In this document: positions 1 through 64,000 of the stretch, piece after piece
How the letters are laid out: every line of letters begins with the position of its first letter
How positions within the stretch are numbered: the stretch's first letter is position 1
Assembly (NCBI GenBank): GCA_026125795.1
Contig: JAHCKM010000004.1
Location: forward strand, 496,001-560,000
Direction of reading: 5' to 3'
DNA: 64,000 bases
Origin: Burkholderiaceae bacterium
GTDB lineage: Bacteria; Pseudomonadota; Gammaproteobacteria; Burkholderiales; Burkholderiaceae_C
Made by a program: the position numbers and the translations under genes
The notes under the pieces: generated by a model
Seen by the model: only the letters and a program-made list of their open reading frames with translations
What the model was told of the DNA's origin: nothing
Database searches by the model: none

Positions 1-1004
1 TCGTGGCGGATCCACCGCTCGACGAGGCGCAAGCCCTCGTCGTCGGCGATGTCGGTGCCCAGTGGCGGCATCTGCAGGCGCGCGTCGCGCGAGCGCATGC
101 GCAGCGCGAGCGTGCTGCGCCCGGGTGCGCCAGGCTCGATCAGGTTCGTGGCGTGCGGCCAGGCCGGTGTGCGGAAGCGTCCGGCGACGGCCAGCACCGA
201 GCCCAACACGTCGCTGCGGCTCGCCTCCGGCTGTGCAGCCGATTGCGCCAGCGTGAGGCGCAACGGCACGCCGGCGCCGCTGCGGTTGTGGCAGTGGCCG
301 CAATTGGCGTGCAGATACCCGAGCGCGGCGCGTTCGGTGGCCGATCGGGCCGCGATCTGCGGCGGTTGCTGCTGCAGTGCGCTCGGCAGGTTGCGCACCG
401 AGCCGCGCTCGACCCATTCGTTCAGCGGCAGCTGCAGCGCATTAAAGCCGAGCACCGGCGTGGCCGTGCTCTCGTGGCAGCCGGTGCAGTCGGTGCGCGA
501 CGGCACGGCGTAGCGGCCACCGGGCGCCTGCGCCACCGGCCAGCCAGCCACGCCGCGCGCCGGCGCCAGCACGGCGTCGCTGCCGTCGCCGTTCCACAGG
601 TAGGTCGCGTAGCGCCACGAGCCGTCGGGCAGCCGCTCGATCGTGCGCGTCTCGATGCGCCGGCCGGCGTGGCTGAACTCCTTCCACAGCTTGGTGCCGG
701 GCGGAAACTGCCACGCGTCGGCTTGCGTGGCGTCGATGGAGGTGCCCGGCGGCAGCGCGATCCAACGCCGCTTGTCGGCGCCGTCGGACCACAGCGGGTA
801 GTGCGGCGCAAAGGGCAACACGCCGGGGCGCACCAGCTGCGTCGACCCGGCGGCGTACAGCCCCGTGTCGCTCAAACGCTCCGGCAGGGCATCATCGGCG
901 GCCGCATGCGCGGCGCCCGCCAGCAGCAGCGCGAGCCCCACACGGGCCGGCCCGCGACGCCGCGGGCGGCGGGCGCTGGGGTCGAAGCGGGCGGCGGCAT
1001 CCAT
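1..1004 (-). CDS. Dihaem c-type cytochrome-like protein (partial, 3' end off window)
   Basis: The reading frame stays open from an ATG at 1004 to the window edge (334 codons seen), so the C-terminus is missing. The N-terminus has an arginine-rich stretch, a hydrophobic run and an AHA-A cleavage site, so export is likely. Two haem motifs, CTGCH and CGHCH, lie in the middle and second half. The spacing and the PLWSDGA-type motif resemble the SO2930-like family of dihaem proteins of unknown function. It lies downstream of katG on the same strand, about 100 bp away and separated by a strong hairpin, so co-transcription is uncertain. Redox role is inferred from the haem motifs; substrate unknown. 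Confidence 0.75.
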
Positions 1005-1060
1005 GATGGGGTCGCAGTGTGTCGAGCGCCTCGGCGCGCCACATCGCCCATTGGAGCCAT

Positions 1061-1096
1061 GCCCGTGCCACGCGCGGGCCAGCGCGTGGCACGGGC
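1061..1096. terminator. 15-bp perfect inverted repeat between katG and cytochrome gene
   Basis: GCCCGTGCCACGCGC at 1061-1075 is exactly complementary to 1082-1096, with a 6-nt loop. It begins 9 nt beyond the katG stop. No T-run follows on either strand, so it is not a classical intrinsic terminator; it may block 3' exonucleases or separate katG from the cytochrome gene. Confidence 0.6.
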
Positions 1097-1104
1097 GCGA
1101 TCGC

Positions 1105-3321
<2,217 letters not shown>

Positions 3322-3527
3322 CTACGATAGGTTAAGCCAATTCGAAACGTCTATTCAATAGATAGACAGAGAAACTCCCGGGCAGGAAAACCCCGGCATC
3401 GAATCGATGGCGTCGATCGGTTCGATGCGCAATGATCATTTCCGTGCGGCTGCGCCCATTCGTAAGCTGCACGCGCCGGTTCGGCGAGGATCGAACGCGG
3501 CCACCCGATCAACAAAGGAGACAAGTG

Positions 3528-4727
3528 ATGGGCACGCGAGGCATCACGCGGCGGCAAGCCGCGGCCGCGGTGGTATTGCTCGGCGTCGGTGGCGCGGTGC
3601 GCGGCCAGAGCGGCCCGATCCGCATCGGCAGCACGCTGGCGTTGACCGGTCCGCTCGCGGCCACCGCGCAGATCCACAAGATCGTCGGCGAGATCTTCAT
3701 CGAACAACGCAACCAGAAGGGTGGCTGGCTCGGCCGGAAGCTCGAATGGATCCTGAAGGACGACCAGAGCAAGCCCGACCTCGCGCGCACGCTGTACGAG
3801 CAGCTCGTGACCGCGGACAAGGTGGACCTGTTGATGGGCCCCTATGCCACCCCCGGTATCCTTTCGGCGATGGGCGTGGCGCAGCGCTACGGCAAGGTGC
3901 TGGTGCATCACACGCTGGGCATCCCGTCGCTGGCCAAGTACGAGATGTCGTTTCCGGCCTGGTCGCTCGGCACCGACCCGGGCAACACCGTGCCCAAGAC
4001 GGTGTTCGACGCGCTGGCCGCCGGCCCCAAGCCGCCGAAGACCGTGGCGGTGGTGACCAGCAAATTCCCGCCGATCCAGTTTATGAGCGCCGGCGCGCGC
4101 GAGGCGATCAAGAAGCGCGGCCTCCAGGAAGTGCTGTTCCTCGATTGGGACTTCGGCAACCGCGACTTCGGCCCGATCGCCAACCGCGTGAAGGACGCGA
4201 AGCCCGACTTCGTGTGGGTCGGGGCGATCGGCCTTGAGGGCAACATGCTGCTCGACGCGATGAAGAAGATCGACTACGTGCCGCCGCAGCACTTCTATCT
4301 CTACCCGTCGCCGGGCCCGCTGGTCACGCTGCCGGAAGCGAAGAACGCGCTGTCGGTGACGATCTTCGAGGAGCATCCGCCGTTCACCAACGCGCCGGGC
4401 GCCGCCGAGTTCATCAAGATCTACCACGAGCGTGCCAAGGCGGCGAACCTGCCCGACATCTCGGTGGAGGTGCAGGCCGCGGCGAGCTACACGGCGTGGC
4501 AGATCCTCGAGGCCGGCGTGCAGGCCACCAAGGGCTTGGACGACAAGGCCATCGGCACCTGGCTCAAGGCCAACCGCGTGGACACCATCCAGGGCAAGCT
4601 GCGCTTCGACGGCAGCGGCCAGTACGGCGACGACCTGATGCGCGTAAAGCAGGTGCAGAACGGGCAGTGGAAGGTGGTGTGGCCGAAGGATTCGGCTGCG
4701 CCCGGCGCCACGCTGCAGACGAACTGA
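3528..4727 (+). CDS. ABC transporter substrate-binding protein (LivK-like)
   Basis: Periplasmic type I binding protein of about 399 residues, first gene of a liv-type operon. An RR-containing N-terminus (TRRQAAAAVVLLGVGG) followed by a hydrophobic stretch suggests Tat or Sec export. IRIGSTLALTGPLAATA is the typical start of the mature Peripla_BP_6 fold. ATG at 3528 is preferred because AAAGGAG lies just upstream; the open frame extends to 3432 but lacks a ribosome site. LivH follows after 13 bp. The ligand cannot be read from sequence: the family binds branched-chain amino acids, amides, urea and aromatic acids. The MetE-like gene at the end of the operon is the only substrate hint. Confidence 0.9.
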   Translation: MGTRGITRRQAAAAVVLLGVGGAVRGQSGPIRIGSTLALTGPLAATAQIHKIVGEIFIEQRNQKGGWLGRKLEWILKDDQSKPDLARTLYEQLVTADKVDLLMGPYATPGILSAMGVAQRYGKVLVHHTLGIPSLAKYEMSFPAWSLGTDPGNTVPKTVFDALAAGPKPPKTVAVVTSKFPPIQFMSAGAREAIKKRGLQEVLFLDWDFGNRDFGPIANRVKDAKPDFVWVGAIGLEGNMLLDAMKKIDYVPPQHFYLYPSPGPLVTLPEAKNALSVTIFEEHPPFTNAPGAAEFIKIYHERAKAANLPDISVEVQAAASYTAWQILEAGVQATKGLDDKAIGTWLKANRVDTIQGKLRFDGSGQYGDDLMRVKQVQNGQWKVVWPKDSAAPGATLQTN

Positions 4728-4740
4728 CGCGCTCACGGCG

Positions 4741-5598
4741 ATGACCTTGCCGAGCGCCACGCTGCTGGCGCAGAGCGTCCTGTCGGGCATCTTCGTGGGT
4801 GCCCTCTACGGCCTGCTCGGGCTCGGCCTGAGCCTGTCGTGGGGGCTGCTGCGCATGATCAACTTGGCGCACTTCGCGTTCGCGTTCCTTGCGGCGTATC
4901 TGTGCTGGCAGATGGCGTCGAAGGGCATCGACCCGCTGGCCACGCTGCTCGTCATCGTGCCGCTGTTCTTCGCCATCGGCACGGGGCTGCACTGGGCGGT
5001 GGCGCGCTTTGCCATCACGCCATTCAACTCGCTTTTGCTGAGCTTCGGCCTGACCGGCATCGTGGAGGCGCTCATCCAGGCGATCTGGACGGCCGATTTC
5101 CGCAAGCTCGAGTCGAGCTACGGCGAGCACACGTGGAAGGTGGGCGGGCTGTACATTCCGCTGCCCGAGATCATCACGCTCGGCTTCGCGCTGACGCTGT
5201 CGCTCGCGGTCTGGGCGGTGTTGCGCCACACCGACCTGGGCAAGGCGCTGCGCGCCTCGGCCGAAGACGCGCCGATCGCCGCCGCTTTCGGCATCAACCA
5301 GCGCCGCAACGCGTTGCTGCTGGCGGGCACCTGCTCGGCGCTGGCCAGCGTGGCGGGCGTGTGCCTGGCACTGGGCTTCACGCTTGCGCCGTCGCAGATC
5401 TATGCGTGGATCGGCGTGGTGTTCGCAGCGGTGATGCTCGGCGGGCTCGGCCGCGCGCTCGCGCCGCTGGTGGCCGGCATCGTGATCGGCGTGAGCGAGG
5501 CAGTGACCATGGCGGTGACGGCGCCGTCGTGGGCGCCGTTGGTTTCGTTCACCTTGCTGATTGCCATCCTCCTGCTGCGGCCGGGAAGGGCCGCATGA
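4741..5598 (+). CDS. ABC transporter permease LivH-type
   Basis: A 285-residue integral membrane permease of the branched-chain amino acid (HAAT) family. Multiple hydrophobic helices begin at residue 8, and the signature GLGLSLSWGLLRMINLAHF near the N-terminus is the classical LivH motif. RASAEDAPIAAAFGIN matches the cytoplasmic coupling loop. Its stop overlaps the ATG of the fused LivM-LivG by four bases (ATGA), which implies translational coupling. Confidence 0.93.
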   Translation: MTLPSATLLAQSVLSGIFVGALYGLLGLGLSLSWGLLRMINLAHFAFAFLAAYLCWQMASKGIDPLATLLVIVPLFFAIGTGLHWAVARFAITPFNSLLLSFGLTGIVEALIQAIWTADFRKLESSYGEHTWKVGGLYIPLPEIITLGFALTLSLAVWAVLRHTDLGKALRASAEDAPIAAAFGINQRRNALLLAGTCSALASVAGVCLALGFTLAPSQIYAWIGVVFAAVMLGGLGRALAPLVAGIVIGVSEAVTMAVTAPSWAPLVSFTLLIAILLLRPGRAA

Positions 5599-7424
5599 AT
5601 CGGACCGTGAGCGCAGAGGGCAGGGACTCGATGGCTGCCGGACCGGCCGCGTCGGGCTCGACCTTCCCGCGCACGCCGCTCGCGATACTCGCCGCGGGCC
5701 TCGCGCTCGCGCTCGTGCCCTGGCTCGGCCTTCCCGCGTTCTACGACTCGCTGCTCTACCTGGTGCTGCACTGGATCGTGCTCGCCACCTCGTGGAACAT
5801 CCTGTCGGGCTACTCGGGCTACTTCTCGTTCGGCCACGGTGCGTTCTTCGGCGGCGGCCTGTACACCAGCGCAACGCTCATGGACAAGGCCGGCTGGCCG
5901 TTCCTGTGGACGCTGCCGGTGGCCGCGGCGACGGCCTGCGTGCTCGGCGTCGTCGTCGGCGCGATCGTGTTCCGCGTCAAGGGCATCCGCGGCGAGGTGT
6001 TCGCGTTGCTCACGCTGGCAGTGACCTTTGTCCTCGGCACCGTGATCGTGAACACGCCGATCGACGGCGGCAGCGGCGTCTCGCTGGCGGCGGTGGACGT
6101 GCCGAAGATCGGGCCCACCGCCTCGTCGACGTTCTACCTGCTCGCGCTCGGCGCGGCCACGCTGACGATGCTCGTCGCTTGGTGGGTCGCCACGTCCAAG
6201 CTCGGCGCGGGTCTGTTCGCCATCCACGACGACGAGGACGCCGCCGAGGTGATGGGCGTGCCGACCTACCGCTACAAGCTGATCGCGTTCGGCATCTCGT
6301 GCGCACTGGCCGGCGCGGCCGGTGGCATCCATGCGCTGTTTCTCAACTACGTCAGCGTCGGCGACGTGTTCACCATCACGGTGCCGCTGACGGTGGTGCT
6401 GATGAGCGTGCTCGGCGGCTCGCGCCACTGGGCCGGGCCGGCGGTCGGTGCGGTGGCCATCACGCTGCTGCTGTACGCCTTCACCGGCTCCAACCTTGCG
6501 GTGGCGGGCAAGGCGCTGATCGGCCTGATTCTGATCGCGGCGATCCTGTTCATGCCGGACGGCATCCTGCCGCGCCTGCAGCGCTGGCGGCTGCGTCAGC
6601 GCCTGTCCGTGACGCCGGTGACCGAGCCGACGCCGGCCACCGTGCCGGCGCCGCCTGCGGCGGCTGTGCCGGCCGGCAGTGTGCTGCTCCAGGTGCGCGG
6701 CCTGCACAAGGCCTTTCGCGGCGTGCGCGCGCTCGCCGGCGTCGACGTCGACGTGCGGCGCGGCGAGATCCTGGGCCTGATCGGTCCCAACGGGTCGGGC
6801 AAGTCGACCTTCATCAACGTCGTCAGCGGCCACCACGCGGCCGACGGCGGCCGGGTGGTGTTTGAGGGCCACGATCTGGTGGGCCGCGCCGCGCACGGCA
6901 TCGCGCGCGCCGGCATCGCGCGCACCTACCAGATCCCGCGGCCGTTCGCGCACCTGAGCGTGCTCGACAACGTGGCGCTGGCGACGATGTTCGGCGGCGC
7001 GGTGCGCAGCCCGGAGGCGGCGCGCCGGCAGGCGATGCAGTGGCTCGAGTTCACGCGCCTGGTCGACAAGGCACAAACACGCCCCGACGAGCTGAACCTG
7101 CACCAGCGCAAGTTCCTCGAGCTGGCGCGCGCGCTGGCATCGCGGCCGCGGCTGGTGCTGCTCGACGAGGTGCTGTGCGGCCTGACGCCGAGCGAGATCG
7201 ACGATGCGGTGGCGCTGATCCGGCGCATCCGCGAACAGGGCTCGACCATCGTTTTCGTCGAGCACGTGATGCGCGCGGTGGTCGCGCTGACCGACCGCGT
7301 GGTGGTGTTCAACCACGGCGAGCTGCTGGCCGAAGGCGCCGCTGCCGACGTGATGCAGCGGCCCGAGGTGATGACCGCCTACCTCGGCCAGGCCGGACCG
7401 CCGCAGGCTGGCGCCCATGCTTGA
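5595..7424 (+). CDS. Fused ABC permease-ATPase (LivM-LivG)
   Basis: A 609-residue protein joining a LivM-type permease (about 1-330; SWNILSGYSGYFSFGHGAFFG motif) to a LivG-type ATPase (about 355-605) through a Pro/Ala-rich linker (TPATVPAPPAAAVPAG). The linker and the uninterrupted frame argue for a natural fusion. Walker A is GPNGSGKST and Walker B is LVLLDEVLCGL. The ABC signature is degenerate: LNLHQRKFLELARAL stands where LivG usually has a recognisable LSxGxQ-type motif. It overlaps livF by 8 bp. Fused permease-ATPases of this kind occur in some betaproteobacterial liv operons; the odd signature makes the catalytic balance between this ATPase and LivF worth checking. Confidence 0.93.
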   Translation: MNRTVSAEGRDSMAAGPAASGSTFPRTPLAILAAGLALALVPWLGLPAFYDSLLYLVLHWIVLATSWNILSGYSGYFSFGHGAFFGGGLYTSATLMDKAGWPFLWTLPVAAATACVLGVVVGAIVFRVKGIRGEVFALLTLAVTFVLGTVIVNTPIDGGSGVSLAAVDVPKIGPTASSTFYLLALGAATLTMLVAWWVATSKLGAGLFAIHDDEDAAEVMGVPTYRYKLIAFGISCALAGAAGGIHALFLNYVSVGDVFTITVPLTVVLMSVLGGSRHWAGPAVGAVAITLLLYAFTGSNLAVAGKALIGLILIAAILFMPDGILPRLQRWRLRQRLSVTPVTEPTPATVPAPPAAAVPAGSVLLQVRGLHKAFRGVRALAGVDVDVRRGEILGLIGPNGSGKSTFINVVSGHHAADGGRVVFEGHDLVGRAAHGIARAGIARTYQIPRPFAHLSVLDNVALATMFGGAVRSPEAARRQAMQWLEFTRLVDKAQTRPDELNLHQRKFLELARALASRPRLVLLDEVLCGLTPSEIDDAVALIRRIREQGSTIVFVEHVMRAVVALTDRVVVFNHGELLAEGAAADVMQRPEVMTAYLGQAGPPQAGAHA

Positions 7425-8121
7425 AGTCGAGAACCTGCAGGTGGCCTACGGAGCCGCGCCGGCGCTGTGGGACGTGTCGCTGACGCTGCGCGCGGGCGAG
7501 CTGCTCAGCGTGGTGGGCCCCAATGGCGCGGGCAAGACCACGCTGGTCAACACGCTGGCCGGCATCCTGCGCGCGCGCGGCGGCCGCATCGTCTTCGACG
7601 GCCGCGACATCACCGCCTGGCCGGCGCACCGCTTCTGCGAGGCCGGCATCGCGGTGGTGCCGGAAGGGCGCCGTCTGTTCGTCGGCATGACGGTGCGCGA
7701 GAACCTAGAGCTCGGCAGCCTGCTGCCGGCGGCGAAGGCGCGGCGCTCGGCCTCGCTCGAGGCCGTGCTCGCGCTGTTCCCGGCGCTCAAGGCCAAGCTC
7801 GACGCCGCTGCGGGCGAGCTCTCGGGCGGCCAGCAGCAGATGGTGGCGATCGCGCGTGCGTTGATGGCGCGGCCGCGCCTGCTGCTGCTGGACGAACCGT
7901 CGCTCGGACTGTCGCCGCTGATCGTGCACGAGATGTTCAGCGCCATCCGCCGCGTCAACGCCGAGGGCGTGTCGGTGCTGCTGGTGGAGCAGAACGTCGC
8001 CATGGCGATGCAGCTGGCCACCCGCGCCTACGTGCTCGAGGAAGGCCGTGTCGTCGCCGAGGGCACGCCGCACGATCTGATGCAGCAGCCGGAGATCCAG
8101 CGCGCCTACCTCGGCGCGTGA
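7417..8121 (+). CDS. ABC transporter ATPase LivF-type
   Basis: A 234-residue ATPase of the branched-chain amino acid type. Walker A is GPNGAGKTT, the ABC signature LSGGQQQM is canonical, Walker B is LLLLDEPSLGL and the H-loop region LLVEQNV carries Gln in the family-typical way. It likely pairs with the ATPase half of the upstream fusion to form the nucleotide-binding dimer. Translation is probably coupled to the preceding gene through the 8-bp overlap. Confidence 0.94.
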   Translation: MLEVENLQVAYGAAPALWDVSLTLRAGELLSVVGPNGAGKTTLVNTLAGILRARGGRIVFDGRDITAWPAHRFCEAGIAVVPEGRRLFVGMTVRENLELGSLLPAAKARRSASLEAVLALFPALKAKLDAAAGELSGGQQQMVAIARALMARPRLLLLDEPSLGLSPLIVHEMFSAIRRVNAEGVSVLLVEQNVAMAMQLATRAYVLEEGRVVAEGTPHDLMQQPEIQRAYLGA

Positions 8122-8167
8122 CCGAACCAGGCGCGCCGCTGCGGCGCGCGACCATCAGGAGAAACTC

Positions 8168-9190
8168 ATGTTGTTCCCCACCACCATCGTCGGCAGCTTT
8201 CCGCAGCCCGACTGGCTGATCGACCGCGAGAAGCTCGCCGGGCGATTTCCGCCGCGCGTGCGCGCCAGGGAGCTGTGGCGCATCCCGCCGCAGTACCTGG
8301 AGCAGGCGCAGAACGACGCCACCATCGTCGCGATCCGCGCGCAAGAGGAAGCCGGCCTCGACATCGTCAGCGACGGCGAGATCCGGCGCGAGAGTTATTC
8401 GAACCGTTTCGCCACCGCACTGGACGGCGTCGACCTCGACAACCCCGGGACCGCGCTCGACCGCTCGGGCCATCCGAACCCGGTGCCGCGCATCGTCGGG
8501 CCGATCCGGCGCAAGCATGCGGTGGAGGTGGAGGATCTGAAGTTCCTGCGCGCACACACCACGCGCCAGGTGAAGATCACCGTGCCGGGCCCGTTCACGA
8601 TGCTGCAGCAGGCGCAGAACGACTTCTACAAGAGCGAGGAGGACGCCGCGATGGACTACGCGGCGGCCGTCAACGCCGAGATCAAGGACCTGTTCGCCGC
8701 CGGCGCCGACGTGGTGCAGATCGACGAGCCCTACATGCAGGCGCGGCCCGAGAAGGCACGCCAGTACGGGCTGAAGGCGCTCAACCGCGCCCTTGAAGGC
8801 GTGACCGGCACGACCGCCGTGCACATCTGCTTCGGCTACGCGGCCATCATCCACCAGCGCCCGAGCGGCTACTCGTTCCTGCCGGAGCTGGCGCAGTGCA
8901 GCTGCAAGCAGGTGTCGATCGAGACCGCGCAATCGAAGCTCGACTGCTCGGCGCTCGCGCCGCTGGAGGGCAAGCACGTGATGGTCGGTTGCATCGACCT
9001 CGACTCGCCCGAGGTGGAAACGCCCGACACCGTGGTGCAGCGCATCGAGCGTGCGTTGCCCTATGTGAAGCGTGAGCACGTGATCCTGGCGCCGGACTGC
9101 GGCATGAAGTACCTGCCGCGTGAGCGCGCCACGGCCAAACTGCAGGCGATGGTGCAGGCGGCGCAGATCCTGCGGGCCCGCTACGGCTAG
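8168..9190 (+). CDS. MetE-like (cobalamin-independent methionine synthase C-terminal family) protein
   Basis: A 340-residue single-domain protein of the UROD/MetE-like superfamily. The zinc-binding set of MetE can be picked out: His-x-Cys in HICFGYAA, Glu in VSIETAQSK and Cys in APDCGMKYL. The N-terminal TIVGSFPQP motif is typical of this family. It lacks the duplicated N-terminal half of full MetE, as in archaeal-type or specialised methyltransferases. AGGAG precedes the ATG at 8168 and the gene follows livF by 46 bp, so it is probably the last gene of the transporter operon. Inference: methyl transfer from a small imported compound to a thiol; substrate not determinable. Confidence 0.85.
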   Translation: MLFPTTIVGSFPQPDWLIDREKLAGRFPPRVRARELWRIPPQYLEQAQNDATIVAIRAQEEAGLDIVSDGEIRRESYSNRFATALDGVDLDNPGTALDRSGHPNPVPRIVGPIRRKHAVEVEDLKFLRAHTTRQVKITVPGPFTMLQQAQNDFYKSEEDAAMDYAAAVNAEIKDLFAAGADVVQIDEPYMQARPEKARQYGLKALNRALEGVTGTTAVHICFGYAAIIHQRPSGYSFLPELAQCSCKQVSIETAQSKLDCSALAPLEGKHVMVGCIDLDSPEVETPDTVVQRIERALPYVKREHVILAPDCGMKYLPRERATAKLQAMVQAAQILRARYG

Positions 9191-9257
9191 GCGGCCGCTT
9201 GCACGCGCAGGCCATTTGGGCGCCTAATCGCCGCCTCGGGTGACTTCGCAAGGCGCC

Positions 9258-9803
9258 ATGAAGGCTCTCGTCTGGTCGTGCACGGTGTTCGCGCTGGGCG
9301 GCTGTGCCGGCAGCGGCACGCCGTACCGCGACCTCGGCGTCGCGGCCGCGTCAGCCGCCGCCGACTCGGCCAGGCTGCTGGTGTTTCGGGTCGGCGACAC
9401 CCCGCAATACTGGGTGCGGTCGGCCGGTCTCATGATCAATGACGTTGCACAGCCTGGACTGACGCCCGGGCAGTTTCAGGCCTTCGACGTCGCCCCGGGC
9501 CGGTATCGCATCGTCGTCGACATGTGGGATGTGCCGGGGCGCTGCGAGCTCGTCGTCGAGGTGGCGGGCGGCAGCGAGCGCTACTTTGAAGTCTCGCCCA
9601 GGCTGGCCCCGGCGGCCGCCACGCTGCCGATGGCGCTGGTGCCGGTGAATTCGTTCGGCAGCCTGCTGGCCAGCGGAGCGGTGATGATGACCGGGCTTGC
9701 GGTCGAGTCGGCCGGCAAGGCCTGTGGCGGCGCATTCCAGGTGGTCGAGCAGCCGAGCGAGCAGGCGCAATCCCGTCTGGCCTCGCTGCGCGCATCGCGC
9801 TAG
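9258..9803 (+). CDS. Predicted lipoprotein, DUF2846-like
   Basis: A 181-residue protein starting at the internal Met (MKALVWSCTVFALGGC). The hydrophobic stretch and LGGC lipobox predict lipidation at Cys16. The body has beta-rich segments (SARLLVFRVGD, PGRYRIVVDMWD) resembling DUF2846 proteins, which are small envelope lipoproteins of unknown function. A weak AAGG precedes the chosen ATG at 9258; an alternative start at 9240 would place six residues before the signal peptide. No operon partner is evident. Confidence 0.7.
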   Translation: MKALVWSCTVFALGGCAGSGTPYRDLGVAAASAAADSARLLVFRVGDTPQYWVRSAGLMINDVAQPGLTPGQFQAFDVAPGRYRIVVDMWDVPGRCELVVEVAGGSERYFEVSPRLAPAAATLPMALVPVNSFGSLLASGAVMMTGLAVESAGKACGGAFQVVEQPSEQAQSRLASLRASR

Positions 9804-9808
9804 CGCCA

Positions 9809-10186
9809 TCAGGTGCGCCACGGCAGCGGCAGAACGCTGCCGTCGGGCAGCCAGGTGCCCACTGGCGTGCCGCCGAACACACCGACAATCTCCAGCGGCT
9901 CGTCGCCGCTGTTGTGGATCTGGTGCATCGACTCGCGCGGCAACACCAGCGTCTCGCCGGCATGAAACGCATGCACCTGGCCGTTGATGTGCAGCTCGCC
10001 GCGACCCGACAGGCACAGCACCACCTCGTCGATGTCGTGGCGATGCGGTGGCGTGGCGGCGCTGGCGGCCACGCTCTGGCGCCACACCGAGAGCTGCTGC
10101 AAGCCGTCGTCGTGGCCGGCCCAGGTGGCATGCGCCACGCCGGGGATGGGCGTGGCAACCGGTGCGTCTTGTGCGATCACGGTCAT
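9809..10186 (-). CDS. Cupin domain protein
   Basis: A 125-residue single-domain cupin. Motif 1 is PPHRHDIDEVVLCLSGRGEL (metal ligands His, His, Glu), and motif 2 is the GETLVLPRESMHQIHN region with a final His ligand. Cupins of this size are either metal-dependent dioxygenases or isomerases, or non-catalytic sensors. AAGGAG precedes ATG 10186. It is transcribed divergently from a LysR regulator across an 86 to 113 bp gap holding a perfect inverted repeat, so it is probably that regulator's target. Confidence 0.85.
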   Translation of the reverse strand: MTVIAQDAPVATPIPGVAHATWAGHDDGLQQLSVWRQSVAASAATPPHRHDIDEVVLCLSGRGELHINGQVHAFHAGETLVLPRESMHQIHNSGDEPLEIVGVFGGTPVGTWLPDGSVLPLPWRT

Positions 10187-10260
10187 GTCGGTCTCCTTCT
10201 GAACGTGGCCACAGTGTGGGCGCCGGCCATTGATTCGAGAAGGTATTCACTCGCCACAAC

Positions 10261-10283
10261 ATTGCCGACAAAATGTCGGCAAT
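10261..10283. promoter_or_regulatory. Perfect 10-bp inverted repeat, candidate LysR operator
   Basis: ATTGCCGACA-AAA-TGTCGGCAAT is an exact palindrome between the cupin and LysR genes, containing a T-N11-A type core as LysR family operators do. It covers the upstream candidate start (ATG 10273) of the LysR gene, which favours the start at 10300. Binding is inferred, not shown. Confidence 0.65.
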
Positions 10284-10299
10284 CGATTCGACGCCTCGC

Positions 10300-11196
10300 A
10301 TGAAGGGTTTCCAGCAGTTCCTCGCCTTCGCCGAGACCGCCAAGCACGGCAGCTTCGCGGCCGCCGCGCGCGAGCTCGGTGGCGCGCCCTCGACCGTGGC
10401 CAAGGCGGTGGCGCGGCTCGAGGCCTCGCTGCGCGTCAAGCTGTTCCACCGCACGACGCGCCAGGTGAGCCTCACGCCCGACGGCGAGCGCCTGTTCCAG
10501 CGCTGCCAGCGCGTGCTGTCCGAGCTCGACGAGCTCGAAGCCGATGCGGCCGGCACACGCGCCGAGGTTTCCGGCACGCTGCGCGTCGACCTGCCCATCG
10601 TCTACGGCAAGCAGGTGGTGCTGCCGGCGCTTGCTGCGCTGCGGCGCGAGCATCCCAACTTGCAGCTCGACGTGCGTCTGCAGGACGGTTATGCCGACCT
10701 GGTGCGCGACGGCATCGATGTGGCGGTGCGTGTCGGCGAGCTGCGGGACTCGACGCTGGTCGCGCGCCGCTTCGACCGTCAGACGATGGTTCTGTGCGCC
10801 AGCCCGCGCTACCTGGCCGAGCGCGGCATGCCCCGTTCGGTGGACGACCTGAAGTCGCACGCCGCCGTGGTGTTCCGGTTGCCTACCAGCGGACGGAACC
10901 GCCCCTGGCAGTTGCGCCAGCGCGATCGGCCCGTGGAGGTGCATCCCGGCTCCGCCGTGCGCATCAACGATGGCGAAGGCATGGTGGCGGCGGCATGTCT
11001 CGGCATGGGGCTGGTGCAGCTGCCTGACTATTTCGTGGCGGACGAGATGGCGCGCGGCGAGCTGGTGGAGGTGCTGCCGTCGTGCCGCCCCGAGGCGCAG
11101 CCGATCAGTGCGGTCTACCCGTCAGGGCGGCTGGTGCCGGCACGCGTGCGCGTGCTGCTGGAAGCGCTGAAACCGCTCGGGCGGCACAAGCGCTAG
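10300..11196 (+). CDS. LysR-family transcriptional regulator
   Basis: About 298 residues. An N-terminal winged helix-turn-helix (GSFAAAARELGGAPSTVAKAVARLE) is followed by a LysR substrate domain of the DsdC/CrgA-like class (SGTLRVDLPIVYGKQVVLPALA). The start MKGFQQFLAF matches the length at which this subfamily begins its first helix; ATG 10273 is possible but lies inside the inverted repeat. The divergent cupin gene is the likely target. The effector is unknown. Confidence 0.88.
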   Translation: MKGFQQFLAFAETAKHGSFAAAARELGGAPSTVAKAVARLEASLRVKLFHRTTRQVSLTPDGERLFQRCQRVLSELDELEADAAGTRAEVSGTLRVDLPIVYGKQVVLPALAALRREHPNLQLDVRLQDGYADLVRDGIDVAVRVGELRDSTLVARRFDRQTMVLCASPRYLAERGMPRSVDDLKSHAAVVFRLPTSGRNRPWQLRQRDRPVEVHPGSAVRINDGEGMVAAACLGMGLVQLPDYFVADEMARGELVEVLPSCRPEAQPISAVYPSGRLVPARVRVLLEALKPLGRHKR

Positions 11197-11211
11197 AGAC
11201 AACGCGGCGCA

Positions 11212-12135
11212 TCACTCGGTCAGCCGCTTCACGCCGCGCAGCTCGCACGCATAGACCGCGTTGCGCAGCGCGGCAATCGCCTCGTAGCGCGTGAAGCTGC
11301 GCCGCCAGGCCAGCACCACGCGGCGCGACGGCACCGGGGCGTCGAAGGCGATGTACTTCACGTGGTCCTGCGGCTCGCGCGGCACGCTGAGCTTGGGCAC
11401 GACCGTGATGCCCATGCCCGAGGCCACCATGTGCTTGATGGTCTCCAGCGACGAGCCTTCGAAGCTCTTGCGCATGCCGTCGGTGTCGGTGGAGAAGCGA
11501 GCGAACTCCGGGCACACCTCGAGCACCTGGTCGCGGAAGCAGTGCCCGGTGCCGAGCAGCAGCATCGTCTCGCGCTTGAGTTCCTCGGCGCTGATCGACT
11601 TGCGCTTGGCCAGCGGGTGCGACTTCGGCACCGCCACCATGAACGGCTCGTCGTACAGCGGCGCGATCGCCAGGCCGGTGTCGGGAAACGGCTCGGCCAT
11701 GATCGCGCAATCGAGCTCGCCGGTGCGCAGCATGTCGAGCAGCTTGACGGTGAAGTTCTCCTGCAGCATCAGCGGCATCTGCGGCGTCATCTCGATCGCG
11801 TGCTTCACCAGATCCGGCAGCAGGTAGGGCCCGATGGTGTAGATGATGCCGAGCTTCAATGGCCCGGCCAGCGGGTCCTTGCCGCGCTTGGCGATCTCCT
11901 TGATCGCCGCCGCCTGCTCGATCACCTGCTGCGCCTGCCGCACGATCGCCTCGCCGAGCGGCGTGACGCTGATCTCGTTGGCGCCGCGCTCGAAGATCTT
12001 CAGGTCGAGCTCTTCCTCCAGCTTCTTGATCGCCACGCTCAACGTCGGCTGCGACACGAAGCAGGCTTCCGCCGCGCGGCCGAAGTGGCGCTCGCGGGCC
12101 ACGGCGACGATGTAGCGCAGTTCGGTGAGCGTCAT
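11212..12135 (-). CDS. oxyR: Hydrogen peroxide-sensing regulator OxyR
   Basis: A 307-residue LysR family protein with the OxyR redox pair in place: Cys199 (GTGHCFRDQ) and Cys208 (LEVCPEF), at the same numbers as in E. coli OxyR. Oxidation to a disulfide by peroxide activates antioxidant genes. The N-terminal HTH is in MTLTELRYIVAVARERHFG. ATG 12135 is chosen because the protein then aligns with the known OxyR N-terminus; the open frame runs on upstream without meaning. It sits just downstream of recG, 34 bp away, an arrangement common in Burkholderiales. katG at the left of the window is a likely target. Confidence 0.96.
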   Translation of the reverse strand: MTLTELRYIVAVARERHFGRAAEACFVSQPTLSVAIKKLEEELDLKIFERGANEISVTPLGEAIVRQAQQVIEQAAAIKEIAKRGKDPLAGPLKLGIIYTIGPYLLPDLVKHAIEMTPQMPLMLQENFTVKLLDMLRTGELDCAIMAEPFPDTGLAIAPLYDEPFMVAVPKSHPLAKRKSISAEELKRETMLLLGTGHCFRDQVLEVCPEFARFSTDTDGMRKSFEGSSLETIKHMVASGMGITVVPKLSVPREPQDHVKYIAFDAPVPSRRVVLAWRRSFTRYEAIAALRNAVYACELRGVKRLTE

Positions 12136-12169
12136 GCCGGCATTGTCGGCCAAGCGCGCTCGGGCCAGC

Positions 12170-14245
12170 TCACGCCTTGAAGTACTCGGCCTTGCCCCCG
12201 AGCCAGCGCTCGACGTGGGCGCGCGCCGCGTCCGGGTGCTGGTCGAGCAGCTTTGGCGCCACGGCACGCGCATGCTGCAGCAGCGGCGCGTCCTCGGCCA
12301 GGTCGGCAAAACGCAGCAGCGCGTCGCCGCTCTGGCGCGCGCCCATGAACTCGCCCGGTCCGCGGATCTCCAGGTCGCGGCGCGCGATCTCGAAGCCGTC
12401 GTGCGTTTCGACGATCGCACGCAGCCGCTCCTTGGCGGTGGGCGACAACGGCGCGCTGTACAGCAGCACGCACACGCTGGCCTGCGCGCCGCGACCGATG
12501 CGCCCGCGCAACTGGTGCAGCTGCGCCAGCCCAAAGCGCTCGGCATGCTCCACCACCATCAGGCTGGCGTTTGGCACGTCGACGCCGACCTCGATCACCG
12601 TGGTCGACACCAGCACCTGCATCTGGCCGCCGGTGAACAGGCTCATCACCGCCGCCTTCTCCGCCGCCGGCATGCGGCCGTGCAGCAGGCCGACCATCTT
12701 GTCGGGCAGCGCGGCGCAGAGCTGCCCGTGCGTGGCGGTGGCGTTCTGCAGGTCGAGCTTCTCGCTTTCCTCGATCAGCGGGCATACCCAGTACACCTGC
12801 CGCCCGTGCCCCACCTCGTCACGGATGCGCGCGACCACCTCGTCGCGCTTGCCGTCGGCGAACAGCTTGGTCACCACCGGCTGGCGGCCCGGCGGCAGCT
12901 CGTCGATCGTGCTGACGTCGAGGTCGGCGAAGTAGCTCATCGCCAAGGTGCGCGGGATCGGCGTGGCGCTCATCATCAGCAGGTGAGGCTCCAGGCCCTG
13001 CAACGCGAGCTTGCGGCGCAGCTGCAGCCGCTGCTGCACGCCGAAGCGGTGCTGCTCGTCGACCACCGCCAGCCCCAACTTGGCGAAATGCACGTCGTGC
13101 TGAATCACCGCGTGCGTGCCGATCACCAGTGCCGCCTCGCCGCTCGCGACGCGTTCGACCATCTGCGCGCGCGCCTTGCCTTTGCGGCTGCCGGTGAGCC
13201 ATGCCATGCCCACGTCGAGCGGCGCCAGCCACTGCACCAGCTTGCGAAAGTGCTGCTCGGCCAGGATCTCGGTTGGAGCCATCAGCGCGCACTGCCAGCC
13301 CGACTCGATGGCTTGTGCCGCGGCCAGCGCGGCTACGACGGTCTTGCCCGATCCGACATCGCCTTGAAGCAGCCGATGCATCGGCTTGGGTGCGGCGAGG
13401 TCGGTGCCGATCTCGCGCGCCACGCGCTGCTGCGCAGCCGTCAGCGTGAACGGCAGCGCTGCGAGCAGGCGGTCGCGCAGCCCGTCGCGCGTGCCGTGCA
13501 GCACCGGCGCCTTCAGGTGCGCACGCTCGCGCCGGGCTTCGTGCTGCGACAGCTGCTGCGCCAACAGCTCTTCGAACTTCAGGCGCTGCCATGCCGGATC
13601 GGCGTGATCGGTCAGCGCGGCCAGCGACGCATCGGGCGGCGGGTGGTGCAGCCGCTGCAGCGCCTGACGCAGCGACGGCAGGCCCGGCGGCAGTGCATCG
13701 GGCGGCAGCACTTCAGCCAGCGGTGTGCGCTGCAGCGCCGACGCAATCGCCTTGCGCAGATAGGCCTGCGGCAGTTGCGCCACCGTGGGATACACCGGGG
13801 TCAGCGTGCCGGCCAGCGGCGTGTCCGCATCCACCGCCTTGAACGCCGGGTGGACCATCTCGCGCCCGAAGAAGCCCACGCGCAGGTCGCCGCGCGCGCG
13901 CACGCGCGTGCCGCGCGTCAGCGTCTTCTGGTGCGACGGATAGAAGTTCACGAAGCGCAATACCAGCGTGCCGCTGTCATCGGCGATGCGCGCCACCAGT
14001 TGGCGTCGCGGGCGGTATTCGACGCGTGCCTCGGTGACCACGCCTTCGACCTGCGTCGACTCGCCGTCGTGCGCGTCGGCGATGCGTGTCAAGCGGGTCT
14101 CGTCTTCATAACGCAGCGGCAGATGCAGCGCGAGATCGATGTCGCGCTGGAGGCCCAGGCGCTCCATCGCGCGCGCGGGGCCTGACGCACGGGTCACCAC
14201 CCCGCCTTGGGGTATCGTGCGTTCTTGTGCGGGCGCTTCGGCCAT
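12170..14245 (-). CDS. recG: ATP-dependent DNA helicase RecG
   Basis: A 691-residue branch-migration helicase that remodels stalled forks and Holliday junctions. The N-terminal wedge/OB domain (about 40-200) is followed by a SF2 helicase core: Walker A GDVGSGKT, motif II DEQHRFG, motif III SATPIPRT, and motif VI QLRGRIGRG. ATG 14245 (MAEAPAQER) is preferred over 14296. queA is divergent; its coding start lies 53 bp away. Confidence 0.97.
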   Translation of the reverse strand: MAEAPAQERTIPQGGVVTRASGPARAMERLGLQRDIDLALHLPLRYEDETRLTRIADAHDGESTQVEGVVTEARVEYRPRRQLVARIADDSGTLVLRFVNFYPSHQKTLTRGTRVRARGDLRVGFFGREMVHPAFKAVDADTPLAGTLTPVYPTVAQLPQAYLRKAIASALQRTPLAEVLPPDALPPGLPSLRQALQRLHHPPPDASLAALTDHADPAWQRLKFEELLAQQLSQHEARRERAHLKAPVLHGTRDGLRDRLLAALPFTLTAAQQRVAREIGTDLAAPKPMHRLLQGDVGSGKTVVAALAAAQAIESGWQCALMAPTEILAEQHFRKLVQWLAPLDVGMAWLTGSRKGKARAQMVERVASGEAALVIGTHAVIQHDVHFAKLGLAVVDEQHRFGVQQRLQLRRKLALQGLEPHLLMMSATPIPRTLAMSYFADLDVSTIDELPPGRQPVVTKLFADGKRDEVVARIRDEVGHGRQVYWVCPLIEESEKLDLQNATATHGQLCAALPDKMVGLLHGRMPAAEKAAVMSLFTGGQMQVLVSTTVIEVGVDVPNASLMVVEHAERFGLAQLHQLRGRIGRGAQASVCVLLYSAPLSPTAKERLRAIVETHDGFEIARRDLEIRGPGEFMGARQSGDALLRFADLAEDAPLLQHARAVAPKLLDQHPDAARAHVERWLGGKAEYFKA

Positions 14246-14298
14246 GGAACCATTGTCGCCGTCCCTGATCAAGGCCGGTGCAGCCTTCGGACGCACGG

Positions 14299-15348
14299 AT
14301 GTCCTTCACCACCTACACGCTCGGCGACTTCGATTTCAGCCTTCCCGACGGGCTCATTGCGCAGCTTCCGGCGCCGCAACGCAGTGCCTCGCGTCTGCTC
14401 GATGGCCGCGGCAGCACCCCGTCGGACCGGCAGTTTCGCGATCTGCCCTCGCTGTTGAATCCCGGCGACCTGCTGGTCTTCAACGACACGCGCGTGATCA
14501 AGGCACGCCTGTTCGGCGAGAAGCCCACCGGCGGGGCGGTGGAGGCCCTGGTCGAGCGCGTGCTGCCCGACCATCGGGTGCTGGCCCAGTTGCGGGTCAG
14601 CAAGGCGCCGCGTCCCGGCACCACGATCCGCTTTGGCGATGCGTTCGATGCCGAGGTGATCGGGCGCTCGGGCAGCGATGGTTCGATGTACGTGCTTCGA
14701 TTCCCGTCGGAGCCGCTCGTGCTGCTGGAGCAGTACGGCCACGTTCCGCTGCCACCCTACATCGCGCATGCCGACGGTGCCGTCGATCACGAACGCTACC
14801 AGAGCGTGTTTGCGCAGCGTCCGGGCGCGGTGGCTGCACCGACCGCCTCGCTGCACTTCGATGAGGCGGTGCTGGCGGCGCTCGAGGCGCGCGGTCTCGC
14901 AAGAGCCGCCATCACGTTGCACGTCGGTGCCGGCACGTTCCAGCCGGTGCGCAGCGACAACCTCGCCGAACATCGCATGCACAGCGAGTGGTACGACGTG
15001 CCTGAGCTCACCGTGCAGGCGATCGAAGCGGCGCGTGCGCGTGGCGCTCGCGTGGTGGCGGTGGGCACGACCGCGCTGCGCGCACTGGAGTCGGCGGCTC
15101 TGAGCAGCGCTGCCACACCCTCATTGGCCACCGGCGCACGCGAGACCGAGTTGTTCATCACGCCCGGCTTTCGCTTCCGCGTGGTCGACACGCTGATCAC
15201 CAACTTTCACCTGCCCAAGAGCACGCTGCTGATGCTGGTGTGCGCCTTTGCCGGATTCGACCATGTGCGCGCGTTGTACCGTCACGCGATCGAGGCACGC
15301 TACCGCTTCTTCAGCTATGGCGACGCGATGCTGCTCAACCGCCGGTGA
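14299..15348 (+). CDS. queA: S-adenosylmethionine:tRNA ribosyltransferase-isomerase QueA
   Basis: A 349-residue enzyme of queuosine synthesis, which transfers the ribosyl part of SAM to 7-aminomethyl-7-deazaguanine in tRNA to give epoxyqueuosine. Typical motifs are [53 protein letters not shown] and the C-terminal [20 protein letters not shown] 14299 gives the standard N-terminus. tgt follows in the same direction after 161 bp. Confidence 0.97.
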
Positions 15349-15358
15349 GCGACGCGGC

Positions 15359-16921
<1,563 letters not shown>

Positions 16922-16925
16922 CGGT

Positions 16926-18824
16926 TCAAGCCTCCAGCAAGCGGCCGACGTGGGCCCTCAGGTTGTCGGGGCTCACGTCGCCGGCCGGCAGCGCCGACCC
17001 GGCCACCAGGGCGACCCGGCTGAACAGGCCACGCCGAAACGGCTTGACCATGGCCGATCCTTCGACGCGCGAGAAGAAGGAGCCCCACAGGTTCTGCAGC
17101 GCCACCGGCACCACGGGCACCGGGCGGCGCTCGAGGATCTTCATGATGCCCCCCTTGAACGGCTGCAACTGGCCGTCGCGCGTGATGGCGCCCTCGGGAA
17201 AGATGCCGAGCAGTTCGCCGTCGGCCAGCACCCGGTCGGCAGCTTCGAACGCCGCGGCGTACGCGGCGGGGTCTTCCTTCTGTGAGGCCACGGGGATTGC
17301 CTTGCCAAGCCTGAACAGCCAGCCGAGCAGCGGGATCCGGAAGATGCGGTGGTCCATCACAAAGCGGATCGGCCGCGGGCTCGCCGCCATCAACAGCACG
17401 GCGTCGACAAAGCTCACGTGGTTGCAGGCGATGATCGCCGGCCCTTCGGTTGGGATGTGTTCGTCGCCACGCACCTTGAAGCGGTAGACGACGCGCGAGG
17501 CGACGAACGCGATGAAGCGCAGCAGGTACTCCGGCACCAGCAGGAAGATGTAGAGCGCCACCACGAGGTTGGCCAGCGCGGTGAGGCCGAACACCTGCGG
17601 AATCGTCAGCCCCAGCGCGAGCAGCGCGCCGACGATCAGGCTGCTGGCGATCATGAACAGCGCGTTCAGGATGTTGTTGGCAGCGATGATGCGCGCGCGG
17701 TGGCTGGCCGGTGCGCGCAGCTGGATCAACGCGTACATCGGCACGCTGTACAGGCCCGCCGACAGGCTGAGCGCGAACAGGTCGAACAGCACGCGCCAGT
17801 GCGCAGCCTGGCCAAGAAACGCGCCCACGGTCTGTGCGGGCACGTCGGGCAATCCACGCGATGCGAAATAGAGATCGGCGGCAAACAGCGTCATGCCGAT
17901 CGCGCCGAGCGGCACCAGCCCGATCTCCACATGGCGACGCGACAGCGACTCGGTGAGCAGCGCTCCCGCGCCGATGCCGACCGAGAACACCATCAGCAAC
18001 AGCGACGCGACGTGCTCGTCGCCGTGCAGCACGTCCTTGGCGAACGACGGGAACTGCGCCAGGAAGACCACGCCAAAGAACCACATCCAGGAGATGCCCA
18101 GCAGCGAGCGGAACACCACGATGTTGCCGTGCGCGAGCTTGAGATTGGCCCAGGTCTCGGTGACCGGGTTCCAGTTGATCCTCAGGTTGGGCGCCGTGGG
18201 CGGCGTTGCGGGAACCCACTGCGACACCGCGCGGCCCAGCACGGCAAGCACCAGCGACACCGCGGCCACCGCCTGCGCGCCGCCGAGCCAGCCGCCTGCC
18301 GGCAGCGCGATCAGCAGGCCGCCGGCCAGGTTGCCCAGCAGGATCGCGACGAAAGTGCCCATTTCGATCATGCCGTTGCCGCCGGTCAGCTCGCGCTCGT
18401 CGAGGTGCTGCGGCAGGTAGGCGTACTTCACCGGGCCGAACAGCGTGCTGTGCAGCCCGAGCAAAAAGATGCACGCGAGCATCAGCGCGACATTGGTGCT
18501 GGCCAGGCCGATCGCCGCCAGCACCATGATCACGATCTCGAGGTTCTTCACGAGCCGCGTCATCAGGGCCTTGTCGTACTTGTCGGCCAGTTGGCCCGAG
18601 GTGGCCGAGAACAGCAGGAACGGCGCGATGAACACCGCGCCGATCACCAGGCCGGCAAGAGCGGGCGGCAACCAGCCGACCTGCAGCTTGTAGGTCACCA
18701 GCACGGTGAACGCGAACTTGAAGACGTTGTCGTTGGCCGCGCCGAGAAACTGCGTCCAGAAGAACGGCGCAAAGCGCCGCTGTGACAGCAGCGCGAACTG
18801 GTTCGGGTGCGGTTGTGCACTCAC
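16926..18824 (-). CDS. MFS transporter-acyltransferase fusion (LplT/PlsC-like)
   Basis: A 632-residue protein. Residues about 1-410 are a major facilitator domain with the start LLSQRRFAPFFWTQFLGAANDNVFK, as in lysophospholipid transporter LplT. Residues about 425-600 form a PlsC-type acyltransferase with the NHVSFVD (HX4D) and FPEGAITRDG motifs. The E. coli counterpart Aas-LplT flips and re-acylates lysophosphatidylethanolamine; here both activities appear joined in one chain. Aas's acyl-ACP synthetase domain is absent, so the acyl donor would have to be acyl-ACP or acyl-CoA. The inner membrane location is clear. Confidence 0.9.
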   Translation of the reverse strand: MSAQPHPNQFALLSQRRFAPFFWTQFLGAANDNVFKFAFTVLVTYKLQVGWLPPALAGLVIGAVFIAPFLLFSATSGQLADKYDKALMTRLVKNLEIVIMVLAAIGLASTNVALMLACIFLLGLHSTLFGPVKYAYLPQHLDERELTGGNGMIEMGTFVAILLGNLAGGLLIALPAGGWLGGAQAVAAVSLVLAVLGRAVSQWVPATPPTAPNLRINWNPVTETWANLKLAHGNIVVFRSLLGISWMWFFGVVFLAQFPSFAKDVLHGDEHVASLLLMVFSVGIGAGALLTESLSRRHVEIGLVPLGAIGMTLFAADLYFASRGLPDVPAQTVGAFLGQAAHWRVLFDLFALSLSAGLYSVPMYALIQLRAPASHRARIIAANNILNALFMIASSLIVGALLALGLTIPQVFGLTALANLVVALYIFLLVPEYLLRFIAFVASRVVYRFKVRGDEHIPTEGPAIIACNHVSFVDAVLLMAASPRPIRFVMDHRIFRIPLLGWLFRLGKAIPVASQKEDPAAYAAAFEAADRVLADGELLGIFPEGAITRDGQLQPFKGGIMKILERRPVPVVPVALQNLWGSFFSRVEGSAMVKPFRRGLFSRVALVAGSALPAGDVSPDNLRAHVGRLLEA

Positions 18825-18842
18825 GGTGTGGGTTCCCTCCGA

Positions 18843-19685
18843 TCAGGCGCGAAGCTCTGGTTTGGGCGCGACTGTAGCGGGCAACTTCATTCCCGGGAGC
18901 ACCTTGACCGGCGCCGAGCCGAGTTGTGCGAGTTGCAGCCACCAGAACACCGAGTCGACCGTGACGGTTTCGATGCGGTCAGCGAAGCGTTTCTCGTTCG
19001 GGTGGTCGTCGAAAGCGATGTTGGCCGCGGTGGCGCGTGCGCCCAGACGCGTGAGCGGCCTCAGGCGAAGCACCGTGGGCTCGTAGCCGCGCAACTGCAG
19101 CCAGGCTTGGGCCTGGCGTCGCGTGGCGGCGGCCGGCTCAAGCGCCCCCGCCAGCGTTTCGAGCGCCCACTGGTTGCTTTGCTGGTACGTTTGGGACCAC
19201 GGATAGGCCAGCATGTTGTAGTGCGGCGTGTGCCATTGCGGCAGCCGTGCGTTGTCGCGCAGCAGCGGCAGCAGCCTGGCTTGCGCGTCGACGCTCAGCA
19301 CGACGAACGCGGCCTCGTAACGATGCGGCCGGTCGAGAAAGAAGTCGCCCAGCCCCTGGCGGTACAGCGCAGCGTCTGCGCTGCCGCAGTGGTTGAGCTT
19401 GTGCGCCACCCGCCACACCGGTGTGCCGCCTGCGGTGTCGCGGTAGGCAAAGCCAAGGTGCGAGTAGCTCAGACCATACTTGCTCAGATCCTGACCGGCG
19501 CGCGCCAGCACCACCACGCTCGCACCGCTGGCGTCGAGCATCCGCGCCGTGGTCTCGGCCAAGGCCATGCTGCGTTCGACCGCGCGCGTTTCGAGCGGTC
19601 GGTCTTCGCAAGGTCGTCCAGCAACCGCCGCTTGTGCCGCCACGGCCAGCGTGAGTGACAGTGCGCACCGTGGCAGCGGCCTCAC
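18843..19685 (-). CDS. DUF2145-like exported protein
   Basis: A 280-residue protein read from a GTG start at 19685 that overlaps the upstream stop codon (GTGA). The N-terminus (RPLPRCALSLTLAVAAQAAVAG) is a good signal peptide. The body contains SHLGFAYRD, WRVAHKLNHCG and FFLDRPHRYEAAFVVL, resembling DUF2145 proteins, whose function is unknown. The upstream part of the open frame (to 19892) lies over the preceding gene and is not used. Confidence 0.75.
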   Translation of the reverse strand: MRPLPRCALSLTLAVAAQAAVAGRPCEDRPLETRAVERSMALAETTARMLDASGASVVVLARAGQDLSKYGLSYSHLGFAYRDTAGGTPVWRVAHKLNHCGSADAALYRQGLGDFFLDRPHRYEAAFVVLSVDAQARLLPLLRDNARLPQWHTPHYNMLAYPWSQTYQQSNQWALETLAGALEPAAATRRQAQAWLQLRGYEPTVLRLRPLTRLGARATAANIAFDDHPNEKRFADRIETVTVDSVFWWLQLAQLGSAPVKVLPGMKLPATVAPKPELRA

Positions 19686-20104
19686 CGCGTCACCCGTTCG
19701 TTGTGGAGCAGCGAGGCGCCGATCTGATTCGGCACGAAAGCGATCGCGTGGCCGGCAGCGGAGATCAGGTAGCCGGTGCTGAGCGCGGTGACCAGCACGG
19801 CGCTGCCCACGGCGGCCAACGACGCGCCGGCCAGGTGCCCGGAGAAGTGCAGCGTGGCGCGCGCGCCATCGGAGGCGCGTTCCAGCACCCACACCGTGCC
19901 GGTGGCCGAAGCCTGCACCGACACGACCGTCAACGCCGCGCCGCCGACCAGCAGCATCGCCGGTGCGGCGATCGATACGGCGACCGGCAGCGCCGACAGC
20001 GCGCTCGATTCCGAGGCCTGGTTATGGGCGTGCGCGGCCAGCGAGGTGGTCGCGAGAGTGGCCGCCATCGCGAGTGCGGCGGCCCGTCGACGAAGCGAGG
20101 TCAT
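19682..20104 (-). CDS. Exported protein of unknown function
   Basis: A 140-residue protein with an N-terminal signal peptide (MTSLRRRAAALAMAATLATTSLAAHA). Two further hydrophobic stretches (AVSIAAPAMLLVGGAAL and ASLAAVGSAVLVTALSTGYLI) suggest membrane association. No family recognised. It is translationally coupled to the DUF2145-like gene through a 4-bp overlap, so the two probably act together. Confidence 0.65.
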   Translation of the reverse strand: MTSLRRRAAALAMAATLATTSLAAHAHNQASESSALSALPVAVSIAAPAMLLVGGAALTVVSVQASATGTVWVLERASDGARATLHFSGHLAGASLAAVGSAVLVTALSTGYLISAAGHAIAFVPNQIGASLLHNERVTR

Positions 20105-20157
20105 GCGAGGTCCTTGGGGGGATGAGAACGGTGGAGGTCAGCGCGATGCGAGCGCTG

Positions 20158-20619
20158 TCATTCGTGGTGCGCGACGTCGCGCTGGCCGGCCAAACGGGCG
20201 TCGAACAGGTCGGCCTCGTAGGCGTCGCGCAGCGTCTTGGCGAGCGTGAAGGTGCTCGAGATCAGGAACAGCCAGCTCACCAGCAGATAGGCCTGCCACA
20301 CCGGCTGGATGTCCATGCGCACCAAACCCCAGCCGGTGAGCGTCATCGCGACGAAGAACCCGCCCCAGACCACGGCCTTCCACATCGGCGAGTCGACGCG
20401 GCGCCGCTCGTTGTCGCGCACGAACTTGGCCAGCGCGAAGGCGCTGGATAGACAGAACACATAGCCCATCACCATGAAGGCCCGGTCGAGGTCCGTGCCC
20501 GGCAGCCACGCCAGGCCGATCGCGCACAGCGATGCGGCGATGCCGAACGAGATCCACACCTGAAGCTTCCAGGCCGCGGTGTCGCGGCGCGGCACGGTGA
20601 GGTTGGTGCTGGGGGTCAT
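20158..20619 (-). CDS. YiaA/YiaB-type inner membrane protein
   Basis: A 153-residue protein with four hydrophobic segments arranged as a duplicated two-helix unit: AAWKLQVWISFGIAASLCAIGLAWLPG and MWKAVVWGGFFVAMTLTGWGL, each followed by a second helix. The WKLQVWISFG start is the YiaAB two-helix motif. Function is unknown. It is divergent from a Cro/C1-type regulator; the 135-bp gap between them probably holds both promoters. Confidence 0.8.
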   Translation of the reverse strand: MTPSTNLTVPRRDTAAWKLQVWISFGIAASLCAIGLAWLPGTDLDRAFMVMGYVFCLSSAFALAKFVRDNERRRVDSPMWKAVVWGGFFVAMTLTGWGLVRMDIQPVWQAYLLVSWLFLISSTFTLAKTLRDAYEADLFDARLAGQRDVAHHE

Positions 20620-20754
20620 GCGGTGGCCTCTGGGGCTGTTGAACATGGGGCGGGAGTGTGGGCTCGTTCGCCGGACCAGTGCAACGAGGAGAGACGATGT
20701 TGCGTAGCATTGGCTTCCTGGTACCTTTATTCGATACCCAACCCCGCACATCCC

Positions 20755-21498
20755 ATGTCGACCACGCAGGCGCTGATCGAACGCATGAAAACCGAGCTGA
20801 AGTCGGCCGGGCTCACCTACGCGGCGCTGGCGCGCGAGCTCGGCATGGCCGAGTCGAGCATCAAGCGCATGTTTGCGCGCGGCGAGATGCCGCTGTCGCG
20901 CGTCGACGAGATCTGCCGCGTGCTCAAGACCGACTTCGCCGAGTTGGCGCGGCATGTGGCCGACACCAAGCCGCAACGGCGCGAGCTGACGCTCGAGCAG
21001 GAGCAGGCGGTGGTGTCCGATCGCAGGCTGCTGCTGATGGCGATCTGCTGCCTCAGCCAGTGGACCTTCGAGCAGATCGTCGCGACCTACCGCTTCACCG
21101 ATGCCGAATGCATCAAGTACCTGACACAGCTCGATCGCCTCGGCGTGATCGAGCTGCGCCCGCTCAACCGCTACCGGCTCCACGTGGCCAAGACATTTCG
21201 CTGGCGCCCCGACGGGCCGGTGATGAACTACTTCCGCAAGGACGTGCTGGCCGACTATTACAGCGGCAGCTTCGACGGCGAGGGCGAGATGCTGATGCTG
21301 GTCCACGGCCAGATCGGACGCAGCTTGGCGGCGCTGTTCAACGAGCGCCTGCAGCGCGTGGCGCAGGACTTTGCGCAGCAGCATCTGGCCGACCAGCGGC
21401 TGCCGCCGGACCAGAAGCGGCCCTACACGGTGCTGATCGGCATGCGCTCGTGGCTGTTCGCGGCGTTTCGCGACCTCAAGCGTGAAGGCGATGCCTGA
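20755..21498 (+). CDS. XRE-family (helix-turn-helix) transcriptional regulator
   Basis: A 247-residue protein. Residues 4-60 form a Cro/C1-type HTH (GLTYAALARELGMAESSIKRMFARG). The remaining 180 residues contain a winged-helix-like segment (FTDAECIKYLTQLDRLGVIELRPLNRY) and an uncharacterised C-terminal domain. ATG 20755 gives the compact N-terminus; the open frame runs upstream from 20623 without support. The divergent YiaA/B-like gene is a possible target. Confidence 0.8.
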   Translation: MSTTQALIERMKTELKSAGLTYAALARELGMAESSIKRMFARGEMPLSRVDEICRVLKTDFAELARHVADTKPQRRELTLEQEQAVVSDRRLLLMAICCLSQWTFEQIVATYRFTDAECIKYLTQLDRLGVIELRPLNRYRLHVAKTFRWRPDGPVMNYFRKDVLADYYSGSFDGEGEMLMLVHGQIGRSLAALFNERLQRVAQDFAQQHLADQRLPPDQKRPYTVLIGMRSWLFAAFRDLKREGDA

Positions 21499-21710
21499 AG
21501 GGCGCCGCAACCTGTGGGTTCCGCGCAAATTGCGGGGGGTTTGGTCATACCTCCTTTACGGGCGCTCCCCCGGCTTGCGGTGGTTACGACGCGATTACAC
21601 TGCGCCCAAAATTTGCCATCGACCGAGCCAAGAGACCCTCTCAGGCCGTCGCTCCTCACGCCCTTGCCGGCACGCAAATCGCTCTATCCCCACACCCGCG
21701 GCTTTGGCCG

Positions 21711-21755
21711 AACCCCGCTGCAGGGTTAGCTCGACCGTCGAGCGCCTGCGGGGTT
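21711..21755 (+). promoter_or_regulatory. Structured leader upstream of pckG
   Basis: AACCCCG (21711-17) and CAGG (21721-24) pair with CCTG (21745-48) and CGGGGTT (21749-55). The inner GCTCGAC-C-GTCGAGC (21729-43) is itself a perfect 7-bp palindrome. The element lies 41 bp before the pckG start inside a 298-bp gene-free stretch. A weak promoter-like pair (TTGCGG 21575, TACACT 21596, 15-bp spacer) lies upstream. It could be an mRNA stem or a protein operator; no T-run follows. Confidence 0.5.
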
Positions 21756-21796
21756 GGTCCAAACCCGCTTCTTGACCTTCGATGATTGGATCTTCC

Positions 21797-23662
21797 ATGA
21801 ACAGCCCTCGCCTGGAAGGTGTGCGCTTGAATGCGCCTGCCTACGTCAAACACCAACGGTTGCTCGACTGGGTGGCGCGCATGGCCGCGCTGACGCAGGC
21901 CCAAGACGTCTACTGGTGCGACGGCTCGCAGGGCGAGTACGACCGGCTGTGCCAGCAGTTGGTCGAAGCCGGCACCTTCAAGCGGCTCAACCCGGCCTTG
22001 CGCCCCAACAGCTATCTGGCACTGTCCGATCCGAGCGACGTGGCGCGCGTCGAGGACCGCACGTTCATCTGCAGCGCGCGCAAGGACGACGCCGGCCCCA
22101 CCAACAACTGGGTCGACCCCAAGGAGATGCGCGCCCTGCTGGAAACCGGCGACAACGCGCTTTTCAGGGGCTGCATGCGCGGCCGCACGATGTACGTGGT
22201 GCCGTTCTCGATGGGGCCGCTCGGCTCGCACATCTCGCACATCGGGGTGGAGTTGACCGACTCGGCCTACGTCGCCGTCAGCATGCGCATCATGACGCGC
22301 ATGGGCCGCCAGGTGTTCGAGGTACTGGGCGCCGATGGCGATTTCGTGCCGTGCATGCACACCGTGGGAGCGCCGTTGGCGGCGGGGCAGAAGGACGTGG
22401 CCTGGCCGTGCAACAAGACCAAGTACATCGTGCACTACCCCGAGACGCGCGAGATCTGGAGCTACGGCTCGGGCTACGGCGGCAACGCGCTGCTGGGTAA
22501 GAAGTGCTTCGCGCTGCGCATCGCTTCCAAGATGGGCCATGAGCAGGGTTGGCTCGCCGAGCACATGCTGATCCTCGGCGTCACCTCGCCGGCCGGTAAG
22601 AAATACCATGTGGCGGCGGCTTTCCCCAGCGCTTGCGGCAAAACCAACTTCTCGATGCTGGTGCCGCCCAAGGTCTTCGACGGCTGGAAGGTCACCACGA
22701 TCGGTGACGACATCGCCTGGATCAAGCCGGGAAAGGACGGCCGGTTGCATGCCATCAATCCGGAATCCGGCTATTTCGGCGTGGCGCCGGGCACCAACTA
22801 CAAGACCAATCCGAACTGCATGGATTCGCTCAAGCGCGATGTCATCTTCACCAACGTGGCGCTCACCGATGACGGCGACGTCTGGTGGGAGGGCATGACC
22901 GACGAGCCGCCCGCTCACCTGATCGATTGGAGGGGCTTGGACTGGACGCCCGCGATCGCCAAGGAAACCGGCGCCAAGGCCGCGCACCCGAATTCGCGCT
23001 TCACGATCGCCGCCACCAACAATCCGGTGCTGGATCCTGAGTGGGATTCGACCACCGGGTACCCGATCGACGCGTTCGTCTTCGGCGGGCGCCGCTCCAC
23101 CACCGTGCCGCTGGTGACCGAGGCGCGCAGTTGGGCCGAGGGTGTCTACATGGCGGCCACGATGGGCAGCGAGACCACGGCCGCAGCCGCCGGCGCGCAG
23201 GGCGTGGTGCGGCGCGACCCGTTCGCGATGCTGCCGTTCATGGGCTACCACATGGGCGACCATTTCGAGCACTGGCTTGCGATGGGCGCCAAGCTGCAGG
23301 CGGCGGGCGTGCCGCAGCCGCACATCTTCTGCGTCAACTGGTTCCGCAAAGGCGCCGACGGCAAGTTCGTCTGGCCGGGCTACGGCGAGAACATGCGCGT
23401 GCTCAAGTGGATGCTCGAGCGCATCGAGGGCCGTGCCAGCGGCGTGGAGCACCTGTTCGGCATCAGCCCGCGCTACGAAGACATCACCTGGGATGGACTC
23501 AGCTTCACGCGCGAGCAGTTTCATTCGGTGATGTCGATCGAGCGCGCCGACTGGCAGTTGGAACTCGAGCTGCACGGCGAGCTGTTCGACCAGCTCTCGG
23601 CGCGTCTGCCACAGCAGCTGCTCAGCACCAAGGCGCAGATCGAGCGCAAGCTTGCCGCGTAG
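21797..23662 (+). CDS. pckG: Phosphoenolpyruvate carboxykinase (GTP)
   Basis: A 621-residue GTP-type PEPCK converting oxaloacetate and GTP to PEP, GDP and CO2 in gluconeogenesis or anaplerosis. The P-loop is in [13 protein letters not shown] with the family's reactive Cys. The metal/substrate region is TIGDDIAWI and the guanine-binding region includes [25 protein letters not shown] 21797 is preferred over 21782 on alignment with family N-termini. A hairpin-rich leader precedes it; no strong ribosome site is visible. Confidence 0.97.
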
Positions 23663-23686
23663 TCGCGGTGACCGGGCGCTCGAACG

Positions 23687-24457
23687 ATGCGCTTGCAGCT
23701 GCTGTCGGACCTTCATCTCGAGACCGAAAACTTCGATGCCACGCCGGCGCCGGGAGCCGAGGCCCTGGTGCTGGCCGGCGACATCGATGCCACCTGGCTC
23801 GCTTTCGAGCGTTTTGCGCACTGGCCGGTGCCGGTGTTCCTCGTGGCCGGCAACCACGAGTTCGACGGCCGCGAGTGGAACGATGCGTGGCCCGCATTGC
23901 GCTCGCACGTTGCGCGCTTCGGCATCCGGCTGCTCGAGCGTGAAGCTTGTGGGCTGACCGGCCGCGACGGCCGCTGCGTGCGCGTGCTCGCCACCACGCG
24001 CTGGTCGGACTTCGATCTGTTCGGGCCGGCCCAGCGCGAGCGTGCGATGCGCTCGGCGGCCTACTTCATGCGCCTGATGAACTCAACACGCGATGGGCGG
24101 CCCTTTGACCCTGCTGCCATGCGCTCAGAGGCGCTGCTGTGCCGCCAGTGGCTGGCCGACGAACTGCAACGCCGGCACGGCTGCGATGCCACCGTGGTGG
24201 TCACCCACTTCGGCCCGAGCCTGCGCAGTGCCGATCCTCGTTATGGGCGCCAAGCCAGCACGGCGTCGTTCGTCAACGATGACGATGCGCTGGTCCCGCT
24301 CGCCGACGTGTGGCTGCACGGACATCTGCATTGTTGCCATGACTATCGGATGCAGCGGCCAGGCGGTGGCAGCACGCGCGTCGTGTGCAATGCGCTCGGG
24401 CTGCAGAGCAAGGGCGAGGGTGCCCGCTTCGATCCGTGGTGCGTGGTCGATGTCTAG
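23687..24457 (+). CDS. Calcineurin-like metallophosphoesterase
   Basis: A 256-residue cytoplasmic protein. Metal-binding motifs are in order: SDLHLE (D-x-H), LAGDID (GD), AGNHEFDG (GNH), VVTHFGPS (H) and WLHGHLH (GHxH). This is the standard metallophosphatase set. Substrate unknown. It follows pckG by 24 bp on the same strand, so it may share its transcript. Confidence 0.88.
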   Translation: MRLQLLSDLHLETENFDATPAPGAEALVLAGDIDATWLAFERFAHWPVPVFLVAGNHEFDGREWNDAWPALRSHVARFGIRLLEREACGLTGRDGRCVRVLATTRWSDFDLFGPAQRERAMRSAAYFMRLMNSTRDGRPFDPAAMRSEALLCRQWLADELQRRHGCDATVVVTHFGPSLRSADPRYGRQASTASFVNDDDALVPLADVWLHGHLHCCHDYRMQRPGGGSTRVVCNALGLQSKGEGARFDPWCVVDV

Positions 24458-24493
24458 CGCGCTGCTCGTCGCGCTGCGGCGTGCCGCCGGTGT

Positions 24494-24700
24494 TCAGGCC
24501 GGCTTGTGACGCTCCACCCAGCGGCGGATCCAGGCGAGCGGGTCGTCCAGGTCGTCCGTCGTCGCGCCGGTCTTGGGGGCTTCGATCGACATCTCCATGC
24601 CGTACGCGGTGCCCAGGTCCGAGGGGTCTTGGGCGGGGCCTGCGCCGCTGTGCGGCTGCCCCGATTGTGTGGGGACGGGGCGATCGCTGGCGTTGGACAT
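24494..24700 (-). CDS. Small conserved-looking hypothetical protein
   Basis: A 68-residue hydrophilic protein, rich in Ser, Pro and Asp in the first half and ending in DDPLAWIRRWVERHKPA, a probable amphipathic helix. No domain recognised. It lies tail-to-tail with the phosphoesterase gene, 36 bp apart. Coding is supported by third-position GC and a GGAGG-like sequence in front of the ATG, but this is a modest call. Confidence 0.45.
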   Translation of the reverse strand: MSNASDRPVPTQSGQPHSGAGPAQDPSDLGTAYGMEMSIEAPKTGATTDDLDDPLAWIRRWVERHKPA

Positions 24701-24926
24701 GGGGCCTCCCGCGGCATGCCGAGGCAGTGTGCGCGCCGGTGCGATGCACCAGTAAGGAGAAAAACCACGGAAGCGCCGACCAGATCGATGCGGCCAAACC
24801 CGCCGACGGCGCGCGCGCAAGTCGCGTGGTGCGGCGTGTCCCCGAACCGACAGATTGCGGGTTAGGGATGGGCGAACCCGCAGTGCCTCTCCTAGAGTCC
24901 GTCGCAACGCTGTCACGCGAGATTTC

Positions 24927-25056
24927 GAGCCGGTGGTTCTGTGTGGACGAACCGGCGCGGGTGCGGTGCCCCAACGGGTGGGGCGCCGGCTGCAAAGGTC
25001 CCAACGACGTCCTCCCTGAGGACTTTCAGCCCACGCCTCGTGCGTGGGCTTTTTCT
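24927..25056 (+). ncRNA. Multi-hairpin RNA element with intrinsic terminator upstream of mmsA
   Basis: In a 450-bp gene-free gap, four stems follow each other. Stem 1 is GCCGGT/ACCGGC (24929-24956). Stem 2 is GGTGCCCC/GGGGCGCC (24965-24987) with loop AACGGGT. Stem 3 is GTCCTC/GAGGAC (25009-25023), whose arm and loop contain CCTCC. Stem 4 is a terminator, AGCCCACGC/GCGTGGGCT, plus TTTTCTT (25028-25056). GGCTG..AAAG..TCC (24988-25001) can pair with GGACTTTCAGCC (25020-25031), which would undo stems 3 and 4. CCCAACG occurs twice. This fits a cis-acting terminator switch for mmsA (start 95 nt on) or a separate small RNA. No known riboswitch class was recognised. Confidence 0.55.
25028..25056 (+). 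terminator. Intrinsic terminator before mmsA
   Basis: A 9-bp GC-rich stem, AGCCCACGC/GCGTGGGCT with a 5-nt loop, is followed directly by TTTTCTT. No annotated + strand gene reads into it from closer than 570 bp, so it must end a transcript that begins in the gap. Confidence 0.85.
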
Positions 25057-25150
25057 TGCCCGGGCCGCGCGGCGCGATACCTGCGCGGGCCGGCGTAGCA
25101 TTGCACTCCGGTCCGCACCCTGAGCGCGGGCAACTCACAGGAATCGAACC

Positions 25151-26671
25151 ATGGGCGCACCCGAACCCTTTACCGCCACCGCCGACGTCGGCCACTACAT
25201 CGCGGGGGAGTTCACACCCGGCGCCGGCACGCGCCGTCAGCCGGTTTTTAATCCGGCCACCGGTTCGGTGGCGCGCCAGGTGCTGTTGGCCAGCGAGGCC
25301 GACGTCGCCGCGGCCGTCGCGGCGGCGACGAAGGCGTTTCCGACCTGGGCTGACTTCGCGCCGATCCGGCGCGCGCGCGTGCTGCAGAAGTTCCTCGATC
25401 TGCTGAACCAACACCGCGACACCATCGCCGCGATGATCACCGGCGAGCACGGCAAGGTGTTCACCGACGCACAAGGCGAAGTCACGCGCGGCATCGAGAT
25501 CCTCGAGTTCGCCTGCGGCGTGCCGCAACTGCTCAAGGGCGACTACACCGAGCAGGTGTCCACCGGCATCGACAACTGGACGATGCGCCAGCCGCTCGGC
25601 GTGGTGGCCGGCATCACGCCGTTCAACTTTCCGTGCATGGTGCCGTGCTGGATGTTCCCGCTGGCACTGGCCTGCGGCAACGCGTTCATCCTGAAGCCGA
25701 GCGAGCGCGACCCCAGTGCGAGCCTGTTCATGGCCGAGCTGCTCAAGCAGGCTGGCCTGCCCGACGGCGTGTTCAACGTGGTGCAAGGCGACAAGGTGGC
25801 GGTCGACGCGCTGCTGGCGCATACCGACGTCAAGGCGCTGAGCTTCGTCGGCTCGACGCCGATCGCGCAGTACATCTATGAAACCGGCGCCCGCAACGGC
25901 AAGCGGGTGCAGGCGCTGGGTGGCGCCAAGAACCACATGGTGGTGATGCCCGATGCCGACCTCGATCAGGCGGTGGACGCGCTGATCGGCAGCGCCTACG
26001 GCTCGGCCGGCGAACGCTGCATGGCGATCAGCGTGGCGGTCCTGGTGGGCGATGTTGGCGACAAGATCATGCCCAAGCTCGCCGAGCGGGCGAAGACGCT
26101 GAAGATCAAGAACGGTATGGCGCTCGACGCCGAGCTCGGCCCCGTGATCACCCAGCAGGCCAAGGACCGCATCGAAGGCTACATCGAGCAGGGCGTGAAG
26201 GAGGGCGCGAAGCTGGTCGTCGACGGCCGTGGCACGGCGATCGCCGGCCACGAGGGCGGCTTCTTCACTGGCGGCACGCTGTTCGACCACGTGACGCCCT
26301 CGATGCGCATCTACAAGGAAGAGATCTTCGGTCCGGTGCTGTCTTGCGTGCGCGCGCACGACTTCGCCGAGGCGCTGCAGCTGGTCAACGACCACGAGTT
26401 CGGCAACGGCGTGGCCTGCTTCACGCGCGACGGCAACGTGGCGCGCGAGTTCGCGCGCCGCGTGCAGGTGGGCATGGTGGGCATCAACGTGCCGATCCCG
26501 GTGCCGATGGCCTGGCACGGATTCGGCGGCTGGAAGAAGAGCCTGTTCGGCGACATGCATGCCTACGGCGAAGAGGGCGTGCGCTTCTACACCAAACAAA
26601 AGAGCGTCATGCAGCGCTGGCCCGAGAGCACACCGAAAGGTGCCGAGTTCACGATGCCGGTCTCCAAGTGA
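25151..26671 (+). CDS. mmsA: Methylmalonate-semialdehyde dehydrogenase (CoA-acylating)
   Basis: A 506-residue aldehyde dehydrogenase family enzyme that converts methylmalonate or malonate semialdehyde to propionyl- or acetyl-CoA (valine, inositol and beta-alanine breakdown). Catalytic Cys is in [14 protein letters not shown], cofactor loop in [18 protein letters not shown], and the C-terminal [12 protein letters not shown] is MmsA-typical. AGGAATCG precedes ATG 25151. The downstream DUF3237 gene overlaps its stop (GTGA). mmsB and other valine genes are absent here. Confidence 0.95.
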
Positions 26672-27141
26672 GCGGCACGTTCCCGGCGCCGCCGGCGCTG
26701 GTGCCGCTGACGCAGATCCGCTGCGAGGTGGGCCAGCTGGTCAGCCTTGGCCAGGCCAAGCACGGCGAGCGGCGCTACGTGCCGCTGCTCGGCGGCACGG
26801 TGCAAGGCCCAGAGCTCAACGGCCGCATCGTCGAGGGCGGCGTCGACTGGCAGGTCAACCGCGCCGACGGTGTGCTCGACATCGCCGCCCACTACGTGAT
26901 CTGCGCCGACGACGGTACGTTGATCGAGGTGCAGAGCGACGGCATGCGCCACGGGGCCCCCGAGGTGATGGCACGGCTCGCGCGCGGCGAGGCGGTGGCC
27001 GCGCACGAGTACTTCTTTCGCACGCTGATCCGCTTCACCACTGGCGCGCCGCAATGGCTGCACCTCAACAAGGTGATGGCGCTCGCGGTCGGGCAACGCC
27101 AGGCGAACCGGGTGCTGCTCGACGTCTACCGCATCACATGA
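26668..27141 (+). CDS. DUF3237 family protein
   Basis: A 157-residue protein started by GTG 26668, which overlaps the mmsA stop codon (GTGA), so it is translationally coupled to mms[36 protein letters not shown], and [15 protein letters not shown] match the beta-barrel DUF3237 family; function unknown. The coupling suggests a role with semialdehyde or acyl-CoA metabolism (inference). Confidence 0.8.
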
Positions 27142-27186
27142 TGACCGCCAGCGGCGCGTCGGCGCCGTGGATCCGCGATCGGATCA

Positions 27187-27783
27187 TCACCTCACACGGT
27201 TATGGCCACGCCGGACCAGTGCCAAGGCCACGAGCGCAGCAATCGACAGGCCGAGCGTCGAAGGCTCGGGCACTCGGCCGGGTGCCGCGGCAGTCCACAC
27301 GGCGATGGTCACGTCGATGTTGGGGGTCGTGTCGAAAGCGCTGCCGATCAAGCCAACGGTGGTGAGGTCGTCGGCATCGGCAGGCCGATTGTTGAAAGTC
27401 ACCGCGTTGTCCGCCAGAGTCGACCCGGCGCCGAAGATGGTCGTGATCAGACATTGCCGCGTCGACGAGCAGCCGCGCGTCAGCTCCGGGGCCGCGTCGT
27501 ACACGCCGACGAAGACCTGGTCCATCAGTGCCTGCCCCGCAGCCACTGCATCGAGCAACGTACTGAAGGTGAACTGCGTGCAGCCTGCCTGCAGCGAGTT
27601 GCAGCTGCCATCCTGAAAGCTCACGTCATACAGGGTGCCGTTGACCAGTGCACCACCGGCGCCTGTGAGCAGGCCGTTTTCGATGCGCAGCAGCACGTCT
27701 GCTTGCACTGGCGCCGAGGCAGCGAGCAGGCTCGCGCCGAGAATGCCGGCGGCCCGCAGCCGGCGAAAGGATTGCCACTTCAT
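27187..27783 (-). CDS. PEP-CTERM sorting domain protein
   Basis: A 198-residue exported protein. ATG 27783 (MKWQSFRRLRAAGIL) has GGAGGAG just upstream and begins a signal peptide ending APVQA. The C-terminus is a PEP-CTERM tripartite signal: VPEPST, a hydrophobic helix (LGLSIAALVALALV) and a basic tail (RRGHNRVR). Exosortase would cleave and anchor it at the surface. Four cysteines (CNSLQAGC, CSSTRQC) suggest disulfides. No exosortase or EPS genes are nearby. Confidence 0.85.
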   Translation of the reverse strand: MKWQSFRRLRAAGILGASLLAASAPVQADVLLRIENGLLTGAGGALVNGTLYDVSFQDGSCNSLQAGCTQFTFSTLLDAVAAGQALMDQVFVGVYDAAPELTRGCSSTRQCLITTIFGAGSTLADNAVTFNNRPADADDLTTVGLIGSAFDTTPNIDVTIAVWTAAAPGRVPEPSTLGLSIAALVALALVRRGHNRVR

Positions 27784-28034
27784 ACCCGGCTCCTCCCAGG
27801 TTGGCCTGCAAAGCGAAGCTCGCGCCGCCTCGTGGCCCGACAACCCCCCGCCACCTGCAGAGTACGCCCGCGCATGGTGGTGGCCAAGGGCGGAGATGCA
27901 TGCGCCCCCCGATTCGCGGGGGCAGTCAAAGCTTAGTCGGAGCCGCGTCCACCGATAGGCAGGCGAGCGTCCCCGGCGATTGCACGCGCATCACCAAACC
28001 GGAGCCGACGTGGCCACCATCCGCGGCCGCGTCG

Positions 28035-29957
28035 TCAGGTCCCGATCACGCCGCCATCGCGCTTGCGGATCACCACCGTCGCAGAGCGCGGCCGGCCGCC
28101 CGGCTTGTAGTCGGGCCAGCGCGAGTACTTGCCCGGGTCGGCGGGGTCGCTGCGGTCGCTTGGCGTCTCGCCGGGGTGCTGCACGTTGATGAACATCGTG
28201 GTCATGTCGGGTGTCAGCGTCGCGCCCGTGATCTCGCAGTTGATCGGCCCGGTGAGAAAGCGCCGGATCTCGCCGGTGGTGCGGTCGCACGCCAGCATCT
28301 GGTTGTTGCCGATGTTCTTGAACTCGCCTTTGTACATCTGGGTGGCATGCGCATCGGTCTGGATCCACAACACGCCGCGCGCGTCGAGCACCAGGCCATC
28401 GGGGCAGCCGAAGATGTCGCCTTTGACGTTGCCCTTGGCCTCGGCGCGTTCGTTGGCCGGGTCGCCGGCCAGCACGAGGTGGCTCCACTTGAAGCTGGTG
28501 CCGTCGAAGTCGCCATCTTCCTTCCAGCTGATCACACCACCCATCGAGTTGTTGGCACGCGGATTGGCCGCGTCGACGCCGGGCATGTTGGGCCGGCCGC
28601 GGCTGGAGTTGTTGGTCAGCGTGCAGTAGACCTCGCCGGCTTTCTGGTCGATCGCCAGCCACTCGGGCCGGTCCATCTTGGTGCCGCCCAGCGCATCGCT
28701 GGCCTGGCGCGCCTTGATCACCACCTCGCCCTGGTCGGCAAAGCCGTTGGCCGCGGTGAGCGGGCCTTGGCCATGCACCATCGGCAGCCACCGTCCGCTG
28801 CCGTCGGCATCGAAACGGCCGACGTACAGCGTGCCGTGGTCGAGCAGCTCGCGGTTGGCCTGTGCCTTTGTGACGTTCCCGCCGCCGGGCGCGATCTTGT
28901 CCCTGCTGACGAACTTGTAGATGTATTCGAAGCGTGCATCCTCGCCGGAGTACACGACTGCGCGTCCGTCCTTGGTGATCGCAATCCACGCGCCCTCGTG
29001 CGCCGCGCGGCCGAGCGCCGTGCGCTTGATCGGCGTGGAAGACGGATCCATCGGATCGATCTCCACCACCCAGCCGAAGCGGTTGGGCTCGTTGCCGTGT
29101 TTGGTCGCGTCGAAGCGTTCGTCGGTGGTGTACCAGGGGTAGAACGGTTCCTTGCGCAGCCCCCAGCGGCGCTGGTGTGCGTCGAGGTTGTCGCCGGCAC
29201 GGAAGTAGAACGCGAAGTTCTCTTCGCCCGACAGGTACGTGCCCCAGGGCGTCTGCCCGCTGGCGCAGTTGTTGAGTGTGCCGAGCGCGAGGCGGCCCGC
29301 CGGATCGGCGGCGGTCTTCATCATCGAGTGCCCTGCGGCGGGGCCGCCGATCGCAAACGGGGTCGCGGCGGTGAAACGACGCGCATAGCGCGACGGGCGC
29401 ACCATCTGCCAACGCCCGCCGTCGTCGATCTGCACCTCGATCACCGACACGCCGTGCGCGTTCTGCGACTTCATCGTCTTCTCGGATGACCAGGTCTTCA
29501 TGCCGTCGGGATGCAACAGCCCGTCGTCGGTGTACTCGTGGTTCATCACCAGCAGCCCGCGCTTGCTGCCATCGAGCGGGTAGTAATGCAGGCCGTCGTG
29601 GTGCATGCCCATCTGCACCGCCTGGTCGGCGGCCGAGTTGGACGCGTCGTGTCTCCAGTCGGGGATGTTGCCGGCCACACCGATCGGCTCGCCCCAGGGC
29701 GCGAACGCCCGTGCCACGTACCCCTCGGGCACGCGCAGGGCGTCGCCGGCATCGGTGCTGATGGCCTTGAAGCCGAGCAGGGGTCCGCTCGTCGCGGGCG
29801 TGGTGGCGCAGGCAGCCAGCCATGGCGCCATCACGCCCGACACCAGCGCACCGACCCCGCCTTGCAGCACCACCCGGCGCCGGGGGTCGCTGACATCGTG
29901 GATGCTCGGATTGCTCGATGGGTTGCTGTTCTCCATCGTGTCGAAGTCCTTGGCCAT
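28035..29957 (-). CDS. PhoX-family alkaline phosphatase
   Basis: A 640-residue protein resembling PhoX, a calcium/iron-dependent periplasmic phosphatase. The Tat signal contains PRRRVVLQGGVGALVSG, and Cys in WLAACAT may allow lipidation. Family features include VMNHEYTDDG, GHSMMKTA, YLSGEENF, HEGAWIAI and FGCPDGLVLDARGVLWIQTD. It follows an ABC permease gene by 28 bp on the same strand, so it is probably co-transcribed with an SsuABC-type transporter. Many DUF839/PhoX proteins have untested substrates. Confidence 0.88.
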   Translation of the reverse strand: MAKDFDTMENSNPSSNPSIHDVSDPRRRVVLQGGVGALVSGVMAPWLAACATTPATSGPLLGFKAISTDAGDALRVPEGYVARAFAPWGEPIGVAGNIPDWRHDASNSAADQAVQMGMHHDGLHYYPLDGSKRGLLVMNHEYTDDGLLHPDGMKTWSSEKTMKSQNAHGVSVIEVQIDDGGRWQMVRPSRYARRFTAATPFAIGGPAAGHSMMKTAADPAGRLALGTLNNCASGQTPWGTYLSGEENFAFYFRAGDNLDAHQRRWGLRKEPFYPWYTTDERFDATKHGNEPNRFGWVVEIDPMDPSSTPIKRTALGRAAHEGAWIAITKDGRAVVYSGEDARFEYIYKFVSRDKIAPGGGNVTKAQANRELLDHGTLYVGRFDADGSGRWLPMVHGQGPLTAANGFADQGEVVIKARQASDALGGTKMDRPEWLAIDQKAGEVYCTLTNNSSRGRPNMPGVDAANPRANNSMGGVISWKEDGDFDGTSFKWSHLVLAGDPANERAEAKGNVKGDIFGCPDGLVLDARGVLWIQTDAHATQMYKGEFKNIGNNQMLACDRTTGEIRRFLTGPINCEITGATLTPDMTTMFINVQHPGETPSDRSDPADPGKYSRWPDYKPGGRPRSATVVIRKRDGGVIGT

Positions 29958-29985
29958 CGTCGTCTCCTCGTTGTGAGTCTTGCTT

Positions 29986-30819
29986 CTACAGCCGTTCGGT
30001 CTCTGCCGCGCGCGGCTGCCACTTCATCAGCCGCTTCTCGATGCGGCCGACCGCGGCATCGAGCAGCAGCGCGAACGCCGTGAGCACCAGTATGCCGGCC
30101 ATCACGGTGTTGATGTCGAACGTGCCCTCGGCCTGCAGGATCAGATAGCCCACGCCCTTGGCGCTGCCCAGGTACTCGCCGACCACCGCGCCGACGAAGG
30201 CCAGGCCCACGCTGGTGTGCAGCGAGCTGAACACCCAGCTCGTGGCGCTCGGCAGGTAGACGTGGCGCAGCAGCTGGCGGCCGTCGGCGCCCAGCATGCG
30301 CGCGTTGGCCAGGATCACCGGGCTGACCTCGCGCACGCCCTGGTAGACGTTGAAGAACACGATGAAGAACACCAGCGTGATGCCGAGCGCCACCTTGCTC
30401 GCCACGCCCAGGCCGAACCACACCGCGAAGATCGGCGCCAGGATTACGCGCGGCATCGAGTTGAGCGCCTTGATGTACGGATCGAGTATTGCGGCGGCCA
30501 CCGGCGACAGCGCGAGCCACAGGCCGAAACCCAGGCCGAGCGCGGTACCCAGGCCGAACGCCAGCACCGTCTCGAGCAGCGTGATTGCCAGATGGCCATA
30601 GATGTCGCGCGTGACGAAGAACCAGTTGACGACGCGCGACGCGATCTTCAGCGGCTCGCCGAAGAAGAACGCCGCCTGCGTGTCGTCATCGAACACGAAC
30701 GGCGGCACCAGACCCGGGGTGGTCAGCACGTGCCACAGCATGAACACCGCGACCAGCACGCCCACCTGCCACAGGCGCAGGTTGGCGGCCTGCGGCTTTA
30801 TGCGGTTCCAGATCGTCAT
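29986..30819 (-). CDS. ABC transporter permease (SsuC/TauC type)
   Basis: A 277-residue membrane permease with six predicted helices. The coupling motif region EVSPVILANARMLGADGRQLLRHVYLPSA is the BPD_transp_1 EAA loop. Type II family members carry sulfonates, nitrate, thiamine precursors or phthalate. The ATG overlaps the stop of the upstream ATPase gene by 4 bp. Confidence 0.9.
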   Translation of the reverse strand: MTIWNRIKPQAANLRLWQVGVLVAVFMLWHVLTTPGLVPPFVFDDDTQAAFFFGEPLKIASRVVNWFFVTRDIYGHLAITLLETVLAFGLGTALGLGFGLWLALSPVAAAILDPYIKALNSMPRVILAPIFAVWFGLGVASKVALGITLVFFIVFFNVYQGVREVSPVILANARMLGADGRQLLRHVYLPSATSWVFSSLHTSVGLAFVGAVVGEYLGSAKGVGYLILQAEGTFDINTVMAGILVLTAFALLLDAAVGRIEKRLMKWQPRAAETERL

Positions 30820-31706
30820 GGCGTCTTGCGCAACTGCTGCTGGTAGCCGCGCAGCACCTCGTCACGCAGCACGTCCCAGATGGCTCGGTGCAGCTCGATG
30901 AATCGCGGCGCGGTGCGTACCTCTGCCACATCGCGCGGGCGCGCAAGGTCGATCGCGAACTCCCCGATTGGGCGCGATGCCGGACCGGCGCTCATCACCA
31001 CGACACGGTCGCTCATGGCGATCGCCTCGTCGAGGTCGTGCGTGATGAACAGCACCGCCTTTCGCCCCTTGCCCCCCGGCGGCCGCGCCGCCGCCGCGCC
31101 GACCGGGGCGCCCGCCGAGCCAGTGGCGATCCGTCGCTCGTCGCCGGCCCACAGTGCCAGCACTTCGTTTTCCATCAGCTGCCGAGTCTGCACGTCGAGC
31201 GCCGAGAACGGCTCGTCCATCAGGATCAGGTCGGGGTCGAGCGCGAGGGTCTGCGCCAGCGACGTGCGCTTGCGCATGCCGCCCGACAACTGATGGGGGT
31301 AGCGGTCGCCGAAGCCGGCCAGGCCCACGCGCTGCAGCCAGCCCTCGGCCTGCTCGCGCGCCGCCTGGAGCGGCGTGCCGCGAAACTGCAGCCCTGCCAT
31401 CACGTTGGCCAGCGCCGTGCGCCACGGCATCAAGCTCTCGGTCTGGAACATGTAGCCCGCGCGCCGGTTGATGCCGGCCAGCGGCTCGCCGAACACGCGC
31501 ACCTGACCCGCGCTGGGCTCCAGCAGGCCTGCGGCCACGTTGAGCAAGGTGCTCTTGCCGCACCCGGTGGGCCCGACCACCGACACGAACTCGCCATCGC
31601 CCACCGCCAGGCTGACCTCCTGCACCGCGGTGTAGCGCTGCGCCGGGTCGTCGCGACTGGTGAACGTGCACGCGACGCCGGTCAGTTCGAGGGCAACAGC
31701 GGTCAA
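30816..31706 (-). CDS. ABC transporter ATPase (SsuB/TauB type)
   Basis: A 296-residue ATPase. Walker A is GPTGCGKST, signature LSGGMRKR and Walker [12 protein letters not shown]; the H-loop His is in [11 protein letters not shown] low-complexity insertion of about 25 residues ([19 protein letters not shown]) lies between Walker B and the H-loop, a place where relatives run straight on. Middle gene of the binding protein-ATPase-permease-PhoX unit. Confidence 0.9.
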
Positions 31707-31803
31707 GGAGTCCTTTCTTGCCTATGGACCCACGGCCGGGCCTGCATCCCCGGCCGGTTCGGCGGGCGCGCGGCAGTCCGCAGGGACTGCCACACGTCCA
31801 GCC

Positions 31804-32832
31804 TCACCCCTTGGGGTACTTGGCGTTGGCCTTCTTGGCGAACTCGTTGGTGAAGACCGCGGGCAGGTCGAGCTTGGCGCGCGCGATCTCGGCGTCGATG
31901 CTGGCCAGCGCGCGAAACGCCGTGTCGGGGCCTTTTTCGGGGAACAGCCCGTCGGGCGACAGCGCACCCTTGGCGGCGAGAAACGCATCGATGTAGATCG
32001 CGCGGTCGCCGAGCAGGTAGCTCTCCGGCACCGCCTTGATGATGTCGCCCGGACCGGCGGCCTGGATCCACTTGTCGGCGCGCACGATCGCGCTGGCCAG
32101 CGCCTGCGCGGTGGCGGGGTTCTTCTCGACGAACTCGCTCTTCGCGTACAGGCAGCCGGCCGGCATCGGGCCGCCGAACACCTTGTTGGCCTCGGCGACG
32201 ATGCGCGTGTCCGACACGATCTTCAGGTCGCCCGAACGCTGCAGCAGCGTGATCACCGGGTCGAGGTTGCTGATGGCGTCGATCTGCCCCGAGCGCATCG
32301 CCGCCACCGCGCCGCTGGAGGCGCCGACGCCGATGAAGCTGACGTCGGTGGGTTTCAGGCCCGCCTTGGCGAGCACGAAATTGGCCATCACGTTGGTCGA
32401 ACTGCCCGGTGCGGTGACACCGATCTTCTTGCCCTTGAGATCGGCCACCGTCTTGAAGTTGGGCAGCGTCTTCGGGCTCACGCCGAGCACGATCTGCGGG
32501 GCGCGGCCCATCAGCGCGAAGGCGCGCAGTCTCTGGCCCTTGGCCTGCATGTTGACGGTGTGCTCGAAGGCGCCCGACACCACGTCGACGCTGCCGCCCA
32601 CCAGCGCGCGCAGCGATTGCGAGCCGCCGGCAAAGTCATTGATCGTCAGGTCGAGCCCTTCGGCCTTGAAATAGCCGAGCGACTCGGCGATCGTCAGCGG
32701 CAGGTAGTACAAGAGGTTCTTGCCGCCCACGGCGAGCGTGACCCTGGGCTTCTCGAGCGCCTGCGCGCGGGCGACGAACACGGGCGCGGCCAGCGCGGCC
32801 GGGGCGAGCGAGATCAGCGTGCGGCGTTTCAT
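31804..32832 (-). CDS. ABC transporter substrate-binding protein (NMT1/SsuA-like)
   Basis: A 342-residue periplasmic binding protein. MKRRTLISLAPAALAAPVFVARAQA is a signal peptide; a second ATG 12 bp upstream (32844) is possible. GGKNLLYYLPLTIAESLGYFKAEGL and GGSQSLRALVGGSVDVVSG are hallmarks of the NMT1/ThiY/SsuA group. Ligand not predictable; the PhoX gene further down suggests a phosphate ester or a product of its hydrolysis, as inference. A GC-rich hairpin lies in the 97-bp gap before the ATPase gene. Confidence 0.88.
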   Translation of the reverse strand: MKRRTLISLAPAALAAPVFVARAQALEKPRVTLAVGGKNLLYYLPLTIAESLGYFKAEGLDLTINDFAGGSQSLRALVGGSVDVVSGAFEHTVNMQAKGQRLRAFALMGRAPQIVLGVSPKTLPNFKTVADLKGKKIGVTAPGSSTNVMANFVLAKAGLKPTDVSFIGVGASSGAVAAMRSGQIDAISNLDPVITLLQRSGDLKIVSDTRIVAEANKVFGGPMPAGCLYAKSEFVEKNPATAQALASAIVRADKWIQAAGPGDIIKAVPESYLLGDRAIYIDAFLAAKGALSPDGLFPEKGPDTAFRALASIDAEIARAKLDLPAVFTNEFAKKANAKYPKG

Positions 32833-32973
32833 GAGCGGCCTCATGGCAATGGCGGAAGTGAGCCTCGCAATGTACCGAAGCGCACTGTCCCTGCGACCCA
32901 GGGCCTGCCCCAAGGCAGCGGCCGCATGCCGGCGACAATGCCTGTCGCATCGACGGCATAGGAGGTTGCACCC

Positions 32974-33726
32974 GTGACGACACCCAGGATCGCGCTGGTC
33001 ACCGGCGCCAGCCGCGGCATCGGTGCCGCCACTGCGCGGCTGCTGGCCGAACGCGGCCACGACGTGGCGATCAATTACACGCGCAACGCCGCCGCCGCCG
33101 AAGGAGTGGCGGCCGACGTGCGCGCGTGCGGCCGCCGCGCGCTGCTGGTGCAGGCCGACGTGGCCGACGAAGCCGCCGTGCTGGGAATGTTCGCGGCGAT
33201 CGACGCCGGCCTCGGTCGCCTCACCGCGCTGATCAACAACGCCGGCATCGTCGACATGAAGGCAAGGCTCGACGAGATGAGCAGCGCACGCTTCAAGCGC
33301 ATGCTCGACGTCAATGTGCTCGGCACGCTGCTGTGCTCGCGCGAGGCGGTCAAGCGCATGAGCACGCGCCACGGCGGCGCCGGCGGCACGATCGTCAATC
33401 TGTCGAGCATCGCCGCGTCGCTCGGCGCACCGTCGATGTACGTGGACTATGCCGCCAGCAAAGGCGCGATCGACAGCCTCACGCTCGGGCTGGGACGCGA
33501 GCTTGCAATGGAAGGTGTGCGCGTCAACGCGGTGCGGCCGGGCATCATCGACACCGAGATCCATGCCGACTCCGGCGACGCGCAGCGCGCGCACAAGTCG
33601 GCCGCGCTGATCCCGATGGAGCGCCCGGGCACCGCGCTGGAGGTCGCGCAGGCGATCGTGTGGCTGGTGTCCGACGAGTCGAGCTACGTCACCGGCACCG
33701 TGCTGGCGGTGAGCGGCGGGCGCTGA
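32974..33726 (+). CDS. Short-chain dehydrogenase/reductase
   Basis: A 250-residue classical SDR with a GTG start at 32974 preceded by AGGAGG. The cofactor motif TGASRGIGAA, NNAG at the end of beta-4, catalytic Ser in NLSSIAAS and the YAASK pair are all present, followed by VRPGIIDTEIHAD. NTRNAAAAEG after beta-2 suggests NADP(H) use, as in glucose 1-dehydrogenase/FabG-like enzymes. Substrate unknown; divergent from the ABC operon. Confidence 0.9.
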   Translation: MTTPRIALVTGASRGIGAATARLLAERGHDVAINYTRNAAAAEGVAADVRACGRRALLVQADVADEAAVLGMFAAIDAGLGRLTALINNAGIVDMKARLDEMSSARFKRMLDVNVLGTLLCSREAVKRMSTRHGGAGGTIVNLSSIAASLGAPSMYVDYAASKGAIDSLTLGLGRELAMEGVRVNAVRPGIIDTEIHADSGDAQRAHKSAALIPMERPGTALEVAQAIVWLVSDESSYVTGTVLAVSGGR

Positions 33727-33961
33727 CGCGCGCGCGGCCGCTCCGGCTGTAAGCGCGCCTGCAGTCGCGCGACTACCTCCCGACGATCAGCAGGAGCCGC
33801 GGATGGGCGCGATGACGCCACGGTTGACTTGCGCGAGCGAAGGCGTGTCCCCGGAACAAGGGCCGCCCGGCACGCGGCCGCGGGATGCGCACGCGCATGC
33901 ACGTGATCACACTGGTCGCGTGCGTGCCGCCTGCGTCTGGCGCGCACAGGGAGCGAAGGCC

Positions 33962-34594
33962 ATGGCAATGGCACCCGGATTGCGCGAAGAGCTGGCCAAC
34001 ACCGCCAGCCACGCTGTGGGTGCGCTGCTCGCGCTGGCCGCGCTGCCGGTGCTGGCCGCCGAAGACGCCGTGCGCTCGAACGGGCGCCACCTGGGCGTGT
34101 GGGTGTTCGCGGCGACCATGCTGCTGGTGTACGCGGCTTCATCGATGTACCACGCAGCGCCCGCCGGCCATCCGACCAAGGGCCTGCTCAAGCGGCTCGA
34201 CCATGCGGCGATCTACCTCTTCATGGCCGGCACCTTCACGCCGTTCGCGCTCGGTCACGCGCTGGGTACGCCGTTGCTCGCGCTGGTGTGGGCCGTGGCC
34301 ATTGCCGGCGTGGCGCTCAAGCTGGCCGGGTGCCTGCGCAACCGCGCGCTGTCGACCGGGCTGTATCTCGCCTTCGGCTGGCTGGTGATCGCGGCCGCGC
34401 AGCCGCTGTTGGCCACGCTCGGTCGCGACGGCGTGTTGTGGCTGCTGGCCGGCGGTATCGCCTACACCGCCGGCGTGTTGTTCTTCGTGCTCGACCAGCG
34501 GCTGCGCTTCGGCCACCTGGTGTGGCATGTGCTCGTGCTGATCGGCAGCGGCTGCCACTTCGTGGCGGTGCTGAAGCACGCTTCACTGGGTTGA
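33962..34594 (+). CDS. Hemolysin III family membrane protein (PAQR-like)
   Basis: A 210-residue protein with seven hydrophobic helices. Start MAMAPGLREELANTASHAVGALLALAAL is typical; the frame opens at 33803 but those residues look non-coding. The family's metal-binding residues are seen: SSMYHA (Ser/His), LDHAAIYLFMAGTFTPF (Asp) and the C-terminal HLVWHVLVLIGSGCHFVAVL with two or three His. Related to the adiponectin receptor (PAQR) superfamily; bacterial function uncertain. Confidence 0.9.
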   Translation: MAMAPGLREELANTASHAVGALLALAALPVLAAEDAVRSNGRHLGVWVFAATMLLVYAASSMYHAAPAGHPTKGLLKRLDHAAIYLFMAGTFTPFALGHALGTPLLALVWAVAIAGVALKLAGCLRNRALSTGLYLAFGWLVIAAAQPLLATLGRDGVLWLLAGGIAYTAGVLFFVLDQRLRFGHLVWHVLVLIGSGCHFVAVLKHASLG

Positions 34595-34625
34595 GGCCTG
34601 TCGGTACCGCAGGGCTGACCGCGCC

Positions 34626-35672
34626 TCAACGCCGCTCGACGATCAGCGGCACCAGTTGCAGCGCACCGCGCACCTGCTCGGCGGCGCCCGAGGCCTCGAC
34701 GCGTGACGCATACGGCCCGGCCTGCAGCCGGTGCAGCTCGCGGTCGATGAACACCGCCATCAGCGGCGTCAGCCACTCGACCTCGCGCTCGACCTTGCGC
34801 TGAAAGTCGAACGCGCCGTCGCGCTCGCGAAACGCGCCCAGCTGCAGCCAATAGCCCGGCGCAGCCAGCGCGATCGGCCGCGCGGTGCGCAGCGGCTCGG
34901 GCTCGTCGTCATCGGCTGCGCTCGGGGGCGCCTCGGTCGACGGCGCGATCGCCACTGCGCTCACCGTTCCCGCCGGCACCTCGGGCGGGCTCACGCTGGG
35001 CGGCACCACGGTCACCGGCGCGCTCGGCGCGGGCACGGTCGTCACGCGTGCCGCCGGCGGCGGTGCCTCGGCGAGAACGCGCGCGCCGTCGTGCCTCCAT
35101 GCGCCGGTGCGGATGGCTTCGTGCGTGATGCGCTCCACCTCGACCGGAGTCACCGCGTTGAGCACGCCGAGCTTGAGCGCCGCGGTGTAGCTCAGGTCGA
35201 TCACGCGGCCGCCGTGGAACGGGCCGCGGTCGTTGATGCGCACGATGACCTCGCGGCCGTTGGCCGGATTGCGCACCCGCGCGTAGCTCGGGATCGGCAT
35301 CGTCTTGTGCGCGGCAGTCATCGCGTACATGTCGTACCGCTCGCCGCTCGACGTGGGACGGCCATGAAACTTTCTGCCGTACCACGAGGCCAGGCCGCGC
35401 TCGCTCAAGGCCACGTCAACGGCCAGCGGCGTGTACCAGCGGCCGAACACCTCGTACGGCTTGTTCGGCCCGCCGTTGCGCAGCGGCTCGATGCGCGGAT
35501 CGGCATCCGGCACCTGCGCCAGGTTGGGCGGCGGGTTCGCGCCCGGGCCGTCGCGACCGGGCAACGGCGCACGCGAGCTGCTGCTGCGCGGCGTGCTGCT
35601 GCAGGCCAGCAGTGCCAACGCGCTCAGCACGATCACTGCCCACGACGACGCGGGCCGCAGCAGCGGATGCAT
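34626..35672 (-). CDS. rlpA: Septal ring lytic transglycosylase RlpA-like lipoprotein
   Basis: A 348-residue lipoprotein. Lipobox LLAC follows a hydrophobic helix. The double-psi beta-barrel domain (about 90-180) has GLASWYGRKFHGRPTSSGE, MTAAHKTMPIPSYARV and VRINDRGPFHGGRVIDLS, including the catalytic Glu and Asp of RlpA. A Pro/Ala-rich linker leads to a SPOR domain (about 268-345; YWLQLGAFRERDGAFDF) that binds denuded septal peptidoglycan. Divergent from the dehydrogenase gene. Confidence 0.93.
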   Translation of the reverse strand: MHPLLRPASSWAVIVLSALALLACSSTPRSSSSRAPLPGRDGPGANPPPNLAQVPDADPRIEPLRNGGPNKPYEVFGRWYTPLAVDVALSERGLASWYGRKFHGRPTSSGERYDMYAMTAAHKTMPIPSYARVRNPANGREVIVRINDRGPFHGGRVIDLSYTAALKLGVLNAVTPVEVERITHEAIRTGAWRHDGARVLAEAPPPAARVTTVPAPSAPVTVVPPSVSPPEVPAGTVSAVAIAPSTEAPPSAADDDEPEPLRTARPIALAAPGYWLQLGAFRERDGAFDFQRKVEREVEWLTPLMAVFIDRELHRLQAGPYASRVEASGAAEQVRGALQLVPLIVERR

Positions 35673-35787
35673 GGGACGTCACCATACACCAGGCGCGCGG
35701 CGCGCCCGCCGCACGGGTGAATTACGCTCGCGGTTCGGCGCGCGGCCGCGTGCCATCACAACACCAAAGCACGAACGGAGCCGTCGA

Positions 35788-36894
<1,107 letters not shown>

Positions 36895-36926
36895 GCGCGT
36901 CGCCGGGCTCTGCGTGTGCTGGAGCC

Positions 36927-37002
36927 TGGCGCGCCCGGCGCGGATCGAACGCGCGACCCCTGGCTTCGGAGGCCAGTACTCTATCCACTGAGCTACGGGC
37001 GC
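36927..37002 (-). tRNA. tRNA-Arg (anticodon CCG)
   Basis: Reading the - strand from 37002, the acceptor GCGCCCG pairs with CGGGCGC, followed by discriminator G and an encoded CCA (76 nt). The anticodon stem-loop is CTGGC-CTCCGAA-GCCAG, anticodon CCG for codon CGG. D-arm (AGCTCAGTGGATAGAGT) and T-arm (GCGCGTTCGATCCGCGC) are canonical. Confidence 0.97.
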
Positions 37003-37099
37003 TGAGCCTGCGCGCAACACGGTGGCAGCGCGCGAACTCGAGGCGGGCGATTCTATCAGCGGCACCCTGGTGCAGCCCTGGAGCGAGGGGACGCGCCGA

Positions 37100-37105
37100 T
37101 ATAAT
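37100..37105 (+). promoter_or_regulatory. Sigma-70 -10 box for cytochrome c5-like gene
   Basis: A perfect TATAAT lies 72 bp before the cytochrome start. The matching -35 (CTGGAG near 37078) is weak. Confidence 0.5.
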
Positions 37106-37177
37106 CGCCCGGTTTTGCCCCGCGGCGCCGTTTGCGCACTGCCGGAGCGAGCCAAGCCACCCAACAGGTCTCGATTC

Positions 37178-37720
37178 ATGAGCGACGCCGCGCACACCGA
37201 CAACGATTCGCACGAAGGCCCGATCCGCACGCCCAAGCAGTTGGTCGTCACGGTGGTCGCTGCGTTCGTGCTGCCGGTGGTGATCATCATCATGCTGATC
37301 AACTTCGTGGCCTCGGACACCAAGCCTGCGGCCGGCAGCGAGGGCCTGTCGGCCGAAGCCGTGGCGCGTCGCATCGCGCCGGTGGGCGTGTCCGAGTTCA
37401 AGGACCCCGGCGACGTCAAGTCGATGAAGACCGGCGAACAGGTGTTCCAGGCGCAGTGCGCGGCCTGCCACAACACGGGCGCGGCGGGCGCGCCCAAGCT
37501 GGGCGACGAGGCGGCCTGGTCGGCGCGCATCAAGACCGGTCTCGATGCGCTGCTCGGCTCTTCGCTCAAGGGCAAGGGAAACATGCCGCCGCAAGGCGGC
37601 GGCGATCACAGCGATTTCGAGATCGCGCGTGCGGTCGTGTTCATGGCCAACAAGTCGGGCGCCAAGTTCGACGAGCCCAAGCCGCCCGCGGCGGCGGCCA
37701 GCGCCGCGGCCGCCAAGTAG
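37178..37720 (+). CDS. Membrane-anchored cytochrome c5-type protein
   Basis: A 180-residue protein. One N-terminal helix (about 24-46, LVVTVVAAFVLPVVIIIMLINF) anchors it with the haem domain in the periplasm. The single haem site is CAACH in GEQVFQAQCAACHNTGAAGAPKLGD, with the axial Met probably in GNMPPQGG. The Ala-rich tail is low complexity. This is the c5/CycB class common as a short-range carrier to terminal oxidases. ATG 37178 is chosen; the open frame before it (to 37022) crosses the promoter. Confidence 0.9.
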   Translation: MSDAAHTDNDSHEGPIRTPKQLVVTVVAAFVLPVVIIIMLINFVASDTKPAAGSEGLSAEAVARRIAPVGVSEFKDPGDVKSMKTGEQVFQAQCAACHNTGAAGAPKLGDEAAWSARIKTGLDALLGSSLKGKGNMPPQGGGDHSDFEIARAVVFMANKSGAKFDEPKPPAAAASAAAAK

Positions 37721-37762
37721 CCGCGTTCGCGCCAGCACGCGGGTGGCGCGCGAGCCGTCGTT

Positions 37763-38698
37763 TCAGCCGGTCATGCGGGCCAGCGCCGCCGCGCGCGGTG
37801 GCGCCTCGGCCGGCCCGACGGGCGATGTGTGGCGGTCCAGAAATGGCGCCACCGCTGCCAGCCAGGCCGCCGGATTGTCCTCGTGCACGATGTGCGACGC
37901 GTGGGGCACGCTGATGCGCGACGTGCGCGGCAGCAGTTCCTGCAGGCGGTCGATCAGGCGGTGGAACAGCGCCGGGCTGCGCGCGCCCTCGAGCAGCAGC
38001 GTTGGCGTGCGCAATTGCCGCAGGCGATCGGCCGGCAGATCGGCTAAGCCGGAGCCGGTGAGCTCGGCCGGGATGAAGTTGCGACGTGCCATCTCCAGCC
38101 TGCGCGTCGGCAGCTGGCGATAGCCTTCGCGCCCCAGCACGGCCACCGCCATGTGCCGCAGCGCGGTTTCGCGGTCGCCGCGCTGCAGCGCACGCCGCGC
38201 CGGGGCGACCCCGCGAAGCCCGAACTGGACGATGGCCAGCGCGGTGCGCGGTCGCGTCAGCGCCAGGCGCAGCAGCTCCGGCGCGGTCGGCGTGTTGCCG
38301 GTGAACAGACGCAGGGCAGGCGGTTCGCACAACACCAGCGAGCGCACGGCATCGGGGCGGCGCAGCGCCAGCAACAGGCACACCAGAGCGCCGTAGGAGT
38401 GGCCCACCAGGTGCGCCGGCGCCAGACCGAGCGTTCGCATCAGGCGATCGAGATCGTCCACGTGGTCGCGCATCGCGTAGTCGGCGGTGGCGGGAAGCGG
38501 GTCGTGCGGCCAGTGATGGCGCCGGCTGTACAGCACGACGCGATAGCGCTGGCCGAGTGGCTCCGTCACCGGCCGCCAGGTGCCGATGTCGCTGTTTGAG
38601 CCATGGACCAGCACGACCGGCACACCCGACCCGCGTTCGGTGCAGGCCAGGTGCACGGAGCCGAGGTCCAGGGTCGAGAGCCGTTCTCGGGTGCCCAT
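37763..38698 (-). CDS. Alpha/beta hydrolase
   Basis: A 311-residue hydrolase. VVLVHGSNSDIGTW supplies the oxyanion HG motif, LVGHSYGALV the nucleophile elbow, LLEGARSP the acidic residue region and HASHIVHEDNP the catalytic His. The start at 38698 (MGTRERLSTLDLG) gives the standard fold beginning. Substrate unknown; no operon partner within 200 bp. Confidence 0.88.
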   Translation of the reverse strand: MGTRERLSTLDLGSVHLACTERGSGVPVVLVHGSNSDIGTWRPVTEPLGQRYRVVLYSRRHHWPHDPLPATADYAMRDHVDDLDRLMRTLGLAPAHLVGHSYGALVCLLLALRRPDAVRSLVLCEPPALRLFTGNTPTAPELLRLALTRPRTALAIVQFGLRGVAPARRALQRGDRETALRHMAVAVLGREGYRQLPTRRLEMARRNFIPAELTGSGLADLPADRLRQLRTPTLLLEGARSPALFHRLIDRLQELLPRTSRISVPHASHIVHEDNPAAWLAAVAPFLDRHTSPVGPAEAPPRAAALARMTG

Positions 38699-38733
38699 GT
38701 CTTTTTGCACCGATGGATTCGGTCGACCGCGTC

Positions 38734-38770
38734 GCGGCACCGCAGGTTCCTGCCGTGCCGCTGGCTTTTT
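38734..38770 (+). terminator. Orphan intrinsic terminator-like hairpin
   Basis: GCGGCAC (38734-40) pairs with GTGCCGC (38755-61) and inner GCAGG with CCTGC across a TT loop, with one C-C mismatch between. TTTTT follows 4 nt later on the + strand. No + strand gene reads into it: both flanking genes are on the - strand. It lies in the 230-bp gap 38699-38928, which holds no other feature I can support. Confidence 0.45.
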
Positions 38771-38928
38771 CCTATCGAAAGCGGGAGATCGTTCGCCTCC
38801 GCCGCCCCGGTCCACAGGTGCCAAGCGCATCCGCCAGCGGGCGCGCGGCGTAGACCGCAGGCAGGAGCGCCGACGGCCGGCGCAGCAACGGCGGAGCCAG
38901 GATGTCGGGCAGGTGGCTGGGCGATCGA

Positions 38929-39474
38929 TCAGTGCGCTTCGGGGGCGCGTACCGGCTGGGGCTGCAGCACGAAGCCGAAGCGCTGCGGCATCGCCGCGAA
39001 CGGCAGCGACTGCGGCGACCACAGGCCCTGGTCGATCGCCTGCGCGGCGTCGAGCATGTCCTGGCTGTGCACGATGCCGAAGCCGCGCGGTGCGTCGAGG
39101 AACAGGCGGCCGTGCTCGTCGACCCAGCTCGAACGCACCGTGGCCGGCTCGCCGGTGTGCGCGCGCACGCTGAGCGCGTCGTGCTGCCAGGCCAGCCGCC
39201 ACACCAGCGGCGCCGCCTCGAGCTCCACGTAGACGCGCTGCGGCCCGTTCTGGAAGAACCAGCAGCCCCGCGCGTCGTGTTCGTAGTTGCGGTGGATGAA
39301 CTCCAGCAGCTTGTCGTGGCGGATCACGCTGCCTTTGACCTGCGGAAACGCGCCGGCGCGCTGGATGCGCTCGTCGCGCATGAACCACTGGCCGCGCGCG
39401 TCGAGCGCGAGCCAGCCGTAGCAGTGCGGCACACTGGGCCACTTCTTCAGCGCAGCCTTGACGATGTCGTCCAC
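38929..39474 (-). CDS. Conserved hypothetical protein
   Basis: A 181-residue soluble protein without signal peptide or hydrophobic helix. Distinctive stretches are MDDIVKAALKKWPSVPHCYGWL, RNYEHDARGCWFFQNGPQRVYVELE and FLDAPRGFGIVHSQDM. The pattern of aromatic and glycine residues suggests a folded beta-rich domain, but I cannot assign a family. It sits 15 bp downstream of the YheT-like hydrolase gene, probably in one operon with it. Confidence 0.75.
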   Translation of the reverse strand: MDDIVKAALKKWPSVPHCYGWLALDARGQWFMRDERIQRAGAFPQVKGSVIRHDKLLEFIHRNYEHDARGCWFFQNGPQRVYVELEAAPLVWRLAWQHDALSVRAHTGEPATVRSSWVDEHGRLFLDAPRGFGIVHSQDMLDAAQAIDQGLWSPQSLPFAAMPQRFGFVLQPQPVRAPEAH

Positions 39475-39489
39475 GGCGACGACCTTAGC

Positions 39490-40470
39490 TCATGCGTGCC
39501 GGGCGAACCAGCCCATCACCGCGTCGGGCAGGGACATCAGATGGCCGGGGAACGCGCCGCCCGGAAAGCCCGCGTGGCCGCCGTGCGGCGGCTGCCACAG
39601 CGTCACGTGCGAGCCGCCGTCACGCGGCAGGCTGGCCGCCGGCACGAACGGATCGTTGCGCGCGTTGAGCGCCAGCGTCGGCACGCGGATGCGCGCCAGG
39701 TGCGGCTTGGCCGACGCGCGCGCCCAGTAGTCGTCGGTGTCCCTGAAGCCGTGCAGGGGCGCGGTGAACACGTTGTCAAACTCGTGGAGCGTGCGGGCGG
39801 CGCGCAGCTTCTCGCGGTCGAACAGGCCCGGGTGCTGCGCCAGCTTGGCCAGCGCCTTCGGCTTCATGGTCTGCAGGAACATACGCGTGTACACCAGCCG
39901 GTTGAAGCCGCGTCCGATCGCCAGCCCGCCCGCGGCCAGATCGAGCGGCGCGCTCACCGAGGCGAGCGCACGCACGCGCGTGGCGGCTGCAGCGCCGTTT
40001 TCGCCGGCCCAGCGCAGCAGCGCATTGCCGCCCAGCGACACACCCACCACGCATGGCGGCGCAGCCGCCGCGGCGCGCAAGCGCGTCAGCAGCCAGTCGA
40101 CCTCTTCGTAGTCCCCCGAGTGATAGGCGCGCGGCGCGCGGTTGATCTCGCCGGAACAGCCGCGCCAGTGCGGCACCGCAAAGCGCCAGCCGTGGCTGTG
40201 CGCCCAATGTGCGAAGGCGCGCGCGTAGTGGCTCTGCGACGAGCCTTCCAGGCCGTGCAGCAGCACCAGCAGCGGCGCCTGCGCAGGGGCGGCATCGACG
40301 AAGTCGACGTCGATGAAGTCGCCGTCGGGGGTGTCCCAGCGTTCGCGCCGCCACGGCACGGCGGGAGGGGCACGTGAGCACAGCACCGGCCAGATCGTCT
40401 GCAGGTTGCCGCCCGGCAACCAGTGTGGCGCGCGCAAGGTCTGGGGCAGGTCGGCGTGCGTGCGGCCCAT
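39490..40470 (-). CDS. YheT-like alpha/beta hydrolase
   Basis: A 326-residue hydrolase of the YheT/ABHD1-3 group. PHWLPGGNLQTIWP is the group's N-terminal signature. VLLHGLEGSSQSHYARA holds the oxyanion region, VVGVSLGGNALLRW the nucleophile Ser, LALNARNDPFVP the Asp and PHGGHAGFPGG the His. Esterase activity on acyl substrates is typical. The upstream gene's stop overlaps its start. Confidence 0.9.
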   Translation of the reverse strand: MGRTHADLPQTLRAPHWLPGGNLQTIWPVLCSRAPPAVPWRRERWDTPDGDFIDVDFVDAAPAQAPLLVLLHGLEGSSQSHYARAFAHWAHSHGWRFAVPHWRGCSGEINRAPRAYHSGDYEEVDWLLTRLRAAAAAPPCVVGVSLGGNALLRWAGENGAAAATRVRALASVSAPLDLAAGGLAIGRGFNRLVYTRMFLQTMKPKALAKLAQHPGLFDREKLRAARTLHEFDNVFTAPLHGFRDTDDYWARASAKPHLARIRVPTLALNARNDPFVPAASLPRDGGSHVTLWQPPHGGHAGFPGGAFPGHLMSLPDAVMGWFARHA

Positions 40471-40919
40471 CAGTGCAAGGTGGAAGGCGCCTCGTCGGGC
40501 TCGCCCGGCTCCTGCACGCTGCCCGGGCTGGCGTGGTGCGCCACCAGGCGCCAGCCCTGCGTGCTCTTGCTGTAGACGTTGGTCGCGACGACAAACCCCT
40601 GCTGCAGGCCCTCGCTGCTTTCGATGGTCACGGTTTCGATCAGGTTGTGCACCGCGCTGTCGAGCGACACCACGCGGCGCACCGAGCCGGCACGCACCGG
40701 GATGCCGCCGCGCTTGAAGATCGCCTCGAACGACGCGCGGATGGCGCGCGCGCCGATCACGCGCGGGCCGCCGGGATGCACGCAGACGATGTCGTCATCG
40801 TCGGACCACACCGCCATCAGCTTGTCGAGATCGGCCTCGCGCAGCGCCTCGTAGAACTGCGCTTCCACGTCGTCCGGCGTGGCCTGCAGGTGTGCGGCGG
40901 GCGGGCGGGGCATCGCCAT
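40470..40919 (-). CDS. SnoaL-like / nuclear transport factor 2-fold protein
   Basis: A 149-residue protein with the cone-shaped NTF2 fold pattern: VEAQFYEALREADLDKLMAVWSDDDDIVCVHPGG at the start and WRLVAHHASPG at the end. The DDDIVCVHPGGPRVIG motif matches proteins annotated as SnoaL-like or ketosteroid isomerase-related. No catalytic function is assigned. Its stop overlaps the next gene start by one base, and purU ends 9 bp upstream, so the four genes 41813-38929 look like one operon. Confidence 0.8.
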   Translation of the reverse strand: MAMPRPPAAHLQATPDDVEAQFYEALREADLDKLMAVWSDDDDIVCVHPGGPRVIGARAIRASFEAIFKRGGIPVRAGSVRRVVSLDSAVHNLIETVTIESSEGLQQGFVVATNVYSKSTQGWRLVAHHASPGSVQEPGEPDEAPSTLH

Positions 40920-40928
40920 GGCAGGGGT

Positions 40929-41813
40929 TCAGCGGAAGACCACCGTCTTGTGCCCGTTCATCAGCACGCGGTGCTCCACGTGCCAGCGCACGGCACGCGC
41001 CAGCACCAGGCACTCGACGTCGCGGCCGGCGGCGGTCATCTCGTCGGTGGAGCAGGCGTGGTCGACGCGCGCCACGTCCTGCTCGATGATCGGACCCTCG
41101 TCGAGGTCGGGCGTCACGTAGTGCGCGGTGGCGCCGATCAGCTTGACGCCGCGCGCATGCGCCTGCGCGTACGGCCGCGCGCCCTTGAAGCTTGGCAGGA
41201 AGCTGTGGTGGATGTTGATCGCGCGGCCGGCGAGCTGCGTGCACAGCTGCGGCGACAGGATCTGCATGTAGCGCGCCAGCACCACCAGATGAATGCGTTC
41301 GCGCTCGATCAGTGCCAGCAGCTGCGCCTCCTGCGCCTGCTTGGCGGCCGCATCGGCTCCGGGCGCGAGCGGCAGATGGTGGAACGCGATGCTGTTGCTC
41401 TTCACCAGCTCCTCGTGCGTGCGGTGGTTCGACACCACGCACGGCACGTCGATCGCGAGCTGGCCGCTCCTCACGCGAAACAGCAGGTCGTTCAGGCAGT
41501 GGCCGTGCTGGCTCACCATCAGCAGCACGCGGGCGCGCTCGGCCCGCGCATGGAAATGCAACGCCATGTCGAACTGCTTGCGCACGTGGCCGAACAGCGC
41601 CGCCAAGGTGGCGGTGTCGGCCAGCTGCGGCGGCGCGGCGAAGTGCACGCGCATGAAGAAGCGGCCGGTGGCGTCGTCGCCGTCGACGTCGCCGAACTGC
41701 TGCGAGTCGACGATGTTGCAGCCGGCCTGGTACAGCAGGCCCGACACCGCATGCACGATGCCGGTGGCATCGGGACACGACAGCGTGAGAATGTATTCCT
41801 GCGCGCTCTTCAT
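40929..41813 (-). CDS. purU: Formyltetrahydrofolate deformylase PurU
   Basis: A 294-residue enzyme hydrolysing 10-formyl-THF to THF and formate, balancing one-carbon pools. An N-terminal ACT domain (about 6-90, YILTLSCPDATGIVHAVSGLL) is followed by a formyltransferase fold with YMQILSPQL, INIHHSFLPSF-KGARPY and GATAHYVTPDLDEGPII. Catalytic Asn/His/Asp are present. Start MKSAQEYILTL at 41813; the frame upstream is not supported. First gene of a four-gene unit. Confidence 0.95.
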   Translation of the reverse strand: MKSAQEYILTLSCPDATGIVHAVSGLLYQAGCNIVDSQQFGDVDGDDATGRFFMRVHFAAPPQLADTATLAALFGHVRKQFDMALHFHARAERARVLLMVSQHGHCLNDLLFRVRSGQLAIDVPCVVSNHRTHEELVKSNSIAFHHLPLAPGADAAAKQAQEAQLLALIERERIHLVVLARYMQILSPQLCTQLAGRAINIHHSFLPSFKGARPYAQAHARGVKLIGATAHYVTPDLDEGPIIEQDVARVDHACSTDEMTAAGRDVECLVLARAVRWHVEHRVLMNGHKTVVFR

Positions 41814-41860
41814 GGGCGCGCATTGTAGGCAGCCGCGTGCGCCGAAGCAGGAGAGGACCC

Positions 41861-42496
41861 GTGGACACCACCACCGAGCGCAGCACCTGGGCCGCGCGCA
41901 GCCACGAGCTGGCACAACTGATGTCGCGTTCGGCGCTGGGCGACCGCGACGCCTTCGCGCGCCTGTACGACCTGACCAGCGGTCACCTGTTCGCGGTGGT
42001 GCTGCGCATCCAGCGTGACCGCGCGTTGGCCGAAGACCTGCTGCAGGAGGTGTACGTCAACGTCTGGCGCGCAGTGGGCAGCTTCGATGCGGCGCAGTCG
42101 CAGCCGATGACCTGGCTCACCAGCATCGCACGCAACAAGGCCATCGACTCGCTGCGCCGCGCGCAGTCGCAGCCGGTGCTGCAGAGCGTGCACCGCGACG
42201 ACGATGACGACGACCGGCCGGATCTCGACCAGCAGATGGCCGACGAGTCGGCCGGCCCCGCGGACCTGCTGGCACAGGCGGGCGACGCGCGGCGCCTGAA
42301 CACCTGCATGCAGGGACTCAGCGCGGCGCAGCGCCAGAGCGTGGCGCTGGCGTTCTTCGACGGGCTGTCGCACGCCGAGGTGGCGGCGCACCTGCACCAG
42401 CCGCTGGGCACGGTGAAGAGCTGGGTGCGGCGCGCGCTGATGTCGCTGAAGGAGTGCCTGGAGCGTGCCGCACAGCGCGACGCGGTGGGAGTCTGA
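41861..42496 (+). CDS. ECF-type RNA polymerase sigma factor
   Basis: A 211-residue sigma-70 family member from a GTG start at 41861, with AGGAGAGG just upstream. Region 2 is DAFARLYDLTSGHLFAVVLRIQ-RDRALAEDLLQEVYVNVWR; region 4 is LSAAQRQSVALAFFDGLSHAEVAAHLHQPLGTVKSWVRRAL. A 30-residue acidic linker (DDDDDDRPDLDQQ) separates them. The group pairs with RskA-type anti-sigma factors, and one follows 26 bp downstream. Its regulon is unknown. Confidence 0.93.
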   Translation: MDTTTERSTWAARSHELAQLMSRSALGDRDAFARLYDLTSGHLFAVVLRIQRDRALAEDLLQEVYVNVWRAVGSFDAAQSQPMTWLTSIARNKAIDSLRRAQSQPVLQSVHRDDDDDDRPDLDQQMADESAGPADLLAQAGDARRLNTCMQGLSAAQRQSVALAFFDGLSHAEVAAHLHQPLGTVKSWVRRALMSLKECLERAAQRDAVGV

Positions 42497-42522
42497 GATG
42501 AAGAAGCCCGGGCGGTGCTGAC

Positions 42523-43233
42523 ATGGACTACGCCAAACCCGATCTCGCCGATGCGCTGGCCGCGCAATACGTGGCCGGCACGTTGCGCGGCCGCGCGCGC
42601 ACGCGCTTCGAATCCTTGCTGATCGCGCACGCGTCGCTGCGCGCCGCGGTGCGCCGCTGGCAGGACCGCCTGATTCCGCTCACCGCGGTGCTGCCGCCGC
42701 AGTCGCCGCCGCTGCGCGTGTGGCAGGGTGTGGAGCGCAAGCTGTGGCCGCAGCTCGCCGCGGCGGCCAAGCCGCTGCCGTGGCCACAGCGTGTCGGCGT
42801 CTGGCGCGCCGTGTCGGGTGTGGCGACCACCGCCGCATTCGCGCTGGCGCTGCTGCTGTCGGTACCCACGCCGCAGGCGCCGCCGATCGTCGTGGTGCTG
42901 CAGGGCACGGGCGACGCCGCACAGCCGCCGGGCTCGTTCGTGGCCAGCTTCTCGGCCGACGGGCGCTCGCTCGTCACGCGGCCGCTGCAACCGGTGGCGG
43001 TGCAGACCGATCGTGTGCTCGAGCTGTGGGCGGTGCCGCCGCAAGGTGCGCCGCGTTCGCTGGGCCTGATCTCCAGTAGCGGCGCCACCGTGATCGCGCG
43101 CGACAAGCTGCCGAAGGAAGTGCTGAACACGGCCAACACGTCGGCGCTCGCCGTCAGTGTCGAGCCGCCCGGCGGCTCGCCGAGCGGCGCGCCCACCGGG
43201 CCGGTGGTGTTCGCGGGCAAGTTGACGCTGTAG
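42523..43233 (+). CDS. RskA-type anti-sigma factor
   Basis: A 236-residue protein. The N-terminal 70 residues form the cytoplasmic anti-sigma domain (LAAQYVAGTLRGRARTRFE), one transmembrane helix lies at about 97-115 (SGVATTAAFALALLLSV) and the rest is a periplasmic anti-sigma-K domain (LELWAVPPQGAPRSLGLI, LAVSVEPPGGSPSGAPTGPV). It should hold the upstream ECF sigma factor inactive until an envelope signal triggers release. Confidence 0.9.
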   Translation: MDYAKPDLADALAAQYVAGTLRGRARTRFESLLIAHASLRAAVRRWQDRLIPLTAVLPPQSPPLRVWQGVERKLWPQLAAAAKPLPWPQRVGVWRAVSGVATTAAFALALLLSVPTPQAPPIVVVLQGTGDAAQPPGSFVASFSADGRSLVTRPLQPVAVQTDRVLELWAVPPQGAPRSLGLISSSGATVIARDKLPKEVLNTANTSALAVSVEPPGGSPSGAPTGPVVFAGKLTL

Positions 43234-43300
43234 GCGGTTTTGCGCGTTCCGGGGGGCGCGGCGGGCGCCGCGTGGCCTGCATCTTGCAGCCTGTGGCGCC

Positions 43301-43933
43301 GTGAGCAACAGCGGCGACTTGGTGCTGGCCGTCATCACCGCGGCGGCCACGGTGCCCGACCTCGACGACGAGGACGGCTGGGCCGAGGCCGACCGCCTGC
43401 GCGTGCTGGTGGGCGGCCTGCGCGATGCTGGCTACCGCGTCGGTGCCGTGCTGCCGGCCGACGCCGATCTGCACGATCGATTGACCGCGCTCGCACCCGA
43501 CGTGCTGGTGGTCGACGCCGAGAGCGGCGCGCGCGACGCGATCGAGCACGTGGTGTGGGCATCGCGCGATGCGCCGCGTCCGATCGTGCTGTTCACCGAC
43601 GAGCACGACCCCACACACGTGCGCGAGGCGGTGGCGCAGGGTGTGGTGGCCTACGTGGTGGCCGGCATGGCACCCGAGCGCGTGCGCCCGGTGATCGACG
43701 TGGCGATCGCGCGCTTCGAGCACGAGCGCGCCTTGCGCGTACAGGCCGCGCGCGGGCGCGAGCGTGACAAGGCGCAGGTGATCGTGGCGCGCGCCAAGCA
43801 ACTGCTGATGACGCGTCATCAGTTGAGCGAGCCCGAGGCCTATGCGCGTCTGCGTCGCACGGCGATGAACCAGGGGCTCACCGTGGCGGAGGTTGCACAG
43901 CGGCTGCTCGAGGTGGGCGACTTGTTCGGCTGA
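43301..43933 (+). CDS. NasT-like ANTAR response regulator
   Basis: A 210-residue protein from a GTG start. The receiver-like domain (about 8-130) has DVLVVDAESGARD with a possible phospho-Asp, but the usual conserved Lys near AYVVAGM is missing. The ANTAR RNA-binding domain (about 140-205) is KAQVIVARAKQLLMTRHQLSEPEAYARLRRTAMNQGLTVAEVAQRL. NasT-type ANTAR proteins bind leader hairpins of nitrate genes and prevent termination. A σ54-type promoter, hexaloop hairpin and terminator lie directly downstream, an obvious target. Confidence 0.92.
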   Translation: MSNSGDLVLAVITAAATVPDLDDEDGWAEADRLRVLVGGLRDAGYRVGAVLPADADLHDRLTALAPDVLVVDAESGARDAIEHVVWASRDAPRPIVLFTDEHDPTHVREAVAQGVVAYVVAGMAPERVRPVIDVAIARFEHERALRVQAARGRERDKAQVIVARAKQLLMTRHQLSEPEAYARLRRTAMNQGLTVAEVAQRLLEVGDLFG

Positions 43934-43981
43934 AGCACGCTCGATCGGGTGAAGCGTGCGGCCGCGCGGCCACCGCGTGGC

Positions 43982-44025
43982 GCACGTTTGGTGCGCTGCA
44001 CCGCGCCGGCATGCCGGATTGGTGC
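43982..44025. promoter_or_regulatory. Cluster of GCAC/GGTGC half-sites (candidate NtrC enhancer)
   Basis: GCAC 43982, GGTGC 43990, GCACC 43998 and GGTGC 44021 lie 50-95 bp upstream of a -24/-12 promoter. GCGCAC-GTTTG-GTGCGC is a perfect palindrome. NtrC sites are built from GCAC and GTGC halves, but the spacing (5 nt here, about 7 in the consensus) is off. Confidence 0.35.
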
Positions 44026-44076
44026 GCCGGGCCGCGTGTTGAGCAGAAAGTCACGGGCCCGCCCCGGGCATAGCCC

Positions 44077-44092
44077 TGGCACGCGGCTTGCG
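44077..44092 (+). promoter_or_regulatory. Sigma-54 promoter of the nitrate ABC/cytochrome operon
   Basis: TGGCAC-N5-TTGCG matches the -24/-12 consensus TGGCAC-N5-TTGC exactly. The predicted transcription start near 44103 falls at the foot of the hexaloop hairpin. The same TGGCA-N6-TTGCGAG sequence recurs before narK. Confidence 0.85.
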
Positions 44093-44102
44093 AGATGAGG
44101 CC

Positions 44103-44212
44103 TGCGGTTCAACGGCGAACCGCGTCGTGAAATTCGAACCCTCGGGGTTCAGGACAAAGGCGTCCGATGGTCGTGCTGCGCGAGCGCACGGTCACGGGCG
44201 CCTTCTTGTTTT
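44103..44212 (+). ncRNA. ANTAR-responsive leader RNA of the nitrate operon
   Basis: From the predicted start, GCGGTTC-AACGGC-GAACCGC forms a 7-bp hairpin with a hexaloop that has A at position 1 and G at 4, the two bases conserved in ANTAR-bound RNA loops. A second hairpin GAACC/GGTTC (44136-44150) can also pair with arms of the first. A terminator follows at 44157-44212. This is the layout of the nasF leader controlled by NasR: the ANTAR protein would stabilise the hairpins and stop termination. The second loop is not a hexaloop, so the tandem motif is incomplete. Confidence 0.7.
44157..44212 (+). terminator. Leader terminator upstream of first NrtA-like gene
   Basis: AAGGCGTCCG (44157-66) pairs with CGGGCGCCTT (44195-204) over 10 bp including one G-T, with a nested GTGC/GCAC stem inside, followed by CTTGTTTT. 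It precedes the coding start by 36 nt, so transcription must read through it for expression. Confidence 0.8.
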
Positions 44213-44247
44213 GGCACCGATCAGTTCGTCAGGCAAAGGCTCGCACG

Positions 44248-45546
44248 GTGCATCGTTCGATCGTTCCGGTCCAGGACACTCGAGACAAGCGTCCACGAGC
44301 GCTCGATCTCACGCGGCGCCGCTGGCTGCAGGCGGCCGCGGCCATCGGCGCCGCCGCGGGCACACCGCAGCGCCACGCCTGGGCGCTCGGCTCCGACGCA
44401 CCGGAGAAGACGGAGGTGAAGGTCGGTTTCATGCCGCTCACCGACTGCGCCAGCATCGTGATGGCCTCGGTGCTCGGCCTCGACAAGAAGTACGGCATCC
44501 GGATCGTTCCCACGCGCGAGGCCAGCTGGGCAGGCGTGCGCGACAAGCTCGTCAGCGGCGAGCTCGACATGGCGCACGTGCTCTACGGCCTGGTGTACGG
44601 CGTGCACATGGGCGTGGGTGGCCCGAAGAAGGACATGGCCGTGCTGATGACGATCAGCAACAACGGCCAGGGCCTGACGCTGTCGCGCAAGCTCGCCGAC
44701 AAGGGCGCGGTCAACGTCGAGACGCTGGCCCGGCTGATGGCTGCGGAGCAGCGCGTCTACACCTTCGCGCAGACCTTCCCCACCGGCACACACGCGATGT
44801 GGTTGAACTACTGGCTGGCCAGCGCGGGCATCGATCCGCTTCGCGGCGCCCGCGTGATCACCGTGCCGCCGCCGCAGATGGTGGCCAGCATGCGGCGCGG
44901 CCACGTGGATGGCTTCAGCGTCGGCGAGCCGTGGAACCACCGCGCCATCATCGATGGCATCGGCATCTCCGCGGCCACCAGCCAGGACGTCTGGAAGGAC
45001 CACCCGGAGAAGGTGGTCGGCACGACCGGCGAATTCGTCGCGCGGCATCCCAACACCTGCCGCGCCGTGATCATGGCCGTGCTGGAGGCCAGCCGCTGGA
45101 TCGACGCCAGCGTGCACAACAAGCTGAGGATGGCCGAGACCATCGCCGCCAAGGGCTACGTCAACACCAGCGTCGAGGCGATCAACCAGCGCATCCTCGG
45201 CCGCTACCAGGACGGCCTGGGCCGCACCTGGGACGACCCCAACCACATGAAGTTCTTCGCCGACGGCGCGGTCAACTATCCGTACCTGTCCGACGGCATG
45301 TGGTTCCTCACGCAGCACAAGCGCTGGGGGCTGCTCGCCGAGCATCCCGATTATCTCGGCGTCGCGCGCGCGGTGCAGCAGACCGCGCTGTACCGCGAGG
45401 CGGCGGCGCAGGTGGGCGTGGCCGTACCCGGAAGCGACATGCGCACCAGCCGCCTGATCGACGGCATCGAGTGGAGCGGCAACGAGCCGGCCGCCTACGC
45501 CGACGGCTTTTCCATCCGCGCACTGCCGGCACAGGCGTACGCCTAG
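44248..45546 (+). CDS. NrtA-like nitrate/nitrite-binding protein 1
   Basis: About 432 residues of the NrtA/CmpA/NasS family (KVGFMPLTDCASIVMASVLGLD, VPPPQMVASMRRGHVDGFSVGEPWN, HPEKVVGTTGEFVARHPNTC). A start at GTG 44248 is chosen since an upstream ATG (44167) lies inside the terminator. LTRRRWLQAAAAIGAAAG is a Tat-like signal, so export is favoured. Still, the adjacent NasT-like gene makes a NasS-like sensing role worth testing; NasS proteins are NrtA relatives without signal peptides. A second NrtA-like gene follows after 96 bp. Confidence 0.85.
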   Translation: MHRSIVPVQDTRDKRPRALDLTRRRWLQAAAAIGAAAGTPQRHAWALGSDAPEKTEVKVGFMPLTDCASIVMASVLGLDKKYGIRIVPTREASWAGVRDKLVSGELDMAHVLYGLVYGVHMGVGGPKKDMAVLMTISNNGQGLTLSRKLADKGAVNVETLARLMAAEQRVYTFAQTFPTGTHAMWLNYWLASAGIDPLRGARVITVPPPQMVASMRRGHVDGFSVGEPWNHRAIIDGIGISAATSQDVWKDHPEKVVGTTGEFVARHPNTCRAVIMAVLEASRWIDASVHNKLRMAETIAAKGYVNTSVEAINQRILGRYQDGLGRTWDDPNHMKFFADGAVNYPYLSDGMWFLTQHKRWGLLAEHPDYLGVARAVQQTALYREAAAQVGVAVPGSDMRTSRLIDGIEWSGNEPAAYADGFSIRALPAQAYA

Positions 45547-45642
45547 CGAGTCAATCGGTGGACAGTCTTCGCGCCCATCGCTGCCGTTTCGTTTCATCTC
45601 CCGACCATACCGATCGAATCACTGACTGAAGGAGCCATCGCC

Positions 45643-47022
45643 ATGAACTCGCCCCTCCGCAACGACCGCCGCCGCCTCGTTGGTGCCGCCCTTGCCGGTG
45701 CCGCCGCGGCCGCGGGCCTCGGCTTGCCGCGCTCCGCGCAGGCACAGAAGAAGGCCTATCCCGAGAAGGAGTCGCTGAAGTTCGGCTTCATCAAGCTCAC
45801 CGACTGCGCGCCGCTGGTCATCGCCTACGAGAAGCGCTTCTTCGAGGACGAAGGGCTGAGCGTCACGATCGAGGCGCAGGCCAACTGGAAGGTGCTGCTC
45901 GATCGCGTGATCGACGGGCAGCTCGACGGCGCGCACATGCTCGCCGGGCAGCCGCTGGGCGCCAGCATCGGCTTCGGCACCAAGGCCGACGTGATCACCG
46001 CCTTCAGCATGGACCTGAACGGCAACGCGGTCACCGTCTCCAACGAGGTCTGGAACGACCTCAAGCCGCTGCTGCCCACGGCCGACGGCAAGGTGCAGCA
46101 CCCGATCAAGGCCGAGTACCTGAAGAAGGTGGTCGACAAGTGGAAGGCCGCCGGCAAGCCCTTCAAGATGGGCATGGTCTTCCCGGTCTCGACGCACAAC
46201 TACGAACTGCGCTACTGGCTCGCCGCCGGCGGCCTGCACCCGGGCTTCTACACGCCAAGCGACGTCACCGGCACCGTCAAGGGCGACGTGTTGATCTCGG
46301 TGACGCCGCCGCCACAGATGCCGGCCACGATGGAGGCCGGCACCATCAACGGCTACTGCGTGGGCGAGCCCTGGAACCAGCAGGCGGTGTTCAAGGGCAT
46401 CGGCGTGCCGGTGATCACCGACCACCAGATCCAGGCGCACAACCCCGAGAAGGTGTTCGGCGTCACGCAGGGCTGGGCCGACAAACATCCGAACACCCAC
46501 GTCGCCGTGGTGAAGGCGCTGATCCGCGCCGGCATGTGGCTCGATGCGTCGATGGCCAACCGCATCGAGGCGGTGAAGATCCTGTCCAAGCCCAACTACG
46601 TGGGCGCCGATGCGGCGGTGATCGCCAATAGCATGACGGGCACCTTCGAGTTCGAGAAGGGCGACAAGCGCCCGGCGCCCGATTTCAACGTCTTCTTCCG
46701 CAACCACGCGACCTACCCGTTCTACAGCGACGCCATCTGGTACCTGACGCAGATGCGCCGCTGGGGCCAGATCGCCGAGTCCAAGCCCGACAGCTGGTAC
46801 TTCGAGACCGCGAAGAAGGTCTACCGCCCCGACATCTACCTGCAGGCGGCCAAGGCGCTGATCGCCGAAGGTAAGGCCAAGGAAGGCGACTTCCCGATGA
46901 AGTCCGACGGCTTCAAGGGCCAGCAGGGCGGCTTCATCGACGGCATCGTCTACGACGGCCGCAAGCCCAACGAGTACCTGGGCAAATTCAAGATCGGCCT
47001 GAAGTCCGCGGACAAGGCCTGA
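45643..47022 (+). CDS. nrtA: NrtA-like nitrate/nitrite-binding protein 2
   Basis: A 459-residue periplasmic binding protein. A Tat-type signal ([21 protein letters not shown], cleavage near AQA) is followed by [53 protein letters not shown] and [16 protein letters not shown], all as in NrtA. AAGGAG lies upstream of ATG 45643. It delivers nitrate to the permease encoded 22 bp later. Confidence 0.94.
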
Positions 47023-47043
47023 CCTCACGAGGGACCTCTCACC

Positions 47044-48009
47044 ATGCAAGCGATCCTAAGATTCATCGGCGGCGGCCGCGCCGATCCGCGCGAGGCCGCG
47101 CGCGCGCTGATGCTGTCGGCGGGCGTGCCCGTCATCGCGTTCGCGCTGTTCCTGCTGCTGTGGTCGGCGCTGGCCGCGCGCATCCAGACCAGCCTGGGCG
47201 CGGTGCCCGGCCCGGTGGCCGTGGTGCAGCAGGCCAAGGCCCTGTGGGACGACCATGTGGCCGAACGTGCTCGCCGCGCCGCCTTCTACGAGCGCCAGGA
47301 GGCGCGCATCCAGGAGCGTCTGGCGGCCGAGCCCGGCTACGTGCCCACCCGCCCGGCCTACACCGGCAAGCCGACCTATCTCGACCAGATCGGCACCAGC
47401 CTGTTCACGGTGTTCGCCGGCTTCGTGCTGGCCTCGCTGGTGGCGGTGCCGCTGGGCATCCTGGCCGGCTCGTCGAAGATCGTGCAGGCGGCGATCAACC
47501 CGATCGTGCAGATTTTCAGGCCGGTGTCGCCGCTGGCCTGGCTGCCGATCGTGACGCTGATCGTCAGTGCGCTGTACGTCACCAGCGGGCCGCCGCTGTT
47601 CGAGAAGTCATTCCTGATCTCCGCGATCACGGTCACGCTGTGCTCGCTGTGGCCGACGCTGATCAACACCGCGGTCGGCGTGACCTCGGTCGACCGCGAT
47701 CTGGTCAACGTGGGCCGCGTGCTGCAGCTGCCGCTGCTGACGCGGGTGCGCAAGATCATCCTGCCGTCGGCGCTGCCGTTCATCTTCACCGGCATGCGGC
47801 TGTCGCTCGGCGTGGGCTGGATGGTGCTGATCGCCGCTGAGATGCTGGCGCAGAACCCGGGCCTGGGCAAGTTCGTCTGGGACGAGTTCCAGAACGGCAG
47901 CTCCGATTCGCTCGGCCGCATCCTGGTCGCCGTCTTCACGATCGGCATCATCGGCTTCGGCCTGGACCGCGTGATGCTGCTGGCGCAGCAGCTCGCGGCC
48001 AAGCGCTGA
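47044..48009 (+). CDS. nrtB: Nitrate ABC transporter permease NrtB
   Basis: A 321-residue inner membrane permease. A first helix (27-45) is followed by a charged, partly coiled periplasmic or loop insert ([30 protein letters not shown]) and then five helices. [16 protein letters not shown] and the coupling loop [32 protein letters not shown] are NrtB-typical. It lies between the binding protein and the fused ATPase gene. Confidence 0.94.
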
Positions 48010-48023
48010 AGCGGAGGTTCGCG

Positions 48024-49895
48024 ATGGAATTCGCCATCAAGAGCCTGCACGGCGCCGCCGCGCGTGCCCCGCTGGCGCGCACGCAAGCGCGCGCCGCTGC
48101 CGCCCCCGCGTTGCAGCCGGTGAGCGCCGCGGCCGCGCTCGAGCTGCGCGGCATCGCCAAGGGCTACGGCAGCGGCCGCGGCCGCAGCGAAGTGCTGCAC
48201 GACGTGAACCTGCGCATCGAGCCCGGTGAGTTCGTCGCCATCGTCGGCTTCTCGGGCAGCGGCAAAACCACGCTCGTCAACCTGCTGGCCGGACTCACCA
48301 CGCCCGATGCCGGGCAGGCGCTCCACCTGGGGCAGCCGATCACCGGGCCGGGGCCCGATCGCGGCGTCGTGTTCCAGAGCTACTCGCTGATGCCCTGGCT
48401 CACGGTGCGCGAGAACGTCGCGCTCGCGGTCGACCGCGTGTTCGCTTCCGACGTCGCGGCGGCGCGTGCCGAGCGCGTGAAGCGCTACGTGTCGATGGTG
48501 GGCCTGTCGGCCGCAGTGGACAAGAAGCCGGCGCAGCTTTCGGGCGGCATGCGCCAGCGCGTGGCGGTGGCGCGCGCGCTGGCCACCGACCCCGACGTGC
48601 TGCTGCTCGACGAGCCGCTGTCGGCGCTCGATGCGCTGACGCGCGCGCAGCTGCAGGACGAGATCGTGCGCATCTGGGGCGAGAACCGCAAGACGGTGCT
48701 GCTGATCACCAACGACGTCGACGAGGCGCTGATGCTCGCCGACCGCGTGATCCCGCTGGAGATCGGGCCGCGCGCCAAGCTCGGTCCTTCGTTCGCGGTC
48801 GACATCGAGCGGCCGCGCGACCGGCTGGCGATGAACCACGACGCGCGCTTCCGGCAACTGCGCGGCCAGATCACGCAATACCTGCTCGACATGGCACACG
48901 CACACGCCGGCACGCGCAGCGCCGAGGTGATCGCGCTGCCGGCGCTGAAGCCCGCTGCGCTGCACGCGGCGCCGAGCAAGACGCTGCCCGAGCTGCTGCG
49001 CATGCGCCATGCGGACCTGGCCGCGTGCATCGAAGCCGAGGCCAGGGCGCAGGCGCTGCCGGACCACCCAGCGGCTCCGTCCGGCGGCGAAGGCGGCGCC
49101 GCGCGCAGCCACGACGATCGTTTTGCCGAGTTCTCGCGGGTGGTCAAGGTCTACCCGACACCGGCCGGCCCGCAGGCGGTGGTGGACGGCTTCGAGCTGA
49201 AGATCGCCAAGGGCGAGTTCGTCTCGCTGATCGGCCATTCGGGCTGCGGCAAGTCCACCGTGCTGTCGATGATGGCCGGCCTCGCCGAGATCAGCGAAGG
49301 CGTGATCGTGCTCGACGGGCGCGAGGTGCGCGATGCCGGTCCCGACCGCGGCCTGGTCTTCCAATCGCCCAGCCTCGTGCCGTGGCTGACCGCGTTCGAC
49401 AACGTCATGCTCGGTGTGGCGCGCGTGTTTCCGCATGCCACGCCAGCCGAGCGCGCCGACACGGCGGGCTACTACCTGCAGCGCGTGGGCCTCGGCTCGG
49501 CGATGAAGAAGAAGGCGAGCGAGCTGTCCAACGGCATGAAGCAGCGCGTGGGCATCGCGCGCGCCTTCGCGCTGCAGCCCAAGCTGCTGCTGCTCGACGA
49601 GCCGTTCGGCATGCTCGACGCGCTGACGCGCTGGGAGCTGCAAGAGGTGCTGATGGAGGTGTGGGCGCGCAACCGCGTCACCGCGATCATGGTCACGCAC
49701 GACGTCGACGAGGCGATCCTGCTGGCCGACCGCGTGGTGATGATGACCAACGGCCCGCGCGCCAAGGTCGGCCGCGTGATGGAGGTGCCGCTGCCGCGTC
49801 CGCGCAGCCGCGAAGCCCTGCTCGCGCACCCGCGCTACTACGAGTTGCGCGAGGAGCTGCTCGGCTTCCTGGAGAGCTGCGGGCACCAGCACTGA
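48024..49895 (+). CDS. Nitrate ABC transporter, tandem ATPase NrtC-NrtD fusion
   Basis: A 623-residue protein with two ATPase domains. Domain 1 (about 38-270): Walker [10 protein letters not shown] at 75-83, signature LSGGMRQR, Walker [12 protein letters not shown]. Domain 2 (about 365-615): Walker [10 protein letters not shown] near 404, signature LSNGMKQR (Asn for the usual first Gly), Walker [12 protein letters not shown]. Instead of the NrtA-like regulatory domain of cyanobacterial NrtC, a 95-residue Ala-rich linker joins them. One chain supplies both ATP sites. Confidence 0.92.
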
Positions 49896-49926
49896 GGCCG
49901 TCCCTTCGCCGCCGCAGTACACAGGC

Positions 49927-51966
49927 ATGTCGCAGCGCACCGCGCTCGCCCCCGACCCGATCGTTGTATCGGGTGCTGCGGCGGTGCGGCACGCACTGCC
50001 GGCGGCGCGTGCAACAGCCGAGCCGCCGGTCGTGGTGGTCGGCGCCGGGCCGGTGGGCATGCGCTTCGCGCAGGAGCTGGCGCGGCGTGCGCCGCACATT
50101 GACATCGTGGTCTACGGTGACGAAGCGCTGCCGCCGTACAACCGCGTGCGGCTGTCGTCGTTCCTCGCCGGCGAGCTGGGCTGGGCTGGCATGGTCGACG
50201 AAACGGCGGCGCACGGCATCGGCCGCATCGAGATGCGGCTGGGCACCGCGGTGGTCACGATCGACCGCGAAGGCGGCCAGGTGGTCGACGCGCGCGGGCA
50301 CACACAGCGGTACCGGCAGCTGGTGCTGGCCACCGGGTCGCGCCCGGTCGTGCCGCAGGTGCCGGGCATCACGATGGCCGGCGTGCTGACCTTTCGCGAT
50401 CTGCGCGATGCCGAGCGACTGATGGCGCGGCGCGTGCGCAGCCGCCACACCGTGGTGGTGGGCGGCGGCCTGCTCGGGCTGGAGGCGGCGCGTGCGATGC
50501 GCCGCTTCGGCACCGAGGTCACCGTGCTCGAGCACAGCGCGCGCCTGATGGCGCGCCAGCTCGACGATGGCGGCGCCGCCGTGCTGCGCGCCGAAGTGCA
50601 GGCCTGCGGCATCCAGGTGGTGACCGGTGATGCGCTGAAGGAGGTGCAGGGCCGCGAGCGCGTGCAGCGCCTGCTGCTGCGCAGCGGCACGCTGCTGGCG
50701 TGCGACACGCTCATCGTGGCCGCCGGCATCGTGCCGCAGGTGCAGCTCGCGCTGCAGGCCGGGCTGCCGATCGGCCGCGGCGTGCGCGTGGACGACCACC
50801 TGCGCACCGCCGATCCGCGTGTCTTCGCCATCGGCGAGTGCGCCGAGCATCGCGGCCGCGTCTATGGCCTGGTGGCGCCGGGCTTCGAGCAGGCGGCGGT
50901 TGCCGCGCACGCGGTGGCCGGCGGCGGCGCCGCGTACAGCGGCTCGGTGAGCGCGGCGCGGCTCAAGGTGGTCGGCACGCCGGTGTTCAGCATCGGTGCC
51001 GTCGGCGACGACGTGCCGCCGGGTGCACGCACCGTCGCGCATGCCGATGCCAGCCAACGCACCTATCGCAGCGTGGTGCTCGAGCGCGGGCGCCTGGTCG
51101 GTGCGACGGCGGTGGGCTCCTGGGACGAGGTGGCGCGTGTGCAGGAAGCGGTGACGGCCGGCCGCCGCGTGTGGCCCTGGCAGCGCTGGCGCCTGCGCCG
51201 CCACGGCCGGCTGTGGGCTCAGGCCGAGGCGGCGGAGGTGACGGCATGGCCCGACGCCGCCATCGTCTGCCAGTGCACCGGCGTGAGCTGCGGCACGCTG
51301 CGCGAGGCGATCGCCGGCGGTGCCGCGACGCCGCAGGCGCTGTGCGCGGCCACCGGCGCCTCGAGCGTGTGTGGCACCTGCCGGCCGCAGCTGCAGGCGC
51401 TGCTCGGCGGCAGCGCGGCGCCGGAGCCGGTGCTCGGCGCGGTGTGGCTGTGGCGCGCCGGCATCGTCGCCGCGCTGGCGGCGCTCGCACTGCTGCTGCT
51501 GCCCGCGATCGACTACCCCGACAGCGCCGCGCTGCGCTGGCGCTGGGACCTGCTGTGGCGCAACGCGCAGATCAAGCAGATCAGCGGCTATCTGATGCTG
51601 GCGCTGATGCTCGCGCTGGCCACGCTCGGTCTGCGCAAGCGCGTGCGCCGCATCGCGCTCGGCCGCTTCGACGGCTGGCGTGTCGCGCACGGTGTGATCG
51701 GCTTGGCCGCGCTGGCGGTGCTGGTGGTGCATAGCGGCGCGCGCCTGGGTGCCAACCTGAACTTCGTGCTGTCGCTCTCGCTGCTCGGTGCCGCGGCCGC
51801 TGGCGCGTTAGGCAGCCTGAGCGTCGCACGCGAGCACCGCTGGCCGGCGCTGGCGCGCGCCTGGCGCCGCCATGCGGTGTGGACGCACGTGCTGCTGCTG
51901 TGGCCGCTGCCGGTGCTGCTGGCGCTGCACGTGCTGAAGTTCTATTTCTTCGGGGGCCGCTGGTGA
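49927..51966 (+). CDS. NirB-like FAD/[2Fe-2S] oxidoreductase fused to a dihaem-b membrane domain
   Basis: A 679-residue fusion. Residues about 34-400 are a pyridine-nucleotide-type FAD oxidoreductase related to the NirB N-terminus (VVVGAGPVG at 36-44, VVVGGGLLGLEAARAM, FAIGECAEHRG). Residues 445-495 are a BFD-type [2Fe-2S] domain with C448-x-C450 and C482-x2-C485. From 506 there are five predicted helices; helix 3 has H588-x13-H602 and helix 5 has H654-x13-H668, the spacing that holds two stacked b haems in ferric reductase/NOX-type proteins. No sirohaem domain. It overlaps the multihaem gene by 4 bp (GTGA). Inferred role: moving electrons between cytoplasmic NAD(P)H and periplasmic cytochromes. 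Confidence 0.85.
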   Translation: MSQRTALAPDPIVVSGAAAVRHALPAARATAEPPVVVVGAGPVGMRFAQELARRAPHIDIVVYGDEALPPYNRVRLSSFLAGELGWAGMVDETAAHGIGRIEMRLGTAVVTIDREGGQVVDARGHTQRYRQLVLATGSRPVVPQVPGITMAGVLTFRDLRDAERLMARRVRSRHTVVVGGGLLGLEAARAMRRFGTEVTVLEHSARLMARQLDDGGAAVLRAEVQACGIQVVTGDALKEVQGRERVQRLLLRSGTLLACDTLIVAAGIVPQVQLALQAGLPIGRGVRVDDHLRTADPRVFAIGECAEHRGRVYGLVAPGFEQAAVAAHAVAGGGAAYSGSVSAARLKVVGTPVFSIGAVGDDVPPGARTVAHADASQRTYRSVVLERGRLVGATAVGSWDEVARVQEAVTAGRRVWPWQRWRLRRHGRLWAQAEAAEVTAWPDAAIVCQCTGVSCGTLREAIAGGAATPQALCAATGASSVCGTCRPQLQALLGGSAAPEPVLGAVWLWRAGIVAALAALALLLLPAIDYPDSAALRWRWDLLWRNAQIKQISGYLMLALMLALATLGLRKRVRRIALGRFDGWRVAHGVIGLAALAVLVVHSGARLGANLNFVLSLSLLGAAAAGALGSLSVAREHRWPALARAWRRHAVWTHVLLLWPLPVLLALHVLKFYFFGGRW

Positions 51967-53378
51967 CGCGCGCGCGCTTGTGGGCGCTGTGGGCGCTGCT
52001 GTCGCTGGTGCTGGCCGGCGCGCTCGGTGCCGGCCTCGCGCTGGACAGCGAGGCCAAGGAATCGCCGCGCTGGACGCTGCGCCGCGCGTTCCTGCCCGGC
52101 GGCACCTCGCACGGCCACCACCAGATCGAGCTGCGCTGCGAGAGCTGCCACGGCGGCGCCGCGTTCGCCGGGCCCGACGCATTGCAGGACGCGTGCATGC
52201 GCTGCCACGGCGCGGAGCTGAAGGAGGCGCGCGACTCGCATCCGCGCAGCAAGTTCACCGATCCGCGCAACGCCGAACGCGCGGCACGGCTGGACGCCGC
52301 GCGCTGCGTCACCTGTCACGTCGAGCACCAGCCGGGCATCACGCACGCCGCCGGGCTCACGCTGCCGCAGGACTTCTGCGTCATCTGCCATGCCGACATC
52401 GCACAGGAGCGCCCCACGCACGCCGGGCTCGGCTTCGCCGGTTGCGCCAGTTCCGGTTGCCACAACTTCCACGACAACCGCGCGCTGTACGAGGACTTCA
52501 TGCTCAAGCACGCGCCGCAGCCGGCGCTGCTGCAGAAGACGCAGCGCCCGGCGCGCGATTTCGCGCGCGTGGCCGAGGAGATCGGCAGCTATCCGTCCGA
52601 GCGCTTTCCGCTGCGGCCGCTGCAGGCGCACGACGGCGGCAGCCACGCCACGCCGGCGATCGCGCAGGATTGGCTGGCCAGCAGCCATGCCCGCAATGGC
52701 GTCAACTGCAGCGGCTGCCACGCCCCGAGCGGTGACGCCGGCTGGGCCGACAAGCCGCCGCGCGCGGCGTGCGCAGGCTGCCATGCCGACGAGGTGCGCG
52801 GCTTCGGCGCCGGCAAACATGGCATGCGCGAAGCCGCCGGGTTGGGCGCGATGCAGCCGGCCATGGCGCGCATCGCGATGAAAGCCGACGCCGCCGAGCG
52901 CAGTCTGGATTGCACGAGCTGCCACGGTGCGCACCGCTTCGACACCCGGCAGGCGGCGGCCGATGCCTGCCTGGGCTGCCACGACGACCGGCACAGCCGC
53001 GCCTGGCAGGCCTCGCCGCATGCCGCGCTGTGGCGCGGCGAGTTGGCCGGCACGCTGCCGCCCGGCAGCGGCGTGCCGTGCGCCGCCTGCCACCTGCCGC
53101 GCGTGGAACACCGCACCGAAGACGTCCGGCGCACGCTGGTGCAGCACAACCAGAACGACAACCTGCGCCCCTCGGACAAGCAATTGCGCAGCGTCTGCCT
53201 GGGCTGCCACGGCCTGGCCTTCAGCCTCGACGCGCTGGCCGATCGTGCGCTGGTCGAGCGCAACTTCGCCGGCCGCCCGGCGGTGCATGTCAACAGCATC
53301 GAGATGGCGCTCGACGCCGAGCGCCGTGCCGATCAGTCGCGCCGCAAGGGCGCAAGCGCAGCAAAGGGTGGCTCATGA
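51963..53378 (+). CDS. Membrane-anchored decahaem (possibly undecahaem) cytochrome c
   Basis: A 471-residue protein from GTG 51963, coupled to the FAD gene. An uncleaved N-terminal helix (6-27) probably anchors it facing the periplasm. CXXCH sites start at residues 59, 78, 115, 139, 249, 270, 317, 336, 373 and 412. A CX4CH (CASSGCH, 161-167) may bind an eleventh haem. Two clusters of sites (59-167 and 249-416) are separated by 80 residues, suggesting a two-module wire. No Lys-type (CXXCK) catalytic haem is seen, so it is likely a conduit rather than a nitrite reductase. Confidence 0.88.
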   Translation: MTRARLWALWALLSLVLAGALGAGLALDSEAKESPRWTLRRAFLPGGTSHGHHQIELRCESCHGGAAFAGPDALQDACMRCHGAELKEARDSHPRSKFTDPRNAERAARLDAARCVTCHVEHQPGITHAAGLTLPQDFCVICHADIAQERPTHAGLGFAGCASSGCHNFHDNRALYEDFMLKHAPQPALLQKTQRPARDFARVAEEIGSYPSERFPLRPLQAHDGGSHATPAIAQDWLASSHARNGVNCSGCHAPSGDAGWADKPPRAACAGCHADEVRGFGAGKHGMREAAGLGAMQPAMARIAMKADAAERSLDCTSCHGAHRFDTRQAAADACLGCHDDRHSRAWQASPHAALWRGELAGTLPPGSGVPCAACHLPRVEHRTEDVRRTLVQHNQNDNLRPSDKQLRSVCLGCHGLAFSLDALADRALVERNFAGRPAVHVNSIEMALDAERRADQSRRKGASAAKGGS

Positions 53379-53436
53379 GCCCCGCGCTGCTCTTGCGCTG
53401 CCGCTCCAACGCTTCTTCACCCGGAGGGTCTTCCCA

Positions 53437-54012
53437 ATGAAACGTTTGTCCCTTTCCCGCATTTCCACCGTCCTTGCCGCGGCCGCCTGCCTGGCCTGCG
53501 GCGGCGCGCTCGCGCAGGCCGCCGCCGGCTGGTCGTACAAGGACATTGCCGACTCGCTGCACATGATCATGGAGTCGGACCGCACCGTGTACACGCGGCT
53601 GATCGTCAACCGGCTACAGAACGAAGAGAAGGTGATCAAGGCCAGCGAGCACTGGAAGGACGACAAGGCGCTGGTGCTGCCGGCGCAGATGTTCCGCTAT
53701 GGCGCGGAGATGGTGCAGGAGAAGGGCGCGGGCTTCAGCTACGCGTTGCTGTCGGACTGGGCGGTCAACAAGCAGAACGCACCCAAGACCGCCGTGGAGA
53801 AGGAGGGCTTGGCCGCGGTGGTCAAGAGCGGCGCGCCGTTCTACAAGGAGGAGACGCTCGGCGGCAAGAAGTTCTTCACCGCCGTCTATCCGGACAAGGC
53901 GGTGGCCAAGGCCTGCATCGTCTGCCACAACGATCACAAGGACAGCCCGAAGCGCGACTTCAAGATGGGCGACGTGATGGGCGGCGTGGTGTTGCGGCTG
54001 CCGATGAAGTGA
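53437..54012 (+). CDS. Tll0287-like (DUF3365) haem protein
   Basis: A 191-residue exported protein. The signal peptide ends at ALAQA. One haem site, CIVCH, lies at the C-terminal end (KACIVCHNDHKDSPKRDF), a position typical of Tll0287/DUF3365 domains, which have a PAS-like fold and act as periplasmic redox or haem sensors. GGAGG lies upstream of ATG 53437. The next gene begins at its stop codon. Confidence 0.82.
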   Translation: MKRLSLSRISTVLAAAACLACGGALAQAAAGWSYKDIADSLHMIMESDRTVYTRLIVNRLQNEEKVIKASEHWKDDKALVLPAQMFRYGAEMVQEKGAGFSYALLSDWAVNKQNAPKTAVEKEGLAAVVKSGAPFYKEETLGGKKFFTAVYPDKAVAKACIVCHNDHKDSPKRDFKMGDVMGGVVLRLPMK

Positions 54013-54395
54013 TGGGCGCAGCGCCGTTTCGCATGCTGCTCGTCTGTGCCGCGCTCGCCGCGCACGGCGCCGCCATCGCGCAGGGCGCCGGCCCGTTCCC
54101 GGAGCCCTCCGATACGCGCCTGCGTGCCGGTCGCACGGTCTGGCTCGGCACCTGCCGCGACTGCCACGGCAACAGCATGTCGGATGCACCGACCGTGAAG
54201 AACACCAAGGACTGGCAGCCGCGCCTGGCGCGCGGCCGTACCGCCCTGTATGCCAGTGCGCTCGGTGGGCGCAAGGGCGCAGGCGGTACGGAGATGCCGG
54301 CGCGCGGAGGCAACGCCAACCTGACCGACGACCAGGTCAGGGCGGCAGTCGACTACATGGTCTGGCTCGTCGAACCCCGAAAGGAAATGCAATGA
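54012..54395 (+). CDS. Small c-type cytochrome
   Basis: A 127-residue exported monohaem protein. The signal peptide ends at AIAQG. Haem motif CRDCH is in WLGTCRDCHGNSMSDAP; the axial Met is probably in GTEMPARGGNANL. ATG 54012 shares one base with the preceding stop; GTG 54009 is an alternative. Class I cytochrome fold. It overlaps the globin start by 4 bp. Confidence 0.88.
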   Translation: MGAAPFRMLLVCAALAAHGAAIAQGAGPFPEPSDTRLRAGRTVWLGTCRDCHGNSMSDAPTVKNTKDWQPRLARGRTALYASALGGRKGAGGTEMPARGGNANLTDDQVRAAVDYMVWLVEPRKEMQ

Positions 54396-54805
54396 CTCCT
54401 GCTGAAGTGAACCTGATCAAACTCACCTGGTCGCGCGTCGTGCCGATCAAGGAGACCGCCGCCGGTTTGTTCTACGGCAAGCTGTTCGAGCTCGACCCTT
54501 CGGTCCAGCCGATGTTCAAGGGCGACATCAAGGAGCAGGGCGCCAAGCTGATGGCGACGCTCAACGTCGTGGTCGAGAGCCTCGACAGGCTCGACCAGGT
54601 GGTGCCGGTGGCCAAGGAACTGGCGATCCGACACGTGCCGTACGGCGTCAAGCCGGGGCACTACGACACCGTGGGCGCGGCCCTGCTGTGGACGCTGGAG
54701 CAGGGTCTGGGCGCCGGCTTCACGGCCGACGTGAAGCAGGCCTGGGCCAAGGCCTACACCACGCTGGCCGGCGTGATGAAGGAAGCGGCCTACGCGCCGG
54801 CATGA
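54392..54805 (+). CDS. Single-domain bacterial globin
   Basis: A 137-residue globin of the flavohaemoglobin/Vitreoscilla type without a reductase domain. TPAEVNLIKLTWSRVVPIKETAAGLFYGKLFELDPSV is the A-C region; the proximal His lies in IRHVPYGVKPGHYDTVG. Last gene of the nitrate/cytochrome operon, coupled by ATGA overlap. Such globins are linked to NO dioxygenation or oxygen supply; co-expression with nitrate reduction favours NO or nitrite-related protection, by inference. Confidence 0.93.
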   Translation: MTPAEVNLIKLTWSRVVPIKETAAGLFYGKLFELDPSVQPMFKGDIKEQGAKLMATLNVVVESLDRLDQVVPVAKELAIRHVPYGVKPGHYDTVGAALLWTLEQGLGAGFTADVKQAWAKAYTTLAGVMKEAAYAPA

Positions 54806-54853
54806 AGCGATCGCAGCAGCGCACGAGGCGAGCATGAGGCACTGATGGGGCGC

Positions 54854-56134
54854 TCACCCATTCATGATCACCTGCAGGCTGGTCTCGTAGGCGGCCGTGA
54901 GTGCGTCGAAGTGATCGAGCAGCCGCTCGCTGCTGTGCGCCATCGCCGTGCGCCCCTGCGTCTGGCCGGCCTCGTGCAGGCCGCGCAGCAGGCGCAGCCA
55001 TTCCTCGCGCGCCGCCAGCAGCCCGGCGCGCACCACGGGCGAGGTGAGCGGCGCGCGTTCCAGCTCGTCGAGCGCCTGTTCGAACTCGGCGATCTCGTGC
55101 TCGATCGCCGGCGTGCCGGCGTGCGCGGCTGGGAGCACGCTGGCCAGCAGCGCCAGCTTCACGATGCGCTGCGCGCGCATGCGCTGGCGGCCGCAAAGGT
55201 TGACGATGCGCACCGAGCGCACGCCGCTGCCGGCCTCGATCGCGGCGACGAGCCGCTCGGCGGCCTCGAGCAGCGCGGCCGCCGCCGCATCGGCCGCGAC
55301 GAGGTCGGTGCGCGCGGCCGGCGTGTCGAGCGCGGGCTCGAGCGAGCGCCACGCGGCGTCCGCCTGCGCCAGCTCGGCGGCCGCGTTCAATGCGGCGCCC
55401 ACGCCGTGCAGGTGCGCCAGCGCGGCCTGCACGCGCTCGCGCGATTGCGCCAGCCGCGCGGCGGTGCTGCGCACCTCGATGCGCGCCGCGCGCAGCGCCA
55501 GCAGCTTGACGATGCGCTGCGACAGCATGCGCAACTGGCCGGCGCGGTTGATCGCATCGGCGCGCTGCGCGGCCTCGACCACCGCGCGCGACATCTCGGC
55601 CACGCGGAGCTGCGCGTGCATCGAGGCGCCGCGCAGCAGCTTGAAGGCCTCGTCCTCGCCGATGCGGCGCGCGCTCATCAGCACGCCCTTGGCGCGCTCG
55701 ATCCACTTGCGCTCGTCGAGCTGCTCGCGCGAGCGTTCCAGCTCGGCGCGTGCCGCCGCGTCGCGGCGCGCACGCGCCCGCGCCAGCCGCAGCACCGCAT
55801 CGAGCCGCTGCGCCGCATAGCCGTTGACCACCCAGGCGTGCACGCCGGCATCGAGCGCGCGCTCCAGCGCGGCGTCGCTGGCGTCGGCGGTGAACACCAC
55901 GCGCGCGCAGGCCGCAGGCGCCTGCGCCAGCGCGTCGAACAGCGCGTCGTCGGGCTGCGCCATGTGGCACACCAGCAGTTGCGGCGCGTCGTCGGCGTGC
56001 ATCGTGTGCACCAGCGTGTGGCGCGAAACCGGCGTCAGCGGTGCATGGCCGAGCGCGCGCAGTGCGGCGAGCAGTTCGGCTTCGACGAGCGCATCGGCCA
56101 GCACGAGCGCGCGCAGCGCGGTTTCAGCGGGCAT
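54854..56134 (-). CDS. Pseudo-receiver/ANTAR regulator with PilJ/NarX-like nitrate-sensor domain
   Basis: A 426-residue protein in three parts. Residues 1-125 are receiver-like but lack the phospho-Asp (QLLVCHMAQ). Residues about 134-190 are an ANTAR domain (WIERAKGVLMSARRIGEDEAFKLLRGASM). Residues about 193-420 are all-helical with two NarX/PilJ P-box-like segments, INRAGQLRMLSQRIVK (195-210) and VNLCGRQRMRAQRIVK (311-326). NasR has its nitrate-sensing NIT domain before ANTAR; here the order is reversed. Soluble, no membrane helix. It is divergent from narK, whose leader has the expected hexaloop. Confidence 0.85.
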   Translation of the reverse strand: MPAETALRALVLADALVEAELLAALRALGHAPLTPVSRHTLVHTMHADDAPQLLVCHMAQPDDALFDALAQAPAACARVVFTADASDAALERALDAGVHAWVVNGYAAQRLDAVLRLARARARRDAAARAELERSREQLDERKWIERAKGVLMSARRIGEDEAFKLLRGASMHAQLRVAEMSRAVVEAAQRADAINRAGQLRMLSQRIVKLLALRAARIEVRSTAARLAQSRERVQAALAHLHGVGAALNAAAELAQADAAWRSLEPALDTPAARTDLVAADAAAAALLEAAERLVAAIEAGSGVRSVRIVNLCGRQRMRAQRIVKLALLASVLPAAHAGTPAIEHEIAEFEQALDELERAPLTSPVVRAGLLAAREEWLRLLRGLHEAGQTQGRTAMAHSSERLLDHFDALTAAYETSLQVIMNG

Positions 56135-56199
56135 GGGTCACGTGGTTGGGCATCGCGTGGGGCTTCGCGCGAGCATAGGCCACCCCGGCGTGGGGCCGC

Positions 56200-56215
56200 T
56201 GGCATGCGGCTTGCG
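56200..56215 (+). promoter_or_regulatory. Sigma-54 promoter of narK
   Basis: TGGCAT-N5-TTGCG, one base from consensus and 15 of 16 bases identical to the promoter at 44077. Predicted start near 56226, just before the leader hairpin. Confidence 0.8.
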
Positions 56216-56225
56216 AGGTTGGAGG

Positions 56226-56270
56226 CGTCGGTGCAAAGACGCACCGCATCGGTGATGGTGCCCGCCCGTC
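56226..56270 (+). ncRNA. Hexaloop leader RNA of narK
   Basis: CGGTGC-AAAGAC-GCACCG (56229-56246) is a 6-bp hairpin with an A1/G4 hexaloop, as expected for ANTAR recognition. GCATC/GGTGC (56246-56261) can form a second hexaloop stem (loop GGTGAT, lacking A1), and GCACC of the first hairpin can pair instead with GGTGC 56257-61. I see no convincing U-rich terminator in the remaining 150 nt before the start codon at 56412. Confidence 0.55.
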
Positions 56271-56411
56271 CGCTGGCGGCCCACACGCAGGCTCGTCTGC
56301 CGGCCGCAGGGCCGTTGACGGCGAGCGCGTGCGGCCATCGCACCCTCCAACCCATCACGGTCGCGTGTGCGCAGTCGTTGCTGCGTGGCCGTTCTTGCGC
56401 CGCCGCCTTTC

Positions 56412-57692
56412 ATGTCCACGTCCGCTTCGAGTTTCGCGCGCTCCGGCCACCTGCCGACGCTGGTGGCGGCGTTTCTCTATTTCGCGTTCTCGTGCTGCAT
56501 CTGGGTGCTCAACGGTGCGATGGCGCCGTTCATCAGCGAGGCCTATGGCCTGACGCCGGCGCAGAAGGGGCTGATGCTGTCGGTGCCGATCATCGCCGGT
56601 GCGCTGATGCGCTTTCCGCTCGGCGTGCTGGCGCAGTACATCGGCCGCAAGGCCGCCACGCTGGTCGAGATGGGGCTGATCGCGGTGGCCATGCTGTACG
56701 GCTGGCTGATGGTGGAGAGCTTCAGCGACTTGTTGAAGATGGGCGTGCTGCTGGGCATCGCCGGTGCCAGCTTCGGCGTGGCGCTGTCGCTTGGCTCGGG
56801 CTGGTATCCGCCGCAGCACAAGGGCCTGGCGATGGGGCTGGTGGGCGCCGGCAACGTCGGCACTGCGGTGTCGGTGCTGGTGGCGCCGCCATTGGCGCTG
56901 CACTTCGGCTGGCAGACCGTGTACGCCTTCGCCGCGGCCGCGATCACGCTGCCGATGACGGCCATCGTGCTGTTCGCGAAAGAGCCGCCCGACGTCGACA
57001 ACCACGCCAGGCTGCGCGAACACGTGGCCTGCCTGTTCGAGAAGGACGGCTGGGCTTTCAGCCTGATCTATGGCGTGACCTTCGGCGGCTTCATCGGCCT
57101 GACCACGTTCCTGCCCACCTACTACTACGACCAGTTCGGCGTCAGCAAGGTGCAGGCGGGTCAGTTGACGATGCTCGCGGCCTTCATGGGTGCGGCCGTG
57201 CGCGTGATGGGCGGCTGGGTGTCCGACCGCTGGGGCGGCGTCAACACGCTGACGCTCGTGCTGGTGGTGGTGGCGGTCACGCTGGTGCTGGCCGGCATGG
57301 CGGACCAGTCGCTGGCGCTGACCACGTTGCTGCTGATCGCCTGCTTCGCCGCGCTCGGCGCGGGCAACGGTGCGCTGTTCCAGCTCGTGCCGTTGCGCTG
57401 GCCCACCACCACCGCGGTGGCCGGCTCGATGATCGGCGAGATCGGCGCGTTGGGCGGCGGCATCGTGCCGAATGCGATGGGCCTGTCGAAGCAGTACCTC
57501 GGCAGTTACATGTGGGGCTTCGTCGGGTTCGGGTCGCTGGCGGTGGTGATGCTCGTCGTGATGCGCATCATGCAAATCAGATGGACACGCACCTGGGCAG
57601 AGCGGGGCGGGCGTGCCCGCCCCGCTCTGCCCGCGGGCGCAAATGCACGGCTGCCCCGAGCCCCCTCCAAGCGGGGGCTCCAGCATGAGTGA
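56412..57692 (+). CDS. Nitrate/nitrite transporter, MFS NarK type
   Basis: A 426-residue, 12-helix major facilitator protein. Nitrate signature motifs appear as GIAGASFGVALSLGSGWYPP-QHKGLAMGLVGAGNVG and FAALGAGNGALFQLVPLRW. Shorter than NarK fusion proteins; closest in type to NasA/NarK1 (nitrate uptake). ATG 56412 starts MSTSASSFARSGHLPTL. The last 35 residues (RGGRARPALPAGANARLP) are low complexity and may be poorly conserved. It has its own sigma-54 promoter and leader. Confidence 0.94.
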   Translation: MSTSASSFARSGHLPTLVAAFLYFAFSCCIWVLNGAMAPFISEAYGLTPAQKGLMLSVPIIAGALMRFPLGVLAQYIGRKAATLVEMGLIAVAMLYGWLMVESFSDLLKMGVLLGIAGASFGVALSLGSGWYPPQHKGLAMGLVGAGNVGTAVSVLVAPPLALHFGWQTVYAFAAAAITLPMTAIVLFAKEPPDVDNHARLREHVACLFEKDGWAFSLIYGVTFGGFIGLTTFLPTYYYDQFGVSKVQAGQLTMLAAFMGAAVRVMGGWVSDRWGGVNTLTLVLVVVAVTLVLAGMADQSLALTTLLLIACFAALGAGNGALFQLVPLRWPTTTAVAGSMIGEIGALGGGIVPNAMGLSKQYLGSYMWGFVGFGSLAVVMLVVMRIMQIRWTRTWAERGGRARPALPAGANARLPRAPSKRGLQHE

Positions 57693-57711
57693 CAAAGCGG
57701 CCTGCGGCCGC

Positions 57712-59439
<1,728 letters not shown>

Positions 59440-59556
59440 TTGGCCCCCTTGGCGCTGCGCGTCGTCCCCCAAGGCTTGGAACGAGCCCCTTCGTGGCCCC
59501 TGGGGAGCGAGCGCCTTCGGAGCGGCCGAGCGGCGCTCCGGCGCGCATTGTGTCGT

Positions 59557-59572
59557 TGGCCCGGCGTTTGCA
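59557..59572 (+). promoter_or_regulatory. Sigma-54 promoter of nirBD-nasA
   Basis: TGGCCC-N5-TTGCA fits TGGCAC-N5-TTGCW with one mismatch. The predicted start near 59583 leaves only about 15 nt of leader before nirB, so no ANTAR hairpin is possible here, in contrast to the other two promoters. Confidence 0.7.
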
Positions 59573-59597
59573 TGAACGAAGTTGTCGAGGTGGTCGC

Positions 59598-62060
59598 ATG
59601 AAGCGAATGAAACTGGTGCTGGTGGGCAACGGCATGGCCGGCGTGCGCGCGCTCGAAGAGCTGCTGAAGATCGCGCCCGAGCTGTACGACATCACTGTGT
59701 TCGGCGCCGAGCCGCATCCGAACTACAACCGCATCCTTTTGAGCCCGGTGCTCGCCGGCGAGCAGACGATCGACCAGATCATCCTCAACCCGCTCAGCTG
59801 GTACGAAGACAACGGCATCGCGCTGCACACCGGCAAGACGGTCACGAAGATCGACCGCATCAAGCGCTGCGTGATCGCCGACGACGGCACCGCCGCCGAG
59901 TACGACCGGCTGCTGCTGGCCACCGGCTCCAAGCCGTTCATCCTGCCGGTGCCCGGCAAGGATCTGCCCGGGGTCATCAGCTACCGCGACATCGCCGACA
60001 CGCAGGCGATGATCGATGCCGCTGCGAAGTACAAGCACGCGGTCGTGATCGGCGGCGGGCTGCTCGGCCTGGAGGCCGCCAACGGCCTGACGCAACGCGG
60101 CATGGATGTGACGGTGGTGCACATCATGCCGTGGCTGATGGAACGCCAACTCGACGATGCAGCGGGCAAGCTGCTGCAATCCTCGCTCGAACAGCGCGGC
60201 ATCCGTTTCCTGATCGGCGCGCAGACCATTGGGCTGAGAGCGGGTCCCGATGGCCGTGTCGCGGCGATTCACTTCAAGGACGGCTCGTCGATGCCCGCCG
60301 AGCTGGTCGTGATGGCCGCCGGCATCCGGCCCAACACCGAGCTCGCCGAGAACACCGGGCTGCACTGCAGCCGCGGCATCGTCGTCAACGACACGATGCA
60401 GACCATCACCGACCCGCGCATCTACGCGGTGGGCGAGTGCGCCGCGCACCGCGGCATCGCCTACGGGCTGGTGGCGCCGCTGTTCGAGCAGGGCAAGGTG
60501 TGCGCGACGCATCTGGCGCAGTTCGGCATCGGCCGCTACAGCGGCAGCCAGGTCAGCACCAAGCTCAAGGTGACCGGCATCGATCTGTTCTCCGCCGGCG
60601 ACTTCATGGGCGGCGCGGGCACCGAGGAGATCGTGCTGTCCGATCCGAGGGGCGGCATCTACAAGAAGCTGGTCGTCAAGGACAACAGGCTGGTCGGCGC
60701 CTGCCTGTACGGCGACACGGTGGACGGCAGCTGGTACTTCAAGCTGCTGCGCGAGGGCCGCAAGGTCGACGACATTCGCGACAAGCTGATGCACGGCGAG
60801 AGCAACATCGGCGACACCGGGCATGAAGGCCACAACAAGGCCGCAGCGATGGCCGATGCCGACGAGGTGTGCGGCTGCAACGGCGTCAACAAGGGCACGA
60901 TCTGCAAGGCCATCAAGGACAAGGGCCTGTTCACGCTGGAGGAGGTGCGCAAGCACACCAAGGCGAGCGCGAGCTGCGGCTCGTGCACCGGGCTGGTCGA
61001 GCAGCTGCTGATGTTCACCGCCGGCGGTGACTATTCCGCCGCGCCCAAGAAGAAGGCGGTGTGTGCCTGCACCGAGCACAGCCACCAGGAGGTGCGCGAC
61101 GCGATCCGCGAGCACAAGCTGTTGACCAACGACGCGGTGTTCCGCTTCCTCGAATGGCGCACGCCCAACGGCTGCGCCACCTGCCGCCCGGCGATCAACT
61201 ACTACCGCATCAGCACCTGGCCCAAGGAGTCGCGCGACGACCCCCAGAGCCGCTTCATCAACGAGCGCAGCCACGCCAACATCCAGAAGGACGGCACCTA
61301 CTCGGTGATCCCGCGCATGTGGGGCGGCGAGACCACGGCCTCGGAGCTGCGCCGCATCGCCGACGTGGTGGACAAGTACAAGATCCCCACCGTCAAGGTC
61401 ACCGGCGGCCAGCGCATCGACCTGCTCGGCGTGAAGAAGGAGCAGCTGGTGCACGTGTGGCGCGACCTCGGCATGCCGAGCGGCCACGCCTACGCCAAGG
61501 CGCTGCGCACGGTGAAGACCTGCGTGGGCAGCGAGTGGTGCCGCTTCGGCACGCAGGACTCCACGCAGATGGGCAAGGACCTGGAGCGCGCGCTGTGGCG
61601 CATGTACGCGCCGCACAAGGTCAAGCTCGCGGTGTCGGGCTGCCCCCGCAACTGCGCCGAGGCCGGCATCAAGGACGTGGGCGTGATCGGTGTCGACTCC
61701 GGCTGGGAGATCTACGTGGCCGGCAACGGCGGCATCAAGACCGAAGTGGCGCAGTTCTTCTGCAAGGTCAAGACCGCCGAGGAGGTGCTCGAGTACTCCG
61801 GCGCCTTCCTGCAGCTCTACCGCGAGGAAGGCTGGTACCTCGAACGCACGATCCACTACGTGAACCGCGTCGGCCTCGACCACGTGAAGAAGAAGGTGCT
61901 CGACGACGCCGTTCTCCGCCGCGCGTTGTGGCAGCGGCTGCAGGACGCGCTCGAGGGCGAGCCCGATCCGTGGTTCGAGCACGCCAAGGCGCAAGTCGAT
62001 CTGCGGCAGTTCGAGCCGTTGCCCGCCGCCGAGCGCAAGACGGAAGGAGCCATGCCATGA
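59598..62060 (+). CDS. nirB: Assimilatory nitrite reductase [NAD(P)H], large subunit
   Basis: An 820-residue cytoplasmic enzyme reducing nitrite to ammonium with six electrons. The FAD/NAD domain spans about 1-400 (LVGNGMAGVRALEELLK, VIGGGLLGLEAANGL). A BFD [2Fe-2S] domain follows (VCGCNG...CGSC), with a second cysteine set (VCACTEH...CATC). The sirohaem/[4Fe-4S] half has KTCVGSEWCRFGTQDS and SGCPRNCAEAGIKD, giving the four cluster cysteines. Start at ATG 59598, since the upstream frame crosses the promoter. nirD overlaps by 4 bp. Confidence 0.97.
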   Translation: MKRMKLVLVGNGMAGVRALEELLKIAPELYDITVFGAEPHPNYNRILLSPVLAGEQTIDQIILNPLSWYEDNGIALHTGKTVTKIDRIKRCVIADDGTAAEYDRLLLATGSKPFILPVPGKDLPGVISYRDIADTQAMIDAAAKYKHAVVIGGGLLGLEAANGLTQRGMDVTVVHIMPWLMERQLDDAAGKLLQSSLEQRGIRFLIGAQTIGLRAGPDGRVAAIHFKDGSSMPAELVVMAAGIRPNTELAENTGLHCSRGIVVNDTMQTITDPRIYAVGECAAHRGIAYGLVAPLFEQGKVCATHLAQFGIGRYSGSQVSTKLKVTGIDLFSAGDFMGGAGTEEIVLSDPRGGIYKKLVVKDNRLVGACLYGDTVDGSWYFKLLREGRKVDDIRDKLMHGESNIGDTGHEGHNKAAAMADADEVCGCNGVNKGTICKAIKDKGLFTLEEVRKHTKASASCGSCTGLVEQLLMFTAGGDYSAAPKKKAVCACTEHSHQEVRDAIREHKLLTNDAVFRFLEWRTPNGCATCRPAINYYRISTWPKESRDDPQSRFINERSHANIQKDGTYSVIPRMWGGETTASELRRIADVVDKYKIPTVKVTGGQRIDLLGVKKEQLVHVWRDLGMPSGHAYAKALRTVKTCVGSEWCRFGTQDSTQMGKDLERALWRMYAPHKVKLAVSGCPRNCAEAGIKDVGVIGVDSGWEIYVAGNGGIKTEVAQFFCKVKTAEEVLEYSGAFLQLYREEGWYLERTIHYVNRVGLDHVKKKVLDDAVLRRALWQRLQDALEGEPDPWFEHAKAQVDLRQFEPLPAAERKTEGAMP

Positions 62061-62437
62061 CCGAGTGGGTGAATGTCTGCAGCGTCGACGACATCGCGCC
62101 GCTCGGCTCGCGGCGCGTCGCGCGCGAGCGCGGCATCGCGGTGGCGCTGTTTCGCACCGCCGACGACCGGGTGTTCGCGCTGCTCGACCGCTGCCCGCAC
62201 AAGGGCGGTCCCTTGAGCCAGGGCATCGTGTTCGGCGACAGCGTCGCCTGTCCGCTGCACAACTGGACGATCGCTCTTGCCGACGGCCAGGCGAAGGCAC
62301 CCGATCACGGGTGCACCGTGCCATTCGCCTGCAAGGTCGAAGGCGGCGACGTGTTCCTCGATGTCGGCGAGTTGGCCACGCGAGCGGTCGATCTCGCGCC
62401 GCCGGTGGCCGGACCGCGCGTGCGCGAGCACTGCTGA
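62057..62437 (+). CDS. nirD: Assimilatory nitrite reductase, small subunit
   Basis: A 126-residue Rieske-fold partner of NirB. The cluster-binding motifs CPHKGG and CPLHNW carry the C-x-H and C-x2-H ligands of a true Rieske [2Fe-2S] centre; some NirD proteins have lost these, but here both are present. The start codon overlaps the nirB stop (ATGA), so synthesis is coupled. nasA follows after 23 bp. Confidence 0.96.
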   Translation: MTEWVNVCSVDDIAPLGSRRVARERGIAVALFRTADDRVFALLDRCPHKGGPLSQGIVFGDSVACPLHNWTIALADGQAKAPDHGCTVPFACKVEGGDVFLDVGELATRAVDLAPPVAGPRVREHC

Positions 62438-62460
62438 TCGACCCAGGGAGCGCAAACAAG

Positions 62461-64000
62461 ATGATCTTCGGACGCCGCGGTCGCAAGCCGATCCGCATCC
62501 CGGTCAAGGCCGTCGAGCAGTGGAAGTACACCACGTGCAACTACTGCTCCACCGGCTGCGCGATCGAGATCGGGCTCGATGCGCAGGGGCGCATTGTCAC
62601 CAGCCGCGGCCATGCCGGCGCCGACGTCAACCGCGGCAAGCTGTGCATCAAGGGCCTGCTCGAGCACGAGCTGTTCGATTCACCGGGCCGCGGCAAGGTG
62701 CCGCTGATGCGCAACAAGGCGCACGAGACCTTTGCGCCGGCGAGCTGGGACGCCGCGCTCGACCGCAGCGCCGCCGAGATCAAGCGCATCCAGGCGCAAT
62801 ACGGACGCGATGCGTTCGCGGTGGTCTCGACAGGACAGCTTCTCACCGAAGAGTTCTACACGCTGGGCAAGCTGGTGCGCGGCCAGATCGGCACCAACAA
62901 CTACGACGGCAACACCACGCTGTGCATGGCATCAGCCGTGTCGGGCTACAAGCGCAGCTTCGGCAGCGACGGGCCGCCGGGCTGCTACGAGGACTTCGAG
63001 CACACGCACTGCCTGATGGCCTTTGGCTCCAACCTGCCGGAGCAGCACCCCATCATCTACTGGCGCCTGAAGGAGGCACTGGAGAAGCGCAAGTTCCCCG
63101 TCATCGTGGTCGACCCGCGCGTCACGATGCTGGCGCAGTTCGCCGACATCCATCTGCCGATCACGCCGGGCACCGACGTCGTGCTGCTCAACGCGATGCT
63201 GCACGTGATCTTCAAGGACGGTCTGGAGGATCGCGCGTACATCGAGCAGCACACGCAGGGCATCGAGGCGCTGCGCGCGCTGGTGATGAGCAGCGACTAC
63301 GACCCGGTGCACGCACAACACGTGTGCGGCATCGACGAAGACCGCATCCGGCAGGTGGCGCGCCTGTATGCCAACGCGCCGGCCGCCATGAGCATCTGGA
63401 CGATGGGCATCAACCAGTCCACGCACGGCTCGGATGGCGTGGTGGGCATCAACAACCTCAACCTCGTCACCGGCAACATCGGCAAGCCCGGCGGCACGAG
63501 CCTGTCGATCACCGGGCAGTGCAACGCGATGGGCACGCGCGAATGGTCGTCGTGCTCCGGTTTGCCTGGCTATCGGGCGCTGGAGAAGGAGAAGGACCGC
63601 AAGACGGTGGCCGAGTTCTGGGGCGTCGACGAAAGCTTCTTCCCCAAGAAGCGGGGCATGACGCAGACCGATATCTTCCCGGCCATCGAAGACGGCCGCA
63701 TCAAGGGCCTGTGGCTGGTGGCCACCAACCCGATGACCTCGATGCCCAACCAGCCGCGCATCCGCAAGGCGATGGAACAGCTCGAGTTCCTGGTGGTGCA
63801 GGACGTCTACGAGGACGTCGAGAGCAACGAGTACGCGCACGTCTACTTGCCCGCCGCGGTGTGGGCCGAGAAGGAAGGCTGCCACACCAACACCGAGCGT
63901 CGCGTCAACCTGACGCGCAACGTGTTGAAGCCCTATGCCGACTCCAAGCCCGACTTCTGGATCTTCAAGGAGATGGCCAAGCGCTTCGAGGACCGCCACA
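62461..64000 (+). CDS. nasA: Assimilatory nitrate reductase catalytic subunit (partial)
   Basis: Starts at ATG 62461 after a GGGAGC site and stays open to the window edge (513 codons), so the C-terminus is missing. The [4Fe-4S] motif is CNYCSTGC...LCIKG; Mo-bis-MGD features include NGNTTLCMAS, GSNLPEQHPIIYWRL, VVDPRVTMLAQFADIHLPI-TPGTD and GNIGKPGGTSLSITGQCNAMG. It reduces nitrate to nitrite in the cytoplasm, feeding NirBD. A C-terminal [2Fe-2S] domain, present in some NasA, would lie outside the window. Sometimes called nasC in pseudomonads. Confidence 0.95.
   Translation, partial: MIFGRRGRKPIRIPVKAVEQWKYTTCNYCSTGCAIEIGLDAQGRIVTSRGHAGADVNRGKLCIKGLLEHELFDSPGRGKVPLMRNKAHETFAPASWDAALDRSAAEIKRIQAQYGRDAFAVVSTGQLLTEEFYTLGKLVRGQIGTNNYDGNTTLCMASAVSGYKRSFGSDGPPGCYEDFEHTHCLMAFGSNLPEQHPIIYWRLKEALEKRKFPVIVVDPRVTMLAQFADIHLPITPGTDVVLLNAMLHVIFKDGLEDRAYIEQHTQGIEALRALVMSSDYDPVHAQHVCGIDEDRIRQVARLYANAPAAMSIWTMGINQSTHGSDGVVGINNLNLVTGNIGKPGGTSLSITGQCNAMGTREWSSCSGLPGYRALEKEKDRKTVAEFWGVDESFFPKKRGMTQTDIFPAIEDGRIKGLWLVATNPMTSMPNQPRIRKAMEQLEFLVVQDVYEDVESNEYAHVYLPAAVWAEKEGCHTNTERRVNLTRNVLKPYADSKPDFWIFKEMAKRFEDRH

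Follow-up and report, generated by a model that had tools for sequence, protein, structure and literature searches.

The nearest described system to the locus analysed here is Bjgb/Flp of Bradyrhizobium, encoded in the narK-bjgb-flp-nasC cluster of Bradyrhizobium japonicum. According to the available part of the published account, bjgb or flp mutants are more sensitive to nitrosative stress, and NO consumption was up 2.5-fold in the bjgb strain (PMC4724949). NO detoxification was shown by Bradyrhizobium mutants (PMC4724949, available part), and the system is under NasS-NasT control, a trait which the present locus would share. A preliminary description of the locus had held that operons for nitrate assimilation are normally confined to genes of transporters and reductases. 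This is too strong, since narK-bjgb-flp-nasC, in the same part of the account, includes a globin and a FAD flavoprotein (PMC4724949). A further family of relevance is haem-Cache (sCache_heme/DUF3365/Tll0287), which includes a tight NO binder without an axial cysteine. A stand-alone haem-Cache protein that was tested showed weak NO binding, and in the accessible text the authors assign stand-alone members a redox role (PMC12889525).

The window is a stretch of 64,000 nucleotides from contig JAHCKM010000004.1 of a Burkholderiaceae bacterium. From nrtA to a globin gene (44167-54805) it contains nine genes on the forward strand, with a largest gap of 96 bp and three 4-bp overlaps. The first encodes an NrtA-like binding protein whose N terminus, read from the sequence, is twin-arginine-like (44167-45546; PF13379). 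It is followed by a second NrtA-like binding protein (45643-47022; PF13379), an NrtB permease (47044-48009; PF00528, and 151.1 bits to TIGR01183, under its cut-off of 209.05) and NrtCD, a fused double ATPase (48024-49895; TIGR01184, 601.7 bits, cut-off 291.8). The fifth gene encodes a protein in which a NirB-like NAD(P)H/FAD head, without the sirohaem part, is joined to a BFD [2Fe-2S] domain and a dihaem-b membrane part (49927-51966; Pfam Pyr_redox_2, Rubredoxin_C and Fer2_BFD). The remaining four encode an 11-haem c-type cytochrome (51963-53378; ten CXXCH and one CX4CH; PF14537), a Tll0287-like (haem-Cache) c-haem protein with an export signal (53437-54012; PF11845, 73.4 bits, cut-off 24.1), a small monohaem cytochrome c (54009-54395; PF13442) and a single-domain globin (54392-54805; PF00042).

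Upstream on the same strand lies a gene for a NasT-like ANTAR antitermination regulator (43301-43933; PF03861, 56.2 bits), and in several relatives, too, NasT-like genes adjoin the set. Downstream, an ANTAR protein with PilJ-type domains (54854-56134, reverse strand; PF03861, PF13675) is probably a second nitrate/nitrite regulator. It is followed by a NarK-like MFS transporter (56367-57692, forward; PF07690), which is presumably NarK by position and family knowledge. A PP2C phosphatase-protein kinase fusion (57712-59472, reverse; Pfam) comes next and adjoins the set in some relatives as well. The window closes with assimilatory reductase genes on the forward strand: NirB (59598-62060; Pfam), NirD (62057-62437) and NasA (62512 to the window end at 63999), the last two named from domain and position.

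The gene row given in the preliminary description was borne out, the families by profile match and the junctions by measurement. Its statement that no gap exceeds 100 bp holds from the first nrtA gene to the globin gene, but the NasT-like gene, with which the span of that description opens, is separated from the first nrtA gene by 233 bp; overlaps of 1-4 bp, said to be the rule, were overstated and occur at three of the eight junctions. The gaps are 96 bp between the two NrtA genes, 21 bp from the second of these to NrtB, 14 bp from NrtB to NrtCD and 31 bp from NrtCD to the FAD gene. These are followed by -4 bp (FAD to 11-haem cytochrome), 58 bp (cytochrome to haem-Cache), -4 bp (haem-Cache to small cytochrome c) and -4 bp (small cytochrome c to globin). 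Consensus scans, which are weak evidence, detected no promoter-like sequence across 43200-56500 and, within the 31-bp NrtCD-FAD gap, no terminator-like one either. As a candidate NasT-target leader, the sole Rfam hint was a narK RNA at 44078-44166, which at 26.1 bits (gathering score 43.2) and E 0.21 was not accepted.

As with Bjgb/Flp, a single-domain globin and a FAD/NAD(P)H flavoprotein are encoded here with nitrate transport and reduction genes, in what is by spacing an operon. Unlike Flp, which in the available text resembles cytoplasmic NAD(P)H oxidoreductases, the window flavoprotein is fused to BFD and haem-b parts. Moreover, a membrane haem-b part, a multihaem cytochrome and a haem-Cache protein are not mentioned for the Bradyrhizobium system in that part of the source (PMC4724949).

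The FAD protein shares its FAD, NAD(P)H and BFD parts with the NirB large subunit, residues 35-494 matching positions 1-466 of TIGR02374. In place of the sirohaem/4Fe-4S half, however, it has the dihaem-b membrane domain; a Pfam search of 49927-51966 gave no sirohaem/NIR_SIR match, and the true NirB is the product of 59598-62060. In an AF2 model (pLDDT 89.4), helices at 505-524, 547-569, 581-603, 611-634 and 640-678 (broken at 659) are read as five membrane helices. All four BFD cysteines (C448, C450, C482 and C485) and all four histidines of the HX13H pairs H588/H602 and H654/H668 are kept in 62 of 62 rows of the alignment (A3; the window plus 61 of 62 relatives), and the pairs are taken as ligands of two bis-histidine haem sites across the membrane. 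The position at which Glu or Asp would indicate NADH holds Gln or His in 24 of the 62 rows. Two HX13H pairs are shared with ferric-reductase/DUF4405/b561-type dihaem-b proteins, from which the window protein differs in its NirB-like flavin head and in the 11-haem cytochrome encoded next to it. Pfam matches to these families are weak: at E up to 1, relatives matched DUF4405 (15 of 26), b561 (7) and Ferric_reduct (5), and the window's own membrane part matched none of the three. Cystine-transporter matches of the membrane profile (E 0.011) and the Cation_ATPase_C matches were dismissed as chance or composition, and the list of structure matches was taken up by the FAD head. At two loci (L052 and L073) the haem-b part is present without the FAD head.

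The cytochrome gene has a GTG start within its 4-bp overlap with the FAD gene, and its product, with a hydrophobic helix at the N terminus, is predicted to be membrane-anchored (AF2 model, pLDDT 82.7). Ten CXXCH motifs and one CX4CH were found in 71 of 71 cytochrome ORFs counted (from 82 loci, taking only well-covered ORFs of 430-520 aa), the constancy of CX4CH being partly built in, as one of the two scan patterns, GCHNFHD, spans its end. Outside the CXXCH motifs, 11 histidines are invariant or nearly so (69 or 70 of 70 rows) and a twelfth is present in 63 of the 70 (alignment A2; the window plus 69 of the 71 counted ORFs). As these conserved histidines would suffice to cap every haem, their count suggests that no catalytic haem is open. 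The protein is unlike the hydroxylamine oxidoreductase/octahaem family in its weak score, its 11 haems, the absence of CXXCK and the lack of an evident open haem by histidine count. The cytochrome profile also hit NrfA, eight-haem nitrite reductases and further multihaem chains (profile of 36 sequences; best E 4.9e-10), but these hits extend over short CXXCH-rich stretches and were not counted as homology. In a second comparison, HAO-family chains, 4qo5 and one Mtr chain were among the matches listed, which does not exclude multihaem families absent from them. The score to the DmsE/MtrA-type decahaem profile TIGR03508 was 45.8 bits against a cut-off of 192.2. No cytochrome relative was found in plasmid records or, with six exact peptide patterns, in viral contigs.

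The haem-Cache protein resembles the sCache_heme/DUF3365/Tll0287 family in scoring over the PF11845 cut-off, standing alone, being exported and having a conserved CXXCH (C160, C163 and H164), which is invariant in 60 rows (alignment A4; the window plus 59 of 75). Past the export signal its only cysteines are those of the CXXCH, so that, unlike Tll0287, the mature part has no cysteine able to serve as an axial ligand of that type. In nine of the 60 rows a further cysteine occurs after residue 35; it lies 137-176 residues upstream of the CXXCH, a position within or ahead of the export signal. The protein also has a conserved His72. PDB sequence searches with this protein gave no match, with the profile none even at E 10, and the axial ligand is therefore not placeable by alignment. 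The protein also differs from the family in context: its partner is an 11-haem cytochrome, by way of which the relatives considered here were collected, and the accessible part of the family's description does not mention such a setting (PMC12889525).

The Cache superfamily is chiefly sensory, and a cysteine-lacking haem-Cache member is NO-sensor-like in the accessible text (PMC12889525). The protein could accordingly sense periplasmic NO or redox state, with the wire setting the redox state of its haem. In locus L058 the haem-Cache gene is followed by a sigma-54 response regulator, and in L087 the set has a chemoreceptor gene on its upstream side. Such a signalling role is nevertheless improbable: eleven haems and a flavin head make a costly sensor, and among the identified recurring gene clusters, outside which many neighbours lie, the NasT-like regulators are the only signalling genes that come up repeatedly next to the core.

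Further genomic analysis revealed that four other genomes of the order share the gene succession FAD, cytochrome, haem-Cache and globin at 49-85% identity, the small cytochrome c being detected in two of these. A genome scan with two patterns found 197 relatives, of which 80 were kept. The core was found in these 80 loci from about eight phyla, as judged from record titles and partly from general taxonomy, many records being metagenome bins. Wherever the upstream sequence reaches 2.3 kb or more, the gene directly before the cytochrome is that of the haem-b protein (72 of 72 loci); where the downstream sequence reaches 1 kb or more, the haem-Cache gene comes after the cytochrome gene in 77 of 78. 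Median gaps, measured from mechanical ORF starts, are 4 bp (FAD to cytochrome, 73 loci) and 18 bp (cytochrome to haem-Cache, 74 loci). Sequence distances of the cytochrome correlate with those of the FAD protein (0.71) and the haem-Cache protein (0.52), and 0 of 500 permutations reached as high a value. By these comparisons the grouping of the FAD, cytochrome, haem-Cache and globin genes is not chance. Conservation of the neighbours in relatives, on which the preliminary description had staked its reading, was found for the core and is in part missing for the nrt genes. On present genomic evidence the natural unit is the FAD/haem-b, 11-haem and haem-Cache core, not the nitrate operon.

The link to nitrate assimilation claimed at the outset is nonetheless supported. 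Nitrate genes were recognised beside the core in 24 of 56 well-covered loci and none in the other 32, recognition being by similarity cut-offs against the window's genes, so that 24 is a lower bound, counted without a random-locus control. At loci without nitrate genes, ten neighbours were scanned and proved to have no shared feature. A NasA-like reductase occurs in 48 of 50 carrier genomes, picked from the 80 so as to favour loci without visible nitrate genes, compared with 125 of 200 background genomes drawn from the phylum; this comparison is uncorrected for kinship and genome size, its background includes the window's own genome, and related molybdenum enzymes may count. Replacement of NirB by the set was dropped as an explanation, a near-full-length NirB-like match being present in 35 of the 50 carriers and in one more in two pieces.

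These data bear on the possibility that the set supplies electrons to nitrate assimilation. In one form the wire would run inward from the quinol/cytochrome pool to the BFD/FAD head, which would feed NasA or NirB; in another, the head would pass NADH electrons to NasA, as is thought for Flp and NasC, with the wire as a side branch. Linkage to nrt, narK, nirB and nasA and the NasA-like reductase of the carriers agree with this, and Bradyrhizobium needs Flp to grow on nitrate, according to the available text (PMC4724949). Locus L052, where NasA and a distant NarK-like gene (27% identical) precede a headless haem-b/cytochrome/haem-Cache set, points the same way. The explanation is still doubtful, as the window NirB has its own NAD(P)H/FAD part, a separate NirB-N-like flavoprotein adjoins NasA in some carriers (G404, G420, G426 and G428), the 32 loci above are not beside recognised nitrate genes, and the haem-Cache protein and an exchange of globins are left unexplained.

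A search of the whole genome at E 0.001 or better matched PF00042 to no protein other than the window globin. This globin has 137 aa, is unfused and scores 72.9 bits against a flavohaemoglobin (Hmp) cut-off of 432, which sets it apart from proteins fused to a FAD/NAD reductase. In its pocket TyrB10, PheCD1 and GlnE7 are present in 25 of 25 rows and HisF8 in 24 (alignment A6; the window plus 24 of 46). With the names B10, E7 and F8 taken in their usual meaning, these residues make it a globin of NO dioxygenase type, and it would have that activity. A globin lies within 6 kb of the core in 52 of 61 loci and none was recognised in nine. In eight of the 61, mostly from marine gammaproteobacteria, a truncated globin beside a Fer2/FAD/NAD reductase replaces the window type, which argues that globin activity is selected along with the set. 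Since these loci keep the FAD head despite their own adjacent reductase, the head does not serve the globin solely. Globin distances correlate with those of the cytochrome at r 0.39 (1 of 500 permutations as high), of the haem-Cache protein at 0.12 (93 of 500) and of the FAD protein at 0.03 (205 of 500), over 22-24 loci. The globin is thus a frequent yet exchangeable partner of the core. The set was also considered as a flavohaemoglobin replacement, which was not supported (over the cut-off in 4 of 50 carriers against 26 of 200 background genomes); at E 1e-40 the figures are 18 of 50 and 65 of 200, and carriers are not clearly poorer.

The poor tracking of the core by the globin would fit a redox valve, in which the wire unloads surplus NADH on the cytochrome c pool of the periplasm, and through it on terminal oxidases, when nitrate assimilation or growth stalls, and the globin is an independent passenger. 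The seemingly all bis-histidine 11-haem cytochrome and the small cytochrome c fit pure electron transfer, and the core exists without recognised nitrate genes. A valve of this kind is unlikely, however: one would not obviously expect a wasteful complex I bypass to be linked with nitrate reductase (in 48 of 50) or with globins (in 52 of 61), and the small cytochrome c was detected by tblastn in just 35 of 80 loci, compared with 77 of 78 for the haem-Cache gene.

The best reading, offered tentatively and at rather less than an even chance, is a defence against nitric oxide that is driven by NADH, acts at both faces of the membrane and is made up of an inner-membrane conduit and the globin. Cofactor ligands, membrane and export elements and conserved order are evident for the conduit; its assembly from the FAD/BFD/haem-b protein, the 11-haem cytochrome and the haem-Cache protein, NADH as donor and outward flow are what we infer. 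Electrons would pass from NADH through FAD and [2Fe-2S] to two b haems across the membrane, and from these to the eleven c haems and the haem-Cache protein (with the small cytochrome c) in the periplasm. The target would most likely be NO formed as a by-product of nitrate or nitrite reduction. Inside, the globin, acting as a cytoplasmic NO dioxygenase, would remove NO and may be re-reduced by the FAD head, as perhaps with Bjgb and Flp; outside, NO would be reduced at the periplasmic haem-Cache/multihaem end. Of the interpretation first put forward, the predicted path from NAD(P)H through the membrane to c haems (BFD cysteines and haem-b histidines in 62 of 62 rows) and the NO-dioxygenase-type globin pocket stand, and the nitrate operon as natural unit does not.

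The two-sided defence is favoured by conserved order and co-inheritance (72 of 72 and 77 of 78), by the nearby globin (52 of 61), its exchange in eight loci and its TyrB10 and GlnE7 (25 of 25), and by the NasA-like reductase (48 of 50 against 125 of 200). It is favoured as well by the tight NO binding of a cysteine-lacking haem-Cache member (PMC12889525), the window protein likewise being without such a cysteine, and by the protection from NO that a globin and flavoprotein in a nitrate operon give Bradyrhizobium (PMC4724949), as far as the available parts of both sources go. Against it stand the weak NO binding of a stand-alone haem-Cache protein, in the accessible text (PMC12889525), and the cytochrome in which every haem can be capped. 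The head kept beside truncated globins, the poorly tracking globin distances and the nine loci without a globin also disfavour it, as do flavohaemoglobin in carriers, the headless loci L052 and L073 and the Gln or His in 24 of 62 rows. A bolder version, to which we give a low probability, is a new enzyme system, an NADH-driven periplasmic reductase of NO (or nitrite or hydroxylamine) whose catalytic end would be the 11-haem and haem-Cache proteins and which, paired with the cytoplasmic globin, would form a two-sided nitrogen-oxide shield in about eight phyla.

No description of the FAD/haem-b, 11-haem and haem-Cache combination was found in titles and abstract openings of the open-access PMC literature. 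Should the NO reading prove wrong, the core still stands as a conserved redox set to which the searches tied no described function, and its constant gene order (72 of 72, 77 of 78) makes joint purification and testing of the partners reasonable. If the two-sided defence is true, about eight phyla would share an undescribed route by which NADH electrons cross the inner membrane into an 11-haem cytochrome. This route would be tied to nitrate use and NO-removing globins, and would bear on how nitrate assimilators survive self-made NO. It would also give a function to a class of multihaem cytochromes otherwise perhaps counted as respiratory or extracellular-electron-transfer parts, and one group of stand-alone haem-Cache proteins would gain a partner and a testable role.

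Nine forward-strand genes occupy 44167-54805 of the window, which belongs to a host genome of 6.57 Mb in six contigs. They encode, in order, two NrtA-like binding proteins, NrtB, NrtCD, a FAD/BFD/membrane protein with the haem-b part (49927-51966), an 11-haem cytochrome (51963-53378), a Tll0287-like haem-Cache protein (53437-54012), a small cytochrome c (54009-54395) and a globin (54392-54805). This is the gene anatomy given in the preliminary description, which went too far in calling the genes mostly overlapping: successive junctions are 96, 21, 14, 31, -4, 58, -4 and -4 bp, so that overlaps make up three of the eight. A NasT-like gene (43301-43933) lies 233 bp upstream of the run, and an ECF sigma factor and RskA-type anti-sigma factor (41837-43233, same strand) end 67 bp before it. 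Directly before nrtA1, at 44078-44166, a sub-threshold match to the Rfam narK RNA was found (26.1 bits against 43.2, E 0.21), and the 357 nt of 43934-44290 gave a better fold than their shuffled versions (z -3.0), of which 1 in 100 did as well. The leader around 44078-44166 is a possible target of the NasT-like regulator. Past the globin follow an ANTAR/PilJ-domain regulator on the opposite strand (54854-56134), a NarK-like transporter, a PP2C phosphatase-protein kinase fusion (57712-59472), NirB, NirD and NasA. The operon is flanked by two unlike ANTAR proteins, NasT-like and PilJ-type, and the fusion between narK and nirB was seen again near the set in relatives' loci L014-L018, L024, L026 and L041.

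Genome contigs were scanned for relatives, and of the 197 found 80 were kept; read from record titles, these span Pseudomonadota, Myxococcota, Nitrospirota, Poribacteria, Planctomycetota, Verrucomicrobiota, Dadabacteria and Acidobacteriota. Where the flanking DNA of kept loci was long enough, the gene immediately 5' of the cytochrome is the haem-b gene in 72/72, with the FAD head present in 70, and the haem-Cache gene follows the cytochrome in 77/78; in the sole exception (L081) it lies upstream within the same cluster. With mechanical ORF starts, the haem-b-cytochrome gap has a median of 4 bp (73 loci; largest 81 bp) and the cytochrome-haem-Cache gap one of 18 bp (74 loci; largest 294 bp). 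Pairwise distances correlate at 0.71 for cytochrome/FAD, 0.52 for cytochrome/haem-Cache and 0.54 for FAD/haem-Cache (0/500 permutations as high for each), whereas the globin, compared over 22-24 loci, gave 0.39 with the cytochrome (1/500), 0.12 with haem-Cache (93/500) and 0.03 with FAD (205/500). Judged from these sequence distances, the core consists of FAD/haem-b protein, cytochrome and haem-Cache protein, with the globin a looser partner. Horizontal transfer of the set is probable in view of its sporadic occurrence: within the order, the cytochrome is present in 5/399 genomes (the window's own included) and absent from all 11 other same-family genomes on that list.

Variants of the haem-b gene were also seen. 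In Polyangium (L060:6143-9979, a protein of 1278 aa; also L064 and L070) the FAD/BFD head and the haem-b part are separated by over 500 residues of low-complexity linker. In L052:9475-9996 and L073:9436-9969 a headless haem-b part is a separate gene 5' of the 11-haem and haem-Cache genes, preceded in L052 by NasA and a distant NarK-like gene.

For the globin, a search within 6 kb covered the 61 loci flanked by 3 kb or more on both sides. A globin was found in 52, of window type in 42 and truncated type in 11 (one locus falls in both classes); neither type was found in the other 9. The window type was not found in marine gammaproteobacteria (Aliagarivorans and Neptuniibacter, for example); there the slot after the cytochrome c gene holds a truncated haemoglobin (PF01152) with a Fer2/FAD/NAD reductase, a combination present at 8/61 loci. 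Occupation of one slot by two globin classes suggests that selection keeps the globin chemistry, the globin being exchangeable but wanted. Truncated-globin loci retain the NAD(P)H/FAD head even though their globin has another reductase next to it, and the head is therefore presumed to serve the wire as well. The window-type pocket has TyrB10, PheCD1 and GlnE7 in 25/25 rows and HisF8 in 24/25, a set we take to be that of bacterial NO dioxygenases. In a search with profile PF00042 alone, the window globin was the only match in its genome.

Window-like nitrate genes, recognized by similarity to those of the window, adjoin the set in at least 24 of the 56 loci flanked by 5 kb or more on both sides. 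In whole-genome searches, a NasA-like reductase was found in 48/50 carriers, hand-chosen from the 80 to favour loci without visible nitrate genes, against 125/200 genomes drawn from the phylum (window's own included), statistics that ignore kinship. A NirB-like match near full length was found in 35/50 carriers and one in two pieces in a further carrier; the remaining carriers may use another nitrite reductase.

The cofactor ligands, conserved order and association with globins and nitrate reductase are shown by the sequences. In the inferred route, NADH would reduce FAD, and the [2Fe-2S] cluster and the pair of b haems would relay electrons to the 11 c haems and the haem-Cache protein. NO from nitrate and nitrite reduction would be removed in the cytoplasm by the globin and in the periplasm by the haem-Cache/multihaem end. 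NO removal during nitrate/nitrite reduction is the most economical function of the set, though we propose it tentatively. Its precedent is the Bradyrhizobium nitrate operon, whose globin and flavoprotein are reported to remove NO (PMC4724949).

The core is completed by a stand-alone haem-Cache protein, whose CXXCH residues are invariant across 60 aligned rows. Several relatives are probably membrane-anchored lipoproteins, because a loose lipobox pattern occurs in 38/60 rows (some of them doubtful, with the window's included). In one study, a stand-alone member that carries an axial cysteine looked redox-like and bound NO weakly, and a sensor member without this cysteine bound NO tightly (PMC12889525). 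After its export signal, the window protein has only the CXXCH cysteines. Another cysteine after residue 35 was found in 9/60 rows, 137-176 residues before CXXCH, and by position would lie in or before the export signal. His72 (54/60 rows) is a candidate second haem ligand.

Against NO removal count the apparently capped cytochrome haems, the finding that the sole stand-alone haem-Cache protein tested binds NO weakly (PMC12889525), the loci without globin, the two headless loci, and the lack of a clear trade-off between the set and flavohaemoglobin in carrier genomes. An inward supply of electrons to nitrate reduction is unlikely, as is, to the same degree, a redox valve; signalling is less probable still. 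NO removal is the likeliest of these readings, though short of even odds. The parts of the set are members of known families, and the globin-flavoprotein-nitrate link is already known. Searches of an open-access library listed no description of a set that joins the NAD(P)H/BFD/dihaem-b fusion to an 11-haem cytochrome and a haem-Cache protein, and tests may yet show the core to be something new in kind.
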